Origin: a virus
Reading direction: 5' to 3' (one strand)
DNA: 64,000 nucleotides
Virus record (IMG/VR): IMGVR_UViG_3300021142_002226
Span: 1 to 64,000 of that record
Shown here: positions 1-64,000 of the stretch, piece by piece
How positions within the stretch are numbered: the stretch's first letter is position 1
How the letters are laid out: each line of letters starts with the position of its first letter
Position numbers and translations under genes: made by a program
The notes under the pieces: model-generated
Seen by the model: the letters and a program-made list of their open reading frames with translations, nothing else
What the model was told of the DNA's origin: nothing
Database searches by the model: none

Positions 1-142
1 TACCTGATGTACCATTAATACCTGAAGTTCCTGATGTACCATTTGTTCCAGAAGTTCCACTAACACCTGATATACCATCGATACCGTTCAAACCATTTAA
101 TCCAGATGAACCTGAAGAACCTGATGTACCTGATGTACCATC
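1..142. repeat. Direct repeat, copy A, inside collagen-like gene
   Basis: Bases 1-142 are repeated without a visible difference at 1018-1159, an offset of 1,017 bases (339 codons, 113 triplets). The repeat may extend left beyond the window. It shows that the Gly-X-Y region grew by segmental duplication, not only by triplet slippage. Confidence 0.8.
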
Positions 143-3100
143 AATACCATCTGTTCCAGAAGTACCATCTTCACCACTTGTTCCTGTTGTACCACTTGTA
201 CCTGATGTACCATCAATACCATCTGTTCCAGAAGTACCATCTTCACCGCTTGTTCCAGAGGTACCTGATGTACCTGAAGTACCATCAATACCATCTGTTC
301 CATTTGTTCCATCCTCACCTGAAGTACCAAAAGAACCAGATGTACCACTTGTTCCATCTTGTCCAGATGTTCCATTTGTACCATCTTCACCACTTGTTCC
401 TGATGTTCCACTTGTTCCTGAAGAACCACTGATTGCAGAAATGCCATCAGCGCCATCAATACCAGAAGTACCATTTGTACCTGAAGTACCAGAAGAACCT
501 GACGTACCTGATGTTGTACTATTACCTGAAGTTCCGTTTATACCAGTTGTACCGTTGGTACCGCTCGAACCTGAAGTTCCACTTGTATTACTTAAACCAT
601 TGGTACCAGCTAAACCTGAGGAACCATTAGATCCTGTTGTTCCTGATGTACCACTTGTGCCACTCGTACCAGAAAGTCCTGAAATACCACTTGTGCCGTT
701 TGTACCAGATGTCCCACTGGTACCATTTGTTGTACTCGTTCCTGATGTTGAAGAAATTCCACTTATACCATTAGTACCTGATGTTCCGTTTGTACCTGAA
801 GAACCGCTTGTACCAGATGTTGATGATAAACCTGATGTACCAGTATTACCAGACGTTCCAGTAGTACCAGAAGAACCTGATGTGCCATTTGTGCCAGATG
901 TTGATGATAAACCTGATGTACCATTAGTACCTGAACTACCGTTCGTTCCTGAAGTACCTGATGTGCTTGATAAACCTGATGTACCATTAGTTCCGTTTGT
1001 TCCAGAAGTTCCTGATATACCTGATGTACCATTAATACCTGAAGTTCCTGATGTACCATTTGTTCCAGAAGTTCCACTAACACCTGATATACCATCGATA
1101 CCGTTCAAACCATTTAATCCAGATGAACCTGAAGAACCTGATGTACCTGATGTACCATCTTGTCCAGATGTTCCATTTGTACCATCTTCACCGCTTGTTC
1201 CAGAGGTACCTGATGTACCTGAAGTACCATCTTGTCCAGATGTTCCATTTGTTCCATCCTCACCTGATGTACCAAAAGAACCAGATGTTCCATTTGTTCC
1301 ATCCTCACCTGATGTACCAAAAGAACCAGATGTACCACTTGTTCCATCTTGTCCAGATGTTCCATTTGTACCATCTTCACCACTTGTTCCTGTTGTACCA
1401 CTTGTACCTGATGTACCATCAATACCATCTGTTCCAGAAGTACCATCTTCACCACTTGTTCCTGTTGTACCACTTGTACCTGATGTACCATCAATACCAT
1501 CAGTACCAGAAGTACCATCTTCACCGCTTGTTCCAGAGGTACCTGATGTACCTGAAGTACCGTCAACACCATCTGTTCCAGAAGTACCATCTTCACCACT
1601 TGTTCCAGAGGTGCCTGATGTACCTGAAGTACCGTCAACACCATCTGTTCCAGAAGTACCATCTTCACCACTTGTTCCTGATGTTCCACTTGTTCCTGAA
1701 GAACCACTGATTGCAGAAATGCCATCTTCACCGCTTGTTCCAGACGAACCTGATGTACCTGAAGTACCATCTTGTCCAGATGTTCCATTTGTTCCATCCT
1801 CACCGCTTGTTCCAGAGGTGCCTGATGTACCTGAAGAACCACTGATTGCAGAAATGCCATCAGCGCCATCAATACCAGACGTACCACTTGTACCTGAAGT
1901 GCCAGAAGAACCTGATGTACCATCATGCCCTGATGTGCCATCTTCACCACTTGTTCCAGAAGTACCACTTGTACCTGAAGTACCATCTTGTCCAGATGTT
2001 CCATTTGTTCCATCTTCACCACTTGTTCCTGTTGTACCACTTGTACCTGAAGTACCATCTTGTCCAGATGTTCCATTTGTTCCATCCTCACCTGATGTAC
2101 CAGAGGTACCTGAAGTACCATCTTGTCCAGATGTTCCATTTGTTCCATCCTCACCTGATGTACCAGAGGTACCTGATGTACCACTTGTTCCATCTTGTCC
2201 AGATGTTCCATTTGTTCCATCTTCACCACTTGTTCCTGTTGTACCACTTGTACCTGAAGTACCATCTTGTCCAGATGTTCCATTTGTTCCATCCTCACCT
2301 GATGTACCAGAGGTACCTGATGTACCTGAAGAACCACTGATTGCAGAAATGCCATCAGCACCATCAATACCAGACGTACCATTTGTACCTGAAGTACCAG
2401 AAGAACCTGATGTACCACTTGTTCCATCTTGTCCAGACGTTCCATTTGTACCATCTTCACCACTTGTTCCTGATGTTCCACTTGTTCCTGAAGAACCACT
2501 GATTGCAGAAATGCCATCAGCGCCATCAATACCAGACGTACCACTTGTACCTGAAGTACCAGATATTCCTGATGTACCAGAGGTACCACTTGTATTACTC
2601 ACCCCACTTGTACCAGCAGTTCCGTTTGAACCAGAAGTACCAGAAGTACCAGAGGTGCCGCTTGTAGATGAAATTCCTGATGTACCTGCTGTTGCAGAAA
2701 TACCACTTGTTCCTGATGTACCGTTTGTACCTGACGTACCACTTAAACCACTCGTACCACTTGTACCATTAGAACCATTCGTTCCTGATGTACCGCTTGT
2801 ACCTGAACTTTTACTTGCACCACTTGTACCAGAGGTACCTGACGTACCAGCTGTACCTGAGCTCGAACTATCACCTGAGGTTCCATTTGTACCAGAAGTA
2901 CCATTCGTGCCAGATGAACCTGAAGAACCTGATGTACCTGATGTACCATCAATACCATCTGTTCCAGAAGTACCATCTTCACCGCTTGTTCCAGACGAAC
3001 CTGATGTACCTGATGTACCATCAATACCATCTGTTCCAGAAGTACCATCTTCACCAGATGTACCATTTGTTCCATCCTCACCAGACGAACCTGATGTACC

Positions 3101-6100
3101 TGATGTGCCGTCAACGCCATCAGTACCATTTGTACCATCTTCACCACTTGTCCCAGAAGTACCTGATGTACCTGAAGAACCTGATGTACCTGATGTGCCG
3201 TCAACGCCATCAGTACCATTTGTTCCATCTTCACCACTTGTCCCAGAAGTACCTGATGTACCTGAAGAACCTGATGTACCTGATGTGCCGTCAACGCCAT
3301 CAGTACCATTTGTTCCATCTTCACCACTTGTCCCAGAAGTACCTGATGTACCACTTGTTCCATCTTGTCCAGATGTTCCAGAAGTACCATCTTCGCCACT
3401 TGTTCCAGAGGTGCCTGATGTACCATCAATACCATCTGTTCCAGAAGTACCATCTTCACCACTTGTTCCAGAGGTGCCTGATGTACCTGAAGTACCATCT
3501 TCACCAGATGTACCATTTGTTCCATCCTCACCAGACGAACCTGATGTACCTGATGTGCCGTCAACGCCATCAGTACCACTTGTCCCAGAAGTACCTGATG
3601 TACCTGAAGAACCTGATGTACCTGATGTGCCGTCAACGCCATCAGTACCATTTGTACCATCTTCACCGCTTGTTCCAGACGAACCTGATGTACCTGAGGA
3701 ACCACTAATTGCAGAAATGCCATCAGCGCCATCAATACCAGTCGTACCACTTGTGCCTGAAGTACCAGAAGAACCTGATATACCATCATGCCCTGATGTG
3801 CCATCCTCACCACTTGTACCTGAAGTACCTGAACTACCACTTAGTCCAGAAATACCATCAGTACCATCAATACCAGATGTTCCGCTCGTACCTGAAGTTC
3901 CAGAAGCACCACTTGTTCCTGATGTACCATCTTCACCACTTGTTCCTGATGTTGCACTAATACCTGAAATACCATTAACACCATCGATACCTGAAGTTCC
4001 AGAAGTACCACTTGTGCCGCTTGAACCTGAAGTTCCAGAAGTACCATCTTCGCCACTTGTTCCTGATGTTCCACTTGTTCCTGATGTTCCACTAAGTCCA
4101 GAAATGCCGTCAATACCATTTAATCCATTCAAACCAGATGAACCTGAAGAGCCTGATGTACCTGATGTGCCGTCAACGCCATCAGTACCATTTGTACCAT
4201 CAATACCAGATGTACCTGTACTACCACTTGTTCCTGAGGTGCCATCTTGACCTGAAGTACCATTTGTTCCATCTTCACCTGATGTGCCAGAAGAACCAGA
4301 TGTACCCTGGCTACCACTGGTTCCTGATGTACCTGAACTTGCAGCTAAACCAGAGGTTCCTGATATACCATTAGTTCCTGATGTACCAGATGTACCTGAA
4401 GAACCATTTGTACCATTCGTTCCTGATGTACCAGATGTATTGCTTGATCCTGATGTACCAGCAGTTGTGCTCGTACCAGATGTGCCTGAAGTACCGCTTG
4501 TTCCAGCAGTACCATTTGTTCCTGAAGTATTACTTAAACCGCTTGTACCAGCTGTTCCATTTGTTCCGCTTGTTCCTGATGAACCTGAAGAACCTGAAGA
4601 ACCTGATGTACCTGAACTACCATTTGTACCAGATGTTCCGTTTGTTCCTGAACTACCATTTGTACCTGATGTTCCGTTTGTTCCTGAACTACCATTTGTA
4701 CCTGATGTTCCGTTTGTTCCTGAACTACCATTTGTACCTGAAGTACCATTCGTGCCAGATGTTCCACTAACACCTGATATACCATTTGTTCCATCTTCAC
4801 CTGATGTGCCAGAAGAACCACTTAAACCAGATGCACCATCAGCACCATCAATACCTGATGTTCCACTTGTTCCTGAGGTTCCAGAAGAACCTGAAGTACC
4901 ATCTTGACCAGATGTACCAGATGTTCCTGAAGTACCACCTGTTCCTGATGTTGAATTATATGGGGCTAAAGAATATGCAAAATATACATCTGTACCAGAA
5001 CTAAATGTTCCATTTTGAGCAATTATATTACCATTAAGGGAATAACCTGCTCCGTAATTATCGGATGTTAAAAGATATGTTATAAAATTGCTTACATTAT
5101 TTTTATCAACTAATGTTATAATAACATTTTGATTTGAATCTAATAATGTGTGTACTGTATCAATCCAATCGTTGGCATTTCCGTTAACAGCATCATAAGA
5201 TACTGTTGTAGAGATTGAACTACCTGCTATTGAATAATTAAAATGTGTTGGATTTGCGGTTCCGTCATAATTCCATATTAATGCTGAACCAAAATTACTA
5301 ACACCAGATGTACCTGATTGTCCAGATGTGCCTGATGTTCCTGATTGAAATGGTGAAACCCATTGTGAGCTATTACCATCATTTATAAAAACATATTCGT
5401 TACCTGTTGTAAGATCATACCATCTATCACCATTATGAGCTGGCGAAGGTGCTGGAGGAGCTTGTATAAAATATCTTAAACCAGAACCACCATTACCAAC
5501 TGTGATAACACTGATATCATAATTTTGTGTGTCAACAAAATTACCATTCGTTACAACTGGTGTAAGAGTATTTGTACTATAAGCAGAACGTGAAACTGTA
5601 CCACCTGTAAATTGATATATACCGAAATTTCCAGGATTATTAGTGTCAGTTACTTGAATTAAACCAGAACTTGTATTATTTGAAATATTTTGAAAAAATG
5701 ATTCCCAATCAGCAGATGTGGAATCATAATTATTAATTTTTAATCTTTCTAAAGAGGCAAAATCGGTTTGTGCTAAATTCGATGCAATATAAAACGAACC
5801 TGGATTGTAAGCTGGTGGTACGGTAGTTAAATCAAGTTGCCATCTACCTGTGAGAGGCGATCTACCAATAGATGTACCACCACCACCACCAATTAATTTC
5901 CAAAGTAATACCGTGTTACCGTTAACAACTCCAGAAATAGAAAATCCACCAGTATATGCAGTTTGATCGTGATCGATCAAACATACATATAATGATGTAA
6001 TATGTGTTGATGAATCTGTATGATATACAAATTCACCTTGTAAATAACTCTGTTGAACCCATTCTGTAATGTGCAAAAAGGTAAAGTTACCATCTGCCTC

Positions 6101-6145
6101 ATGTGCTGTAAGGGGTCTATTTAAATTCTGTCGTAATATTAACAT
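1..6145 (-). CDS. Giant collagen-like tail fibre / virion surface protein (3' end beyond window)
   Basis: The reading frame opens at an ATG at 6145 ([20 protein letters not shown]) and stays open to position 1, giving at least 2,048 codons; the C-terminus lies outside the window. Residues 1 to about 395 are a non-repetitive head domain. Its opening, ending in a HEADGNF-like motif, is of a kind common at the N-terminus of phage tail fibre proteins. A short Gly-rich stretch ([13 protein letters not shown]) sits near residue 267. From about residue 395 to the window edge the protein is almost entirely Gly-X-Y triplets, mostly [15 protein letters not shown] and GQD. Such repeats form collagen-like triple helices in phage fibres, so a trimeric elongated fibre is likely. 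The triplet register is unbroken to base 1, which argues against frameshifts. Gly is replaced by Ala in the recurrent GISAISG block. Adhesion to the host or to mucus is inference. Confidence 0.85.
1018..1159. repeat. Direct repeat, copy B, inside collagen-like gene
   Basis: Second copy of the 142-base segment at 1-142, in the same reading frame. The two copies diverge where one continues with a GID/GTD triplet block and the other with a GQD block. Confidence 0.8.
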
Positions 6146-6190
6146 CTATCAGTAGCTTTTTTTTCATATAATACTTACTGATAAATAGTT

Positions 6191-6211
6191 AAAAATTGGG
6201 TAACCGTACCC
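6191..6211 (-). terminator. Possible intrinsic terminator behind clpP
   Basis: On the minus strand a GGGTA stem, CGGT loop and TACCC stem are followed by AATTTTT. The stem is only 5 bp, so this is a weak candidate. It lies 12 bases past the clpP stop codon, between clpP and the collagen-like gene. Confidence 0.4.
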
Positions 6212-6222
6212 TAAGACCTAAC

Positions 6223-6888
6223 TTATTTTTTCCTATTTCCCATTACATCGTCAATCATACCATATTTTTTCGCTTCAGCGGCTGTCATCCAGTAATCTCT
6301 ATCACTGTCAGCATAAACTTTTTCATAAGATTGTCCTGAATGAGTAGAAATTATGTCATATAATTCTTTTTTTAATTTGACAATTTCACGTGCTGTAATT
6401 TCGATATCTGATGCTTGACCATCTGCACCACCGAGTGGTTGGTGAATCATAATTCTTGAATGTGGTAATGCAAATCTTTTATTTTTTTCACCAGCACATA
6501 GTAAAACTGCTGCCATGGAGGCTGCTAAACCTGTACAAATAGTTGATACATCTGGTTTTATATATTGCATTGTGTCATAAATACCCATTCCAGCGTAAAC
6601 TCCACCACCTGGAGAATTAATATAGATTTGAATATCTGCTGTGGGGTCTGTTGATTCAAGGAATAAAAGTTGAGCTTGGATAATATTTGATACTTGATCA
6701 TTTATTCCTGTACCCATAAAAATGAGTCTTTCCATCATTAAACGTGAAAAAACATCCATTTGGGTTACATTCAATTGCCTTTCCTCAATAATATACGGTG
6801 TAATTGAGCTTTCAAAGTTGTGTAGTGTTAAACTACTGATACCCTGTCCTTTTACAGCGTATTTTCTAAATTCTTGTCCTAAGGTCAT
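6223..6888 (-). CDS. clpP: ClpP-like ATP-dependent Clp protease proteolytic subunit
   Basis: A 221-residue protein with the full ClpP fold signature: the NSPGG strand-turn near residue 91, catalytic Ser124 in GLAASMA, His149 in IMIHQP and Asp198 in DRDYW. The Ser-His spacing (25) and His-Asp spacing (49) match those of E. coli ClpP. Family members form tetradecameric serine proteases that degrade proteins fed by a Clp ATPase. No ATPase gene lies in this window, so the subunit may work with a host ClpX or ClpA, or process a virion precursor; large phages sometimes use ClpP-family enzymes as prohead proteases. The gene stands alone, with 334 bases or more of non-coding DNA upstream and a terminator-like hairpin between it and the previous gene, so it probably has its own promoter. 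Confidence 0.95.
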   Translation of the reverse strand: MTLGQEFRKYAVKGQGISSLTLHNFESSITPYIIEERQLNVTQMDVFSRLMMERLIFMGTGINDQVSNIIQAQLLFLESTDPTADIQIYINSPGGGVYAGMGIYDTMQYIKPDVSTICTGLAASMAAVLLCAGEKNKRFALPHSRIMIHQPLGGADGQASDIEITAREIVKLKKELYDIISTHSGQSYEKVYADSDRDYWMTAAEAKKYGMIDDVMGNRKK

Positions 6889-6996
6889 AATTTTAATAGA
6901 TAGTTTTTACGTTAAATTTATTTTAGTAATACAATATTAAGAAATATTTTTGATAATAAACATACTTAACCAGTATTATTTTGATAAAATGTGGAT

Positions 6997-7034
6997 AAAA
7001 AAAACTGACCGTTATATTGCATAACAGTCAGTTT
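6997..7034 (-). terminator. Strong intrinsic terminator
   Basis: AAACTGAC, a one-base mismatch, then GTTAT pair with ATAAC and GTCAGTTT across a five-base loop. On the minus strand the stem is followed by eight T residues. It would end transcripts coming from the TROVE-like gene, or an RNA made from the gap, before clpP. Confidence 0.8.
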
Positions 7035-7136
7035 AAAAGGATAAAATAAAACTGAAAGGTTGTTTTTCTTATGTCAAAAGATAAAAGAATTGCTGAAGCC
7101 TTTCACAAATAAACGTTTCTCGGAATAGTTGATTTT

Positions 7137-7191
7137 TTGAATAGTGAATATCTAAACTATAGAACTTTTGAATAGTATTATCTAAACTATA
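7137..7191. repeat. Two tandem 31-base units with internal inverted repeats
   Basis: The pattern TTGAATAGT, a few bases, then TATCTAAACTATA occurs at 7137 and again at 7168. Within each unit ATAGT and ACTAT can pair as a small hairpin. A third partial element, GGAATAGTTGA, lies just before at 7122. Confidence 0.65.
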
Positions 7192-7320
7192 ATGATTTTT
7201 TTGTCCTTTATACTAACAATTAAGTTAGCAATTTTAAGGTGAAGAAACATCATCAAAAACTCCTATCGCCATGATAATTGTATAGTTAATCTTGCCGAAT
7301 CTATTCCCAACGTTTATATC

Positions 7321-8718
7321 TTAGACTGTTACTGGTTCGTATCTTTCGCTATATACGGTTTTATTCATAATAGCTACTGGTGTCATATCTTCACCAGATA
7401 ACAGTGATTTTAAAATTGCAGGTGAAAATCCGCTCACCAATGCGGTACCATTATCGGTAATTTGTACTGGAAAGTTACCAGAATGTCTGCTTTGAATATT
7501 CCAAAATATAATTTTTGGCATTTCATATCCAGCTTGTGAATATCTGTGCTTAATCATATCAAGGGCTGTTTTACGACATGCATAGTTAAATTCCATATCA
7601 GACATAATCAAAATAGCTGTTGGCATTTCTGATTGTGGTAAATTATTAGTTTGAGCCTTATTCAAAATCAAACTAAATGTAGCTTCAAGGTTAGTTGAAC
7701 CTCCCCATTCAGCACATTCCAATTGACGGAATCTATCTGATAAATTACCAGTAAGATATTGCAATTTTGGATGATCACTAAAAGTTAAGAAAGCATTTTT
7801 AAAGATACCTTCGTTTCTTTCAGAAATGTATAGACCAAGTGATATACAAACATCCATACATGTTAAATTTGGATTACCACCAGCAGATATTGACATTGAA
7901 CCAGATACGTCACATACTGGCAATAAACGTTCATTGTTATTTTCTAACCAATTAGGTAGCGCTTCCCATTGCTTTACAGCTAAGGTTTTATCACCCATTC
8001 TTAATGTTTTAACAACATCGTATGGATATACCGCACCAGCGTTTATCTTTGTATCACCATTTTTGTACATGTCAAATCTTGTGCTATCGTTTTTAGCGAA
8101 AGCTTTAGAATAACGTGCCATAGCTAATGATGGTACATGTTCGTATGTAATATTAGTCCAACCCTTAGAACACATAAGTTGCTCAACAACTTTTGTATTT
8201 GTAACCAACAATTTACGATATTGTTTTGGTGAAAGCTTCATAAAACGTTCCAAAGCAATAGCTTCTTTACCTTTACGTGGCATCCACTTAGCGCAAAGAC
8301 CATCACCGTTGTTTAATGCGGTTTGGATCAATTCTTTTGCTTGAGTGTCAAGCTTTGTACCAAACAATACAAGTAAGTCATCCCAACGACCATAAAACGG
8401 AACTAACTCAAGGTTTTTAGCCAAGGTAGATGTTTTATTTTCTGCAAGATATGACATAATATCTTTAAAGATTTGTCTTTCACCAGCGCCTTGACGAGCA
8501 TCACGCACCCAAAACAAAATTTTCATTGCTGTTAATGGATTTTCTACAAAAGCTTTAGAAAAATTTGCAATTAAGAGATTTTTATCTTGACCTCTCATAG
8601 CACCAATAGTGAAGAATAAATCAACACATGAATTAAGTGTAGAACTGTTTGTAACCATACCATTTTCAGTACGGTTGTCTCTTGTACGCATAGCGTTTAA
8701 TAATTGTGATTGTGACAT
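7321..8718 (-). CDS. TROVE/DUF2828-like protein with von Willebrand A domain (Ro60-related)
   Basis: A 465-residue protein. The open frame reaches a TTG at 8739, but the ATG at 8718 (MSQSQLLNAMRTR) is the better start. The N-terminal two thirds look alpha-helical and carry motifs of the TROVE/DUF2828 group (KILFWVRDARQGAGER, PFYGRWDDLL). The C-terminal third is a vWA domain with a complete metal-ion site: DVSGS (D270, S272, S274), T342 in GGSTN and D374 in MSDMEF. Eukaryotic Ro60 and bacterial Rsr use the same architecture to bind small Y RNAs and misfolded RNAs, and in bacteria they work with exoribonucleases; DUF2828 proteins are known from viruses but have no firmly assigned role. RNA binding here is inference. 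A structured non-coding region and a strong terminator follow the gene. Confidence 0.75.
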   Translation of the reverse strand: MSQSQLLNAMRTRDNRTENGMVTNSSTLNSCVDLFFTIGAMRGQDKNLLIANFSKAFVENPLTAMKILFWVRDARQGAGERQIFKDIMSYLAENKTSTLAKNLELVPFYGRWDDLLVLFGTKLDTQAKELIQTALNNGDGLCAKWMPRKGKEAIALERFMKLSPKQYRKLLVTNTKVVEQLMCSKGWTNITYEHVPSLAMARYSKAFAKNDSTRFDMYKNGDTKINAGAVYPYDVVKTLRMGDKTLAVKQWEALPNWLENNNERLLPVCDVSGSMSISAGGNPNLTCMDVCISLGLYISERNEGIFKNAFLTFSDHPKLQYLTGNLSDRFRQLECAEWGGSTNLEATFSLILNKAQTNNLPQSEMPTAILIMSDMEFNYACRKTALDMIKHRYSQAGYEMPKIIFWNIQSRHSGNFPVQITDNGTALVSGFSPAILKSLLSGEDMTPVAIMNKTVYSERYEPVTV

Positions 8719-8797
8719 AAGAAATAAATTATTTAACAAAAGTAATAAACTTTTTCTCTAAAACCAAATTTTTTGATAAAAAAAGTTAAATATTTTT

Positions 8798-9148
8798 TTA
8801 TTTAATATCTTTATTACTTTTAATAGCCTCAACCGCTTTATCCGTAGGTGCATAAACACAATCACCACTTTCATCCATTCCAACAATATCAATAAGTCCT
8901 TTATCGTATAGAGAGTTTATAGTAGCCAAAATTACATCATGGGTTGTACGATTTATAACTTCCTCTAATTGTTCTTTATCAACTGTTGGTTCACCAAGTT
9001 GTTTCATATTTTCTTCACAAAAAACAAATAAATGTTTTTCAAAAATATCTTTTTCCATCATTGGGTTTATATTTGGAATGAAAAATCCATCATTATCCAA
9101 TTCCTGGATTAGATTTTTTGCGTAGATGATTATATCAATATTTTGCAT
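8798..9148 (-). CDS. Hypothetical protein, about 116 aa
   Basis: I do not recognise this protein. The frame extends to a TTG at 9166, but the ATG at 9148 (MQNIDIIIYAKNL) is more likely. It is an acidic soluble protein with helical segments and a C-terminal part (STINSLYDKGLIDIVGMDES-like turn, then APTDKAVEAIKS) that resembles a small winged-helix wing without giving a firm match. It sits between the TROVE-like gene and another small unknown gene on the same strand. A TATAAATA box lies about 32 bases upstream on the sense strand. Confidence 0.6.
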   Translation of the reverse strand: MQNIDIIIYAKNLIQELDNDGFFIPNINPMMEKDIFEKHLFVFCEENMKQLGEPTVDKEQLEEVINRTTHDVILATINSLYDKGLIDIVGMDESGDCVYAPTDKAVEAIKSNKDIK

Positions 9149-9182
9149 ATTATAATTTTTAAACAATAGTATTAAAAACTAT

Positions 9183-9527
9183 TTATAAAGTCAAATTTTT
9201 GCTTGAAAAAACTGTGTTGATGTCTTGAATAAAACTATTTTCCCAGGATTCTTTTCTTTTATGATACTCGATAAAATCCTTTTTATTCTTTGCACTCAAT
9301 TCAAATTTACTTATAGGATTATCCTCGAAAACTCTATTATTCATCAAAATCAAAGAACCAATTTCACATTCGGAAGAATTCTTTCCCAAATCAACACTCA
9401 GATAGTGATGATCTTGATCTGGTGAAAAATAATATACTTTTAACTTATGTGAATTTTTATCATATGATGCATAATTGTATAGAAATAACCCCTCATACTT
9501 TTTTAGTTTTGTTATAAAGTCCTTCAT
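9183..9527 (-). CDS. Hypothetical protein, about 114 aa
   Basis: Unrecognised. The frame begins at a TTG (9545); the ATG at 9527 (MKDFITKLKKYEGLF) with an A-rich leader is preferred. The protein is charged, mixed alpha/beta in appearance, and has no membrane segment or cysteine motif. It lies divergent from the plus-strand gene at 9597, with a 69-base spacer holding a TATTTATATAAA box. Confidence 0.55.
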   Translation of the reverse strand: MKDFITKLKKYEGLFLYNYASYDKNSHKLKVYYFSPDQDHHYLSVDLGKNSSECEIGSLILMNNRVFEDNPISKFELSAKNKKDFIEYHKRKESWENSFIQDINTVFSSKNLTL

Positions 9528-9578
9528 CTTTTTAAGTTTTATCAACTATTTATTCATAAGCACAAGAATAAAAGACTT

Positions 9579-9588
9579 TATATAAATA
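9579..9588 (-). promoter_or_regulatory. TATTTATATA box in divergent spacer
   Basis: On the minus strand this reads TATTTATATA followed by AAG, about 52 bases before the ATG at 9527. The same box precedes several other minus-strand genes. On the plus strand it reads TATATAAATA, which contains the T4 late-promoter core, 8 bases before the ATG at 9597; it could serve either gene. Confidence 0.35.
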
Positions 9589-9596
9589 CTTGAGTT

Positions 9597-9953
9597 ATGA
9601 AAGAAAAATTGACAGTAAATAAAAGCGACATAAATAAGTTGATCGAAAATGAAATAAACCATTATAGACCAAAATTAGAAGATATGGCTGGTGGACTCGG
9701 TGCAGATGAGGATCGTGTAATAGATTACTCTCAAAAACCAGAGGGGTCTGGTGAAAAAACTAAATTCGAGTTAAAAGAACCTATTCCTGAATTACTTGAG
9801 TATTTAAGCAAGCTCGAAGAAGCAAGAGGTATTTTAAGTAAGGTTGCGGCTAAACACGCTGAAGACGAGGTGAAAAAAAGAATTTATCACCACTACAAAA
9901 AAAATCAAGATACGTGTTTAGAAATGATTAAAGAGTTTAATATAGTACACTAA
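9597..9953 (+). CDS. Hypothetical protein, 118 aa
   Basis: One of only two convincing plus-strand genes in the window. It starts at an ATG right after a TATATAAATA box. The protein is highly charged and helical, with a Gly-rich loop ([11 protein letters not shown]) near residue 30 and a C-terminal helical half rich in Lys and Glu. No family recognised. It converges on dnaJ and overlaps its last bases (dnaJ stop at 9950). Confidence 0.6.
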
Positions 9954-10912
9954 CTCTTAAAATTATCTTCTTTAGATAATTTATTCAATAATTCAATTTC
10001 TTTATCGTTTACACCTATTGGCATTGTTGGTATAATTTCAACAAATAGATCTCCTTTTCCAGACATAGATTTCAAACCTCTTCCTGGAATTCTATATTTT
10101 TGTTTCAACTCACCATTTGATTTATATTTCATTTTAATATCACCATCAAAATGATTTATGATTGTATCACTACCAATTATAAAATTGACAAGTGGTACCT
10201 TTTTTTGATATAATAAATCTTGGCCAACAATTTTAAAATTAGGATCGTCAGTAACTTTCAATATAACAATTAAATCGTTATAGCTACCATTTTCTAATTG
10301 GTTACCTTTACCTTTCAAAAATATTTGATCTATGGTTAAGTTAAAATCAATGCTTTTCTTTTCACTGACATAATCTACAGTATATCCTTTACCAAAACAA
10401 GAACCACACATTTCAGCATAATCTGTATTACCATCTTCATCATTGATGTGTGTTTTTACAAATCCAACACCATTACATTTCGGACATTTTTTTCTACCAC
10501 CATTGGTTAATATTAATCTCTCATAATTTAATGTTGAAGTTTTGTTCAAATACAGATCTTTTAAAGAACACGTATAATATATTTTTTGTGCTGGTTGTCT
10601 ATTAGAAAAACCGAAAAGATCGTTTATATCAAATCCACCCATATTGGCACCAGAAAATGGGTTTGAGCCTCTAAAACCGCCCATAAATGGATTACCTTGT
10701 TGTGATTGTGGATTATCATATTTTTGTCTTTTTTGATCGTCTGATAATACCTCATAGGCCTCTGCAACTGCTTTAAATTTTTCCTCTGCGCCAGGTTCAC
10801 TATTTCTATCTGGGTGATATTGCATAGAAAGCTTTCTATAAGCTTTTTTAATATCATCTTTACTTGATTTTTTATCAACTCCAAGTATATTGTAATAATC
10901 TTTACGACTCAT
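9950..10912 (-). CDS. DnaJ-like co-chaperone (J domain, one zinc centre)
   Basis: A 320-residue Hsp40. It has a J domain at residues 4-66 with the Hsp70-activating HPD motif at 33-35, a Gly/Phe-rich linker at about 72-103 ([11 protein letters not shown]), two zinc-binding repeats (CPKCNGVG at 143-150 and CGSCFGKG at 169-176), and a C-terminal substrate-binding region. Standard DnaJ has four CxxCxGxG repeats; only two are present, so only one zinc centre can form. J proteins recruit DnaK to clients; a role in virion assembly or replication with host DnaK is inferred. The ATG abuts the ATG of the divergent gene at 10913 with no spacer, so its promoter must lie within that gene or the two are regulated together. 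Confidence 0.9.
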
Positions 10913-11545
10913 ATGTATAAAATAATTTTATATAATAACGGTAACCGAAAAAAATGTATGGGGTCATTTAGACTCTATACTGATGCTTTGAACAAATATA
11001 ATAAGATTTTGGATCAAAACCAAGTTTTTTTTCCAAAACAGTATATGTGGAATGGTGTTAAAACTGATTATGAATTAGTTTTAACTGCACCGAATACCAA
11101 TAATAAAAAGATTGAACATTTTAGAAATGAATTTGGTGCTTTAGTACACATAGTTCCAAAAGGTGATTTTGTTATAAAAAAAATTCAACCATATCTTGTT
11201 GAAGAAGAAATTACGCATAAGAATTCGGATACAAAACATGATTTTAAGTCTTTTATCAAAAATTTTATATTGAAGGATAATACAACCAAAGTAATTACAA
11301 CAATAAATAATAAATTGGTTATAGAATATTATGAGAATGATAATGTAGATCTTTTTATCCTTAAAAATAATTCAGATTCTATTAGATTAAATGACTTAAC
11401 AAGTAACTTTGTTCAAAGTAATTCTTTAGGAAATTTTATGTTTTTCAATGAACCAAGTAAAGATAATAAAATCAGATTATATGATAAGATTCAGGAACAA
11501 CTTGGTCTGGACAGACATTATCTTATAAAGATATCAACAAGATAA
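10913..11545 (+). CDS. Hypothetical protein, 210 aa
   Basis: Plus-strand gene starting at ATG 10913 ([19 protein letters not shown]), back to back with the dnaJ start. The N-terminus reads as a beta-strand unit followed by a helix ([11 protein letters not shown]), and the rest is mixed alpha/beta with many Asn, Lys and Asp residues. No catalytic motif or family recognised. An internal ATG at residue 16 is possible, but the ordered first strand argues for the upstream start. The stop codon touches that of the convergent gene at 11546. Confidence 0.7.
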
Positions 11546-11773
11546 TTATTTTATTTTAAAGATAAACTTAATATCCAACAAAAGTAATTCGAAAGATTTT
11601 CTTGATGTATATTTATCTAAAGCAAATGTGTTATTTATTTTTTTAAAACATTCTTGTTGTAGTTGTTCGTGTTCAACTGGCTCCAGATAATATGTTATTT
11701 CAATACCAGGTCTGTAAAAATTATTAACCTTTTTTATATTTTTAGCAACAAGATATAAATCATCTAATCTCAT
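11546..11773 (-). CDS. Hypothetical small protein, 75 aa
   Basis: Short gene at the end of a minus-strand cluster in which neighbouring genes overlap by 4-14 bases (11546-13533). Its ATG overlaps the stop of the upstream gene (11770) by four bases, the usual sign of translational coupling. Sequence MRLDDLYLVAKNIKK with a basic, hydrophobic C-terminus; no family recognised. Confidence 0.6.
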   Translation of the reverse strand: MRLDDLYLVAKNIKKVNNFYRPGIEITYYLEPVEHEQLQQECFKKINNTFALDKYTSRKSFELLLLDIKFIFKIK

Positions 11774-11967
11774 AATACACTGAATAATTTTTTGAAGAAT
11801 CTTTTTATCTTATTATCTTTTTTTATTTGTGTATACACTTTAGCCATTTCAGAGTTATAATTAGTGTTTATTTCTGATGCTAATTTTTTTCTTAACATAA
11901 CGTCTTGGTATTTGTCTTTTGCAATTTCATTTTCAAAAGCACGTTTTTCATACTCATTTGAGGTCAT
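11770..11967 (-). CDS. Hypothetical small basic protein, 65 aa
   Basis: A highly charged helical protein (MTSNEYEKRAFENEIAKDK) ending in a basic amphipathic tail (KKDNKIKRFFKKLFSVL). It overlaps the methyltransferase gene by 14 bases and the next gene by four. The tail could bind membrane or nucleic acid, but nothing specific is visible. Confidence 0.55.
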   Translation of the reverse strand: MTSNEYEKRAFENEIAKDKYQDVMLRKKLASEINTNYNSEMAKVYTQIKKDNKIKRFFKKLFSVL

Positions 11968-12562
11968 AGTTCAAAGGTTCTTTTGTAATATAAATAGTGA
12001 AATCATCATGCAGATATCCTGTGATTAAATACACATTATCATAAACTTTTTTCAATTCCGTTAATACTTGGTATGGGTCAAAAGAATTAAATCCATATTT
12101 TTCAAATTCTTCATCATATAATAATAGATTAAACGCAAAACCTTTTTTTGATAAAGAATAAGCTTTACTAATCTTATTTGATATTTCTTCACCAGCTAAA
12201 TCAACAGTGAAAACACCAGAAGCAATAACCCAATCATATTCTTCATCAACATCTTCAATTTCATTTGTTATGAATGAATAGTTATTATATAACTCACAAG
12301 CTTTTTGTATATATTTGGGATTTATATCAATACCTGTGTAATTCACATTTAGATTTTTAGATTCTAAATAATCCACAAGATGACCTAAACCACAACCATA
12401 ATCAAGTATTTTATCACCATCTTTTACACCGACATTTAATAAAATAGCAAATCTTGTATATTGCTCTTCCTTAGAAGTCCATCCAACTTTTAAAGAACTC
12501 TTTGGATCGGTGGTTGTATCTATGTTAAAATATGTGTTATAAAAATCTACAATTGAACTCAT
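11954..12562 (-). CDS. Class I SAM-dependent methyltransferase
   Basis: A 202-residue Rossmann-fold methyltransferase. Motif I is KILDYGCGLGHL at residues 51-62, motif II is YTGIDINP with the ribose-binding Asp79, and a motif IV-like YDWVIASGVF follows near residue 110. Without an added target-recognition domain the substrate cannot be told: a small molecule, protein or tRNA are all possible, and there is no DPPY or PC motif of the DNA methyltransferases. It lies in the overlapping cluster between small unknown and membrane proteins. Confidence 0.8.
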   Translation of the reverse strand: MSSIVDFYNTYFNIDTTTDPKSSLKVGWTSKEEQYTRFAILLNVGVKDGDKILDYGCGLGHLVDYLESKNLNVNYTGIDINPKYIQKACELYNNYSFITNEIEDVDEEYDWVIASGVFTVDLAGEEISNKISKAYSLSKKGFAFNLLLYDEEFEKYGFNSFDPYQVLTELKKVYDNVYLITGYLHDDFTIYITKEPLNYDLK

Positions 12563-12912
12563 AATTCTCTTTTTAAATTATCTTCTATTAAACATTGTAT
12601 TAGATAAACAAACCAAACAAAACCTACAACAGAAAAAGAATCAAATAATATTGAGTATATTATTTGAAATAGACTAATATCATCTATATTAGGTTCTGAA
12701 ATAATATATGTTAATGATGGTGAAAACTTTAGAAAAATAACACTAAATAAACCAACCCAAAAACTTGTGCACATCATGCAGTTAAGTAAATTATGGAAAA
12801 ATCCATTACTAAAATAATCTCTTAATGGCTTAAAAATTTTACTTTGTACTATTAATGTTGTTAAACCATAACAACCGATATAAAATATGATCAAACCCAT
12901 TTTATTTATCAT
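12559..12912 (-). CDS. Small membrane protein with CxxC-FWxG motif
   Basis: About 117 residues from the ATG at 12912; the open frame begins at an unlikely TTG at 12945, and an ATG at 12900 is also possible. Three hydrophobic segments are visible: MGLIIFYIGCYGLTTLIV, then the stretch after LNCMMCTSFWVG, and FSVVGFVWFVYLIQCLI. The CMMC-TSFWVG motif resembles the Cys-rich FW motif of small phage membrane proteins of the DUF1360 type; this match is from memory. The start overlaps the end of the upstream gene. Confidence 0.6.
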   Translation of the reverse strand: MINKMGLIIFYIGCYGLTTLIVQSKIFKPLRDYFSNGFFHNLLNCMMCTSFWVGLFSVIFLKFSPSLTYIISEPNIDDISLFQIIYSILFDSFSVVGFVWFVYLIQCLIEDNLKREL

Positions 12913-13333
12913 CATCTTTATTAACCGTAACTGGTGCGTTATCAATTTTTTTGCTAATCAACTTATCAGTGGTTAAATCAAATTTTAATGTTTTCAAATC
13001 ATTAAACTCAGTTTCCAGAAATATTCTTTTTAACTCATTCATTTTCTGTGCAAACAAATCTTGTTTCTTCTCAATCTCAAGATTGTATTCAATTATATTA
13101 GATACAATATTGAACAAATCAACAAATGTGGTTGTATTTGAATAAAGTATATAATATATTGTACCATCATCATTATCCTTTTGCTTTTTAAGGATAGTTT
13201 CTGAAGATACTTTATCCTCAGGTATAGCCCAATCCTTTTTAATCATAAAGTCGATAACCTTGAATTCTGAGCTATTGATTCTCAAACCAAAAATATTATC
13301 TGGATATTTTTTAAATAATTCATCTATGCTCAT
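12902..13333 (-). CDS. Hypothetical protein, 143 aa
   Basis: A soluble charged protein (MSIDELFKKYPDNIFGLRI) with a long helical region in the middle (NIVSNIIEYNLEIEKKQDL) and a highly charged C-terminal tail ending NKDDDK. No family recognised. Start overlaps the stop of the upstream membrane-protein gene by four bases. Confidence 0.6.
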   Translation of the reverse strand: MSIDELFKKYPDNIFGLRINSSEFKVIDFMIKKDWAIPEDKVSSETILKKQKDNDDGTIYYILYSNTTTFVDLFNIVSNIIEYNLEIEKKQDLFAQKMNELKRIFLETEFNDLKTLKFDLTTDKLISKKIDNAPVTVNKDDDK

Positions 13334-13533
13334 ATTCCAATTCCTTTTATTAGTGATGTTATTATAATAGATAATGATATTGCAATATACACCAAATCTT
13401 TTGACGTATACTTTAATTTCACAGGCTCTGGTTTTATAAAATTAGATATGAATATAAAACCATGCCTAAATATAACAAAACAAGAAAGAAAAAAAATTAC
13501 ATATAGTAATTTATTTAATATTAATTGTACCAT
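13330..13533 (-). CDS. Small two-pass membrane protein, 67 aa
   Basis: Two hydrophobic helices (LLYVIFFLSCFVIF and VYIAISLSIIITSLI) joined by a short basic loop. First gene of the overlapping cluster that runs to 11546. Small two-pass proteins of this size can be holins, but it is far from the amidase-like gene at 18010, so the function is left open. Confidence 0.6.
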   Translation of the reverse strand: MVQLILNKLLYVIFFLSCFVIFRHGFIFISNFIKPEPVKLKYTSKDLVYIAISLSIIITSLIKGIGI

Positions 13534-13570
13534 ATTTTTATTTTAAAAGTAAGAAATTAAATCCAGTAAG

Positions 13571-14047
13571 TCAAGTTTTGATATTAAAATATTTACTTTG
13601 GATCTTGTAGAGTTCGATAAATATGTCGTATTCTGACCTTGTTTTAATTTTGTCTATAGATATAATGTCAGACCAGAAATCACAAATTTTTGCCAGTAAG
13701 ATAGCGTCTTTGATTTCAGAATTGTAGAATATATCCACAAAATAGTTTAGGTGATAATAATAATGTTCTCCTTTTTCTTTGAACATTAATTTTTCCTTTT
13801 CGAATTCTTTTATTGTTTTATCCCAACACCATTTGAAATGTGTTGATATAAGTTCATCATTTATGATTATATCATCACCGAGGTATGTTTCATTGATAAG
13901 TTTAGCTAAAGAGATAGTAAAATCTCTAAATAACTCAACCTTTTCTATGCTTACACCGTTTAAATTATTCAAATAATTTAATTGATCATAAGTCAATGGC
14001 CTTGAGAAATAATCAATAAATTTATTTGCTGGTTTATGATTGTCCAT
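13571..14047 (-). CDS. Hypothetical protein, 158 aa
   Basis: The open frame reaches a GTG at 14083, but those first codons lie inside a terminator hairpin (14059-14082). The ATG at 14047 (MDNHKPANKFIDYFSRPL) is therefore the true start. The protein is helical and rich in aromatic residues (HFKWCWDKTIKEFEKE, HYYYHLNYFVDIFY), a pattern I associate with a family of unknown function in T4-like marine phages. No catalytic motif seen. Confidence 0.65.
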   Translation of the reverse strand: MDNHKPANKFIDYFSRPLTYDQLNYLNNLNGVSIEKVELFRDFTISLAKLINETYLGDDIIINDELISTHFKWCWDKTIKEFEKEKLMFKEKGEHYYYHLNYFVDIFYNSEIKDAILLAKICDFWSDIISIDKIKTRSEYDIFIELYKIQSKYFNIKT

Positions 14048-14058
14048 ATAAATAAATA

Positions 14059-14082
14059 TGGACTTCTTTTTCAAGAAGTCCA
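14059..14082 (-). terminator. Hairpin terminator with GAAA tetraloop
   Basis: A 10-bp perfect stem (TGGACTTCTT paired with AAGAAGTCCA) closed by GAAA on the minus strand, followed by TATTTATTTAT. It lies just past the 565-residue gene ending at 14109 and fixes the start of the next gene downstream of it. Confidence 0.7.
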
Positions 14083-14108
14083 CATTATTTAAATAAACAT
14101 GTTTAGGT

Positions 14109-15806
14109 TTAGAATAGTTTTCTCATTCTTTCTATTTGCCTGTCGATTTTTTCGTTCAAATCACCACCACCTGGCTTCTTTTTACCACCTTTTGATTTAC
14201 CAGTAATACTTGTTTCTTCGTAAGGCTCATCTGTAACAATAAGTGGATTTGGTTTGAAGAACGAATCTCTTTGACCTTGATTAGCAATAGAAGCATTTAT
14301 TATAGCTTCACCTGTTTTCTTAGTGCTTTCGTGATCAACATTAGCTTCTTCACCTACCTTAGATACGTCACGTTTTCTTGAGTGGCCAGTTTTAACTTCC
14401 ATTTCAACTCTATCTTTATATGATTTTGGTACATCATTTTGGAAATCAAGATTCAAGTTATTAAAAGCACCCAAATATTGTTTGTCAATATCTTTTTGGT
14501 GATCGCTTTCCATGTCTGGATTGAATTTATAATTTACTCTATCTTCAGCTTTTTGCTGAACAGTCTTTTGACTATCCTCAGCGGCTTTCATACCATCTTT
14601 AGATTCTTTTGAAGACTTTTTGTTTTCAGCGTCAACATTCTTTCCTTTTTTAGGTGTGAACTTAGGAAGTTCATTTTCAGCCAAACCTAACAATGAAAAC
14701 TCAGGTTTTACCATAACGTCATGTTCAGCTGTTTCTGGTGTATTAACGCCAGATATTTCTTCACCTTCATAATATAAAGCAACCCCAGCAAGGTTTTGAT
14801 AACTCATAGTTATTTTATCTTGAATCCATGGCTCAAGATCAGCATCTGGTTGAATTTTATCTAAGATTTTTTCAACAAATTCTTGAATTTCATGCAATTT
14901 TGCTATTGACATATGACCTTCTGGTTCTTCATCTATTTGTTGTGTTAACATAGGTGAACCTTCCCAACCCTCTTTATTTAAAAACTTCTTAGCAAATGGA
15001 TCAGATTGACGCATATGCTGTGCGCTTACTGTATGTACATGACTTTCATCTGTACCTTCTTCTTTAATAGGTGCCATAGCCATTGATTCATCAGGTAATT
15101 CTTTAGTCTGGATATCTTTAATTAAACGACCAATCATTGGTTTTACATTATCAGGTATACTACCATGCATAATTTTATTACCTTTCTTGGTTACTGCTAT
15201 TTTAATATGGTTTCCATAATTATGAAAACTCAACATAGCATATGGAAATGGTTTTTCCCCACCATGTTGTACACTTTTTTCAATATGACCCTTTGTATTA
15301 TTACCAAAAGCATCAGCAATTTTATCAACCATTTGTTTGATCTCAGGTTGTACATGTTTTGCAAAAGTACCTGCCTGATTCATTGATTTAATACGGCCCA
15401 TATCATCGCCATTTTTTTCTTGATCAGGATACTTTAACATGGCGGTATTGTGAGCAGCATATTTTACTTCTGGTGATAATTCATCCATAGGTTCTTCTTC
15501 AAGAAAAGGACTATAATTTTCATCAGCCATGTCCTCATCCATTTCAGTAGATTCGTTCCAATTTTCATTGATCCATTCTCTTAAGTAAGAACCACATTCA
15601 TTTTGGCTCGACATGATAGATTCGTACATATCTTTACAGATATCATCATCTTCAAGCATAGCTGCGCAATGACCTTCATAGGTATCGCCTTCTTCAAGAG
15701 ATTCAGGTAAAAACCCCTCTTGTTGCATAACTTCATACATACATTCGTTCAAAGCTTCATTTGTAGCCATTTCACTCATGCAGTGTCTCATTGTTTCTAA
15801 ATTCAT
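14109..15806 (-). CDS. Large acidic protein, possibly virion-internal or structural
   Basis: A 565-residue, highly acidic, helical and low-complexity protein. The first 80 residues carry Cys and Met-rich helices (MRHCMSEMATNEALNECMYEV). A central segment, near residues 315-350, reads LEPWIQDKITMSYQNLAGV and resembles a short conserved module seen in structural or capsid-associated proteins of T4-like marine phages. The C-terminus is basic (KGGKKKPGGGDLNEKID, then RQIERMRKLF). This charge layout fits a virion-internal or scaffold protein; that is inference. The gene is followed by a clear terminator hairpin. Confidence 0.6.
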   Translation of the reverse strand: MNLETMRHCMSEMATNEALNECMYEVMQQEGFLPESLEEGDTYEGHCAAMLEDDDICKDMYESIMSSQNECGSYLREWINENWNESTEMDEDMADENYSPFLEEEPMDELSPEVKYAAHNTAMLKYPDQEKNGDDMGRIKSMNQAGTFAKHVQPEIKQMVDKIADAFGNNTKGHIEKSVQHGGEKPFPYAMLSFHNYGNHIKIAVTKKGNKIMHGSIPDNVKPMIGRLIKDIQTKELPDESMAMAPIKEEGTDESHVHTVSAQHMRQSDPFAKKFLNKEGWEGSPMLTQQIDEEPEGHMSIAKLHEIQEFVEKILDKIQPDADLEPWIQDKITMSYQNLAGVALYYEGEEISGVNTPETAEHDVMVKPEFSLLGLAENELPKFTPKKGKNVDAENKKSSKESKDGMKAAEDSQKTVQQKAEDRVNYKFNPDMESDHQKDIDKQYLGAFNNLNLDFQNDVPKSYKDRVEMEVKTGHSRKRDVSKVGEEANVDHESTKKTGEAIINASIANQGQRDSFFKPNPLIVTDEPYEETSITGKSKGGKKKPGGGDLNEKIDRQIERMRKLF

Positions 15807-15835
15807 ATTATATATAATTTATATTTTTATTTATT

Positions 15836-16333
15836 TTAATATTCGTATGATAAATATTCTTTTCTTATAATTTCTGCAATATATTCTGGTGTCTTTTTAG
15901 AAATATTAGCGATTTCACAAATTTGCTCATAGCAGCTTTCACACATATGTTCTTTCGACTCACCTATCAATTTAACAGGATGATCGATTGCACCTTGGCT
16001 ACAATATGGAAAAGACTGACATTTTGATTTAATTTGTATCAATTTACCTCCGTTCCACGATGGTTTAACAGTTTTATCAACATCGAACCATTCGTTTATA
16101 TCTTTTTGTGTAACTTTTGTACCATCAGTCTTATATAGAAATTCTGGACTTTTATAACCCTCACTTTCTTTCAAATATCCTTGTGGTGGGGTAACTATTT
16201 TACCGCCAGGAGAATTTTTTCTTTTGGGGTACATAATCCTTGAATTGAATGCACGTTTACTAACACCCATAAGTGGAACCTCGAAAGATCCACCTACAGA
16301 ACTTATAGTAGTATTTTCATTCAATTTATTCAT
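15836..16333 (-). CDS. Hypothetical protein with putative zinc site, 165 aa
   Basis: The N-terminus (ENTTISSVGGSFEVPLMGVSK) resembles a leader found on small structural proteins of large T4-like phages. The C-terminal third has clustered cysteines (KCQSFPYC, then MCESCYEQIC) that could bind a metal ion. The ATG overlaps the stop of the upstream gene by one base. Role unknown; its neighbours suggest a virion or assembly function. Confidence 0.6.
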   Translation of the reverse strand: MNKLNENTTISSVGGSFEVPLMGVSKRAFNSRIMYPKRKNSPGGKIVTPPQGYLKESEGYKSPEFLYKTDGTKVTQKDINEWFDVDKTVKPSWNGGKLIQIKSKCQSFPYCSQGAIDHPVKLIGESKEHMCESCYEQICEIANISKKTPEYIAEIIRKEYLSYEY

Positions 16334-16659
16334 TAGTTAGAAGAATTTTTTAAATCATTAGACCAGAAATTTCTTCTTGTCCATAGGTTTTTATACATTT
16401 GGATAAGAACATTTTTTGATATATCAACCATATGTTTTTCCAAATCTTTGTCATTTTTAATGGCTTCTTTAACCATTTTTTTAACTTTTTCGTTTATATC
16501 GCTGGTATTTGTCATACCTAAAAATTCTTTTATTTCCTTCTTTACAATAGACTTTACATCATCTTTTGTAACATTTGAACTTTCGTTTATAACTTCTTTA
16601 CCTTCGAGAACCTCTGAAAACCATTCGGTTAGTTGTTTGTCTGTTACTTTAACTTTCAT
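16333..16659 (-). CDS. Small conserved helical protein, 108 aa
   Basis: A charged helical protein (MKVKVTDKQLTEWFSEVLEG) with a Lys/Glu-rich middle (VKSIVKKEIKEFLG) and an aromatic C-terminal box (QMYKNLWTRRNFWSNDL). The last box is a pattern I recall from short proteins of large myoviruses; no function is known. Upstream is one of the clearest TATTTATATAAAA boxes. Confidence 0.6.
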   Translation of the reverse strand: MKVKVTDKQLTEWFSEVLEGKEVINESSNVTKDDVKSIVKKEIKEFLGMTNTSDINEKVKKMVKEAIKNDKDLEKHMVDISKNVLIQMYKNLWTRRNFWSNDLKNSSN

Positions 16660-16670
16660 GACATTTATTT

Positions 16671-16680
16671 TATATAAATA
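16671..16680 (-). promoter_or_regulatory. TATTTATATA box upstream of the gene at 16659
   Basis: On the minus strand TATTTATATAAAA ends about 8 bases before the ATG at 16659, with the box centre about 17 bases before it. It matches the boxes before 19681 and 54816. It could be a phage promoter element, or part of an A/T-rich translation leader. Confidence 0.4.
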
Positions 16681-16681
16681 T

Positions 16682-17509
16682 TTATTTTTTTCCGAAAGTG
16701 ATAAAATATCCTACACCTATACTTGGTGTGAACTTAAAACCTATTCCATTATTTTGTTGAACCGCTCCAACTGCTAAAGGTGTTATGCAAAGACCCCATC
16801 CAGCATGATATTTTTCTTTAACTGGCGGAGGACAAGGTTTGTTTTCTTGCCATGGTTTATCAAGTATTTCAGCGTTTCTAAAATTAAATTTCATCATTTT
16901 TTCTGAAATAGGGTTAGTTGCTTTACCTGTACTATCTACATAAAACGGAACTATTTTAGTTCTGGTGAATTTATTTTTAGGATCTTCGTATTGACTAATT
17001 ACAAAAGTAAAATTGAATCCAAAATTTTTAATCAAGGTTGTATCTGGAGAAATATCCAAAACATCATTGTTTTTATTGATCTTGAAAAATGAAACCCCAT
17101 CGATTGTTCTTACACTATCCCATGAATGAAATTCCAAACCATATTTCTTACTGATAGAATCATATTTTAATTTATTTAAAACCGTCATATCAACAGGAAC
17201 ATATTGTGGTTTAACAACAGTTATTTGTTTTGTTTTTGCTTCTTGTAATGCATCAACTTTGTCAACCATTTTAAATAACTCAGAATCAACTGTTGCCAAT
17301 TGTTCTTTAGTCGTTTTCAATTGAATTGTGCTATCTTTCATAGCCGCTAAGTTTTGATCAGCAATGTGTGTTGCCTCATTAAACTTATTTTCCAGTTGTT
17401 TTGCTTTATTGCATTGTTGTAATAATAAAGCAAAAAGAGCCACCATGACAACCACCATGATGACTTTGATATTTTTTAATAAAAGATTGATTAATGTAAT
17501 AATTCCCAT
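16682..17509 (-). CDS. Membrane-anchored coiled-coil protein (spanin-like or envelope protein)
   Basis: About 275 residues from the ATG at 17509; the frame continues upstream to 17566, but that part overlaps the previous gene. It begins MGIITLINLLLKNIKV, followed by a single strong membrane helix (VIMVVVMVALFALLLQ), then a coiled coil (about residues 35-95). The C-terminal half is mixed and ends in a Gly/aromatic stretch (FKFTPSIGVGYFITFG) like a beta-barrel or surface strand. The layout, an N-terminal anchor with a large outer part next to an amidase-like gene, suggests an envelope-spanning lysis protein, but no spanin family match is claimed. Confidence 0.55.
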   Translation of the reverse strand: MGIITLINLLLKNIKVIMVVVMVALFALLLQQCNKAKQLENKFNEATHIADQNLAAMKDSTIQLKTTKEQLATVDSELFKMVDKVDALQEAKTKQITVVKPQYVPVDMTVLNKLKYDSISKKYGLEFHSWDSVRTIDGVSFFKINKNNDVLDISPDTTLIKNFGFNFTFVISQYEDPKNKFTRTKIVPFYVDSTGKATNPISEKMMKFNFRNAEILDKPWQENKPCPPPVKEKYHAGWGLCITPLAVGAVQQNNGIGFKFTPSIGVGYFITFGKK

Positions 17510-17510
17510 A

Positions 17511-18017
17511 TTATATATTTGTTTGCGAAATTTGTACCAAGTTGTTTCTACCAACTTGCGGATCATTATATGTTTTTATTAGTGTACCTATTAATGTCAT
17601 ATAATCTGGATTAATTTCGACATTACCAGGAATTAATTCAAGTTTAGGACTTTCTAACTTTGTATCAATAACAATATCCTTGATGAAATCAACACCAGGG
17701 TTTTTAATAGTTGCAGATGTTATGATAATTCTACCATTCATTACCTCAACATTAACAACATCCATTATTAGGCCAGATGCCTTAAGAAAAGCACCAACAC
17801 CTTCAATAACCTGATTTCTATATTCATCAGACATTTTGGAACCAGTGGAATTCTTCAAAAATCCTGTGGCTTTTACATCATTAAACGCAACCCTTTCACT
17901 ATTAGAACTCTGATCACCACTCATTGGATTTTGAGATTCTATACCCTCGTTCAAACCATTTTTCATTTTCCTTGTTATATTCAGAAAATGTTTCATCGAA
18001 TCGTATTCTCTACTCAT
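17511..18017 (-). CDS. Hypothetical protein, 168 aa
   Basis: Soluble protein (MSREYDSMKHFLNITRKMK). The N-terminal 50 residues are polar and probably disordered, followed by a helix and a beta-rich C-terminal half (VMNGRIIITSATIKN). It overlaps the amidase-like gene by eight bases and sits within the envelope/lysis cluster. No family recognised. Confidence 0.6.
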   Translation of the reverse strand: MSREYDSMKHFLNITRKMKNGLNEGIESQNPMSGDQSSNSERVAFNDVKATGFLKNSTGSKMSDEYRNQVIEGVGAFLKASGLIMDVVNVEVMNGRIIITSATIKNPGVDFIKDIVIDTKLESPKLELIPGNVEINPDYMTLIGTLIKTYNDPQVGRNNLVQISQTNI

Positions 18018-18612
18018 TAGATATTAAATTATTTGTTATATATTCAAAATCCATTGCTGGACTTAGATCATAATAATTTTTATTATAGTTACTTCTATTT
18101 AAAACTCCTTTAAAGGATTTTGGTCTTGTTATTGTGACGTTATTCCCAGTAAATTGTTTTTCAATAGAGTATCTATCACATAAATAGTTTAATAATTGCA
18201 ATAAAACCTCGATTTGTGGCTTTGTGTAGGTCGCCCAGTGCTTTTTATTTTTCCAAGAACGTTCAGTTATTTCATCATCATAAACATCACCTTTCCAATC
18301 AATAAAAACATTCTTTTTGATATCCTTTTCAACCCATCCAATATTTTCAAGACATATTATTATCGAATAATTGTCAGAATCCTCAAATGACATAAAATTG
18401 GTCACTAATTCTGGGTTAACATGTTGATAAACATCACCTTTACGAGAAATGGTATAATGAGGTATTCTATCGTATTTACCATTAAATCTTGACTGTAATT
18501 TGATAAAATGGTTTTCTAATATAGAAGATGTGTTACAAAGTATAATTTGTTTCTTCTTATGCTTTGTATCAAATAAATTTGAAAAATCATAATCTATATT
18601 GAAGTTAATCAT
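18010..18612 (-). CDS. N-acetylmuramoyl-L-alanine amidase-fold protein (degenerate zinc site)
   Basis: A 200-residue protein with the order of motifs of the Amidase_2/PGRP family: a first strand (KQIILCNTSS), the HYTISRKGDVYQHV hairpin, a SIIICLENIGW strand, the YTKPQIEVLLQLLNYLCDRY helix, and a C-terminal FKGVLNRSNY-PAMDF segment. Active family members cut the bond between N-acetylmuramic acid and L-alanine using a zinc ion held by two His and a Cys or Asp. In the two places where the His ligands are expected (IxxHHT and GHSD-like motifs) this protein has CNT and NRS. It may be a non-catalytic or altered family member. Position among membrane and coiled-coil proteins suggests a cell-wall or lysis role. 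Confidence 0.6.
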   Translation of the reverse strand: MINFNIDYDFSNLFDTKHKKKQIILCNTSSILENHFIKLQSRFNGKYDRIPHYTISRKGDVYQHVNPELVTNFMSFEDSDNYSIIICLENIGWVEKDIKKNVFIDWKGDVYDDEITERSWKNKKHWATYTKPQIEVLLQLLNYLCDRYSIEKQFTGNNVTITRPKSFKGVLNRSNYNKNYYDLSPAMDFEYITNNLISNE

Positions 18613-19394
18613 TTAAAAACTCTGATTCTATCTAATATTTTATTTTTTTCTATTTGTTCTGGCGATAAATTTTCAATTTCTATGATTGGTTGTCCCTCAA
18701 CCTCATTTGTAACTTCATTTTCTTCTTCTGGTTCTGTTTGGTCAGCATATTGAGAATTAGCTAAAGCTGTTGGTTCATCTTCATATGTTTCACCAACGGC
18801 ATCCCTTTCAGCTCTTTTTTTAGCAACAGTTTCCATGATTTTTGCAAATTCCACCTCTTGGCCAGCTTTTATCATTGCATCATAATCATTTTTTGCCTCA
18901 ACTAATTCTGAAGATGGTTCAGGATAATTTTCATCATCTACCTCAATTTGAATTGTGTTTTCTTCTGGTCTTAAATAATCAACTAAAGATTTAATGAATC
19001 CAAGAGCCACAAGAGGTAATACTGCACCGCTAACAAGAGATAGTATTCTTTTTTGTTCGATAACTTCGTAATCAACCATACCGAATAACTCTATCCAACC
19101 TTGGTAATTTGCAAGGTGCATGTATGCATAATAGGTATTACCCATTGCTTGCATTAATGTTAACAAAATGAACAAAGACCATACTATGCCTTTGTTCATC
19201 TTTTTTAACGCTATTATTGAAGCTAATGATGCTGCTGCACCTACTTCAAAGGCTATTGCCAATGTTATAGCTAACCAATCTGGATTTGATAGTTTAAAAA
19301 ATTCAACCACATGGATAGTGGATATTGTACTTACTAAAGCGTACAATGTAACAAATACCCATATAATAAAATTTCTTGTTAACTTATTTTCCAT
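18609..19394 (-). CDS. Four-pass membrane protein with acidic tail, 261 aa
   Basis: Four hydrophobic helices at about residues 9-29, 40-62, 70-92 and 117-138, then a long acidic, Glu-rich cytoplasmic-type tail to residue 261. It is coupled to the amidase-like gene (overlap of four bases) and overlaps the stop of the upstream spanin-like gene by one base. Next to an endolysin-like gene it could be a holin, but it is larger than most holins; an envelope or superinfection-exclusion role is equally possible. Confidence 0.6.
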   Translation of the reverse strand: MENKLTRNFIIWVFVTLYALVSTISTIHVVEFFKLSNPDWLAITLAIAFEVGAAASLASIIALKKMNKGIVWSLFILLTLMQAMGNTYYAYMHLANYQGWIELFGMVDYEVIEQKRILSLVSGAVLPLVALGFIKSLVDYLRPEENTIQIEVDDENYPEPSSELVEAKNDYDAMIKAGQEVEFAKIMETVAKKRAERDAVGETYEDEPTALANSQYADQTEPEEENEVTNEVEGQPIIEIENLSPEQIEKNKILDRIRVFK

Positions 19395-19681
19395 TATTTA
19401 CCGATTGTTTTTAGTTCTTTATCAATCTCAGACATACGGTTAACATCCATCATTTTTCTATCTGTAGATTGAATCATTCTTTTTTCAGATCTTAGACCTT
19501 CGGCTTGTATAGCTTTTATCATTTCTGTATTTAAACTATCGTTTTTAGCTTCAAGTCTAACAACTTCTTTTCTTAAGGTTTTTATATCAGATGAATTAGA
19601 ACATCCTTTGAACCATACTAAAATAAATAATACTAACACCCAAATATTAGTATTTTTAAGATACGTGATTAAATTTTTCAT
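19394..19681 (-). CDS. Small membrane-anchored coiled-coil protein (possible inner spanin)
   Basis: A 95-residue protein: a short basic N-terminus, one membrane helix (IWVLVLFILVWF), a Cys just after it (KGCSNSS), then a coiled coil of about 60 residues (LRKEVVRLEAKNDSLN). This type II layout is that of inner-membrane spanins, which link inner and outer membranes at lysis. No outer lipoprotein partner was identified with certainty; the protein at 16682-17509 is a candidate. Confidence 0.55.
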   Translation of the reverse strand: MKNLITYLKNTNIWVLVLFILVWFKGCSNSSDIKTLRKEVVRLEAKNDSLNTEMIKAIQAEGLRSEKRMIQSTDRKMMDVNRMSEIDKELKTIGK

Positions 19682-19692
19682 AAAAATGGTTT

Positions 19693-19702
19693 TATATAAA
19701 TA
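19693..19702 (-). promoter_or_regulatory. TATTTATATA box upstream of 19681
   Basis: Minus strand TATTTATATAAAACC, box centre about 17 bases before the ATG at 19681, in the 21-base gap behind the sigma-factor gene. Same element as before 16659 and 54816. Confidence 0.4.
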
Positions 19703-20491
19703 TTATAGTAATTCAAATAATTTATATGAATTAAATCTCAATTTTTTTATAGCTTTTTCTTTGATTTGCCTAACTCTTTCTTTAGTTAGATCCAAATCTT
19801 CAGCTATTTCTTGTAAAGTACTTTCTTTATCATATAACCCAAAGTACCTGGTAATTACTTGTTTTTCATCAACATTGAGTGAATCAAGTAATGAAATTAA
19901 AGCAAAATTCAAATTTTCTTTTTCTACCTCAAGTGTGCTATCGGCAAGAACCGCATCCTGGTCGGCTATAACATCATGTAATGCATATCCCTCATCATCT
20001 GATGGTTTATCCAGAGTTTCAACAACAGGTATTGTTATTTTAACAAAGTCTGGGTTAAATTCACCTATTTTATCAGCCTGTTTATCCAATTTATACATGT
20101 CGTTTATGACATTTACAGGCAATCTTATTGAACGTGATTGTTCGTTAAGGGATTGTAGGATTGATTGTCTAATCCACCAAACAGCATAAGAAAGAAATCT
20201 TACATCTGTTTGATTTGTGTCATATTTTTCTAATGCCTTCATCAAGCCATAATTACCTTCTGATATGAGATCTTTAAGATCCATCCCTTTATGAAGATAT
20301 TGTTTAGCTACTGAGATGACAAATCTTAGGTTGCTGACAACCAATAAATCTTTGGCTTTTTCATCACCTTTATTTATTTGTCTAATAACTTCGTTTTCTT
20401 CCTCTCTTGTTAATACGTTAAATCTTTTAATGTCTGTTAGGTAGCTTAAAAGTTCGCTCTGATTAATCCAATGTGATGTGTCTAATTTCAT
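19703..20491 (-). CDS. Sigma-70 family RNA polymerase sigma factor (host-like)
   Basis: A 262-residue sigma factor with region 1.2 (LTREEENEVIRQINKGDEKA), region 2 at about 45-115 including the core-binding helix LKDLISEGNYGLMKALEKY and the DNA-melting segment RFLSYAVWWIRQSILQ, a shortened region 3, and a region 4 helix-turn-helix at about 226-252 (LQEIAEDLDLTKERVRQIK). It lacks region 1.1, like the primary sigma factors of Bacteroidetes, and is much closer to a cellular RpoD than to the T4 late factor gp55. It probably directs host RNA polymerase to phage promoters; the TATTTATATAAA boxes in the window are candidate targets. Its ATG overlaps the stop of the upstream gene. Confidence 0.9.
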   Translation of the reverse strand: MKLDTSHWINQSELLSYLTDIKRFNVLTREEENEVIRQINKGDEKAKDLLVVSNLRFVISVAKQYLHKGMDLKDLISEGNYGLMKALEKYDTNQTDVRFLSYAVWWIRQSILQSLNEQSRSIRLPVNVINDMYKLDKQADKIGEFNPDFVKITIPVVETLDKPSDDEGYALHDVIADQDAVLADSTLEVEKENLNFALISLLDSLNVDEKQVITRYFGLYDKESTLQEIAEDLDLTKERVRQIKEKAIKKLRFNSYKLFELL

Positions 20492-21114
20492 TTTTTAAAA
20501 ATTTTGTTATAAAGTGTTTTTTCTTCCTCTGTTAAATTGTCGAAGCCGACCTCTTTTATTTTATCTATAATAACATCTACTTGTTCCATATCTATGTTTT
20601 CCATAGACATTTCATTGAAGTTCGAATGTTGTTCCATGTCATTATCTAATTTGATATGCGTAAGAATTTCTTGCGCAATCTCTTCCCTCATCTTATGTAT
20701 CAAACCAATGAAAAAATGTATTTTTTGAAGTTTTTCTTCATTTGTTATTTTAACATTTGATTCATCATAAAGGTTTTTGTTAATTAAATCATTGCAAAAT
20801 CTACCATAATTATTTTCTGTTACATCAAATAGATAGAAAAGGTCTATATATTCAGAATAAACTTTATTGAATACAAGATTTAAGTCTTTTAATGATTGTT
20901 TTGAATTAAATATAACTATTAAAGATGCAGGGCCGAATGTGAATCTTAAATCATGTTCATTATCCACAACTGGTTTGATACCATGTTTAAAGTTTTCTGG
21001 ATATCTACCAAGAAACATTAACATGTATCTTTTAGATTTCTTTTTAAATAAATTTTTTATTGTCATATATAAATGATATCTCATTAAAAATAGTGCAAAA
21101 TTAATTGTCTTCAT
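20488..21114 (-). CDS. Hypothetical protein, about 208 aa
   Basis: Starts near the end of the gp46 gene. The ATG at 21114 (MKTINFALFLMRYHLYM) gives 208 residues; an ATG at 21066 (MTIKNLFKKKSKRY) would also leave a plausible protein. The middle is mixed alpha/beta (RFTFGPASLIVIFNSK), then a helical region rich in acidic residues and a C-terminal motif (FDNLTEEEKTLYNKIFKK) of the kind that ends many small Bacteroidetes proteins. Coupled to the sigma-factor gene. Function unknown. Confidence 0.6.
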   Translation of the reverse strand: MKTINFALFLMRYHLYMTIKNLFKKKSKRYMLMFLGRYPENFKHGIKPVVDNEHDLRFTFGPASLIVIFNSKQSLKDLNLVFNKVYSEYIDLFYLFDVTENNYGRFCNDLINKNLYDESNVKITNEEKLQKIHFFIGLIHKMREEIAQEILTHIKLDNDMEQHSNFNEMSMENIDMEQVDVIIDKIKEVGFDNLTEEEKTLYNKIFKK

Positions 21115-23497
21115 GTATAATCTTGGATATGTTATCTTTCTTAGCAACTTTAATGGTATTATCAGCCCATTCTTGTACCAATGGATTGTGACTAATTAAC
21201 CAAATGTGTTCAAAGTATAATTTTATTTTATCAAAGAATGAGCCAAGTCTTTCAAGATTTTCATTGGCAACTTTACCAGTAACTTCATCAAAGATAATGA
21301 TATTTGGTTTAGGTAACGAACAAACTTTTCTTAAAACACATCTTAGAGCTAAAGAACTAACTGTTCTTTCATAACCAGAACCAGCATACAAAGGTTTTTC
21401 AATGTCAGTTATAGCATCCACCATCCAAAATTCAACATCCCCTTTTTCATCCATTCTTAACTCCAATACGAACTCCGCAGTATCGACCAATAACATTTGT
21501 AGGTAAGAGTTAATTAATGGGATCATTGTACTCAAAATCATCTTTGATATACCGTTTTTACCAAATAACTCAAGATATACCTTATATATTTTATCAATCA
21601 GCTCATCCTTCTTCAATTCTTTTATCAACAAGTTATAGTCATTGATCAATTTTTCTGAAGACTCTACATCTTTTTCCAAACTCTTAATCTGTAACATACA
21701 CAAATCTCTTTCATTATTTGCGTTAGTTATTTTGATTCTCAGGTTTGTCAATTCTGTGTCAATCTTTTTGTTGTTTTCAATATTCTTAACATTTGCTCTA
21801 TAGTCATTAAGTTTTTGGGTTCCTCTACTCAAACTCTCATTGTAGGTTGCAAGTTCACCTTTAGCTTTACTAACAAGTAATTCGTTTTTATTGAAGTCAT
21901 CCCATTGTTTTTTAATGTCTTCAAACAAAGTAATCTTCGCATTCAAATCATTTAGTTCGACTCTCTTATTATTGTTATCATTTTCTAAAGCATTGATTTC
22001 ATTATTAATTGAATCAATTTTATCAGAGTTATCAACGCCTTCAAGTGGTCTACTGCAAGTTACGCAAAGTTCACTATCTTTTAGCATTTTTATTGTTTCT
22101 TTTTTTGAAGAAATTTGAAATTCATTTTTTAATAAAATTGTATCAATTTCTTTAGCTTGCATACTCAAACTCTGGTATGTATCAACATCAAAATTTTCAG
22201 ATGGTTGTGGTACAGCAATTTCAAGCTTAGTAAGTGCATCGTTTTTATCAGCAATCAATTTATTCAATTTATCGATACCCTCAATAATTGTCGATTCGTT
22301 GATTTTATATTGTTCTGTGTCAACATTGTTAACACGCATACTCAACAAATTATCTTTAGTTTTTTCTAACTCCTGAATATTTGCATTTATTGTGATAAGT
22401 GATTGTTTGTTAGAATCATTAAGCTTATTATTTTGAACAATCCTATCTTTTTCTTTATCAATTTTGGTTTGGACTTCAGCAACATTTGTTATAGCTAAAT
22501 GAGATTTTTCTTTCCATTCAGCATAATGTTTTTTACCAATTTTTTCTTTTTCTCTATAAAATTCAAGACCAATAAATCTGGTTAACAATCTTCCTCTTTC
22601 TGTTGGTTTTGTTTTGATTAAATCATCCAAATTATCACCAGTGGCAAGAATTGTTAGTAAGAAATCATCATAAGTACCAACATAGTTTTTAATTAAGTCG
22701 TCAGTGTATTTTCTTTGTTCACCATTTAATTGCTTGGTACCACCTTTTGGTAAAATTTGGTAAAAATCAACTTCTGATTTACACACCATACCCTTACCTT
22801 TAGATTCTTTTCTACTTATGGTTCTTTTGATAATATATTCATCGCCTTCAATTTCTACAGTACCTTTAACCACAACCAAATCTTTGTTGGTGAATTTGTT
22901 AAAAATACCATCGAGTTTATCTGTTTTACTTGTTACACCAAAAAATAAAAACGACAATAAATCAACAGTTAAAGTACTCTTACCAGAAAAATTTGCTGGA
23001 TTTGATATTATGGATGTGATGCCAGGTTTATCAATCTTGATAATATTGTTTTCACCATAAGACAGGAAATTTGAAAATTCGATTTCCTTTATCTTAAAAT
23101 TCTTATACTTACCGTTTTGTTCTTTGTAATCGGTAAGTTCTGAATTGATAGTATCGTCAAGCTTTTTAAGGAAATCACGATTTACCTCAATATTATTATC
23201 TTTAAGATACTTATCAATTAATTGGTCTTGGTAATTATCGTCAAGAATCACATCACTTGCATCAGCATGTGCTTCGAGATCTACATCTATTTCAGATGTT
23301 TTATTTGCAATAGGTTTAAAAACTACCTTAACCTTATTGGTATTATATTTATCCTGAAAATACTTTTCAATCAATTTTTCATTTGATTTATTGTAATTAT
23401 CAAGTGTATCTTCCCAATAAACTCTTATGTAATTATTCTCATTATATAAATCGACATTATAATCTGTCATATAACTCATTGTATCTGTCATCATCAT
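21101..23497 (-). CDS. gp46-like recombination endonuclease subunit (SbcC/Rad50 ATPase)
   Basis: A 798-residue SMC-type ATPase. The Walker A loop is NPANFSGKST at about 166-175, the zinc hook is CVTC near residue 480 between two coiled coils, the ABC signature is GSGYERTVSSLALR, Walker B is IIIFDEV, and a SHN switch His follows. With gp47/SbcD it processes DNA ends for recombination-dependent replication. A region of about 135 residues precedes the ATPase domain (FKIKEIEFSNFLSYGEN begins it), where gp46 and SbcC normally start. Several ATGs lie at the start (23497, 23494, 23491, 23470); which is used is uncertain. A small gene separates it from the gp47-like gene. Confidence 0.9.
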   Translation of the reverse strand: MMMTDTMSYMTDYNVDLYNENNYIRVYWEDTLDNYNKSNEKLIEKYFQDKYNTNKVKVVFKPIANKTSEIDVDLEAHADASDVILDDNYQDQLIDKYLKDNNIEVNRDFLKKLDDTINSELTDYKEQNGKYKNFKIKEIEFSNFLSYGENNIIKIDKPGITSIISNPANFSGKSTLTVDLLSFLFFGVTSKTDKLDGIFNKFTNKDLVVVKGTVEIEGDEYIIKRTISRKESKGKGMVCKSEVDFYQILPKGGTKQLNGEQRKYTDDLIKNYVGTYDDFLLTILATGDNLDDLIKTKPTERGRLLTRFIGLEFYREKEKIGKKHYAEWKEKSHLAITNVAEVQTKIDKEKDRIVQNNKLNDSNKQSLITINANIQELEKTKDNLLSMRVNNVDTEQYKINESTIIEGIDKLNKLIADKNDALTKLEIAVPQPSENFDVDTYQSLSMQAKEIDTILLKNEFQISSKKETIKMLKDSELCVTCSRPLEGVDNSDKIDSINNEINALENDNNNKRVELNDLNAKITLFEDIKKQWDDFNKNELLVSKAKGELATYNESLSRGTQKLNDYRANVKNIENNKKIDTELTNLRIKITNANNERDLCMLQIKSLEKDVESSEKLINDYNLLIKELKKDELIDKIYKVYLELFGKNGISKMILSTMIPLINSYLQMLLVDTAEFVLELRMDEKGDVEFWMVDAITDIEKPLYAGSGYERTVSSLALRCVLRKVCSLPKPNIIIFDEVTGKVANENLERLGSFFDKIKLYFEHIWLISHNPLVQEWADNTIKVAKKDNISKIIHEDN

Positions 23498-23732
23498 CTT
23501 TATCTATTTTTGTTTCTATAATATTTTCTTGTTTAACAATTTGCTCTTGCGTTTTTTCTTCGACTTTAACTTCTTCCAATTTTTTATTATCTCCACTTTT
23601 CAACATACCATATTTTTCTATGTTGAATCCATTTACAACAATTTTATTAATGAAGAATTCAACATCTGCTATATTGTTTAATTCACAATATGCCTCAATT
23701 TCTTTATATATTTTTTTATTGATATTAACCAT
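23457..23732 (-). CDS. Small conserved protein between gp47 and gp46, 91 aa
   Basis: The frame opens upstream of 23732, but the ATG there (MVNINKKIYKEIEAYCELN) overlaps the gp47 stop by eight bases and gives the natural start. The N-terminal half is a compact helical unit (IADVEFFINKIVVNGFNIEKYG) that may be a ribbon-helix-helix-like or dimerisation module; the second half is a charged linker rich in Glu, Lys and Asp. Its place between the two nuclease subunits suggests a link to the complex, without direct evidence. Confidence 0.65.
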   Translation of the reverse strand: MVNINKKIYKEIEAYCELNNIADVEFFINKIVVNGFNIEKYGMLKSGDNKKLEEVKVEEKTQEQIVKQENIIETKIDKDDDDRYNELYDRL

Positions 23733-24534
23733 TAACCAGTACCTCCGAATCGTTTTCAATATCAGACATATCAGATATTTTAAAAGTTAAGTATTTCACA
23801 GGATTATCTATGTTTTCAAACTGGTATGTACATTTAGATTTGTCTTTAGGATCTAATGTTATAACACAATATCCATGTTCTGAAATTGATTCACCATAGT
23901 TCTGTTGTATCAGACTTCCTACCATTATAATAGGTTGGTTATTTTTGTTAAAAAATACTTGTCTTTTATGAATATCACCACATAATGTTAAATCACATTC
24001 ATCAAACTTGTTTGGTTCAGTTCCATGATTGAATGAAAAACCATTGTCGTTTTTAGCGCCCATGATAACACCGTGAAATAAACCTATATAAGTTTTATCT
24101 TTGTAAGGTTTTTTATAAAGTTGCACTGGCGGTGTGTTGTTATTGTAAATACTATATACAGTCCAAACAACATTATCATCTGGGTACAATTCACTTTCTT
24201 TATAGTAGAAAATATTTGGTTTACCCAAAGCAGACAAGATTGGTGTCAAAGCATCTAATCTTTCTTTATTTTGTTCAACTATATCATGATTGCCAGGAAT
24301 GATGATGAGTTTCTCACAATTATCTGAACATGAATCAAGAAACCATTGAACTTCGTTAACAAGCTCTGGTGTTAGTTGATTTCGAGAGTGTACTATATCA
24401 CCAGTAATAACAATTCTATCTGGTTTTAGTAGTTTCATTTTATCAATGAAATACTCAGCAATTGATCTGAATTCTGTATGCCTCTGATACGTTCTGTAAT
24501 GTATATCGGCCAAATGTACGATTTTGTTAATCAT
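23725..24534 (-). CDS. gp47-like recombination nuclease subunit (SbcD/Mre11)
   Basis: A 269-residue calcineurin-type phosphoesterase with all Mre11 metal motifs: DIH at residues 10-12, GDIVHSR with D46, GNHD at 81-84, the FHG His and the CGDIHKRQ motif. Mre11 proteins cut DNA ends with a two-manganese site and act with the Rad50-type ATPase encoded just downstream. It is shorter than SbcD because the C-terminal capping region is small. Ends three bases before the region of the PD-(D/E)XK nuclease gene. Confidence 0.93.
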   Translation of the reverse strand: MINKIVHLADIHYRTYQRHTEFRSIAEYFIDKMKLLKPDRIVITGDIVHSRNQLTPELVNEVQWFLDSCSDNCEKLIIIPGNHDIVEQNKERLDALTPILSALGKPNIFYYKESELYPDDNVVWTVYSIYNNNTPPVQLYKKPYKDKTYIGLFHGVIMGAKNDNGFSFNHGTEPNKFDECDLTLCGDIHKRQVFFNKNNQPIIMVGSLIQQNYGESISEHGYCVITLDPKDKSKCTYQFENIDNPVKYLTFKISDMSDIENDSEVLVNG

Positions 24535-24536
24535 GA

Positions 24537-25274
24537 TTATACACCTAATTTTAATTTATAATGTTGAATAATTAATTCCGCTTCTTTTTTCATGTATGGA
24601 ACAGGTATTAATTTAAATATTTCAAGATTTTTATCCCAATAAAATAAACCACCTCTGTTGAATCTTTTACCAGTTTCTTTCTCGTACATTACACCATAGA
24701 TTGAGATTTGTAAACAATAAGTTGTGTATTGAGAATATACAAGGTGATCTACAGGAAAATACATGTATTGGGCAAAATCATTATCGTAATTGAACTTTTT
24801 ATTTGTCTTAAAATCCCAAACATTAAATCTGTCCTTATCAATATCTTCTATAATATCCGATGTTCCAGCAATACCAAGTTCATCATTAAATTCAATAGAC
24901 ATAATTCTTTCTGGATGTACGCTATTAGAACCAATTATTGATAATTTTTCATCCATGCAACATTCCCTAAACGCCCTGATAACAGTCTTTTCAAAGTTAT
25001 CTCTTGGTGTATAAATGTTATTTTTAGCAAGTAAATATTTCTCTAATATTGCGTGTAAGTTAGTACCGTATTCATTGGCAACTCTATTAATTTCTTTCCA
25101 CTCCGCAAGTATTTGCTCCTTTTCAACGCCTTTCCTATCAGCGACCCTTTGCGCATGAAAGTGTTCATCAAATTTTTCTTTGTATTCACCAAGTACAGTA
25201 GTTACCGAAGTATATTTTACATTTGGTTTTTCATCGTTAAAATATGTATGGGTTTCGTGATTTAAATTTATCAT
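24537..25274 (-). CDS. PD-(D/E)XK nuclease (Cas4/RecB-like exonuclease)
   Basis: A 245-residue protein with the PD-(D/E)XK nuclease core: an upstream Glu (ERIMSIEFND), Asp in GIAGTSDII, the catalytic DFKTNKK (Asp-x-Lys) and the helix YSQYTTYCLQISIYGVMYE with the QxxxY motif of the Cas4/AddB/RecB group. An N-terminal helical region includes a conserved GTNLHAILEKYL. Phage members trim or resect DNA during recombination and replication; the neighbours are gp47 and primase. No four-Cys iron-sulphur cluster is evident. Confidence 0.85.
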   Translation of the reverse strand: MINLNHETHTYFNDEKPNVKYTSVTTVLGEYKEKFDEHFHAQRVADRKGVEKEQILAEWKEINRVANEYGTNLHAILEKYLLAKNNIYTPRDNFEKTVIRAFRECCMDEKLSIIGSNSVHPERIMSIEFNDELGIAGTSDIIEDIDKDRFNVWDFKTNKKFNYDNDFAQYMYFPVDHLVYSQYTTYCLQISIYGVMYEKETGKRFNRGGLFYWDKNLEIFKLIPVPYMKKEAELIIQHYKLKLGV

Positions 25275-25275
25275 A

Positions 25276-26253
25276 TTATTCTTTTAATCTATAACTTTTT
25301 ATTAATAATTTTTTTATTTCTTCTTGCCCATACAATTGATTATATAACGACAAATCATATCCTTCAGGTAAATTATTTATTAATACTTTATTAAATAACC
25401 TACCAGCATTTAATTTATGATAAATTTTTTTTGCATCATCCCAGGCATCAGGGTCTAATATAATCACAACGTAATTATTAGCCTTTTTATATAAAACATC
25501 GTAGATTTTATCATATAGTTTTTTTCCGAGTAATGGGATACTATTTGGGACAGGAATATGATCGAAACAACCCTCTACAATGAATACAGGTTTATTCCAA
25601 TCTATTAAATTCTCATTAAAGATAATACTTGTTTTATCCGCTTGAGAATTCAAATATTTAAATTTTTTTACTTTTGGTGATACGGCTCTGGTTACAAAAT
25701 AATTTAATTCACCATTAGCATCATAGGAAGGTATAACAATTCTATATTGATACAATCCTTCAAGACAATACCCTATTTGATATTTTTCAATTTGCTGGTC
25801 TGTAATTCCACGGTTATAGAGATATTTAAAAGCATTTGTAAAAACCTTCATGCTTTGTCTACCGTGTAATTTTATGTATTCATCTGGCAATTTAAGTTTT
25901 TCTTTTTGAAATGAATCATCAATATTAGCATAATACTCAGATTCACCAAAACTTAAATTTAGTTGCCTAAAACGTCTATAAATATCATAATTAGCATGTT
26001 CCCTAAACAATCTGTATAAAAAACCTTTGGTACCATCAATCTCTCCACATGACCAACATTTATACACACCAAGCTCATAGTTTATCTCAAGATTACCTTT
26101 ACCATCGTTAGTAACACCCTTCATTGCAGAGCAAACAGGGCAATCAAATGATATTTGTGCCCTTGTAGCGTAATGCCTACTTGGCCCCCCAAGGAACTGC
26201 TCTAATAAATCGATTAATTCATCGACCTTTTCTTGTAAATCGTGAGATAGCAT
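25276..26253 (-). CDS. DnaG-type primase (gp61-like)
   Basis: About 325 residues from the ATG at 26253 (MLSHDLQEKVDEL); the frame runs to a TTG at 26265. It has an N-terminal zinc-binding domain (CPVC at 38-41, CWSC at 66-69), a linker, the RNA polymerase region (YRIVIPSYDANGELNYF) and a Toprim domain with the metal Glu in IVEGCFDH and DPDAWDD. Primases make RNA primers for lagging-strand synthesis and act with the DnaB/gp41-type helicase, encoded here at 58583-59977. The RuvC-like gene lies 43 bases upstream. Confidence 0.92.
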   Translation of the reverse strand: MLSHDLQEKVDELIDLLEQFLGGPSRHYATRAQISFDCPVCSAMKGVTNDGKGNLEINYELGVYKCWSCGEIDGTKGFLYRLFREHANYDIYRRFRQLNLSFGESEYYANIDDSFQKEKLKLPDEYIKLHGRQSMKVFTNAFKYLYNRGITDQQIEKYQIGYCLEGLYQYRIVIPSYDANGELNYFVTRAVSPKVKKFKYLNSQADKTSIIFNENLIDWNKPVFIVEGCFDHIPVPNSIPLLGKKLYDKIYDVLYKKANNYVVIILDPDAWDDAKKIYHKLNAGRLFNKVLINNLPEGYDLSLYNQLYGQEEIKKLLIKSYRLKE

Positions 26254-26296
26254 GGTTTTCACCAAAACTAATAAAAATAAATGACAAAACCAAACT

Positions 26297-26893
26297 TTAT
26301 ACCGTTTCGGATATAAAATTATTTTTGCGCATAAATGCTAAAGAAACACAATAAGCATCACTTGCGTCATACATTTCTTTTTTAAGGTCACCTTTTTTGT
26401 CTTTTTGCCATTCAATATGTGGTTCTCTTTCAGCAACTTTTTTCCAAATGACAGCTTTTTTATCAATATCCTTAGGATACCCACCAAAAAGTACTTTTGT
26501 ACCTTTTGCGTTTGGTTGCATCAAGTCTGGGAAAGCATTCTTTCTTGCTTCGTATGTACTAATGTATTCTGGTACTACACCAAGTTTATCATAACATATT
26601 TTAGTTACCATACCATTAAAACGTAACAAAGTACCAACAGTGTTTACGTTGTTGGATCTCAGAAGAGGCTCTTCGATAACAATATATTTTATATTCATTC
26701 CAACATATTTGTCGATAAAAACCGAAAATATATCAGCTTTTTTTATTAACTCCTCAGTCTTATTTTCTGGAAGTGGTTTAGCTTTTGGGGATATGTGTGT
26801 TAATTCCAATAATTCACCTGTTATATCTAACAGTGATACACCTATAGTTTTTGTCGATACGTCTAATCCCAGTATTAATTCTTTTTTATTCAT
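26297..26893 (-). CDS. RuvC-like Holliday junction resolvase
   Basis: A 198-residue RNase H-fold protein; the frame runs to 26944, but the ATG at 26893 (MNKKELILGLDVSTKTIG) starts the first core strand and follows the upstream gene by eight bases. Acidic metal ligands are D11 in GLDVS, E74/E75 in IVIEEP, and D176/D179 in YDASDAY, the RuvC arrangement. T4 resolves junctions with endonuclease VII, so this phage uses a different, host-type resolvase. Sits at the boundary between the structural and replication blocks. Confidence 0.8.
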   Translation of the reverse strand: MNKKELILGLDVSTKTIGVSLLDITGELLELTHISPKAKPLPENKTEELIKKADIFSVFIDKYVGMNIKYIVIEEPLLRSNNVNTVGTLLRFNGMVTKICYDKLGVVPEYISTYEARKNAFPDLMQPNAKGTKVLFGGYPKDIDKKAVIWKKVAEREPHIEWQKDKKGDLKKEMYDASDAYCVSLAFMRKNNFISETV

Positions 26894-26901
26894 AAATTCT
26901 A

Positions 26902-28830
26902 TTAAAGTCTTATCTTGACGTTGAAACTCACAACATCGTACCAATATTTTTTTATTGGTTGTGTTGGTTTACAAACAGCCAATAGATTACCGTCAGCATC
27001 ATGCAAACCTAATTGCGAGATAATTACAGGATAATTTGGTGTTTGTGTACTACCAAAACTTACAACATCTGTAGAAGGATCAACATTCAATAATTGTTTT
27101 GCTGTATCGTTTGTTGTTGTATAAAATTCATTTGTTGATGCTAAGCAAACAATATTTAAAGATTTTTCTGTGTTATAACTTAAGTATTCTATATACGGTA
27201 TTGAGCTTGAGTGAGCGGAACCAGTGACACCTGTGTATATAAATTCTGTATTTTCCCACTGAGTGTTTCTATTTTTATCTTCAGTAAATATCATTGTAGT
27301 TGTATGTCCTGAAGGATATACTCTAAGACCAGCCCCAGATGTACTATTGTGTCTATACTTGTTTGTATTTAATGCTGTATTTCCGTAAAAATCATATTCT
27401 TTGATAGGTTGTGTTAAAGTACCACCAGTATACATTTCACCATTAAACGCATTTACATAGAAACTGTCCACAATTTTTGGATGTGTAATAACAATAAACC
27501 CTTTGTCAAGATATGCTATACCAACACATGTGTCATTAAGGTTATCATACAAACTTTTAGCTCTTGTTGTTGTGTTGAATACTCTAACACCATCGATTAC
27601 GTCAAGGTGACCATCTGACCAACTACCAGTTGGATTTTCATATGGTTCACCAAAAGTGTCTGAGAATAATAAACAAACATTACTTTGATAATTCGAAACT
27701 GGTTGTGATAAATCTATTTTTTGGCCAAGATCTTTAACTGTTAAATCCTTTTCAGATGTGGTTGTATCTAAATCGTATCCAGCAATCAAACCTGATTTGT
27801 TGTATGTACCATACAATTCAATAGTTTTAGGTGAACCTGCCCATGAATCATATATACCAAGGTATTGTTTTGTTGGACTTGTTGTTGTACCAGACCAATA
27901 TGGTAATGTAATCTTCAAAGATTTACCATCAATAATTTCACCATATTGATTTGGTTGTATTTCCATAACCAAATATAGGTTATTTGGTACAGGTAATTTA
28001 CCATAATCAGTAACATATTCATAAGAACCAATCGTTTGTAATACAGTATCGTAGTGCTCACCAGTAGAACCTGATATATTTGGGTTTGTTATCAAATCTG
28101 TTGCAGAAACACCAGATGGTAATGTGCTTGTTGTTATTGGGTTCCAAACATATGAAATACCATTTTCATAAAATGTATTGCTTGTTGTACCAACACCAGC
28201 GGTTTTATAACCCCACTGAGTTCTGGTATATTTCATCAATTCAGCATCAGAAACAGGTAAGTTTAACCCTTTCAAAGTGTTTGCAAATATACTATTAGTT
28301 GCATCTCTTTCAATAAAGAACATTGGTGCAACATTTTCTGTTGAACCAGTAAATCCGTTTTGAGACGCATAAAGAGAATTAAAACCTTCTTCCAAATCAT
28401 AAGGAACAACATCAGTAACAACTGCTGTAGCTTCAACGTTTTTCAATATTGTATAAGTTGTTGGATTAACATCATATTCGATGAAGCCTGCACAATCACC
28501 CCCACCATACACATCAATAGCCAATTTACTATCAAGATAATTCAATATTATGAATACACTATAATAATCATTTGTTTGTAATGTGAATGTATCAGATGCT
28601 GGTGTTGTTGGAGGAATTGATGATACTATTGCTCCAACAGTATTTGTTGACAAAGCTGATAGTCTACTCGCAAGATTACTATTACTTGGAACCTCAGTAT
28701 GGGAAACTAAGACAGTATCGCCATTTTGTGGCCAATTAGCTGGCGCAGTTTTTAAATAAAATGTAGCGGTACCATCACTATTTAATTTTCTTCTATAAAA
28801 TGGAAGCCTATATTTCAATATATTGTTCAT
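26902..28830 (-). CDS. Tail/virion structural protein, 642 aa, with shared C-terminal module
   Basis: Large Thr/Ser/Asn/Tyr-rich beta-structured protein typical of tail components, last gene of the structural block. Its final 40 residues (IISQLGLHDADGNLLAV, CKPTQPIKKYWYDVVSF) are clearly related to the end of the protein at 31286-34087 (FTEVGIYDASDNLVAI, GKFSQPITRKYNSDIIS). It lacks the N-terminal module of that protein, which is supplied by the small gene directly upstream (28842-29108). Probably part of the baseplate or tail-fibre network; exact role unknown. Confidence 0.65.
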   Translation of the reverse strand: MNNILKYRLPFYRRKLNSDGTATFYLKTAPANWPQNGDTVLVSHTEVPSNSNLASRLSALSTNTVGAIVSSIPPTTPASDTFTLQTNDYYSVFIILNYLDSKLAIDVYGGGDCAGFIEYDVNPTTYTILKNVEATAVVTDVVPYDLEEGFNSLYASQNGFTGSTENVAPMFFIERDATNSIFANTLKGLNLPVSDAELMKYTRTQWGYKTAGVGTTSNTFYENGISYVWNPITTSTLPSGVSATDLITNPNISGSTGEHYDTVLQTIGSYEYVTDYGKLPVPNNLYLVMEIQPNQYGEIIDGKSLKITLPYWSGTTTSPTKQYLGIYDSWAGSPKTIELYGTYNKSGLIAGYDLDTTTSEKDLTVKDLGQKIDLSQPVSNYQSNVCLLFSDTFGEPYENPTGSWSDGHLDVIDGVRVFNTTTRAKSLYDNLNDTCVGIAYLDKGFIVITHPKIVDSFYVNAFNGEMYTGGTLTQPIKEYDFYGNTALNTNKYRHNSTSGAGLRVYPSGHTTTMIFTEDKNRNTQWENTEFIYTGVTGSAHSSSIPYIEYLSYNTEKSLNIVCLASTNEFYTTTNDTAKQLLNVDPSTDVVSFGSTQTPNYPVIISQLGLHDADGNLLAVCKPTQPIKKYWYDVVSFNVKIRL

Positions 28831-28841
28831 ATTAATAATTT

Positions 28842-29108
28842 TTATTTATATATTATTGGATTACTTATTGTTACATTATTAGATAATGAATATATAATAT
28901 CATCATAATCACCAGTTAAATCATTCGTAACCTGGTTTAATGTTTGATTACCCAAATAGTTTACATCCATGTCAGATATTGAAAATTGTGTTGGGTTAAA
29001 ACCATTGTTTAACAATGCTTCCCTACCTGCCATTGTGAGGTAAACCGTCATTTCTCCACCAGGGATTGGTGGTGTTTGAGGTAAATTATTAATGTTTATA
29101 AAGCCCAT
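28842..29108 (-). CDS. Small structural protein with LTxxGR N-terminal module, 88 aa
   Basis: Begins MGFININNLPQTPPIPGG, then VYLTMAGREALLNNGF and FSISDMDVNYLG. The same pattern (LTDxGxxxL, FSLxDxExNY) opens the proteins at 30073-31284 and 31286-34087. The gene looks like a free-standing copy of that N-terminal module, immediately followed by a gene carrying the matching C-terminal module. The last codons form a TATAAATA sequence ahead of the next start. Confidence 0.65.
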   Translation of the reverse strand: MGFININNLPQTPPIPGGEMTVYLTMAGREALLNNGFNPTQFSISDMDVNYLGNQTLNQVTNDLTGDYDDIIYSLSNNVTISNPIIYK

Positions 29109-29178
29109 TTCTATTAAATTTAATTAATTATTTATTTATTTAAAGTATATTTTATTATAAATATCACAGTTTTTAATT

Positions 29179-30069
29179 TTAAACACTTAATGTTGGTACA
29201 CCACTAATTGCTGGTAAGTATCCAGTACCAGTCGATGGTGGTGTAAACGTATAGTTGTAAACTGGTGGTATATATCCAGTATTTACAAGATTTATTGATA
29301 CAACCAAATCCTGTGATGAAATATTAGGTGTTGATGTTATACTATTTGGATCACTATCATATGTTTGTACAGAAAAATTGAAATCGAATGTACCAACTTT
29401 TCTATTTGGTGCATCGGAAGTTTGCCCATAAATTTGTGTTGTAAGATCGCCAACTCCAGAAACCTGGTAATTCACCGAAATAGGTACACACTCAAAAGGA
29501 TTTATCTTTAACACACTTCCACTATAATATTCTATTGGATATCTCACTTGTAAATAACCAATCAATATTGATGTAGGAGCTACAAGTGAACTTATTGAAC
29601 GTGTGTTTATAGTTGTTCTTTGTTCATTTTTTGACACACTATAAATTTCATATGCATAATTATCATCATATGTTGTATCTGTTTTTGTTACTATAAGATT
29701 TTTGTTGTAGCTAACGTAATTTGGATTCCTAACAGTGGCATTATTAAAAACTAAACTTTTATAATATATTATTTGATTAGTTTTATTCATAATATTTAAT
29801 GTGCCGTCCTCTATATTTGTTGCGGATTTTGCGACACTGGCAACACTCACGCCAGGAGTATTCAAGTAAAATTCTGAATTAGGAATATAAAATTCAAATA
29901 CTGGTTCAAATATATTTGTTTGGACTAATGTTGTAATAGTATATGTTGATGGGAATGATATTGGCGTAAACCCCCAAACAGTCGGTAATGTTGTACCACC
30001 AGAACTGCTGCCACCTGTCGTTGTTCTTGAAACTGAACTCAAACCAACACTTATTCTTTTTTTTGCCAT
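29179..30069 (-). CDS. Hypothetical virion protein, 296 aa
   Basis: Starts MAKKRISVGLSSVSRTTTGG with a basic, Gly/Ser-rich N-terminus, then a beta-rich body with repeated Thr, Asn and Tyr residues, and a Pro-rich end (PPSTGTGYLPAISGV). Composition and place in the structural block indicate a tail or fibre-associated protein. No family recognised. Three bases separate it from the upstream stop. Confidence 0.55.
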   Translation of the reverse strand: MAKKRISVGLSSVSRTTTGGSSSGGTTLPTVWGFTPISFPSTYTITTLVQTNIFEPVFEFYIPNSEFYLNTPGVSVASVAKSATNIEDGTLNIMNKTNQIIYYKSLVFNNATVRNPNYVSYNKNLIVTKTDTTYDDNYAYEIYSVSKNEQRTTINTRSISSLVAPTSILIGYLQVRYPIEYYSGSVLKINPFECVPISVNYQVSGVGDLTTQIYGQTSDAPNRKVGTFDFNFSVQTYDSDPNSITSTPNISSQDLVVSINLVNTGYIPPVYNYTFTPPSTGTGYLPAISGVPTLSV

Positions 30070-30072
30070 ATA

Positions 30073-31284
30073 TTATAATGTGTATGTATGTGTTACATAC
30101 GTATTTTTTATATAATTATCGGATAGTTTCGAATACTGTACAAGTATTGAAAAATCTTTAGTATTTTTACATTGATTCAATGAGAAAAATTGAGATAAAT
30201 CCAAACTTGCTTTGACTCTGAAATTATATCCAATAGGTGATTTATTGTAATCATCAAAATGGTCTTTAATCATATATGAATTCGTTAGATACGAATAACT
30301 TCTTTCCGAATAATTTAATGTTATTTGTTGATTAGAGCCTGACAAGTAAACTAATGGTTGTCTATAAGGTGGATCAGTACCTATTGTATAAGGGTTTGGT
30401 ATCCATCTATATAATATATCGTTTGTGAAATTATATGTTGTACCAGTAGTTCTATATTGTTGCAAATTACTCAAAGTCATAGGTACTTTATTAGTACCAA
30501 GAACGATAAATAGATTGATAGTCAAATTTTCAGATGTACCTGTTGGGTTATAAACCAAATTTTCGGCACCATAAAACCTGAAATAAAAATCAAAATATGC
30601 ATGATAATTTTCACCCATTACTAATTCATCACCCTTTATAATTTGACTATATGCCAAATTATCTGTAGATTTAGCCAATGCATTTGAACCTATAAAGGAT
30701 AAATCAAATATATTAGTTTGTTGTTGCAACTTAGAATTGATATAATGATATTTGTTCACCGCAATATTATCTACAGGATATAAGTCAAAATTTTGAATTA
30801 AATCACTTAAAGTTACAGAGGAACCGTAGGCTGTTCTTAAGTATATACCATTTAATCCAGATAAATCATATTGTCTATACGGATCAACATCTTTATATGT
30901 CATTGCGGCATAACTACTGTAAATATTTAATTCTGGATTATATAATATAAAATCTCTGAAATTAGTTTTGTTTATACCCAACAATGCATGGTTTACATTT
31001 TTGTTATCAATAATATCTCCACGATTTTTGAGTACAGTGAATACTTCTTTAAACCCATTAGTATAACCACTTGAATTGGTAATACCAATTACATTTTGAT
31101 TAACTAAATTTGGATCAAAAGAAGAATCCGCTAAAACATTATAATTTGTTTCCGTATCCGATAAAGAAAATTGGGTAATAAGGTCGGCCAATCCACCAAC
31201 ATTATTATTTCGATATAAAGCATCTTTACCTGCATCTGTAAGATACACAACAAATTCATTAGTATTTCCTGTAATATAACCCAT
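30073..31284 (-). CDS. Structural protein with LTxxGR N-terminal module, 403 aa
   Basis: Opens MGYITGNTNEFVVYLTDAGKDALY, then FSLSDTETNYNV, the module shared with 28842-29108 and 31286-34087. The rest is a beta-rich region with many Tyr and Asn residues. It lies one base behind the 933-residue paralogue. Such modules probably dock these proteins to a common tail or baseplate partner, which is inference from their sharing. Confidence 0.65.
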   Translation of the reverse strand: MGYITGNTNEFVVYLTDAGKDALYRNNNVGGLADLITQFSLSDTETNYNVLADSSFDPNLVNQNVIGITNSSGYTNGFKEVFTVLKNRGDIIDNKNVNHALLGINKTNFRDFILYNPELNIYSSYAAMTYKDVDPYRQYDLSGLNGIYLRTAYGSSVTLSDLIQNFDLYPVDNIAVNKYHYINSKLQQQTNIFDLSFIGSNALAKSTDNLAYSQIIKGDELVMGENYHAYFDFYFRFYGAENLVYNPTGTSENLTINLFIVLGTNKVPMTLSNLQQYRTTGTTYNFTNDILYRWIPNPYTIGTDPPYRQPLVYLSGSNQQITLNYSERSYSYLTNSYMIKDHFDDYNKSPIGYNFRVKASLDLSQFFSLNQCKNTKDFSILVQYSKLSDNYIKNTYVTHTYTL

Positions 31285-31285
31285 T

Positions 31286-34087
31286 TTAAAAATCTATTGT
31301 TGCTTGTAATGAAATAATATCCGAATTATATTTTCTTGTTATTGGTTGACTAAATTTACCAATAGCCACCAAATTATCGCTTGCATCATAAATACCGACT
31401 TCCGTAAAAGCTACTTTATTTCTATTAGAGTCAAAAGTAGGGTTTTGTGATGTTACAAATGTATTAGGTAACACATTAAATGTAAAGATTGTTTTATACG
31501 TTGTGGCTTTAATATCTGTTTGCACATTACCGTAAAAGAATACCTCATCACCAAATGTTAATCCTGTAATATTTGTTGGTGTTGGTAAAGAAACAATAGT
31601 CCCAATATCATAGTAATCATTTACACTATTATCTATTATGGATTTATCAATATATGCTAATAAATTATTTATATTTGATGCCGTCATTGGAGCGGTTGTT
31701 GTATAAGCTCCACTATTATCGAGGTAATAAAGCGTAAGAACATCACCAGCTGATGGTGTAAAAGTAGTTAGCTCAACCCTTCTATTAGCAGTTGTACCTG
31801 TAGTAAAAACACCATAGTTATTATCCGATACCAAATTACCATTTTTGAATAAATAAACCGTATTATTATTAGGTTGGTAATCTAATGTAAGACAAACATT
31901 ACCAGAACCATTTAAATAAATACCATTCAAATATGTATATCCAGAAAACGATGATGGTGTTGTAACACTTTGAGTAATTGTACTCGCTGTTGTTGTAGAA
32001 CCATATAAATAACCAAGTTCAACGTAATAACCAGATGTATTAAAAATTGGATTAATTTTGAAAATAGGTGTTCCGTTTGTAGAACCAGTCACACTTAATG
32101 GATACTGCCAATAATCGCCATCAACACCAACATTTGCCGCTGATGATGCTTGTTTCAATAAAGAACCTGTCGATGCAATAGAACTTATAAAAACCAAAAC
32201 ATCACCTATTGGTTGATATGTTGTTGTTATATTTGATGGACTTTTTGGTAAGTAAATTGTATCTTTTCTGAAATAAAATTGTTGTTGTGAAGGTATTCCA
32301 ACAGGCAAACATCCATTTGTACCAATAAATTGACCTAAATTATATTTTCTCCATTCTGTTGGATCTGGAACTTCACCTATTGCTGTTTTTTGCCATAATA
32401 AATAAATATTATCAGCGCTAAAGCCTAACCCATTTTCAGAACCATAATCTTTCAAATATGAAAATTCAGAATATGTGGTTGTTGTTGCCTTTTTAGGGAA
32501 TTGGAATAATATATCTTGAGCTTTAGTATAAACATTTTCCATTGTCTGATAATTCTCACATTGGATGCCAGTAACATTTTTTGAATTTGTTAAATAATAG
32601 CTCAAATGTATAGCTTCATTTGGTTGTAAAGCCCCACCTATATTAGCTCCCACACAATGTCCAACGTCAACAAGTGACACTTTTGGAGTTGGTAATGTCC
32701 AGTTTCTATTTGCTTTATATGACATCGCAGTTATTAATTCTGGATCTTCAATCAAAATAATTTTTTCATTAATTAAAACTTTACCAACAACATTAGCATC
32801 AGCTTCCTGATCAATCAAATCGTAATATTGAACAGTTCCGTTTATTGTTTTCAGTGTTGAGTCACAAATGAAGGTATACCCTATAGTATTACCCAATCCA
32901 GTACCGCCAAATTGTTGTTTATGCCACATTAAATATGGTAAAGTGAGCGTCAATGAATTTTCATAAAAACCCTCGCCATAAAAATTATCAATTGTGTTAT
33001 TTGTATAGTGAATTATACCAACTTTATTTATTGTTTGTGTATACCCTGTAACTTGTGAGTTACCTTTTGTTGTACCTGTAACTATTGTAAGAGGGTTAAC
33101 TGTTAAATACACATTCGATAAATACTGATATTCAATTACAGTACCTTCATAATTTTTACCGTTGGAATACTCAGAATCTTTATATTTGGTTAAATCAAGA
33201 CCTGCTAAATCTCTTATATTAACAATGTTCATATTCCAAACAGGAACATCAACTTTTGTTCTTTGGCTTGGATCGCTTGTGAAATCTAATACTCCATTTG
33301 ACCAATAAGCTATTGGTGTTGTTTTATCATAATAATCTGGTATCGTATTTGTACCAGGATAAATAAAACCTTTGACACGACAATTTTTAGCAAATGGTGG
33401 TAAATTTCTATCAAGACCAAAATTAATCATTTGGTTGTTTGTTATACCAGTTAAAACTAAATCTGTACCAGAATTTACACTTGTAATCTGATACATCAAA
33501 TATTGTATAGGATCCGCATCTATATATGGTGTTAGATTAGCGGTATGACCTGTATAATAATCGTGCTGTAAGAATTTTAAAAATAAATAATCACCTTGTT
33601 TTACATTTTGAGTATAACCAGTATTCATTAGGCTTGTGGTATAACCTGTACCAACACCGAAATCAACAAAGTTTGGAGATATGGTGGTATCAACGTATTT
33701 TAAGTTTATTGAATTTGTATTACCAGATATAATACCAGTAAGGTTATACAATGATGTTAATGTATAGTCAATTAAGTTGTGAGTTGACCCACTGAAAAAT
33801 CCTCTATCCTTAGCTGTTGCTGTTGATATTATTGGATATGGTGTTATTGTTGTTATAGGTACTTTATATGTTGAACCGTTATAACTTACAGGAAATAATA
33901 TATCGTGGTTATTATCAACTGGCCTCAATATATTTACAGATGGAATATTACTATTCGTATAATCCATTTCTCCATCTCCAAGACTAAATGTTGAGAAGTC
34001 CAACTCTCCAGATGCAAGGTTTATTCTACCCAAATCTGTGAGTTTTACATTCACTAACGGTTGATTTCTTTTTAAAATATAGCTCAT
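31286..34087 (-). CDS. Large structural protein with shared N- and C-terminal modules, 933 aa
   Basis: The frame reaches 34165, inside the upstream gene; the ATG at 34087 (MSYILKRNQPLVNVKLTD) is the natural start. Residues 8-50 carry the module VKLTDLGRINLASGELDF-STFSLGDGEMDY, a form I know from tail-associated proteins of large phages. The body is Thr, Tyr and Gly-rich with VTGTTK-like turns, and the last 45 residues match the end of the 26902-28830 protein. Likely a baseplate or fibre connector. It has the whole architecture of which the two genes at 28842 and 26902 form the split version. Confidence 0.7.
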   Translation of the reverse strand: MSYILKRNQPLVNVKLTDLGRINLASGELDFSTFSLGDGEMDYTNSNIPSVNILRPVDNNHDILFPVSYNGSTYKVPITTITPYPIISTATAKDRGFFSGSTHNLIDYTLTSLYNLTGIISGNTNSINLKYVDTTISPNFVDFGVGTGYTTSLMNTGYTQNVKQGDYLFLKFLQHDYYTGHTANLTPYIDADPIQYLMYQITSVNSGTDLVLTGITNNQMINFGLDRNLPPFAKNCRVKGFIYPGTNTIPDYYDKTTPIAYWSNGVLDFTSDPSQRTKVDVPVWNMNIVNIRDLAGLDLTKYKDSEYSNGKNYEGTVIEYQYLSNVYLTVNPLTIVTGTTKGNSQVTGYTQTINKVGIIHYTNNTIDNFYGEGFYENSLTLTLPYLMWHKQQFGGTGLGNTIGYTFICDSTLKTINGTVQYYDLIDQEADANVVGKVLINEKIILIEDPELITAMSYKANRNWTLPTPKVSLVDVGHCVGANIGGALQPNEAIHLSYYLTNSKNVTGIQCENYQTMENVYTKAQDILFQFPKKATTTTYSEFSYLKDYGSENGLGFSADNIYLLWQKTAIGEVPDPTEWRKYNLGQFIGTNGCLPVGIPSQQQFYFRKDTIYLPKSPSNITTTYQPIGDVLVFISSIASTGSLLKQASSAANVGVDGDYWQYPLSVTGSTNGTPIFKINPIFNTSGYYVELGYLYGSTTTASTITQSVTTPSSFSGYTYLNGIYLNGSGNVCLTLDYQPNNNTVYLFKNGNLVSDNNYGVFTTGTTANRRVELTTFTPSAGDVLTLYYLDNSGAYTTTAPMTASNINNLLAYIDKSIIDNSVNDYYDIGTIVSLPTPTNITGLTFGDEVFFYGNVQTDIKATTYKTIFTFNVLPNTFVTSQNPTFDSNRNKVAFTEVGIYDASDNLVAIGKFSQPITRKYNSDIISLQATIDF

Positions 34088-34115
34088 ATCTTTATAATAA
34101 ATATTTTGTTTTTGA

Positions 34116-37100
34116 TTATATTGTAAATTGGTTTGGTATTGTAAAATGGCTTGTTTTTGTTCCATTCAAACCATTAATGTTTAATGTTATTAATTCATTT
34201 CTTGTAACATTTGGTAATATTACAGTTCTTGTTTCATTTGTACCACTTATACTTGATGATGATACCACCTGAGCTGTACTTATAGGATTGTTTGTTGTCT
34301 TATCAAATAATGAAACCGAATTGTAATATGCACTATCAAATATTGATGAAGAATTTAAAATACTATAAGTAAAGGTTAATGTCAATGTGTCATTAGGTGC
34401 CACGTTGATTACCTGGTCAAATACAGAACCACTATTTAAGGTAGATGAACCTGAAACACTTCCAGAAGAACTTGTCCACACAGCATAAACTGGTGAAGCA
34501 CCATTTTGATTCACGATGACTCTGATGTTGTAACCATATACAAATGTTGATGGTGAGGATACAACATTTTGAGCCATTAAGCTCGAATTTAACGTAGAAA
34601 GTAAAGCAACGTTTGATTGGAATAGAATACCAAAAATTATGGACGCACTATGAGAACATGGATCGCTTATACTTAATTTAGCGATAAATTCGCCTGTTTT
34701 AGGTAAACCAACAACATCTATATCAAAATAATAATCCAAGATAATATCGCTTCCAGCAAGTCTGTAACCCACAGAACCGTATTTCTTGACACCATTTAAA
34801 GTGTTATCTTTTGCATCATAATATTTATCCAACGCATTTTTTAATCTCGCATCTACACCATTATTAACCACACCATTTATTGTGGTACCTGTAAAATCAT
34901 GATTAGTGAAATTTGGTTTTAACGTTAAATTATTTCTGTAGATATACAAATTATTTTTAACAGCATCAGTTAAATCGTAATTGTCTGATTCATAAACACT
35001 TACTTTAGTTCTATCTTTATAGAATTTGAATGATTCAACAAGACAGAAATCAGATTTTGACCAATTTGCCGTATCCTGGAATGGTAATAATGTCATAACA
35101 GAAGCAACATTACTGATGTAACTATAAAGAACACCTCTTGATACAGCATATTTATAAACATGATATAAAGAATATTGATTATATGTTCTTGTTAATGAAA
35201 ACTCTCTCGGACAATTTATAGCACTACCGTTGCATAAATATTCAAATATTGGTGAAAAGTTTTCATTATAATAATCACTTACAAAACATCCAGGCAACCC
35301 AGAAGGATCATAATCATAACTTCTATTATAGGTTGCATTTATATTATAGTAATACCTATTAGGTATTGATGATTCAGTATAACCAGTTATTAAATTATTA
35401 TTAGTTGTAAAACCAGCATGTGTTATATCAGAATTGTTCATGATATAATCACCTACCACGAAAGGTGTATTAAAATAAGTTGATGAATTGGCGAATTTAT
35501 AATATTTGAGTACGTTAATTTGGTTAATTTCACCTATATCAATATATGTGGAATAAGATGCAATTGTTCCTGTAGAACCTGTCGGTACCTGAGCATCGTA
35601 ATCTGAACCACCTACATTAGTAAGTTCTTGTAATTTCCATCCTTTCAAATTTCCTAACGAGTCTGCTGGAATTAAATTTGGTAAACGTATTGCTGTATTA
35701 AAATCTCTTCGTGGTGTACCAGAGTAAGGCCCAGGGTAACTGTTGAAAGGGTTTGTTGCATTAAATACTGTACCACCAGTGGTTAATGAAGTCCAGTGGC
35801 CGTAAGTGTTAGTAATAGGATCATCTGAAAATGAAAATGGTACAGAACTACGTATATTTTTATACAATTTATAATCATTTACATTCAAAGCTATAACAGT
35901 ATCATGACTATTCCATATTCTACCGTTTGAATTTCCAGTTACACCAGTATAATATATCATTGGTTTATTATATATAAACCTATATATGTTACCAGCATAT
36001 AAAACTAAATTACCAAACGATAAATTAAGTGTGGAACCTGTTTCGATATAATTTATTGTATTATCGTTTGTGAATGGATATATATTAGTTTGGTTAACAT
36101 GATAATGAAAAACTCTTTCATAACCCCAAGGACTAAAATTCTTTGGATCAAATTTCGTTAATTCTTCAAAACATGAATGTGAACCATTAGGTTGATATAT
36201 TTCATTAATCTTGTATGGTACAACCGTAGTTCCAGATGTAATTTTATAACAATGGTATGGTGTAATATCTTCAACGCAAACATATAATCTATCAACGTTT
36301 ACTGTTTTAATACTATAAGTCCCACCTGTACTTACAACAACCGTTTTGTAATTGTTAATTGTCACTTTAACAATGTCATTGAGATTATAATTCATAATTG
36401 CAGGATTGAAGTATTCAGCTACAGATAACATTTGTTGATATATATCTGTACTGTAAACTTCATTTTCCAACTCATAAGTTGTGCCTGTAATTTGAACTCT
36501 TCTTGTACCATAAATATTATTGGTGTTATTCAAGTCAAGTCTTGTATAATCTAAAATACCAGAATCATATGCTTGAAAAAGTTGTACACTTTGAGTGTTA
36601 CCAGTACCAATAATAGTTTTATTATTTAAAGTTGATTTAGACGGTTCGTATGTGCTATAATTATCAACTGTAAAGTATCTTCTACCAATTTGTTTACCAA
36701 TTATGATATTATTTGTAACCGAACCACCTTCGTAGAATTCTGGTACATTACCAAGATAATAATCAGCTGCTGTTATATTATAAACGCTATCAGAGGCATA
36801 ATATCCTTTAGTTGACGGTATACTATATGGTAATTTTTTCGTTATAATATTAAAATTGAAATCTACTTTATCATATTTAATATCTTTATCATATAATGTT
36901 TTTTGTTGATCAGTAATTACAGGATCATTTGTTAGTTTTTTATAGTAATCAACATACAATTTATTATACATCAATACAGGATCTGTTGAGTGATTATATG
37001 CAACTCTTGGTGTATTTAAGAAATAATAATTTGTATATGGTGAACTATCACTATATGTGTAATTATCCACACCAACAATAGAATTTGTTGTAGTTGTACC

Positions 37101-40100
37101 TGTTTGAGCATCATATTTAGCAATTAATGGTGCAATCGATAAACCATATTCTATATCCGTACCGTAATTCACTTTACGTCCAGTGTTGAAAGCTACTCTA
37201 AATCTACCGTCATCAACTGGGTTATATAAATTTCTATCAGGTTCATTATATACATAATCAATAACCTCATATCTTGACAATGTACAATCATTTGTAACTG
37301 GTTCTATTGCAAAATATAACTTTTGATTTTTTTGGAACCCACCTTCGTATATAAAATTATATATTCTATTATCAGGTAAATCATTTCCAGAAAAAGAAAA
37401 CTGTTGAGCTTCTACAGCAATACCATTAGAGTCAAGTAAATATAAATTCACTGTCTGTGATATATTTAACGATGATTCAAAATAAAGTTGGAAATCAAAT
37501 TTTAAATATGAATTATATTTGACAAGAAAAAATCCAGGGTTAGAAACAGATAGAGCTATATTATCAGATACGGTTGAAAAATTGGTATTCAATGATTGTA
37601 TCGACACATAATTCTTTTCATTTGCAACCAATGGTAGACTATCATTTAATGTTAATATTAAAGCTTCATCAGCACGAGGTTCATAAAACGGCCCTACATT
37701 ATCAGGATTAATAGTATAAAAACCATCAAAATCGAATATAAAATTATCATTCATATATAGAACATGGTCAAGAACCGTGTCTTTTACAACAAGTGTTGTT
37801 CCTGATGTTGCACCAGAATAAACATATTGTAAGTTAAATGCTTTATTTAAATTTATCGAAATTAGATTTTTTGTTGGGTCAAGGTTGATTTTATTAATAT
37901 AAGCTGGATCTATATGCATCAAAGGGTCTGTAGTTGTTCTACCAGAATAATTTTGATACATATCACCAAGATATGTTGTACTAACTTTCAAACCACTTGT
38001 TGGACTTACCACAGGTGTTGTTGATGTTCCTGTAATTACGGTTGTACCTGTTACAACATATGTTGTATTTGGTGTTGGTAAATATTCAATTAAATCCCCA
38101 TTATAATAGGTAGTACCTAAAGTCCATATTTTACGTTTTTTATATGGTGTAATCCAATTACCAGACTTACCAAAAACGTAGTCTGAAGGTTTAGATGTTC
38201 CGATATTTTTAGAGTAACCATAATATTTGGGTTGTCTAATCGTTCTATGTGTTCCGTATTCATCAACATAATTTGCTATTGATGGGTATGTAGTTCCAGT
38301 ACGTGAGTTGAATGAACTTAAACTAATTGTTCTACCAGAGTAATCATAAAAACAAACGTGTGGTGGAGGTGATGGACATGTAAAATTAATACCAATATCA
38401 ATATGAGCAAACCCCATACTAATAGATTTCAAGAAATACTCACGTTCATCACTATTTGGTAATGGGTTATTGACACCATCACAATCTGGGAAAGTTATTG
38501 TTTTAGCATTAGTATATCTTGGTATGTGTGTATATAATGGACTACCACTATAAGTTAAAACAACAGCATTTGTTGAGTTGTTTTTATAAATAAAATGTGA
38601 GTGATCTGGTGTTTGGTAATATGTTGTACCTGATGTAACAATAGTTGTTAATGGTTCAATTGTACCGACACTATTATAAAATGATGTACCAAAAGGATAA
38701 TTTGCCGCATAAGTTCTTATAGCAGCAACCGTGTTCAGACGATATAATTCTCCATGATATGTTACAAATACACCATATCTTCTAAGTTTTGTTGTATCTA
38801 AATTATACAATAAACTTGTTGATGTTGTGGCACCTGAAGGACTTGTAATGTTACCTTTGTAATCAGATGTTGTGTAATCTTTATTTGAAATCCACTTGAA
38901 AAAATTAAATCCTGTACCACAATATTCTGAATTGGAATATTGAACACCGAAATATTGGTTGATTGTTGGATCGATACCTTTAATTTTTTTACCGATTAAA
39001 CCTTCCAAACCAACACTAATTGGTGTTGCTGTGATTGATTGTCTTAATGTTCCAACTGAATTTACAGCTGAAGATCCTTCATAAACTGGTTTTTTAGCAG
39101 TCGTTTGGAATTCTGAACCTTCAGTACCTAACCAAGCTAAATCGTTATTTTCACCGTGTTTGTAAACAAATTTATTATCAAGATGTGAGCTATTTCTTAT
39201 CTTTTTACCAGTATTAATTATTGATGTTGCTGGAATAAACTGTTGTATAAGGTTAACCCAATGAGTATCAAACAACCCAAGGAACTCAAGAGCTTTAGCA
39301 TTTGTTACATAATCTCCACTTAATTTCAAGAAATCAAAATAAATTTTTGATAAAGTTGGATATGTAACAATCGTTTTTCTTGTCTCTACAGGTATGTATT
39401 TTTCTAATACCTCTCTTAGATATTGATTAAATGTTATTGAATTCGGTGTTATTGGATTTGTATATCCAGTGCTCAATGTTGAATCAATATTAATATTATT
39501 ACTCGCATAATATTTGTATATTGTGTGGTCTATAATTCTATCACTTGACAAATAAACCTCAAGTTCTTTTGTATTGATAGACAATCTTGAGTCTTGTTCG
39601 TAATAATAAGTTGAGTATGCATCAGAGTCATTTTCTCTATACAATGGCGTTTCAGTATAAACCCATGATTTTTGGTTATCAATGGTTCTAAATATATCAA
39701 AACCTTTTACACTATCAAAATTTCTGAACGCATCAAGATATTTCTTACCAAAGTCATAAGGCCCTACATTTTGGGAATCTTGTGTCAAATATCCGCCAGA
39801 TTCTTGAAATGCAACATTTGATGGTATTGTAGGATAACCATCTCCATCAAAAGGATATACACCAAGTAAATATGTAGGATCTACAACATCTGATAAATTA
39901 TAGATTTTGTTCAATTTATCAATCGGATCAACTTTATCTGACGCTAAGTAAACATATTCAGTTATTTCTGTTATATAATCAGGGATACCAGCTATTTTTA
40001 AAATGAACTCTATCGATTTTCTGGTACCTTTTGATTTAAATAAATAAAATGCGTTAATAGCAATTCTTCTCCACAATTCAATATCTAATTCAACTGGAGT

Positions 40101-41603
40101 GATATCTGAAACTAATTTATAATCCGATGTGTTAAAAAATGATTGTATTAATGTATCTTGATCTTCTATTTCAAAAGTTTCAAGACCTAACATATGAGCA
40201 AAGTTTTTTACTAAAACATCTGGGATATTTTCAACCTTATCATATGTTAAATTGGTCATATAGGTTAAGCCGTCAACATATCTTTTAACGTCATCAAAGT
40301 ATCTACCATATAAGTTGAAAATAATTTGTGCTTTTTTATCTACTGTATCAAAATCTTTTAAAGAGTCCGTTGTTAAAAATCTTGATATTAAATTTGTTTT
40401 ATATGCATCGAAGTCGTCTGATATTGTATTTAGTTGTGTTAAAAAATCATCAAACTTAGAATCAAATAAATTTACGTTTACTTCATCATAAACTGGAAAA
40501 TATATTGCTCTTTTGTTCAATACAGTATCACCATTATCATTTGTTTCAGGCACAACAAATTCAGATTTGTATGCTTGTGTTGTTTCATCATAATTCAATA
40601 AAAATTGTCCAAGATCTGATATATTTTGGAAAAATTCATTAAATTTTTCAGCTGACGGTTTTATATAAAAAAGAACGTTTGCTTCGTTGTTTGTGTTTAA
40701 TTTATCTAAGAATGGCCTTCCGTTGGTTGTAATCACCAAACCATTAGCTAAATCAGATGTAGATGTTGGTAGTGATACACTAATGATTGGGTATTCTGTA
40801 CCATTGTAATAAATTACAAAATCTGTGTAATTTTTACCGAAATTTCTCAATGGGGTAAGCGTAGGATCGTCAACTTTTGTAAGTGATTTTGATGTGTAAT
40901 CAATTCCAAATGGGTTAAACAGATTACCTATATTAACTTTGAATGTTGCTCTATTAGTTGCTGTTAAATTAACATAATTAGTTACAGACGGATATAATAT
41001 TGAAATTGGTGACGCTTTGATACCGCCTGGGAAATCTTGTGTGATTTCAATAATTGTATTTTTTATTCTCTCTTTTAACGATGAGAATAAAACATAGTTT
41101 TCAAGTTTGCGTTTGTCAAACAATATTGTTGCGGTAAGATTACTTTGAACGTTGTTGTTTACAAAATCAACTAATTGTGATGAATTTATCCCAGCCTTTT
41201 GACTTATAATATTGGCTGTGAACTTTTGAGTTGGGTCTGCTTGAGAAACTTGTGTTGCAGTTGTGTTTTGAACAATATAACTTTTACCAAGTGTAAAATT
41301 GCCAAGAGTAAAAAAAGGATCTCCTTTATCTACCTCAGTTGTTGAGTTAGCAAATTGTAAACCAACCAATTTATCACCAAAAACGTCTTTACCGAACGCC
41401 GCAAGTTTACCTTGTTGAACGTAATATCTTAATGTTTTATCGTACTCAAGATATGTTGAGCATGGTACATATTTTGTTTGACCGTTAACTATATAAGTTC
41501 TGTAACCGCTACAACCTAATTCGGCTGAACGTGTAAGCGCCTCTTGTGCGGTATCAAATAAATCACCAATTATTGGTGTACTACTAAAACTCAAGTCAGC
41601 CAT
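34116..41603 (-). CDS. Giant baseplate/tail protein, 2,495 aa
   Basis: The longest complete gene in the window (7.5 kb). Residues 1-330 form a domain with regular alpha/beta composition (MADLSFSSTPIIGDLFDTAQ). Around residues 440-560 a helical segment holds IPDVLVKNFAHMLGLETF and AFYLFKSKGTRKSIEFILK, a pattern like the P2 gpI/baseplate wedge family, in which a chain end packs against BaseplateJ proteins. The remaining 1,700 residues are beta-rich with many short GTT/TGT turns, and the C-terminus has Ig-like strand patterns (VSGSSTLNSGSVFDQVIN). In T4 the wedge protein gp7, which is large, sits directly after gp6; here a large protein also lies in the same block, so a wedge or tail-fibre-network role is suggested. 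Confidence 0.7.
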   Translation of the reverse strand: MADLSFSSTPIIGDLFDTAQEALTRSAELGCSGYRTYIVNGQTKYVPCSTYLEYDKTLRYYVQQGKLAAFGKDVFGDKLVGLQFANSTTEVDKGDPFFTLGNFTLGKSYIVQNTTATQVSQADPTQKFTANIISQKAGINSSQLVDFVNNNVQSNLTATILFDKRKLENYVLFSSLKERIKNTIIEITQDFPGGIKASPISILYPSVTNYVNLTATNRATFKVNIGNLFNPFGIDYTSKSLTKVDDPTLTPLRNFGKNYTDFVIYYNGTEYPIISVSLPTSTSDLANGLVITTNGRPFLDKLNTNNEANVLFYIKPSAEKFNEFFQNISDLGQFLLNYDETTQAYKSEFVVPETNDNGDTVLNKRAIYFPVYDEVNVNLFDSKFDDFLTQLNTISDDFDAYKTNLISRFLTTDSLKDFDTVDKKAQIIFNLYGRYFDDVKRYVDGLTYMTNLTYDKVENIPDVLVKNFAHMLGLETFEIEDQDTLIQSFFNTSDYKLVSDITPVELDIELWRRIAINAFYLFKSKGTRKSIEFILKIAGIPDYITEITEYVYLASDKVDPIDKLNKIYNLSDVVDPTYLLGVYPFDGDGYPTIPSNVAFQESGGYLTQDSQNVGPYDFGKKYLDAFRNFDSVKGFDIFRTIDNQKSWVYTETPLYRENDSDAYSTYYYEQDSRLSINTKELEVYLSSDRIIDHTIYKYYASNNINIDSTLSTGYTNPITPNSITFNQYLREVLEKYIPVETRKTIVTYPTLSKIYFDFLKLSGDYVTNAKALEFLGLFDTHWVNLIQQFIPATSIINTGKKIRNSSHLDNKFVYKHGENNDLAWLGTEGSEFQTTAKKPVYEGSSAVNSVGTLRQSITATPISVGLEGLIGKKIKGIDPTINQYFGVQYSNSEYCGTGFNFFKWISNKDYTTSDYKGNITSPSGATTSTSLLYNLDTTKLRRYGVFVTYHGELYRLNTVAAIRTYAANYPFGTSFYNSVGTIEPLTTIVTSGTTYYQTPDHSHFIYKNNSTNAVVLTYSGSPLYTHIPRYTNAKTITFPDCDGVNNPLPNSDEREYFLKSISMGFAHIDIGINFTCPSPPPHVCFYDYSGRTISLSSFNSRTGTTYPSIANYVDEYGTHRTIRQPKYYGYSKNIGTSKPSDYVFGKSGNWITPYKKRKIWTLGTTYYNGDLIEYLPTPNTTYVVTGTTVITGTSTTPVVSPTSGLKVSTTYLGDMYQNYSGRTTTDPLMHIDPAYINKINLDPTKNLISINLNKAFNLQYVYSGATSGTTLVVKDTVLDHVLYMNDNFIFDFDGFYTINPDNVGPFYEPRADEALILTLNDSLPLVANEKNYVSIQSLNTNFSTVSDNIALSVSNPGFFLVKYNSYLKFDFQLYFESSLNISQTVNLYLLDSNGIAVEAQQFSFSGNDLPDNRIYNFIYEGGFQKNQKLYFAIEPVTNDCTLSRYEVIDYVYNEPDRNLYNPVDDGRFRVAFNTGRKVNYGTDIEYGLSIAPLIAKYDAQTGTTTTNSIVGVDNYTYSDSSPYTNYYFLNTPRVAYNHSTDPVLMYNKLYVDYYKKLTNDPVITDQQKTLYDKDIKYDKVDFNFNIITKKLPYSIPSTKGYYASDSVYNITAADYYLGNVPEFYEGGSVTNNIIIGKQIGRRYFTVDNYSTYEPSKSTLNNKTIIGTGNTQSVQLFQAYDSGILDYTRLDLNNTNNIYGTRRVQITGTTYELENEVYSTDIYQQMLSVAEYFNPAIMNYNLNDIVKVTINNYKTVVVSTGGTYSIKTVNVDRLYVCVEDITPYHCYKITSGTTVVPYKINEIYQPNGSHSCFEELTKFDPKNFSPWGYERVFHYHVNQTNIYPFTNDNTINYIETGSTLNLSFGNLVLYAGNIYRFIYNKPMIYYTGVTGNSNGRIWNSHDTVIALNVNDYKLYKNIRSSVPFSFSDDPITNTYGHWTSLTTGGTVFNATNPFNSYPGPYSGTPRRDFNTAIRLPNLIPADSLGNLKGWKLQELTNVGGSDYDAQVPTGSTGTIASYSTYIDIGEINQINVLKYYKFANSSTYFNTPFVVGDYIMNNSDITHAGFTTNNNLITGYTESSIPNRYYYNINATYNRSYDYDPSGLPGCFVSDYYNENFSPIFEYLCNGSAINCPREFSLTRTYNQYSLYHVYKYAVSRGVLYSYISNVASVMTLLPFQDTANWSKSDFCLVESFKFYKDRTKVSVYESDNYDLTDAVKNNLYIYRNNLTLKPNFTNHDFTGTTINGVVNNGVDARLKNALDKYYDAKDNTLNGVKKYGSVGYRLAGSDIILDYYFDIDVVGLPKTGEFIAKLSISDPCSHSASIIFGILFQSNVALLSTLNSSLMAQNVVSSPSTFVYGYNIRVIVNQNGASPVYAVWTSSSGSVSGSSTLNSGSVFDQVINVAPNDTLTLTFTYSILNSSSIFDSAYYNSVSLFDKTTNNPISTAQVVSSSSISGTNETRTVILPNVTRNELITLNINGLNGTKTSHFTIPNQFTI

Positions 41604-42502
41604 TATTGTATAATATTGTTATAAGCTTTCGAATTATCTATAGTTGTTCTTTTACGTCTAACCTCGTATAATTTATTATTTAAATTGTCTCTAATTTCAT
41701 AAAGATCGTATTGGGCATATATATTTTTATTTGAGTCATATAACGTGTAAATACCATCATCGATAGATTTTGTTTGATCGCCGTATAGTGCGATAGCCAA
41801 TGACTCAAGATCATAATTTACAAGCTCAACCTCAAATATTTCTGGTGCAAAATTGGTATTTGTTATAATAACACTTTGACCTTTTTTACCAATAAAAGGG
41901 GTCGCTGTAGGTTTAAAACTTGGGGCTGCATTAGGTGTTACAGTACAAAATAACATATTACCTGTATTATTGTAAATGTATTTAATGCTTTTTTGAGAAG
42001 AATTAGCTGTATTTACTTGTACTGGTTCAGATATAAATGAGGATGTTATAATTCTATAAAGATTTCTAACTTTAGTACCATCAGCATTTAAATATTCTAC
42101 TCTATAACCATCAAGGCCATTATTAGTAAATTTACTAATATATTCAGTTGGTACAGAGTTTCTATCGAAAACTAAACCTTGTACATCCGAATATGTTGCA
42201 AGTTGGGCACAATCAGCTATTGTAACCCTTATTTGAGTTGGTCTTACATATATTGTATAAAATCCTTTAGCATTGAATGTTGTTACTGGAAGTTTAAGGT
42301 TGTATAATCCACCTAAAACTTCAACGTTTGTGCCACCAAGCGTTGAATTACTATAAACTGGTGTCAAAACATCACTACCATTTAATTTTGTAATTATTTG
42401 GTTTTCTGTAGCATTTCTGGTTGGCGTGTAAATTACTATAACCTCAACATCTATCGGATCCACATCTGCTGGTCTTTTTACACCATAAACTCCTATCGCC
42501 AT
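41603..42502 (-). CDS. Structural protein, 299 aa
   Basis: Starts MAIGVYGVKRPADVDPIDVEVI. Beta-rich with a recognisable repeat of short strands, and a C-terminal helical tail (YEVRRKRTTIDNSKAYNNI). Its stop overlaps the start of the 2,495-residue gene by one base, so the two are probably made together. No family recognised; most likely a baseplate or tail component. Confidence 0.6.
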   Translation of the reverse strand: MAIGVYGVKRPADVDPIDVEVIVIYTPTRNATENQIITKLNGSDVLTPVYSNSTLGGTNVEVLGGLYNLKLPVTTFNAKGFYTIYVRPTQIRVTIADCAQLATYSDVQGLVFDRNSVPTEYISKFTNNGLDGYRVEYLNADGTKVRNLYRIITSSFISEPVQVNTANSSQKSIKYIYNNTGNMLFCTVTPNAAPSFKPTATPFIGKKGQSVIITNTNFAPEIFEVELVNYDLESLAIALYGDQTKSIDDGIYTLYDSNKNIYAQYDLYEIRDNLNNKLYEVRRKRTTIDNSKAYNNIIQ

Positions 42503-42522
42503 ATTAAAATATTTTTTATATT

Positions 42523-43512
42523 TTATTTTACATTTTTAAAATTGAACCCTTGCGAATTCATTTTATAATAATTTATACCAATTTTCATAAGTTCTGACAC
42601 CGATTTAACGTTTTTCAGTCTTATAACTGGTTCGAAAGCGTTATTTACACCTCTATCAATAAATACTTGATTAAAGATTTTAGGTTCCTCAATTAATCCA
42701 GGATATAAAACAACATTTGCATTATTTTGCGGAGTGTCGTCAGCTCGTCTATACATAAAGGTAGTTGTTCCATCAGGAAAATCAATATATTTTATAGGAT
42801 AGTTAGAATCAATATACAAAACATATTCAAGATAATCGCCAATATTCAAAATCATACCATATTGGTCGGTACCAGATATTTTGATAGGAACATGTATTTT
42901 TTTCAAATTTGATGTCGTATTTGTATTTGTCTGGGTTTTGGATGAATTTACAGCGTTATTCAACTGACTTATAGAAGAAAATCCTTTGACAGAATTAGTA
43001 TTATATTTATATGGTGAATTTACATCAACAGATTTTACCACATTTGCAGAATTATAAAAATTTGCCCCAGAAGAATTTGTTATCAAAATTGTATTTGGTC
43101 GGTTATTTACATCCAAATCGATATCCGAATAAGAATTATATAGGTTACTAAATTTACTTGTGGTTGTACCAGTAACAAAAACATACTTTGTTGTATTAAA
43201 ATAATTTTTAATATATTCATATGATTTTAAGTCTACAGGTGTTGTTGTTAAACTTGCTGGTACGGTAGTTTGGTTTACTACTTTTACGTTTAATGTGGCA
43301 CTATCGTTTTGTGTTGTTGTATAACTATTTAAAACCGATTTATCTAATGCGTATCTATTTGGTGAAATTGCTGTATTATATGATTTATCCAGCATATTTT
43401 CTATTGTATCAATTGTCAATTTATTAGCATTAATATATGATCCAGTTATTGATACAACTGATTCCAAACCAATTAAGATATTATAATCTGTATTTCCTAT
43501 TAATATTTGCAT
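42523..43512 (-). CDS. Structural protein, 329 aa
   Basis: Starts MQILIGNTDYNILIGLESVV. The first half is Ser/Thr/Asn-rich and helical, and the second half is beta-rich (KKIHVPIKISGTDQYGM, YLEYVLYIDSNYPIKY). It is packed between two structural genes with short spacers (20 bases and 3 bases). No motif assigns a specific baseplate part. Confidence 0.55.
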   Translation of the reverse strand: MQILIGNTDYNILIGLESVVSITGSYINANKLTIDTIENMLDKSYNTAISPNRYALDKSVLNSYTTTQNDSATLNVKVVNQTTVPASLTTTPVDLKSYEYIKNYFNTTKYVFVTGTTTSKFSNLYNSYSDIDLDVNNRPNTILITNSSGANFYNSANVVKSVDVNSPYKYNTNSVKGFSSISQLNNAVNSSKTQTNTNTTSNLKKIHVPIKISGTDQYGMILNIGDYLEYVLYIDSNYPIKYIDFPDGTTTFMYRRADDTPQNNANVVLYPGLIEEPKIFNQVFIDRGVNNAFEPVIRLKNVKSVSELMKIGINYYKMNSQGFNFKNVK

Positions 43513-43515
43513 ATC

Positions 43516-46086
43516 TTAGCTCAATTTAAGTGTATAATTTATTGGGATGGTATATTCCATTTTATTTTTAACCGAATCTTTCAATTCCAAATTAAGATTA
43601 GCTGTTATTGTAATTTCATTATATGGGTTATAAATAAAGTATGCAGCAAATTCACCAAGAAAAAATTTAAGGTTTATATCTATACTATCATTTGGTTTTA
43701 TTGATGTGGTATTTTCGAATTCGTACTCCGCAGTTATACCCAACATGAAAGTTCTAAGATTACCAATTTCTGATTGCACTGAATAATTATTGGTATCTTT
43801 AACTATATTGTTTTGTATATAATTGGTAAGACCTTGTAACGTACTACCATGTATATAATCGGTAAGACCTTGTAACGTACTACCAGTTGTAATTCCTGAA
43901 TTTCTATATTCGAATTCATAATATTTTGTCAAATCAGAGTTACTATAATTAGTATTAAGCGATGTAAAATCGATATCATTTGACAAATGTTGTGTCAAGT
44001 TAACAAAGCCAGGAAAATTAGTTTTAAATTTATTTAAGATATAATCACTATACCCTATTATATTATCACCACCATATACAAGAAAAAATAGTTTCTGCAA
44101 CATTTTATCACTACTTAAATAATAATCAAACAATCGATTCAAATCATTCAAATCTGTTAGGTCAATATTAAAGATATTATTATAATAAGTTTCATTATCC
44201 ATTGTTGCGGTTTGAATTGCATCATCAATAAGATTTTGTAAAGTTTGGCCATTTGGGATTACATAATAAACCCAATTATAATTTTCATCATTTGACTTAT
44301 AATAATTTTTATTTATATAATCTGCCAACCCATTCAAGACACTTGAATCTTCTCTATACGTATTTATCAAAGAATCGTCTGAGATGAAAGCAGTAAATTG
44401 ATCTGAAAAAAGATTATTTTTTGTAGTATATATATCAGAATATGTAATATATGATTCTGCAATAATTCTTTTTTTATTGTATTTGTCTATTGAATAGACG
44501 TTATTATCATTAAAAACAATTTGTTGGGTGTTACCTGGAAACTGGTAATTATCAAGATATTGTAATGGATTATGATTTATAGTGCAATTACTAAGTGACA
44601 ATTTATTTATATAAAAACTATCTGAAGTTCCATTATTTGTTATTTTTATACTATCTATCAAATGTTCATAGCAATTTACATCTATAGTTGTTTCACCAAG
44701 ATTTTGATAACTAATAATTTTATTTGTAAAAGGGAACATTTTTTTGATGGATATACATGATTGATTATTCACCAAATTATTCTTTAATGTTGTTTTTATG
44801 AACCCAGATGTTTTATCATCATTAATTACAGTATGTTTACCAATACTTCTGTTTGCTATATTAACATCATAATCAAAATCAGATATTTGGGAAAAATAAT
44901 TATTTATTTGATCATTATCTAAATACAATAACTGCTTAGTATCTGGTATTTGAATATTTGTTTTATTAACAGACGGTTTGAATATTCGTGTATTATCAAC
45001 AGTGGTAATTATTGGTTCATTTAAATTTATAGGTCTTGTATTAGGTACAAGTTTACCAGCCCAATAATCATCGTAATATAATTGGTAAAGATCAATATCA
45101 TATGCCTCAATTATATAATCACCAATAGCCTCGTTATACTCATATATACCATATGTTTTATTATTATAATTGAAGCTATAATTCAAGTATTCATTTTTGT
45201 GATTAAAAGTTGTTTGAGATTGTACACCTTTTTTTTGCGGACTATGTATTGAAGATGGGATTAATGGAATTTTATTACCAGAAAGAGCATCCCAAAAACT
45301 GAACTTCACATAAAAACTTTGTGTTGTATAACTATTCAAAAAATTAATTGAGAATCCTTCCACTCCATCGATTAAAGAGAACGATGGTCTTGCTTGATAA
45401 ATCCCATTTACAGATTGTTCATGATACATATATCTATCATTAACAAAAATTGGTATAAACATGATTCTTTTTTGAGTTGTTGGAATTGGTGTTGTATAGA
45501 ATTCCATAGTCAAAAAAGAGTTATATAGGAAAGCCGATTTACTAAAACCATTTATATCATTTTTCCACGTTTCGATTTTTTGAGAAAATGGAAATGTAAA
45601 AGAATCATAAAATAATGGTAAACCACTCTGTAATGGTTTAATTTTTATAAACTCCTCGATTGGATTAGTAACTAAATATGGTCTTGTGATATTGATTTGT
45701 TGTGGTGTTAAATTAGCATCAAGTGGTGTTAATGGTGCCAAATTATTGTTATCCTGTTTAATTTCATATGGGTTCAATATAGTAATATTAGTATCTAATA
45801 TACTCTTAGCTGAACTCAAATATGTTGAGAATGCTGGTTCAATATTCTTAACTATATCTGGATTCAAATCCATATTTTTAAATGACAAAAAATATGTAAA
45901 TAAATTTATAGTGTTAGATTTGGGTTTAAAATTATATATCTCACTGTCAAAAATAGCATTGATTGTTTTATCACCAGCTTTATTCAAAAGATTTTGGTAA
46001 TAAAAATCCGTATCCGAACTTTGATCTTGATTTGTTATATTGGCAACAACATTCAAATCTATATTATTTAATACTGATGTTAGCAT
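43516..46086 (-). CDS. Large structural protein, 856 aa
   Basis: Starts MLTSVLNNIDLNVVANITNQD and continues as an Asn/Tyr/Ser-rich beta protein. Near residues 730-760 it contains a fresh 12-residue tandem duplication (GSTLQGLTDYIH then GSTLQGLTNYIQ). The C-terminal 100 residues form a strand-rich domain (YEFENTTSIKPNDSIDINL). Start overlaps the stop of the upstream gene by seven bases. Probable tail or baseplate protein. Confidence 0.6.
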   Translation of the reverse strand: MLTSVLNNIDLNVVANITNQDQSSDTDFYYQNLLNKAGDKTINAIFDSEIYNFKPKSNTINLFTYFLSFKNMDLNPDIVKNIEPAFSTYLSSAKSILDTNITILNPYEIKQDNNNLAPLTPLDANLTPQQINITRPYLVTNPIEEFIKIKPLQSGLPLFYDSFTFPFSQKIETWKNDINGFSKSAFLYNSFLTMEFYTTPIPTTQKRIMFIPIFVNDRYMYHEQSVNGIYQARPSFSLIDGVEGFSINFLNSYTTQSFYVKFSFWDALSGNKIPLIPSSIHSPQKKGVQSQTTFNHKNEYLNYSFNYNNKTYGIYEYNEAIGDYIIEAYDIDLYQLYYDDYWAGKLVPNTRPINLNEPIITTVDNTRIFKPSVNKTNIQIPDTKQLLYLDNDQINNYFSQISDFDYDVNIANRSIGKHTVINDDKTSGFIKTTLKNNLVNNQSCISIKKMFPFTNKIISYQNLGETTIDVNCYEHLIDSIKITNNGTSDSFYINKLSLSNCTINHNPLQYLDNYQFPGNTQQIVFNDNNVYSIDKYNKKRIIAESYITYSDIYTTKNNLFSDQFTAFISDDSLINTYREDSSVLNGLADYINKNYYKSNDENYNWVYYVIPNGQTLQNLIDDAIQTATMDNETYYNNIFNIDLTDLNDLNRLFDYYLSSDKMLQKLFFLVYGGDNIIGYSDYILNKFKTNFPGFVNLTQHLSNDIDFTSLNTNYSNSDLTKYYEFEYRNSGITTGSTLQGLTDYIHGSTLQGLTNYIQNNIVKDTNNYSVQSEIGNLRTFMLGITAEYEFENTTSIKPNDSIDINLKFFLGEFAAYFIYNPYNEITITANLNLELKDSVKNKMEYTIPINYTLKLS
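43814..43885. repeat. 36-bp tandem duplication in coding sequence
   Basis: Units 43814-43849 and 43850-43885 are identical except for one base (T/C). They encode two copies of a 12-residue unit in the 856-residue structural protein and keep the frame. Confidence 0.9.
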
Positions 46087-47843
46087 GGTTTATCTGTATA
46101 TGTTTGGAATGGATTATTATCAAGGTTTTGTTGGTTTGTTGTATCACCAATTAGTGTATCAGTTATAGAATTTAAATCATTTATAAGATTGTTCAAATCA
46201 TTTATTCCGCCATTGTTCAATAAATCGGCCTGGCTAATATCGTTGATATTCAAATCGTATTTTGTTGTTTTATTTTTTTCAATATTCAAAATAAAGTTAA
46301 TATTATTAAAAACATAATATGAATTATTCATGAATGGAAAATCAACAGTAACACCATTTTCATCAGCAACGCCAATATCATAAAGATCCCTCCATAAATA
46401 TGTTTTTTTGGTTAAACTATATGATGCGTAATCTGGCATATTCAATACATTATTACCAGTTTCAACATAGCTCGATAAATGTTTTATTGTTATATTTGTG
46501 AACGGATTATAGTGAAATAGAACATCATTATGTATAAATCTATGATACATAGGTGTTATTTCGGTTTCTGTTAAATTTTCAAGACTGTATTCACATAATG
46601 ATATCATGTGTATATCACCAACTTTAGGCTTTGATGCTAATAACGTGGTTTTAGCTGGCGATACCATTTCAAAACCATCTGAATCTGTTGTGAATTCTAT
46701 TAAATTATAAAAATTTGCTTCAACATCACCAAAAGTTGCATCGCTTGTACTACCGTTTTTGAATACCCCTATATACAAATTATTTAATGGATAATTTAAA
46801 TTATCTCTTAATAAATCTGTATTTATTGTTTGCTTAAAAATGAAATTTTTATTAATACTACCGTAAGTTGATTGGGAAAATGCACAATCATCAAAATTAT
46901 CAAGAACCGCCAAAACCTGTGCTTTCTTCACATAATATTCTAATATTTCATTGTTTTGTATTTTTCTTATGAAATAACTTGGTTTTGCAACTTTATATAT
47001 ACTTGGTCTATTTGATACAAAGTTTTCTATATCTACAGGTGTAAAATTAAAATCTATATTTCTTATACTAAATTTTAATGTGTTAGTTGTTGTAGTAGAA
47101 ACTTTTTGAGTATTATTGATTAAAAATGATTGTAGCTTTTTTGGACTAACATTTACCTTTATATTGTTATAACCATTTTCAGCATTCATCAAAGCAACAT
47201 TATTCAATGGTGAATATACTTTGGTTGGTGTAATAAATTTATTATAATTAAATGATGCGTTAACCGTTATAAGATTACCATTAACACTTGTTATTTCATA
47301 TATACCTGAACCTAAATATTGAGCATTATTTGGATCTGTATTTGTTATATACACACTGTCACCTTGGGAAAAATTATGACCAAGATATAATAAAAAACCA
47401 GCTGTATTATCTTTAAGACTTTGAGTTTTTGTTAAAGCAGGTAAACCATTATTTAGATCGTATGTGACATCATTTTTAACATTATTCAATATTTTTTGAC
47501 CTTTAAATCCGTTATCTTGAATAGGTTGTAACAACACAACACTCCAATTCTGGTTTGTAAAATCCAATAAGTTTCTATTGATAGTTATTGGTGTTACCGC
47601 AACTGGTTTGGATGATTTATTTACAGGATTGGTATTAATGATTGGGTTAATTTTACCATATATTCTAAAATTATTAGAGGATTGTTTTTCTAATATAAAT
47701 TGGCTGTCTTGACTAATCTCAAGAAATAAATTTGTTTCTATAGTATTAGATGACGGTTGTTCCAATATAAGTCTTGTACTCAAATCAACATTTGAGTTTG
47801 CCGTGCTTTTATACTGTCCTAATACTTCTGTTAAATTATCCAT
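46080..47843 (-). CDS. Structural protein, 587 aa
   Basis: The frame reaches 47873, but the ATG at 47843 (MDNLTEVLGQYKSTANSN) lies two bases past the upstream stop and is the natural start. The protein is strand-rich with repeated Asn/Thr turns and a C-terminal Asn-rich segment (INDLNNLINDLNSITD). It belongs to the tightly packed tail block. Function not recognised. Confidence 0.6.
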   Translation of the reverse strand: MDNLTEVLGQYKSTANSNVDLSTRLILEQPSSNTIETNLFLEISQDSQFILEKQSSNNFRIYGKINPIINTNPVNKSSKPVAVTPITINRNLLDFTNQNWSVVLLQPIQDNGFKGQKILNNVKNDVTYDLNNGLPALTKTQSLKDNTAGFLLYLGHNFSQGDSVYITNTDPNNAQYLGSGIYEITSVNGNLITVNASFNYNKFITPTKVYSPLNNVALMNAENGYNNIKVNVSPKKLQSFLINNTQKVSTTTTNTLKFSIRNIDFNFTPVDIENFVSNRPSIYKVAKPSYFIRKIQNNEILEYYVKKAQVLAVLDNFDDCAFSQSTYGSINKNFIFKQTINTDLLRDNLNYPLNNLYIGVFKNGSTSDATFGDVEANFYNLIEFTTDSDGFEMVSPAKTTLLASKPKVGDIHMISLCEYSLENLTETEITPMYHRFIHNDVLFHYNPFTNITIKHLSSYVETGNNVLNMPDYASYSLTKKTYLWRDLYDIGVADENGVTVDFPFMNNSYYVFNNINFILNIEKNKTTKYDLNINDISQADLLNNGGINDLNNLINDLNSITDTLIGDTTNQQNLDNNPFQTYTDKPC

Positions 47844-47844
47844 A

Positions 47845-50145
47845 TTATTTCTTAACTTTATAATATAATTCAATATCTTTTAATGCATTATTTGGTTCAA
47901 ATCTTCCAAAATAATAGAAATTGTTATTGAATAAGTTAGCTTTATAGTTAGTTGTTGAAAACGAATTGATTGATTTTGAATAATCGGTTTCTGCCTGAGT
48001 AATGTCACCTTTTCTGAATGAAGAATAAACACCATTAGATATTAACACATCAAGATCATCTGTAATATCAACAACATTAAAATCCATAAATTCTGTCAAG
48101 AAGATATCTTCAACTGAATTTATAAAAGGGCCGTATGTATATTGTAAATTTACGGCTTGAGTATATGGATTCTGTATACCATAAGAATTCGCTGTGGAAC
48201 CAACAACATTTTGAAGTTCCAAAGCATAACCAGTCAAAAATGGTGCTGGTAATGTTGTATTGTCACCATAATCCCATGTTAGGTTTTGACCGTATGTGGA
48301 TACGCCATTAGAATTAAAAAAACTACCTGCACTATATAGCTCTCTGAAAACATCCCCTGAATTAACACCATTCAATCCAACACCAATACCCAAGTATTTT
48401 TCGTATTCTTTTATTGGTGTGTTATATGTAACCGAACCATCAATATATGGTATGTTAATAATTGCAGCTGGTGATATTATATCATCGGTACTATTTGGTG
48501 CAGGATATGGATATGCTGTTGGTTGTAAATCAATTTTTATCCTTGGCATTAAAACCGAACCAATTATATCAATACTATTTGTATCATTTGTAATATTTGG
48601 AATATCTCTGAAATCAACTGGATAATTCCAATAGATGTCATTAGATACTTTATACGGACTTGTATACGGAAACCACGATACATAATTACCTGATTCCCTA
48701 ACATCATCAATTGTATGTTTATAATAAGTTGTTTTTAATGTATAAAACCTTCTTTTTCTATCGTGTATATCATATTCGAATAAAGAAGTCGATATATCAT
48801 TCCAACCACCAAGATTCGGATCTCCATCATTTGTTGATGGAACTCTAAAACCAGGTAATATTGGATTGGAATACCAGCCCTCTGGTTGTCTTCTACCGTA
48901 CCATGATTCGGAATTTTCATAAAATTCAAATGTATAATGTCCTTTTGTAGGAATACCTGTCTTTTTATCTTTGGATGGTAAAAGATCACCAAACTCATTA
49001 TAGGAATAATAATCCTCATACATTGGTAATGCTAATCTAAATATACCATTATTAACAGATAATTCATATACACCAGTTCTTTGTCTACTCACCCCATCAT
49101 CCGCCAATTTATAGACAACAACTTTAGGATTTTGGAATGGATAAATATCACCATTCATATATCCAAGAGATGAATCTGTTGCAAGTATCTGTGGTTGATT
49201 TGGAAATGCTTTGGTGTTATCTTGTAATTGTGCCATCTTGTATGTTGCCGAATCAATAGTAAATCCACCTGACAAAGAATCAAGATAACCAAAAAATACT
49301 GCTGACGGCGTGTATTTAAAATTGACTGTAAAATCACATCTTGTTATACCCACATCGCAAAAATTATCATCACCCCAGAATGGTGCAACGTTAATTGTTT
49401 TTTGCCCATGAAATATATTTGGCATAGATGATATGTCCAACTTTATCTCCACAGCAAAGTTGTTATTACCGTAATAGGTATAATCTGGTATTTTATTAGG
49501 ATCTACTGTTTGACTTGTTGTTGTACCAAATGCACTTATTAATGTACCAAGACTATCTAACGCATTATTAACTGTTGTTAATTGTACAAGATCATTAGCT
49601 GAAATATCAAATGATTCTGTATCGAAAACATCGAAATCCATAACAACATCTTGTTTACCTAATGGTACACCAAATATCATATAATCACCAGCATGGTTAG
49701 TTATGGTTGTATATTTATAATATTTTTCAAAAACCTCAACAGATTGTGGATAATGAACAAAATCATTTATATTAGGGAAATTACCAACCGCTCTATGACT
49801 TGGGTTCGCACCTCTAACTCTTGGTAACAAGTTATATCTTACACCATTTGGATATGTATCTGTCAATGATGTAAATGGATATAGTTGTGTTATTTCTGGT
49901 CTTTCTTGATCGTCAGCAGATATTGGTACAAATACAGTAACTTTAGCATTTTGAACCCCAAATCCATTTGTTAATGTAACTCTACCGACAATAACACCAA
50001 AATCCGAACACATTCTTCTATATGCATCGGTACTTGTAATTTTCAAACTCAAAACATCAAGAGTTTCAAACTCTTGTTCTAAGTTTACTCTTACAACTTT
50101 TTCATTTTTATTATTTAAATTTATCGGTATTCTTATATCACTCAT
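47845..50145 (-). CDS. Large tail/baseplate protein with carboxypeptidase-like Ig domain, 766 aa
   Basis: Residues 45-75 (GVIVGRVTLTNGFGVQNAKVTVFVP) and the later NHAGDYMIFGVPLGKQDV form the two halves of a carboxypeptidase-regulatory-like (beta-sandwich) domain, which in virion proteins mediates sugar or surface contact. A Cys-bearing strand pair (FCDVGITRCDFTV) follows, and the rest is Tyr/Asn/Pro-rich. It lies directly behind the gp6-like gene, where T4 encodes further wedge proteins. Identity within the baseplate is not certain. Confidence 0.65.
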   Translation of the reverse strand: MSDIRIPINLNNKNEKVVRVNLEQEFETLDVLSLKITSTDAYRRMCSDFGVIVGRVTLTNGFGVQNAKVTVFVPISADDQERPEITQLYPFTSLTDTYPNGVRYNLLPRVRGANPSHRAVGNFPNINDFVHYPQSVEVFEKYYKYTTITNHAGDYMIFGVPLGKQDVVMDFDVFDTESFDISANDLVQLTTVNNALDSLGTLISAFGTTTSQTVDPNKIPDYTYYGNNNFAVEIKLDISSMPNIFHGQKTINVAPFWGDDNFCDVGITRCDFTVNFKYTPSAVFFGYLDSLSGGFTIDSATYKMAQLQDNTKAFPNQPQILATDSSLGYMNGDIYPFQNPKVVVYKLADDGVSRQRTGVYELSVNNGIFRLALPMYEDYYSYNEFGDLLPSKDKKTGIPTKGHYTFEFYENSESWYGRRQPEGWYSNPILPGFRVPSTNDGDPNLGGWNDISTSLFEYDIHDRKRRFYTLKTTYYKHTIDDVRESGNYVSWFPYTSPYKVSNDIYWNYPVDFRDIPNITNDTNSIDIIGSVLMPRIKIDLQPTAYPYPAPNSTDDIISPAAIINIPYIDGSVTYNTPIKEYEKYLGIGVGLNGVNSGDVFRELYSAGSFFNSNGVSTYGQNLTWDYGDNTTLPAPFLTGYALELQNVVGSTANSYGIQNPYTQAVNLQYTYGPFINSVEDIFLTEFMDFNVVDITDDLDVLISNGVYSSFRKGDITQAETDYSKSINSFSTTNYKANLFNNNFYYFGRFEPNNALKDIELYYKVKK

Positions 50146-50146
50146 A

Positions 50147-51982
50147 TTATATTAATGTTCTAATTGGTGTTGATACAACTGGTATTACAACTATATCACT
50201 ATTAGGGTTTCTTAATTGTAGAATTTGATTTTCGTCACAATTTAATATACCTGTTGTTATATCTATCTCCCCTGTTGAGGTGTCTAAAATGTTTTGATTA
50301 ATAGTATTTTGTGAATATCCTGAAGTTGTTTCATTAAAAACCTTGATATAATTTAAATTAAGAACACCTTGTATTTGGGAAATTATTTTATTCAAGTTGT
50401 AAACATAATAACTTTGACCCATTTGTCTATTAGTTGAAACAAATTCATTGGTTACAGCAGAAATTATTTGTGTTACTGTTGAAAGTTGTGATGTTGAATC
50501 TACAACAACAGATATTTCAAAACCCAAATCAACAACTTCGCCAGGTTTTACAACAACATAATCATTTATCATCCTATATTCTGAAAGATATGTAGCTATA
50601 TTTTCGAGTATAACACTTGTTATTTGTGAATCGAAAGCGCCACTACTATCAACAGTTATTGGATTAACTTCTATTTTATTTTGATTTTGTCTCACACCTA
50701 CTCTTGCTGGGGTACCAAATTTACTTGGCATACCCAGTAATATTGCTTTATAATCATTTAATGTTACAGCTCTGTTTTGAGCAGCGAAATTATATGATAT
50801 ATAATTTCTCAATTCCTCAATTGATGGAGCTTCACCTCCACCCACAGCTGGTGTAATGTTAGTAACAGTCAAAGAGCCTTGTACGATACCATTAAGCTGC
50901 GCATCAGGGCCATTCAAAGTTATATTCAAATATCCAAATGATGTAATCACATTAGCGCCAACATTACTTGAGGATCCACCACCAACTCTATATTTTACAT
51001 ACATTGTTGTATTTGTTAGTGGTGCATAACCTAAACTATTATTGTTCAATAAATTACTTAATGAAATACTATTACCAGATAGAAATGAATCAAGTATATC
51101 GAATGCTTGGTTTGTTTGTCCACCGAATGTTAAAGTACAAAAACCTGTAGGTGTAAATTCTCTCACAAATCTATAGTTTGTATCTAACCATATACCTTTG
51201 TAAATACCATCACTTGTTGGCGGTACAGTTGTATCGTATACAAAAACTGAATTTTCAGCTAATGAATTTACCTCATACCATTTGTTTGTTGGTGAAGCAA
51301 ACTCGTTATCTGTAGGATTAGTTGTGAAGTTTATACCGTTTTTGTGAATCACAGACTCAATATCAAGAACATTATTTTCTGGTAATGTTATTTGATAAAA
51401 AGGTGTTGGTGGTGTATTGTTAAATACTTGCGTATATATTCTCGTTGTACCAGCGACAACTATACCTGTTTTGGTAATCAAATATGCTGTTAATATACCA
51501 TTATTGAAAACTGGTGTTTTTGTTCTATCTAAAGCACCAGAAGAGTTCAGGTTACTACTAAAATCAACATCATACAAAAGTTCAAAAGTTTGGCCATTAC
51601 CTTGTACTTGGGTACCAGCTTTTAAAACAGGTAAATATCTTGTGTCTTCAGCATCACCAAAAACTGGTACTTGAACTGAGAATTGGCATACGGCTATACT
51701 TGCTGATAATGTTGGTAATTTTAAACCATAAGTTTTAGCTATATTAAACAGCGATCTTCCTTCTTGAGCAAAATCAAGTACAGTTTCCTGTAATGACCTA
51801 TCAATATTAAAATGTAGGTTATCCGCCAATGCCGCTCCAAGGTCAAGAAAGACAGACATAATTGATCCATCATTAAAGTTTTGGATTACATCAGGATAAT
51901 ATTTATTTATATAATCTATCTGCTCTTGTCTTAAAGTAGCAAAGTCTCTACTACCGTATGATATTGTATTTGTTGTTGCCAT
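50147..51982 (-). CDS. Baseplate wedge protein, gp6/BaseplateJ-like
   Basis: A 611-residue protein with a BaseplateJ-family N-terminus: YGSRDFATLRQEQIDYINKY, then a segment FNDGSIMSVFLDLGAALADNL, then helices. A central VGGGEAPSIEELRNYISYNF followed by TLNDYKAILLGMPSKFG is the characteristic BaseplateJ core. In T4 gp6 forms the iris ring of the baseplate and contacts gp25, gp53 and gp7; the gp25-like gene lies two bases upstream here as well. This anchors the assignment of the whole downstream block to baseplate and tail. Confidence 0.9.
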   Translation of the reverse strand: MATTNTISYGSRDFATLRQEQIDYINKYYPDVIQNFNDGSIMSVFLDLGAALADNLHFNIDRSLQETVLDFAQEGRSLFNIAKTYGLKLPTLSASIAVCQFSVQVPVFGDAEDTRYLPVLKAGTQVQGNGQTFELLYDVDFSSNLNSSGALDRTKTPVFNNGILTAYLITKTGIVVAGTTRIYTQVFNNTPPTPFYQITLPENNVLDIESVIHKNGINFTTNPTDNEFASPTNKWYEVNSLAENSVFVYDTTVPPTSDGIYKGIWLDTNYRFVREFTPTGFCTLTFGGQTNQAFDILDSFLSGNSISLSNLLNNNSLGYAPLTNTTMYVKYRVGGGSSSNVGANVITSFGYLNITLNGPDAQLNGIVQGSLTVTNITPAVGGGEAPSIEELRNYISYNFAAQNRAVTLNDYKAILLGMPSKFGTPARVGVRQNQNKIEVNPITVDSSGAFDSQITSVILENIATYLSEYRMINDYVVVKPGEVVDLGFEISVVVDSTSQLSTVTQIISAVTNEFVSTNRQMGQSYYVYNLNKIISQIQGVLNLNYIKVFNETTSGYSQNTINQNILDTSTGEIDITTGILNCDENQILQLRNPNSDIVVIPVVSTPIRTLI

Positions 51983-51984
51983 AA

Positions 51985-52401
51985 TTAGAATGTAATTGTT
52001 ACGTCATCAGAAACCTCAAAAGTTCTGGAAGTTATTGTATAATCAATTGTTACTGTTACTTTATGATGTGATTGTTGATCATTAACATATGCTGGATCAG
52101 TATCATATCGTTTTATATTAATTGTATTAATTTTTAAATTTGGTAAAAATGCTGTGCAAGCATCCTTTATTTCATTTTGGATTGCTGTTGTTACATTATC
52201 CGTCAATGGTTCAAATATATATTGATATAAATTTGTACCAAATTCTGGTAAAAAATATCTTGATCCCTTTCTTGTTAATAAAAGGTGTACCAAATCAGAT
52301 TTTATTTCTTTCTCAGGATATGTTGTTAAATCCAAAAAATCACCGTTTGTAGAATCCTGGAAAGGAAAATTTATACCTATTGTTTTTTGCCTGAAATTCA
52401 T
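51985..52401 (-). CDS. Baseplate wedge protein gp25-like (GPW_gp25 family)
   Basis: A 138-residue member of the gp25/lysozyme-like family. The signature is LLLTRKGSRYFLPEFGTNL followed by YIFEPLTDNVTTAIQNEI. T4 gp25 nucleates sheath assembly on the baseplate and sits next to gp6, matching the gene order here. First gene of the structural block, with an ACTATTTATATTAAA box about 20 bases before the ATG and a terminator ahead of it. Confidence 0.92.
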   Translation of the reverse strand: MNFRQKTIGINFPFQDSTNGDFLDLTTYPEKEIKSDLVHLLLTRKGSRYFLPEFGTNLYQYIFEPLTDNVTTAIQNEIKDACTAFLPNLKINTINIKRYDTDPAYVNDQQSHHKVTVTIDYTITSRTFEVSDDVTITF

Positions 52402-52446
52402 GTCAAATATTTAATATAAATAGTAATCAAAATAAAATTATAGTCA

Positions 52447-52478
52447 ATAAAAAAAACCACCCAGAGAACTGAGTGGTT
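52447..52478 (-). terminator. Intrinsic terminator behind HNH endonuclease gene
   Basis: On the minus strand AACCAC, one mismatch, CAG pairs with its complement across AGAA/TTCT, and the stem is followed by eight or more T residues. It separates the reductase/endonuclease region from the gp25-led structural block. Confidence 0.85.
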
Positions 52479-52505
52479 CATATTTAAAATATTTAAATAT
52501 TTAGT

Positions 52506-53063
52506 TTATATTCCTGAATTACATTCAGCAACCAATTTACACATGTATATAAAATAATCTTGTGAATAAATCCGTTTCATCATATTAATATCTTTATGTA
52601 CCCATTGTACATTTTCTTCAATATAACCTTTATTATTATCAATTCTGTCTAAAGACATTGTCATATTATTATATGTACTTTCTAACAACAAACCACTTAA
52701 AGAGCATAATTTATTCTGTTTTATAAACAAATCGTTTAGATAAGATATTGTTAGTTTAAATTCTATATTTCTAAGTTTAGCATCTCTTTTTATTTTACTA
52801 AAAACTTTACCAGGTATATTATTAAACCCTTTCCATGATGGGTTATTTTCTTTTTTTAATGAGTTACCACAATTTAAACATTTTGTTGATGTACCTTTGA
52901 TTAAAGAGTAACACGATACTTTTTTTATTTCACCACAAGAGCATTTACATGTTACTTTAGCTTCTTTTTCAATTATAATTTTTTCATCAATAATAGAATA
53001 TTCGCCATATTTTTGACCAATAGTAAATTTATTTGAATATTTAGATGTATTTTTACGTCCCAT
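52506..53063 (-). CDS. HNH homing endonuclease, free-standing
   Basis: A 185-residue protein. The N-terminal part has a zinc-ribbon-like set of cysteines (CKCSCG at 39-44, CLNCG at 62-66), probably for DNA binding. The C-terminal part is an HNH domain in the form seen in phage homing enzymes: CSLSGL at about 120, LDRIDNNKGY at 138-147 and NVQWVHKDIN at 151-160, with a helical tail. It lies 63 bases behind the reductase gene, after a perfect 13-bp hairpin. As with T4 HNH genes it is likely a selfish element that cuts a related phage genome near this site. Confidence 0.85.
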   Translation of the reverse strand: MGRKNTSKYSNKFTIGQKYGEYSIIDEKIIIEKEAKVTCKCSCGEIKKVSCYSLIKGTSTKCLNCGNSLKKENNPSWKGFNNIPGKVFSKIKRDAKLRNIEFKLTISYLNDLFIKQNKLCSLSGLLLESTYNNMTMSLDRIDNNKGYIEENVQWVHKDINMMKRIYSQDYFIYMCKLVAECNSGI

Positions 53064-53088
53064 ATTAATAAATAGTATAGTATTTCCA

Positions 53089-53119
53089 TAAGGTGTTGGT
53101 AGATGATACCAACACCTTA
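53089..53119. other. Perfect 13-bp hairpin between reductase and HNH genes
   Basis: TAAGGTGTTGGTA at 53089-53101 and its complement at 53107-53119 enclose a five-base loop (GATGA). It begins eight bases past the reductase stop codon. No T tract follows on either strand, so it is not a standard terminator; an RNA-processing site or a translation-control hairpin for the HNH gene is possible. Confidence 0.75.
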
Positions 53120-53126
53120 AGAAAAT

Positions 53127-53804
53127 TTATCTTACTTCGCACCCATTTGCACCACATGCAACCTCGCCTTTTTGGTCAGTATTGTCTTCATGTTCGATTA
53201 TTTTTGTTAAATCGATAGCTGTTAAATGATTTATCATTTCATCGTATTCTTCTTTAGTGATGTCAGTAAAGGGGGCTTGGATATAACTTCCACCATCATA
53301 AGGTAATACAGATAATCCATTATAGAATTCTTTATTATCCCACATCCATGTACCTACTGTATCCCATTCATCTTCCTTGATTGCAATAGTAGCTGATACG
53401 TTATGTGTGTTTTCACCCTTTCTATGGCCAGGTTTAATCCATTCTTTGCTAATTTTTTTAACTCTTTCCAACAAATTTATAGCTGATTCAGTTCTATAAA
53501 TTGAGTTTTCTGGTGCTTTTTGAGGAACACTGATAACAGCCGTATCGTGTGGTCTAAAATATTCATCTTCAATAAGTTCTGGATGATACATATATAAATA
53601 ATTATATATTGACTCATTTTTACCAACACGGATTCTACGGATGTAATAATCATTGTGCCATGCGTGAATACCTGAAGATGTACCAAGAACTAATGAGCTT
53701 GTATTATGCGATACAATACCGTTCTTTAATTGATAGTTTGGTGTATCCTCAACTTCAATATCCACCGTAAAGTTTTTCTTAATTTCCTTTTTAATTATTT
53801 TCAT
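53127..53804 (-). CDS. nrdJ: Ribonucleotide reductase class II, C-terminal part, with C-half of split intein
   Basis: A 225-residue protein. Residues 1-34 are the C-terminal half of an intein (DIEVEDTPNYQLKNGIVSHN at 15-34, with Asn34 as the cyclising residue). Residues 35-225 continue the reductase that stops at KPSG in the gene at 54866-58507: TSSLVLGTSSGIHAWHND resumes the conserved KPSG-TxS phosphate-binding loop. The end, ACGANGCEVR, carries the paired cysteines that re-reduce the active site. Protein splicing in trans with the N-terminal gene product is needed to make the enzyme. The ATG overlaps the stop of the endonuclease gene lying in the break. Confidence 0.9.
   Translation of the reverse strand: MKIIKKEIKKNFTVDIEVEDTPNYQLKNGIVSHNTSSLVLGTSSGIHAWHNDYYIRRIRVGKNESIYNYLYMYHPELIEDEYFRPHDTAVISVPQKAPENSIYRTESAINLLERVKKISKEWIKPGHRKGENTHNVSATIAIKEDEWDTVGTWMWDNKEFYNGLSVLPYDGGSYIQAPFTDITKEEYDEMINHLTAIDLTKIIEHEDNTDQKGEVACGANGCEVR
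53703..53804 (-). mobile_element. C-terminal half of split intein (reductase site 3)
   Basis: 34 residues with intein blocks F and G: FTVDIEVEDTPNYQLKNG, then VSHN before Thr35 of the extein, which would be the +1 nucleophile. Its partner is the 111-residue N-half at 54869-55201. Confidence 0.88.
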
Positions 53805-54816
53805 ATATTTTATTTTTTAATTCAATTATTATATTTTCTTTGTTTTTTTGATAATCATTCTCCCATACAGTGATAACCGCATAACCACGATTGATATATA
53901 GGTTGTCTTTCTCATTATCAATTAATCTCACTTCTTTTACTGTTTTATTAACTCTTGGTATTATTAGGTTTTCGTTATTAAAGATATTTTCCGAACCATG
54001 CCAAAAATCACCGTGATAATTGATAATTACTTTTATGTCTGGCAATATTATATCTGGATATAATATACTATTTTTAATTTTATAATTTTTCTTTTCTGAG
54101 TTGGTTAATATTATACCGTACTTCTCTTGATAACCTAAAATAGTCCCTTTGTAGAATTGTCTTATATCATTTTCCAATAATATTTGTCCTTTAGAAACAT
54201 TATCACCACACATTATGGCTTTAGTTGTTTGTATAACCCAATCATTATATTTAATTACACCATCAACTTCACCATATTTAGCTTTCCACCATTCAATATT
54301 TCTACTTTGGTGTTCGGTTAATTTATGTTTTGCTTCTTCGATATTACCTTTACACTTCTCAATCCAATAATTTAATCCCCAGGAAGATGTTAATCTATTT
54401 TTTTCACGATAAATATTATACTTCTCAACACCCTTATCGTAGTTACCACACTCTTTAGCAAAATTATCAATCGACCTAATGGATTTTACTTGATGTTTAG
54501 TTCTAATAATATCTATTTCTTCATTAGAGAACCCATTATTTTTTAACGTATCTTCACTAACAGATAATTTAGAGTTTTTTTCTAACCATTTGCTTGTACC
54601 ATCTTTATCACCAAATTTATCAACGTACCATTTCTTAGTACCACGAATTTTTAGTTTATTTTTGTAACTTAACCATCTCAAAGAACCCTCTTCTAAACCA
54701 TATTTTTTAATTAAATTATCTTCTGTAATAGCTGATAATTTTTTACGTTCTTCCCAGAGCCTTAAACCCTCAAATTCACCATACTTTTTAATCCAAGATT
54801 GTTTCACTGATGCCAT
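53791..54816 (-). CDS. Vsr-like homing endonuclease located in the split-intein break
   Basis: A 341-residue protein. The C-terminal nuclease domain (about 245-325) has the Vsr-like/EDxHD pattern: YPDIILPDIKVIINYHGDFWHG, then LIDNEKDNLYINRGYAVITVWENDY, the layout of very-short-patch-repair-related homing enzymes. The N-terminal part holds five copies of a W/Y-x-x-K-Y/F-G-x-x-x-G-x-x-x-W unit (near residues 8, 35, 63, 150 and 176), probably DNA-reading modules. Enzymes of this family are known to lie between the halves of genes broken by split inteins in phage metagenomes (Dassa and colleagues described such fractured genes). Position and family therefore agree. The sequence before it has a TATTTATATAAAA box. 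Confidence 0.85.
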   Translation of the reverse strand: MASVKQSWIKKYGEFEGLRLWEERKKLSAITEDNLIKKYGLEEGSLRWLSYKNKLKIRGTKKWYVDKFGDKDGTSKWLEKNSKLSVSEDTLKNNGFSNEEIDIIRTKHQVKSIRSIDNFAKECGNYDKGVEKYNIYREKNRLTSSWGLNYWIEKCKGNIEEAKHKLTEHQSRNIEWWKAKYGEVDGVIKYNDWVIQTTKAIMCGDNVSKGQILLENDIRQFYKGTILGYQEKYGIILTNSEKKNYKIKNSILYPDIILPDIKVIINYHGDFWHGSENIFNNENLIIPRVNKTVKEVRLIDNEKDNLYINRGYAVITVWENDYQKNKENIIIELKNKIYENN

Positions 54817-54828
54817 AACTATTCATTT

Positions 54829-54838
54829 TATATAAATA
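54829..54838 (-). promoter_or_regulatory. TATTTATATA box upstream of Vsr-like endonuclease
   Basis: Minus strand CTATTTATATAAAATGAATAG, with CTATT and AATAG also able to pair, about 18 bases before the ATG at 54816. It could give the endonuclease and the C-terminal reductase part their own transcript. Confidence 0.4.
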
Positions 54839-54865
54839 GTCTAACAACAGTGAAACGAACTGAAT

Positions 54866-57800
54866 TTAGAAAATTTTTATTAAAAAGTCATCATTTTCTG
54901 TGATTTCCTTAGCCTCTTTCCATGTACCATCAACCATCATAAATTTATGGTTTGGTGTACATTCAATAACAGTACCATCTTCCATAACAAATTCTATTGT
55001 TTCCTCATAACCATTTACAAACAACTTAGTTATAGTTTTTTCTTCATTTAGGTAATTATAAACTTTAATATCTTCTGTAACATCGTACCATTCACGATAT
55101 TCATTTAGTTTAGTACCCAAGTCAACACCATTTAATTTGAATATATCATCAAGTGATAACGTACCCCTATTTGTTCTAATTTCAGTAGATGGTATTTGGC
55201 AACCTGATGGTTTAACTGTTGTTGTTCTTGCGGCAGCATTTATACCTATAATTGCCGCAACACGAGCATTTTCTTCTTTTACAAGTTTAGCTGCTCCCTT
55301 AATATCGTAGTTTAATACAATACCAGAACCGATACCTGTCATTCCTACACCAATTAGAGCCTCTTTTTCAGTAGTTCTTTTCCAAATCTCACGAAGATAA
55401 TGGAAGTCTGTATAACCAGCCTGTAATGTACCTATAAATGCGGCAGCTTTAACTCTTTCGTTGTAGTCTTCCTGAGATTCAATATTTGAAACATTTACCT
55501 CACATAGATTACAGAATTGATATGGTCTTAGTGCAATTTCGCAACAGTTACCTGTAATTAATTTAGAAATTTGAAAACAATGTGTTGAATCAAATACAGA
55601 AATATCCCAAACATCCTCATATATATTTGTTAATTCAACGGATTCAACCTTTATTTGTTTATCATCATGAATATTATATCTAAATTTATAAGAATCTAAA
55701 ATATCTTGTTTATATTTATTTGTTAATTTAAACAAGGAAATAAAGTGTTTTATTGAACTTGTTTCACATATTCTTAAATCATATCTTGTAAATTCACTAT
55801 CATAACCATCTAATTTAGATTTAGATGTTTTTATTTTAGATTTTATACCGTAGAAACCTAATAATTCAGATAAATCATCCACTAATTGTTTATGTGAAGA
55901 TGTAAATGTTATTCTTTTTTGTGTTTTACTTACATTTCCATCTGAACTGAATAATGCATCAACTAAGCCCTTTCTAAAATTTTCTGAACCATCAACCCAA
56001 ACCGACTTAGGTAAACCATAGTTTTTATCCACATTACCAAACTTTTTAATATATAAATCAACCTCTTTATTATTTATAGATATCTCTTTTGTGTGTGTAT
56101 CAACAAGAACTATTTGCATCTCCTCCTCAATATTTTGGTGTTCCTTTTTGAATCTACGATTAAAATTACCATTAAATGTTATAACATTTGTTTTTAATGT
56201 ATTTAATAATTTATCGGATATATTAGATTCATCATCAGTGTCGGATACTATCATACCATATTCTGAATGTTCTTTTCTATTTGAAACCCAACCATCACCA
56301 ATAATCCAACCACATAAGAAACCATCATCATACCCACCTAAATTACCATCAAAAAGTTTATTCTCTCTAATTATTGGTAATTTATCACCGTTTGTTAAAT
56401 CTGGTGTTTTAACTTTAACATACTTTTCACCATCCCAAACGGGCCATTCATGTTCCTTAGTTGCAAAATATTCGGTACCATCTTCAAGTGTTAACTTAAC
56501 AAGTTGCTGATTTTTACCAGATAACCAACATTTTGCATCAGATATTTCACCATTTAAATTTTTAACTTTAAAACTTTTATCTTGCAACTCCTCAATAGGA
56601 AAAATCCCTTCTGTTGTTAACACTTTTGTACCTGCCCTTAACGATGGGTTGGTACCCCAATCCTTATCATTTGTGAAATAAATACCAGGTTCTCCAGAAC
56701 CAGACAACTTGATTCTCAACCAAAGATCATCAAAGAATTCTTTAGTTATTTTATGTCTTAGTAACACGGCAGAATTATTCGCTCTACCTCTTTGAGGGTT
56801 ATTTTCCCACCATGCACCAGATTTACAAGAAATCATTTCATCATCGTCAGCGGAGAATAAACAAATTAGTGCCGCTCTACGGATACCTCCTGCAAGTACT
56901 GCATCTGCAATATAACATACAATATCATGAACTTGAATTGGCGTTAATTTTTCACCATCTTCTATAGTATCTAATATTTTTTTAATATTATGAATACAAT
57001 CTTTAAGTGGTTGAGGCCCTGGAGCTTTACCACCAGATGTAATCAATCTTGCACCTTTTGGTCTAATATCTGAAAAATCGAATACTGGTGTTGAAGAAAT
57101 ATCACCTGTATATGATTTTAACAAGGTTTTGATAGCGTCAGCCCATCCTTCAATTGAATCAGATATCAAAAATCTTCTGTTTCTTGTTGGGTTTGGTTTT
57201 CTTATTTCTGGTAATTTTTCTACGTGATGTCTTTGTACTGAGTAACCAACACCAGTACCACCAAGCAATAAAAACATTACTTCACTAAAGCAATCAATGT
57301 AGTCTATTGGTAAATAACAACAGTTACCAGTCACAATACCACCAGATAAAACAAAACTTTTATCATCCTCAACTTCAAGACACCACACATCTTCTGATAC
57401 AAATGAATCATTAACTTCAGTCATAGACCAAGATGTGTTTGGTCTACTACCAATGTGATTTGTTATTGAAAAATCTTTAGTTAATGGTCGTTCACCAAAA
57501 TTTGTTATTTCACCTGTTAAATCAGAAATATTTGTAATATAATAACCACAAACCTCCAAATATTTTTTAAGAAAATCTATATGATCTTCCTGTGAAGATT
57601 GTATAGATTTATATTTAGATAATGTATTATTTTCATACCAATCTGGGTTTTTAGCACCGTCAGCGGATAAATAGCCATCCATAAAGGCTTTTATCATATT
57701 TAAACCATCTATATTTATATCTGGTGTTGTTTTTAAATATTTACCAGTATAAACCATAATATCCCCATCCAAACTATTAGAGGTAGATGTTTCAAACCCC

Positions 57801-58507
57801 ATTTCTTTGAATCTGTAAAGATATTTAGTTGCCTCATCTCCACACAATCTAACCATAGAATATTTAGCTTCACCATTCTTTTTAAGAAGTGTACCATCGC
57901 CAAATACATAACCATAACACCAATATAATCTTTCCATAGGTGTTGCACCATTATAGTCAAAATTTTCATTTTTTTGTGTTGGAAAGAGTGGTTTATTCAA
58001 TTCAAGTTCGGTTGTTTCAGAACCATCAAATAAAATCCATCTATGGTTTTTGGTAACTCTGATGGTTTTTTTACTTTTACCCCTACTAAAGGTGGCTGTT
58101 GATAGAAACTGTTTACCATAATTTTTAACAACGGCTGATTTCCAACTACCAGTATGTGTTAAAACAGTTATAATATCTCCATGTTCAAAATCCTTAAATG
58201 ATTTTGTTCCCTCCGATGTAATAAATTCAGTTTCCCTACCAAAACAGTTGTATATTCTGTTTGGTGAAATTTCAATTGGTTTACCGCCAAATTGAAGTGA
58301 TCTCATAGAAGGTAATACTTTTTTGTCATATACAAATTTGTATTTTTCTATAATTTCATCTCTTAACATAGGAAATTTCTTAATATGCATTTCCATGTTT
58401 CTTGTTACTAAATCTTCCCAGCTTTCTCTTCTTTCTTTCTCTGGTAAGTACTTGGCATACTTCATGTATACCGTAATGTCGCTTAAAATTTTTTGTGATA
58501 TATCCAT
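54866..58507 (-). CDS. nrdJ: Ribonucleotide reductase class II (adenosylcobalamin type), N-terminal part, with two inteins and N-half of a third
   Basis: A 1,213-residue polypeptide. Extein pieces are residues 1-87, 396-621 and 988-1102; with the 191-residue piece of the downstream gene they make an enzyme of about 619 residues. Reductase motifs: LLGGTGVGYSVQ, GGIRRAALICLFS, GSGEPGIYF, the finger-loop CCEIALRPYQFCNLCEV and VKPSG. These fit the monomeric adenosylcobalamin-dependent ribonucleoside-triphosphate reductase, which needs no NrdB partner. Intein 1 interrupts N-CCYLP, intein 2 sits just before the catalytic CCE loop, and the split intein follows KPSG. The enzyme supplies deoxynucleotides for phage replication. 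Class II is judged from motifs alone. Confidence 0.92.
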   Translation of the reverse strand: MDISQKILSDITVYMKYAKYLPEKERRESWEDLVTRNMEMHIKKFPMLRDEIIEKYKFVYDKKVLPSMRSLQFGGKPIEISPNRIYNCFGRETEFITSEGTKSFKDFEHGDIITVLTHTGSWKSAVVKNYGKQFLSTATFSRGKSKKTIRVTKNHRWILFDGSETTELELNKPLFPTQKNENFDYNGATPMERLYWCYGYVFGDGTLLKKNGEAKYSMVRLCGDEATKYLYRFKEMGFETSTSNSLDGDIMVYTGKYLKTTPDINIDGLNMIKAFMDGYLSADGAKNPDWYENNTLSKYKSIQSSQEDHIDFLKKYLEVCGYYITNISDLTGEITNFGERPLTKDFSITNHIGSRPNTSWSMTEVNDSFVSEDVWCLEVEDDKSFVLSGGIVTGNCCYLPIDYIDCFSEVMFLLLGGTGVGYSVQRHHVEKLPEIRKPNPTRNRRFLISDSIEGWADAIKTLLKSYTGDISSTPVFDFSDIRPKGARLITSGGKAPGPQPLKDCIHNIKKILDTIEDGEKLTPIQVHDIVCYIADAVLAGGIRRAALICLFSADDDEMISCKSGAWWENNPQRGRANNSAVLLRHKITKEFFDDLWLRIKLSGSGEPGIYFTNDKDWGTNPSLRAGTKVLTTEGIFPIEELQDKSFKVKNLNGEISDAKCWLSGKNQQLVKLTLEDGTEYFATKEHEWPVWDGEKYVKVKTPDLTNGDKLPIIRENKLFDGNLGGYDDGFLCGWIIGDGWVSNRKEHSEYGMIVSDTDDESNISDKLLNTLKTNVITFNGNFNRRFKKEHQNIEEEMQIVLVDTHTKEISINNKEVDLYIKKFGNVDKNYGLPKSVWVDGSENFRKGLVDALFSSDGNVSKTQKRITFTSSHKQLVDDLSELLGFYGIKSKIKTSKSKLDGYDSEFTRYDLRICETSSIKHFISLFKLTNKYKQDILDSYKFRYNIHDDKQIKVESVELTNIYEDVWDISVFDSTHCFQISKLITGNCCEIALRPYQFCNLCEVNVSNIESQEDYNERVKAAAFIGTLQAGYTDFHYLREIWKRTTEKEALIGVGMTGIGSGIVLNYDIKGAAKLVKEENARVAAIIGINAAARTTTVKPSGCQIPSTEIRTNRGTLSLDDIFKLNGVDLGTKLNEYREWYDVTEDIKVYNYLNEEKTITKLFVNGYEETIEFVMEDGTVIECTPNHKFMMVDGTWKEAKEITENDDFLIKIF
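54869..55201 (-). mobile_element. N-terminal half of split intein (reductase site 3)
   Basis: Residues 1103-1213 of the reductase N-part. Starts with Cys1103 (CQIPSTEIRTNRG, block A), has the block B TPNH at 1184-1187, and ends at FLIKIF with a stop codon. It has no endonuclease domain; a separate Vsr-like endonuclease gene fills the break. Confidence 0.88.
55547..56644 (-). mobile_element. Intein 2 in ribonucleotide reductase, LAGLIDADG type
   Basis: Residues 622-987 (366 aa). Begins with Ser622 (SLRAGTKVLTTEG), block B TKEH at 683-686, LAGLIDADG motifs LCGWIIGDG (731-739) and LVDALFSSDG (848-857), and ends LITGN before CCEIAL. Ser instead of Cys is the first nucleophile. The insertion lies directly before the finger-loop cysteine. 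Confidence 0.92.
57323..58246 (-). mobile_element. Intein 1 in ribonucleotide reductase, LAGLIDADG type
   Basis: Residues 88-395 (308 aa). Begins Cys88 (CFGRETEFITSEG), block B TKNH at 152-155, LAGLIDADG motifs CYGYVFGDG (197-205) and FMDGYLSADG (275-284), and ends IVTGN before CCYLPID. The extein joint regenerates RIYN-CCYLP, the first redox-cysteine region. Confidence 0.92.
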
Positions 58508-58582
58508 TTTTTTTTATCGGTTTTAAAAATAAATATAACCATTTTTGTCAAGGTTTATATATATTTTTTTATAGTTTGTTAT

Positions 58583-59977
58583 TTACTGGGTTGCGCCATT
58601 TTTTTCCCATTTAGATCTTAAATTTTCGTTCAAGCTTTTCTGACGATTTTGCTTATCTTTATCCTCGAAACCATGTATAGATATGACATCTTCGGTATCA
58701 ATAAGCATACGTTTATTGTCAAAAAGGCAGTTTTGGAAAATCATTCCATCAGAACCCATACGATTTTTCAATATGGTTATAGTCGCTCTACCATTTTCTT
58801 TCTGTTCCAAAGTTTTACCAACACTTACAATAAGGTGAGCAATTTGTGCTTTTTTCAAGTTTCCACCCATATTTTCGGTTTTTACAACCTCAACACTTGT
58901 GGATGATCTATTACCTTGTGTAGCTACCCAACTGGCAATGTTTAATTCTGCTGTCATTGATTCTACTTGGCGCATAATTTTACCTTCATTAGACCAATCT
59001 TCTGCTCCAGCAAATTCTTTTTCTGCTGATAAACAATCAAGATAATCAAGAATTAATACATCTATTTTATCGCCTTTAGAATTGATTCTTTTGATTGTAT
59101 TCTTAATTACACCAACGGTACAACCATCTGCGGACAATTTAAGTATATATAATTTACCAATACCTTCTTGATTATTGATAATCTTGATTTTCTTTTTAAC
59201 CTCATCTTTACGCAAAGATAATTCAGGTAACGGAATTTCTGTAGAACAAGAGTAATGTTTTCTCTGAACATCTTTAGGACTATCCTCAAAAAATATTTGT
59301 AATACATTCCTACCTGATCTATAGGCAGTATTAGCTATTTTGGTAAGCATTGTTGTCTTACCTACTCCAAGTGGCGCTATTATAAGTGCTAATTCACCCC
59401 TTGCTAAACCACCATTTGTAATGTTATCTATTCCAGTGATACCAGTTGGAATAGGTTCTCTATAATCATCAGATAAAACATTATCTATTTCAAATTCAAG
59501 ATCGATAGGTTCATCTACTTGTCTGAAAGTTAAAGCTTTCTTCAATGTTTCCTCGATATTATCAATATCTTGTAGAATACCTTTATCAAGTTTGCTTTTG
59601 ATACTGTTTACAGCATTTTTCAAAGATTGCATTTTACAGAATCTTTGCGCTGTATCTTGTACATTTAGATTATTGATTTTACATTTTTGTATGTTATCAA
59701 TGGTATCTAAAAGTTGTTGTTTAAATGTTTCTGCGTTCATCGGAATATTCATATTGACTTCCGTTCTCAACGCAGGGAAATTTAAAAGGCAATTATGTTC
59801 TTTGTAATATTCCTTAATAATGTGGGCTATCTTTGAAAAGGCCTCATTTTGAAAATATTGTTTATCAATAATATCAATAATTGATAAACCAAATTTGTGG
59901 TCTGTTATTATTTCATTAAATAATTGTAATTGATATTCAGGACCAAGATCACTTAAATTTGATATCTTTTCAACCAT
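58583..59977 (-). CDS. Replicative DNA helicase, DnaB/gp41-like
   Basis: A 464-residue RecA-fold hexameric helicase. An N-terminal helical domain (about 1-155) is followed by Walker A APLGVGKTT at 201-209, Walker B VLILDYLD at 307-314 and a VATQGNRSST sensor region. The family unwinds DNA 5' to 3' on the lagging strand and recruits primase. It lies in the replication cluster, followed downstream by the reductase after a 75-base gap. Confidence 0.92.
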   Translation of the reverse strand: MVEKISNLSDLGPEYQLQLFNEIITDHKFGLSIIDIIDKQYFQNEAFSKIAHIIKEYYKEHNCLLNFPALRTEVNMNIPMNAETFKQQLLDTIDNIQKCKINNLNVQDTAQRFCKMQSLKNAVNSIKSKLDKGILQDIDNIEETLKKALTFRQVDEPIDLEFEIDNVLSDDYREPIPTGITGIDNITNGGLARGELALIIAPLGVGKTTMLTKIANTAYRSGRNVLQIFFEDSPKDVQRKHYSCSTEIPLPELSLRKDEVKKKIKIINNQEGIGKLYILKLSADGCTVGVIKNTIKRINSKGDKIDVLILDYLDCLSAEKEFAGAEDWSNEGKIMRQVESMTAELNIASWVATQGNRSSTSVEVVKTENMGGNLKKAQIAHLIVSVGKTLEQKENGRATITILKNRMGSDGMIFQNCLFDNKRMLIDTEDVISIHGFEDKDKQNRQKSLNENLRSKWEKNGATQ

Positions 59978-59980
59978 AAA

Positions 59981-60427
59981 TTAACCAAGTTTATATTCTA
60001 AATAATTCAATTCAAGATTTTCTGTTTTAGAACATAACACTCGTTGTACACTTGTGATTATTTTATAGATATGCTCTCTGATGTCTACACTATATCTTAC
60101 AGTAGCTGGATATATTCGTGCATCAAATTCACGGTGAGCAATTTCTTTACCATTCATTTTTATTGTAAAAACAAACATATCACTATGTTCATTTTGTTCA
60201 AATGATGGGTTGTTAGTGTAATTGTTTCTGTTTTCATTCATAAAATCAAGAGTCTTATTTTTAAGGGATTCCTGAATTAGTCTTATGTTATCGTCAATAA
60301 CATATTTAAAATCTAAACTGTTCACAGCTTTATTATTAAAACCGAAAACATTAAACAATCTTTGAACAATAATATGTTCGTTGAGTTTCAACGTAAACTC
60401 AAAATTACGCTCTTTTCTTTCTTCCAT
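59981..60427 (-). CDS. Conserved hypothetical protein in replication cluster, 148 aa
   Basis: Small mixed alpha/beta protein (MEERKERNFEFTLKLNEHII) with a central DDNIRLIQESLKNKTLDF helix and strands near the C-terminus (DMFVFTIKMNGKEIAHREF). It is three bases upstream of the helicase gene. Its ATG lies four bases after the stop of the leftover rnh tail, so it was directly behind rnh before the endonuclease gene arrived. A helicase-loader role like gp59 would fit the position, but no motif supports it. Confidence 0.6.
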   Translation of the reverse strand: MEERKERNFEFTLKLNEHIIVQRLFNVFGFNNKAVNSLDFKYVIDDNIRLIQESLKNKTLDFMNENRNNYTNNPSFEQNEHSDMFVFTIKMNGKEIAHREFDARIYPATVRYSVDIREHIYKIITSVQRVLCSKTENLELNYLEYKLG

Positions 60428-60431
60428 AATC

Positions 60432-60503
60432 TTATATTTTTTTAGTTTTGAAGTAATTTTGTTCCTTCTTTATAATAGTAATAAAAGTTGACCAAAAAAC
60501 AAA
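60432..60503 (-). pseudogene. Leftover 3' end of rnh (23 codons plus stop)
   Basis: Read in frame on the minus strand, this segment encodes FVFWSTFITIIKK followed by EQNYFKTKKI and a stop, identical in all 23 residues to the C-terminus of the intact rnh gene (61257-61328). The DNA differs at 13 of 72 bases, in 11 codons, and every change is synonymous. No start codon or upstream coding part remains. It lies between the GIY-YIG endonuclease stop and the next gene and still has the original spacing to that gene, so it is probably the displaced original tail of rnh. Confidence 0.93.
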
Positions 60504-60504
60504 A

Positions 60505-61209
60505 TTATTTGTTTTTATTTTTTGCCCATCTTTCTTTAGCTTTCAAAGACATTTTTTTCTTAGTCTCTTCAGACATATTTTTTTTAGATTCAGACATTTT
60601 TCTTTTAGTACCTTCACTCCTTTTTTTTCCAATATTACTTTGAGAAATTTTTAATTTAACATCTTCAGTTATGATAGTACCTTTTTTAATATCTGACATC
60701 TTTTTTTTATATTCTTCACTTCTGTTCAAAGCGGAAAATCTAATTTTTTCTTTAGTTTCATCCGACATCTTTTTTTTAGATTCAGACATCTTTTTTTTCG
60801 TATCTTCAGAGTGTTTTTTACCTAACTGACCATCAGACATTCTTTTTTTAATATCGTCAGAAACAATCTTACCTTTTCTTGCCTCAGACATCTTTTTTTT
60901 TGTATCTTCATTATGCCATCCACTCCAACCACCATCACCATTTTCAATTTTTAGGTTTGCCCACTCTTCTGATTCAACAATATTATATAATTGACTGTAA
61001 TAAGTACCTTTCTCTTTTATCTCATCATTATTATAACCCACAAATAAAATTTCAGTTATAATATCTTTTGTTTTTATTTTGTGTTTTTTTATATGATTTA
61101 GCCAAACTAAACCACTACCTATATATTTGAAGGGGTCTTTTATGGTTTTTCCCAAATATTTTAAACCTTTTGGACTTGTTTTAATATAAAGATATATTTT
61201 TTGTTTCAT
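60505..61209 (-). CDS. GIY-YIG homing endonuclease with NUMOD3 repeats
   Basis: A 234-residue protein. The N-terminal domain is a GIY-YIG nuclease (IYLYIKTSPKGLKYLGKT, then FKYIGSG, with a catalytic Glu later). From about residue 105 follow at least seven NUMOD3 units (KKKMSEARKGK, KRMSDGQLGKKHSEDT and others), which are DNA-contacting helices of the T4 SegA/I-TevI group. The stop codon directly abuts the leftover rnh tail. The gene is not in an intron: rnh upstream remains complete with its own stop. It is a free-standing homing gene that has entered just at the rnh 3' end. Confidence 0.93.
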   Translation of the reverse strand: MKQKIYLYIKTSPKGLKYLGKTIKDPFKYIGSGLVWLNHIKKHKIKTKDIITEILFVGYNNDEIKEKGTYYSQLYNIVESEEWANLKIENGDGGWSGWHNEDTKKKMSEARKGKIVSDDIKKRMSDGQLGKKHSEDTKKKMSESKKKMSDETKEKIRFSALNRSEEYKKKMSDIKKGTIITEDVKLKISQSNIGKKRSEGTKRKMSESKKNMSEETKKKMSLKAKERWAKNKNK

Positions 61210-61231
61210 ATTTATAATTTATTATAAATAT
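61208..61231. promoter_or_regulatory. Perfect 10-bp inverted repeat overlapping the endonuclease start codon
   Basis: ATATTTATAA at 61208-61217 and TTATAAATAT at 61222-61231 enclose TTTA. On the minus-strand RNA the 3' arm covers the first two bases of the ATG. T4 homing endonuclease genes are known to use start-region hairpins to block early translation; the same purpose here is inference. Confidence 0.6.
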
Positions 61232-61256
61232 AAGATGACCAGTAAAAGATTAAAAG

Positions 61257-62282
61257 TTAGATTTTTTTAGTTTTAAAATAATTTTGTTCTTTTTTGATTA
61301 TAGTTATGAACGTACTCCAAAAAACAAAATATTCATCGTCATAACTTGGAATATAATTTATAATTCCATCTTCTTTTATCATTTTCATTACTGAATTAAT
61401 CCCACCTCTACCTTCTGGATCCATTGGCTCATTAACCATAACACTTATTGTTTCCATTAACTCTTCAGTTACATTCGGCGATTCAAGATTAATAATCTTG
61501 TTCATTACAGCAAAGTAATCGTTACCATATGTACCCCATTTTGTTTTACCTTCAACAATTGTTTTCAACATATTATTGTCAGGTTTTTCACTTAACAATT
61601 CATTTGTACGTTCAATTATCCAATCAGAATCTTTTTTTTCTTTTCTCAATTCTGGAAATAATTTCAACGTTTTTTCTTCACCAATGTTTTGTAAACCAGA
61701 AATATTATCACTGCTATCACCAGCAATCATTTTTATTAATCCAACATTACCTTGATGATAATCAAAATAAGTATGAAAATTTTTATCTGTTATCACAACC
61801 TTTTTATTCAAAAGATATATTTTAACATCTTCAGATATTAATTGTAATAAATCTTTATCCGAACTCAATATTAATTTGATTTCGTTTGGTGAATTTTTAC
61901 AGTAATAAGCAATACCGTCATCAGCTTCACATTCAGCAACTTCAACTTGGCGAATATATAACTCCTCAAGGTATTGTTTAATTCGAATACGTTGTCTACC
62001 AAGATCATAAATTTGTTCTTCAGTATATTGTGAGTTTCGATTTTGTTTGTAATATGGATAATATCCTTGACGATATTTTTTTGAGTTTTCACCTTCCCAA
62101 AACACCACAACCTTTGTTATCCCATATTCGGAATAAAATCTTTTTATGGTGTTTATAAAATGAAAAATGGCACCAACACTACCATTTTCTGTTTGGGTAT
62201 TTTTGGTGCCATGAAATCCAATCTTTAGCAAATTCTCACCATCAATCAACAAACTGTTAACCTTAGGTTTCTTAATCTTCAT
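61257..62282 (-). CDS. rnh: RNase H / 5'-3' flap exonuclease (T4 rnh-like), with recoded 3' end
   Basis: A 341-residue FEN-family nuclease from the ATG at 62282; the frame runs to a TTG at 62312. Motifs: LLIDGENLL with D14, VVFWEGENSKKYR and YPYYKQNR, the acidic cluster AECEADDGIAYY, LILSSDKDLLQL, and the helix-3-turn-helix MIAGDSSDNISGLQNIGEEK. T4 RNase H removes lagging-strand RNA primers. The last 23 codons plus stop (61257-61328) are duplicated, with synonymous changes, behind the GIY-YIG gene. The start overlaps the uvsX stop by 11 bases. Confidence 0.92.
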   Translation of the reverse strand: MKIKKPKVNSLLIDGENLLKIGFHGTKNTQTENGSVGAIFHFINTIKRFYSEYGITKVVVFWEGENSKKYRQGYYPYYKQNRNSQYTEEQIYDLGRQRIRIKQYLEELYIRQVEVAECEADDGIAYYCKNSPNEIKLILSSDKDLLQLISEDVKIYLLNKKVVITDKNFHTYFDYHQGNVGLIKMIAGDSSDNISGLQNIGEEKTLKLFPELRKEKKDSDWIIERTNELLSEKPDNNMLKTIVEGKTKWGTYGNDYFAVMNKIINLESPNVTEELMETISVMVNEPMDPEGRGGINSVMKMIKEDGIINYIPSYDDEYFVFWSTFITIIKKEQNYFKTKKI

Positions 62283-63333
62283 AATCAATTGTTCCTCTAT
62301 CTTCTGTTTCAATAATTTCTAAATCATCAACATTATCAATTACCTCACCCATTTTTGCAAATTGAGATGCGATATAATTCATATGTTCTAATTTATATTT
62401 TGCGATTGCTTCTTTACCCTCATTATTTTCTTTACTACCACGTCTGTCACTTTTTAGGAAACCTTGTGGTGTAATTATAATGTTTGAATCTTTATATCCA
62501 AGACCAGTGATGTGATTTTTATCTACAGTGATTTTACTTCTAACAGCTATGTTAATAGTTCTACCGTTTTTAGTTGCATCAATCTTTGAAATACCAGATT
62601 CAGCTTCATTACCAAAGCGGAAAACAAGTGTAGATGATTGGTATAATGCTTCACCACCTTTTGGTTTCATCTTAGGTTGTGCACCATAAACCAATGGAAT
62701 TTGTACCCAAGGTAAATTACATACAACTAACCCAGCAAGATAAGGTGAATTTTCTTTTCTTGTTTTATTGATTCTTTGGTTTATACCCATATTGATTTTC
62801 TCAGCAAGAACACCAGCGGTATGTTGTTTACCACCTTTACCTTCATAAGTCATTTTACATGGTACTGAACCGACAGAATCCCAAAAGAAACAAACATCTC
62901 TTTTTAATTTACCTGATTCTTGTGCATCAAGAACTTTATTAATTTTTTCAGTAACTAATTCTATCCAATCAAGTTCATCGAAATAAAGAAAGTCACCAAT
63001 CCAATCTTGTTTTTCTTCATCCCAATCAACCTGGAAACCCATCAATTTAGCATGTTCCCATGACCATTTCTTTTCAGTTATAAGAAACACAGGCATGATA
63101 CCTTTCTTTTGCGCATCCACCGCTGAAGCAATAAGTGCACTTGTCTTACCAGCATTTGAATGCCCTATAAACATGTTAATGTGTCCCATTGCAGGGCCTG
63201 GGAGACCTGTTGCTTCTAAGAATGCTTCACCACATTCAAGAAATAAATCTGGTTTATATTTAGTTGTACTCACACCAAGTTCTTTCTTTAAATCATCAAG
63301 TGAGTATTCAGTTTTTTTAATGCCTTTAGCCAT
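62272..63333 (-). CDS. uvsX: UvsX/RecA-like recombinase
   Basis: A 353-residue RecA-fold protein with Walker A GHSNAGKTS at 57-65, the Walker B-type strand DVCFFWDSVGS, and the VVCNLPWVQIPLV region and KITVDKN strand typical of UvsX. UvsX forms filaments on ssDNA and drives strand exchange and recombination-dependent replication, working with gp32, whose homologue lies directly upstream. The C-terminus is acidic (IETEDRGTIDYED), as in RecA. Confidence 0.92.
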   Translation of the reverse strand: MAKGIKKTEYSLDDLKKELGVSTTKYKPDLFLECGEAFLEATGLPGPAMGHINMFIGHSNAGKTSALIASAVDAQKKGIMPVFLITEKKWSWEHAKLMGFQVDWDEEKQDWIGDFLYFDELDWIELVTEKINKVLDAQESGKLKRDVCFFWDSVGSVPCKMTYEGKGGKQHTAGVLAEKINMGINQRINKTRKENSPYLAGLVVCNLPWVQIPLVYGAQPKMKPKGGEALYQSSTLVFRFGNEAESGISKIDATKNGRTINIAVRSKITVDKNHITGLGYKDSNIIITPQGFLKSDRRGSKENNEGKEAIAKYKLEHMNYIASQFAKMGEVIDNVDDLEIIETEDRGTIDYED

Positions 63334-63362
63334 AACAATTTTTTATAATTTGTATTAGTTTA

Positions 63363-63390
63363 AAAAACCCCCAAATTGCTTGGGGGTTTT
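63363..63390. terminator. Bidirectional intrinsic terminator behind gp32-like gene
   Basis: AAAACCCCCAA and TTGGGGGTTTT form an 11-bp stem around a five-base loop, with T runs on both strands. It lies 18 bases past the SSB stop codon and would separate the very highly expressed SSB from uvsX. Confidence 0.92.
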
Positions 63391-63407
63391 GGTATGTTAT
63401 TATTTAC

Positions 63408-64000
63408 TTAGAAAGGTAAATCGTCAATATTCATTACCTCGTCTTCAACATCAACGTTGTTATTCGCAGTAGGTGCGGATGTTGGGTAGTTAGTAGTTTG
63501 TGTTGGTGTTGGAAGGCTTTCATCATCTGATTGCGCAACAAACTTTTTAAGTTCTGAACTCCATACAGGTACTGAACCTTGTGCAACAATTCTCAAATAT
63601 TCAACAGATTTCTTAGAATAAACATCTTTCCATGTTTTAGAATCATTCAACCAAGTATTCATTTGGTTTTCATCTGTAGAAAGTGGTGATGTTTCTTCAA
63701 CCATGATTGAAGCGATTTTGGTAAATTCTTTTCCTTTACCTTTAGATGTGTCTTTTACAAGACTGATATAGATATCACGACCAGCAATAGGGTTCCATAT
63801 AGCGCCAGCGCCACGACCTTTTGCTTCTTGTCTTTTGATGATTGCTTGTAATTTGTCCATTACACCTGTACCGTTACTAACGTGTGCAAATCTCCAGAAT
63901 TTAACACCCTCAGCTTCTTTTCCTCTTAAGATACATCTAACGATGTAATAATCAGAAGCTCTATATTTTTTTGCATTTTCTTGGTCGATTTTGTCACCGC
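63408..64000 (-). CDS. gp32-like single-stranded DNA-binding protein (5' end beyond window)
   Basis: The frame is open to the right edge; an internal ATG at 63860 is not the start, because the upstream codons continue the fold (YYIVRCILRGKEAEG, VKFWRFAHVSNGTGV). The core resembles the gp32 OB-fold of T4-like phages (WNPIAGRDIYISLVKD, SKTWKDVYSKKSVEYL). The C-terminal tail is disordered, then acidic, and ends DVEDEVMNIDDLPF, a form close to bacterial SSB tails that recruit partners. It protects ssDNA and loads UvsX and helicase; uvsX follows directly. Confidence 0.85.
   Translation of the reverse strand, partial: GDKIDQENAKKYRASDYYIVRCILRGKEAEGVKFWRFAHVSNGTGVMDKLQAIIKRQEAKGRGAGAIWNPIAGRDIYISLVKDTSKGKGKEFTKIASIMVEETSPLSTDENQMNTWLNDSKTWKDVYSKKSVEYLRIVAQGSVPVWSSELKKFVAQSDDESLPTPTQTTNYPTSAPTANNNVDVEDEVMNIDDLPF

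Follow-up and report, generated by a model that had tools for sequence, protein, structure and literature searches.

Results

The rnh end occurs twice around an endonuclease gene

How can a mobile gene occupy the end of a phage replication gene while that gene keeps its protein, and why does the gene end then stand on both sides of the newcomer, with the same residues in different codons? These questions are raised by the rnh locus of the window, the whole 64,000-nucleotide stretch analysed here (positions 1-64,000 of IMGVR_UViG_3300021142_002226, whose full virus record has 190,177 bases). The order of the locus on the minus strand is: UvsX-like gene, rnh, spacer, endonuclease gene, second rnh end, 148-aa gene and DnaB-like helicase gene (Table 1). 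The Rnh protein matched Pfam PF02739 (4.1e-28) and, by profile against the PDB, Taq polymerase (1.2e-19) and T4 RNase H (1tfr, 2.6e-7). Codons of rnh are numbered from 62276 (adding 2 gives the numbering from the ATG). Family searches (Pfam, PHROG) with the 148-aa gene gave no family.

Table 1 Features of the rnh locus in the window.
Feature	Coordinates	Strand	Remarks
UvsX-like gene	62272-63333	-	directly before rnh
rnh, FEN-type 5'-3' exonuclease, T4 RNase H relative	61257-62282	-	341 aa; ATG at 62282
Left copy of exact 14-nt repeat ATTTTGTTTTTTGG	61317-61330	-	direct repeat
Attached tail: final 23 rnh codons and stop, respelled, judged cassette-borne	61257-61328	-	comparison with displaced copy
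Attached version of frozen element, TTCATAACTATAATC, codons 323-327	61296-61310	-	comparison of rnh ends
Spacer, rnh stop to endonuclease ATG	61210-61256	-	47 nt; TATAAAT at its end adjoins the ATG
Homing-endonuclease gene	60505-61209	-	234 aa; N-terminal GIY-YIG-like domain and NUMOD3 repeats
Right copy of exact 14-nt repeat ATTTTGTTTTTTGG, cassette edge	60492-60505	-	includes final base of endonuclease stop codon
Displaced native rnh tail	60432-60503	-	repeat and relatives' tails
Synonymously frozen 15-mer TTTATTACTATTATA, retained in displaced copy	60471-60485	-	comparison of rnh ends
148-aa gene	59981-60427	-	directly after rnh in insert-less relatives
DnaB-like helicase gene	58583-59977	-	next after the 148-aa gene; family match

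Both copies of the rnh end translate to FVFWSTFITIIKKEQNYFKTKKI followed by a stop. A first-pass annotation of the locus had described the same 23 residues encoded with 13 of 72 bases different, all synonymously, and this is borne out (the differences fall in 12 codons, none nonsynonymous); its claim that the attached copy restores the protein holds as well, rnh retaining its protein end with identical residues. The pair forms a 74-nt direct repeat of 82% identity (60432-60505 and 61257-61330); read along the minus strand, both copies open with the same 14 bases (ATTTTGTTTTTTGG). The four-base gap from the displaced copy to the next gene, which the annotation had taken as a mark of the original arrangement, is present as described but is not diagnostic: the next gene begins 1-28 nt after rnh in relatives without the insert, with a slight overlap in two of them. 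The same junction is found identically in four other contigs (L002, L003, L004, L006) and near-identically in L007.

A 30-residue tail/head scan of the 47 minus-strand ORFs in 8001-64000 returned this pair alone (score 122, threshold 52), and in tail scans that included the low-complexity stretch below about 4.9 kb the additional matches were confined to that stretch. Positions 1-4900 of the window consist of extended low-complexity repeats in which both strands have long open frames, and this confuses scans for tail duplication.

The inserted gene encodes a GIY-YIG-like endonuclease with NUMOD3 repeats

The endonuclease matched PHROG 314 (homing endonuclease, 1.3e-16), and its first 115 residues alone matched the same family (2.8e-6) at profile positions 175-302, which overlap positions 179-392, the part of PHROG 314 matched by a protein of this phage that Pfam assigns to GIY-YIG. 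NUMOD3 (PF07460) was found above its curated cut-off (4.8e-12), and six stretches of NUMOD3 came up when E values to 10 were admitted. In a PF01541 search at E up to 10 the endonuclease was not among the matches; its homologue L074 gave SegE_GIY-YIG (0.003) and GIY-YIG (0.013), both below cut-off, and hhalign against a set of phage GIY-YIG proteins gave a weak result (probability 1.2, E 0.044). The structure model (pLDDT 56) has the predicted order b-b-a-b-a at low confidence, an order that fits the GIY-YIG fold, and no fold reached E 0.001 when this low-confidence model was searched. The assignment to GIY-YIG proposed in the annotation is thus backed by the shared PHROG profile region and the low-confidence topology, but is weaker than stated there, no Pfam GIY-YIG match being found. 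NUMOD3 is clear, the direct Pfam comparison negative, the profile comparison weak and the model poor; the enzyme is called GIY-YIG-like here.

In 8001-64000 of the window and the pieces L184-L190, TATAAATA was about 8 times commoner at a distance of 5-90 bases ahead of an ORF start than in other places (18 and 60 sites); we take it to resemble the T4 late promoter. One copy, at 61209-61216, extends into the start codon of the endonuclease.

Neither a displaced tail nor a displaced head accompanies the two further genes of the record that bear NUMOD3 (91350-91964 and 135830-136531). Applied to the other seven pieces of the record, the tail/head scan gave five matches: four of them lie at 5' ends, where the N-termini are similar, the fifth is a repeated protein end, and none adjoins those two genes. 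In L188 (reverse-complement 13035-14350) a 341-aa ORF has final residues that appear again in the frame after it (score 98), which looks like a repeated domain, not a displaced tail. The neighbourhood of the endonuclease homologue in Vibrio phage D486 showed no displaced topoisomerase tail. In another part of the window, 52506-58507, there are intein-like insertions in a ribonucleotide reductase gene of the adenosylcobalamin type; a gene whose end is Vsr-like (53791-54816) lies after the reductase and before its apparent C-terminal part, and 52506-53063, for which no family match was obtained, may be another endonuclease.

The displaced copy is the native rnh end

Relatives were collected from IMG/VR with the Rnh protein (60 loci) and with an alignment (80 of 162 relatives kept). 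Together with the window, 74 loci had both the rnh end and the next gene and gave 39 distinct junctions: 26 insert-less, 10 duplicated (five lineages) and three distant (L047, L055, L140), the last being set aside for synonymous and identity counts. Loci were dropped where a contig end cuts rnh (L049-L052, L054, L059-L061, L135, L137, L138), where they repeated another on the same contig, or where they had no clean rnh end (L030, L136), no stop (L139) or no next gene (L005); three additional insert-less loci (L149, L151, L158) stand outside the counts. In L015, L026, L034, L118 and L127 an ATG in frame with the next gene falls within the end of rnh, 28 nt past the start of the frozen element described below, and the true start of that gene may lie within rnh in these five loci.

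Over codons 317-331, 25 of the 26 insert-less tails were closer to the displaced copy of the window than to its attached copy, and one tied (mean identity 39.4 of 45 bases for the displaced copy, 33.9 for the attached). This makes the displaced copy the native one, and the check proposed in the annotation, namely that endonuclease-free relatives should match the displaced spelling, came out in favour of its polarity. The displaced copy of L010 was nearer in 16 of the 26 comparisons, though it agrees with L008 in 45 of 45 bases; that of L033 was nearer in 13 (two ties) and that of L012 in only two (five ties), which we read as owing to decay of these copies. A search for a donor with a near-identical protein but the attached spelling found none (seven contigs, all known carriers), and a search of host-genome contigs gave no relative.

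Two before/after pairs show a break in divergence at the tail

If the attached tail was imported with the endonuclease, an abrupt synonymous break is expected at the cassette, which simple drift does not predict. L010 (one 4.6-kb contig) and L008 are sisters in the tree of the rnh body (support 100/100), and their codons are 294 the same and 23 different in the body against 8 and 7 in the tail (Fisher p 9e-5), all seven differing tail codons being synonymous. The displaced copy of L010 and the start of the next gene equal the native L008 sequence in 82 of 84 bases, and ahead of it lies an endonuclease remnant (66 of 82 aligned bases as in the endonuclease of the window). L033 (five loci with one junction sequence) and L034 are sisters as well (support 99/98), with 247 codons the same and 66 different in the body and 6 and 9 in the tail (p 0.0017); L033 compared with L043 also differed between tail and body (p 0.036). 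The nine insert-less control pairs, picked by hand, all had a tail less divergent than the body. The L020 clade compared with L089 showed no significant tail break (p 0.30). The two pairs L010/L008 and L033/L034 thus support the import of the tail, as far as sequences can tell, and agree with the claim of the annotation that the attached copy is the newcomer.

One site was occupied repeatedly and left with scars

Five lineages carry the duplication or its scar. On the rnh-body tree (35 rows, L047 among them) the duplicated state requires five changes, at least four of them forced by well-supported branches, and occupied and empty alleles of the one site occur among close relatives (the two sister pairs). 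The displaced-tail remnants of the window, L010, L033 and L012 lineages outscored all of 500 shuffles. With a longer native query, displaced copies start at most 8 bases from codon 317 in five of six comparisons; in the sixth, L033 with L034, the start is 16 bases further in.

The fifth lineage is represented by gaps in L020, L023 and L024. These are similar to the displaced copy of L033 (3, 0 and 0 of 1000 shuffles, respectively) and to that of the window (18, 0 and 5), the likeness in L023 and L024 taking in CAAATAA, the end of the endonuclease of the window. There was no resemblance to the displaced copy of L010 (685, 359 and 102 of 1000); with that of L012 only L024 matched (134, 264 and 2 of 1000), and the gaps of the L020-L024 clade gave no match with the native L089 tail.

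The endonuclease is intact in the window, L002, L003, L004 and L006; it is a pseudogene in L007 (7021-7836: ATA for ATG, 13 nt fewer, frame shifted), where both tails persist; it is a short remnant in L010; and L033, L012 and L020-L024 have no evident remnant of its coding part. These stages can be ordered from intact through dead and short remnant to no evident remnant. Homing genes pass through a cycle of gain, degeneration and loss, which the stages of the locus resemble by analogy, here with a lasting scar.

The displaced tail holds a synonymously frozen 15-mer

Codons 323-327 (TTTATTACTATTATA) read TTT ATT A[CG]T ATT [AG]TA in 25 of the 26 insert-less relatives, L009 ending in ATT. Among 328 five-codon windows none has lower synonymous variation (0.017; the mean is 0.417), and after amino-acid correction the value is 0.037, compared with 0.479 in the final 34 codons and 0.93-1.14 in the other 34-codon blocks. 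For uvsX, taken from 25 of these loci, the final two blocks gave 1.03 and 0.91, the lowest block (0.72) being internal; gene ends are therefore not generally frozen.

In the attached tail these codons are changed at every one of the 10 duplicated junctions: TTC ATA ACT ATA ATC in the window, TTC ATA TCT ATT ATA in L010, TTT ATA ACA ATA ATA in L033, TTT ATT ACA ATT ATA in L012 and TTT ATT ACC ATA ATC in L020-L024. The displaced copies retain the element in three of the five lineages (the 15-mer intact in the window and L033, the L008 form in L010), with one change in L012 and partial decay in L020-L024; in L033 it is retained nevertheless with an in-frame stop directly after it. The association of respelling with duplication is striking, but the events are few and it is not significant once kinship is removed (independent pairs: three agree, none oppose, one undecided, p 0.25). 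TTC ATA is common to the attached tails of the window and L010 and absent from all 26 insert-less phages; these attached tails agree in 39 of 45 bases and the corresponding displaced copies in 37 of 45, a hint from the sequences that the two tails belong to one cassette family.

Several explanations of the freeze were considered. The window holds two matches to the 15-mer at up to 2 mismatches (2.69 expected), and 190 kb hold one exact and two one-mismatch sites, so that a genome-wide promoter was rejected for want of enrichment. An overlapping reading frame was also rejected, the frame of the next gene having a stop at the element (L026 only), and recombination homogenising the region is unlikely because codons 321, 322 and 329 vary (0.55, 0.60 and 0.52). 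The displaced tail showed nothing outstanding in RNA structure (z -1.08), and a sigma-70-like scan gave no minus-strand site over the displaced 15-mer. The 8-mers of the 15-mer are 2.4-6.7 times commoner upstream of ORFs, on 2-5 upstream sites each and without composition control; one of the five upstream TTACTATT sites is the rnh site, and two seem by eye to follow terminator-like hairpins. The 15-mer is perhaps a promoter or another cis element of the following genes.

Discussion

A probable cassette with a replacement gene end

From these comparisons, a mobile endonuclease cassette with a replacement tail probably invaded the 3' end of rnh. The cassette would consist of the replacement tail, the 47-nt spacer and the GIY-YIG-like/NUMOD3 endonuclease gene, entering at codon 317; rnh would then end with the imported tail, giving the same protein in other codons, and the native tail would follow the endonuclease. 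The polarity, the divergence break in the tail, the repeated occupation of one site and the decay are observed in the sequences; the cutting, the repair route and the immunity of the new spelling are what we infer from them. By the likeliest route, the enzyme would cut the uninserted rnh end and repair would copy the donor allele including its tail, a candidate cut region in an uninserted L008- or L026-type rnh end lying within or near TGGTCAACTTTTATTACTATTATA. The respelled tail would keep Rnh whole and probably escape recognition, and the cassettes would later die and be deleted, the imported and the displaced tail remaining.

A difficulty for this reading is that attached tails keep lineage-specific residues (GSFIS in both L010 and L008), and the donor is therefore expected to be a close protein relative with a long-respelled tail. 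In lineages bearing the endonuclease the tail would be free to change, being released from the cis element and under pressure against cutting, and the respelled tail would then move with the endonuclease gene to uninserted kin.

The strongest competitor of import is a relaxation after insertion, which we hold to be rather unlikely: the cassette would have duplicated the phage's own tail, the displaced copy being frozen by the cis element and the attached copy left to drift synonymously, so that the respelling would be a by-product of lost constraint and neither an import nor an avoidance of the target. It accords with codons 323-327 being the least variable stretch in the insert-less relatives and with their change in every attached copy, the 15-mer being retained behind the endonuclease site in the window, L010 and L033; it also explains the lineage-specific residues of the attached tails. 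Against it, the attached tail of L010 differs from L008 in 7 of 15 codons, with 2 of 84 bases different in the displaced copy and 23 of 317 codons in the body, which is too much for drift in equal time; moreover, two serines in this tail have switched codon family, and the 15-mer is not a repeated motif. The same process may nonetheless act in donors before transfer.

The direct repeat flanking the endonuclease gene would also be expected had recombination duplicated the rnh end in tandem and the endonuclease entered between the copies afterwards; we consider this very improbable, since the differences are all synonymous although one copy had left rnh, and since the divergence break in L010 and the endonuclease remnant between its copies fit one arrival. 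Still less credible, to the point of being nearly discarded, is the reverse polarity, with the far copy brought by the endonuclease and the attached copy native. Only the 3' part of the attached tail of the window speaks for it, agreeing with the distant insert-less L047 in 31 of 33 bases (27 for the displaced copy), a likeness that we treat as a sequence lead to the donor lineage only; the nearness of the insert-less tails to the displaced copy, with one tie, and the match of L010 with L008 oppose it.

Within the import reading, we suggest tentatively, as a possibility somewhat below even, that the cassette exploits an overlap of coding and regulation: the frozen element, perhaps a promoter or operator for the genes that follow, would be a stable target from which the phage cannot escape, and the duplication would split the jobs of protein and element. 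The attached tail would give the protein in a spelling ignored by the enzyme, and the displaced tail would keep the element for the next genes. If this is true, loss of either half would be difficult for the phage, and both would stay behind even when a cassette has died. With the frozen 15-nt stretch one can test whether nucleotide constraint, besides protein constraint, is exploited by homing enzymes, and the locus allows a direct test of why synonymous respelling accompanies homing.

Comparison with known systems

Group I introns home by site-specific insertion within a gene with co-conversion of the exons, and elements that integrate into tRNA genes carry a copy of the gene end that restores the gene. 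The rnh cassette shares with the former the site-specific insertion in a gene and the replacement of flanking bases, and with the latter the carried gene-end copy; it differs from both in that neither splicing nor an integrase is involved, a carried respelled copy mending the protein end.

The seg and mob genes of T4-like phages are also free-standing endonuclease genes beside replication genes, with co-conversion of the flanks and possible involvement of neighbouring promoters; they lie between genes or split them, and their cut sites are far from the gene, free-standing phage endonucleases being described as cutting hundreds or thousands of bases from their own gene (PMC2988022). Neither duplication nor synonymous change is mentioned in the main text of that review, and the consulted text of PMC10448857 mentions neither synonymous, recode nor C-terminus, with two unrelated mentions of duplication. 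The titles and opening lines of abstracts found in searches of open-licence papers yielded no phage case of this architecture, which is no proof of absence.

The annotation knew of no named system of this type, but one exists in the mobile-ORF (mORF) gene hybrids of fungal mitochondria. According to the consulted part of PMC3630166, such hybrids occur in Glomus sp. mitochondria at atp6, atp9, cox2 and nad3, the first case cited being atp6 of Allomyces macrogynus. As in the phage, an endonuclease ORF (GIY-YIG in atp9) lies in the 3' part of the gene, a foreign C-terminus is fused in frame with few or no residue changes, and the native C-terminus is displaced; there the displaced one is 91-98% identical to a close relative and the inserted one 64-81% (PMC3630166, same part). 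The hybrids differ in residing in mitochondrial DNA, in that three carry LAGLIDADG enzymes and two are in phase with the host gene, and in their expression by RT-PCR (PMC3630166, same part). The phage locus has in turn an endonuclease with its own ATG, a frozen 15-nt stretch, recurrent occupation and deletion scars. Its C-terminus is fused in frame and appears foreign by the divergence break, its displaced native C-terminus is nearest to uninserted relatives (25 of 26 for the window; 82 of 84 bases for L010 with L008), and it resides not in a mitochondrion but in a viral record (190,177 bases) that has UvsX-like and DnaB-like genes.

The before/after pairs indicate that a free-standing endonuclease gene can inhabit a replication gene without splicing by carrying the end of that gene along, and the arrival, death and loss of such elements can be read from their scars. 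The gene-hybrid mechanism of fungal mitochondria is thereby extended to a phage, and we regard the rnh locus as a phage variant of that principle, with unusually clear scars and a nucleotide-constrained site.
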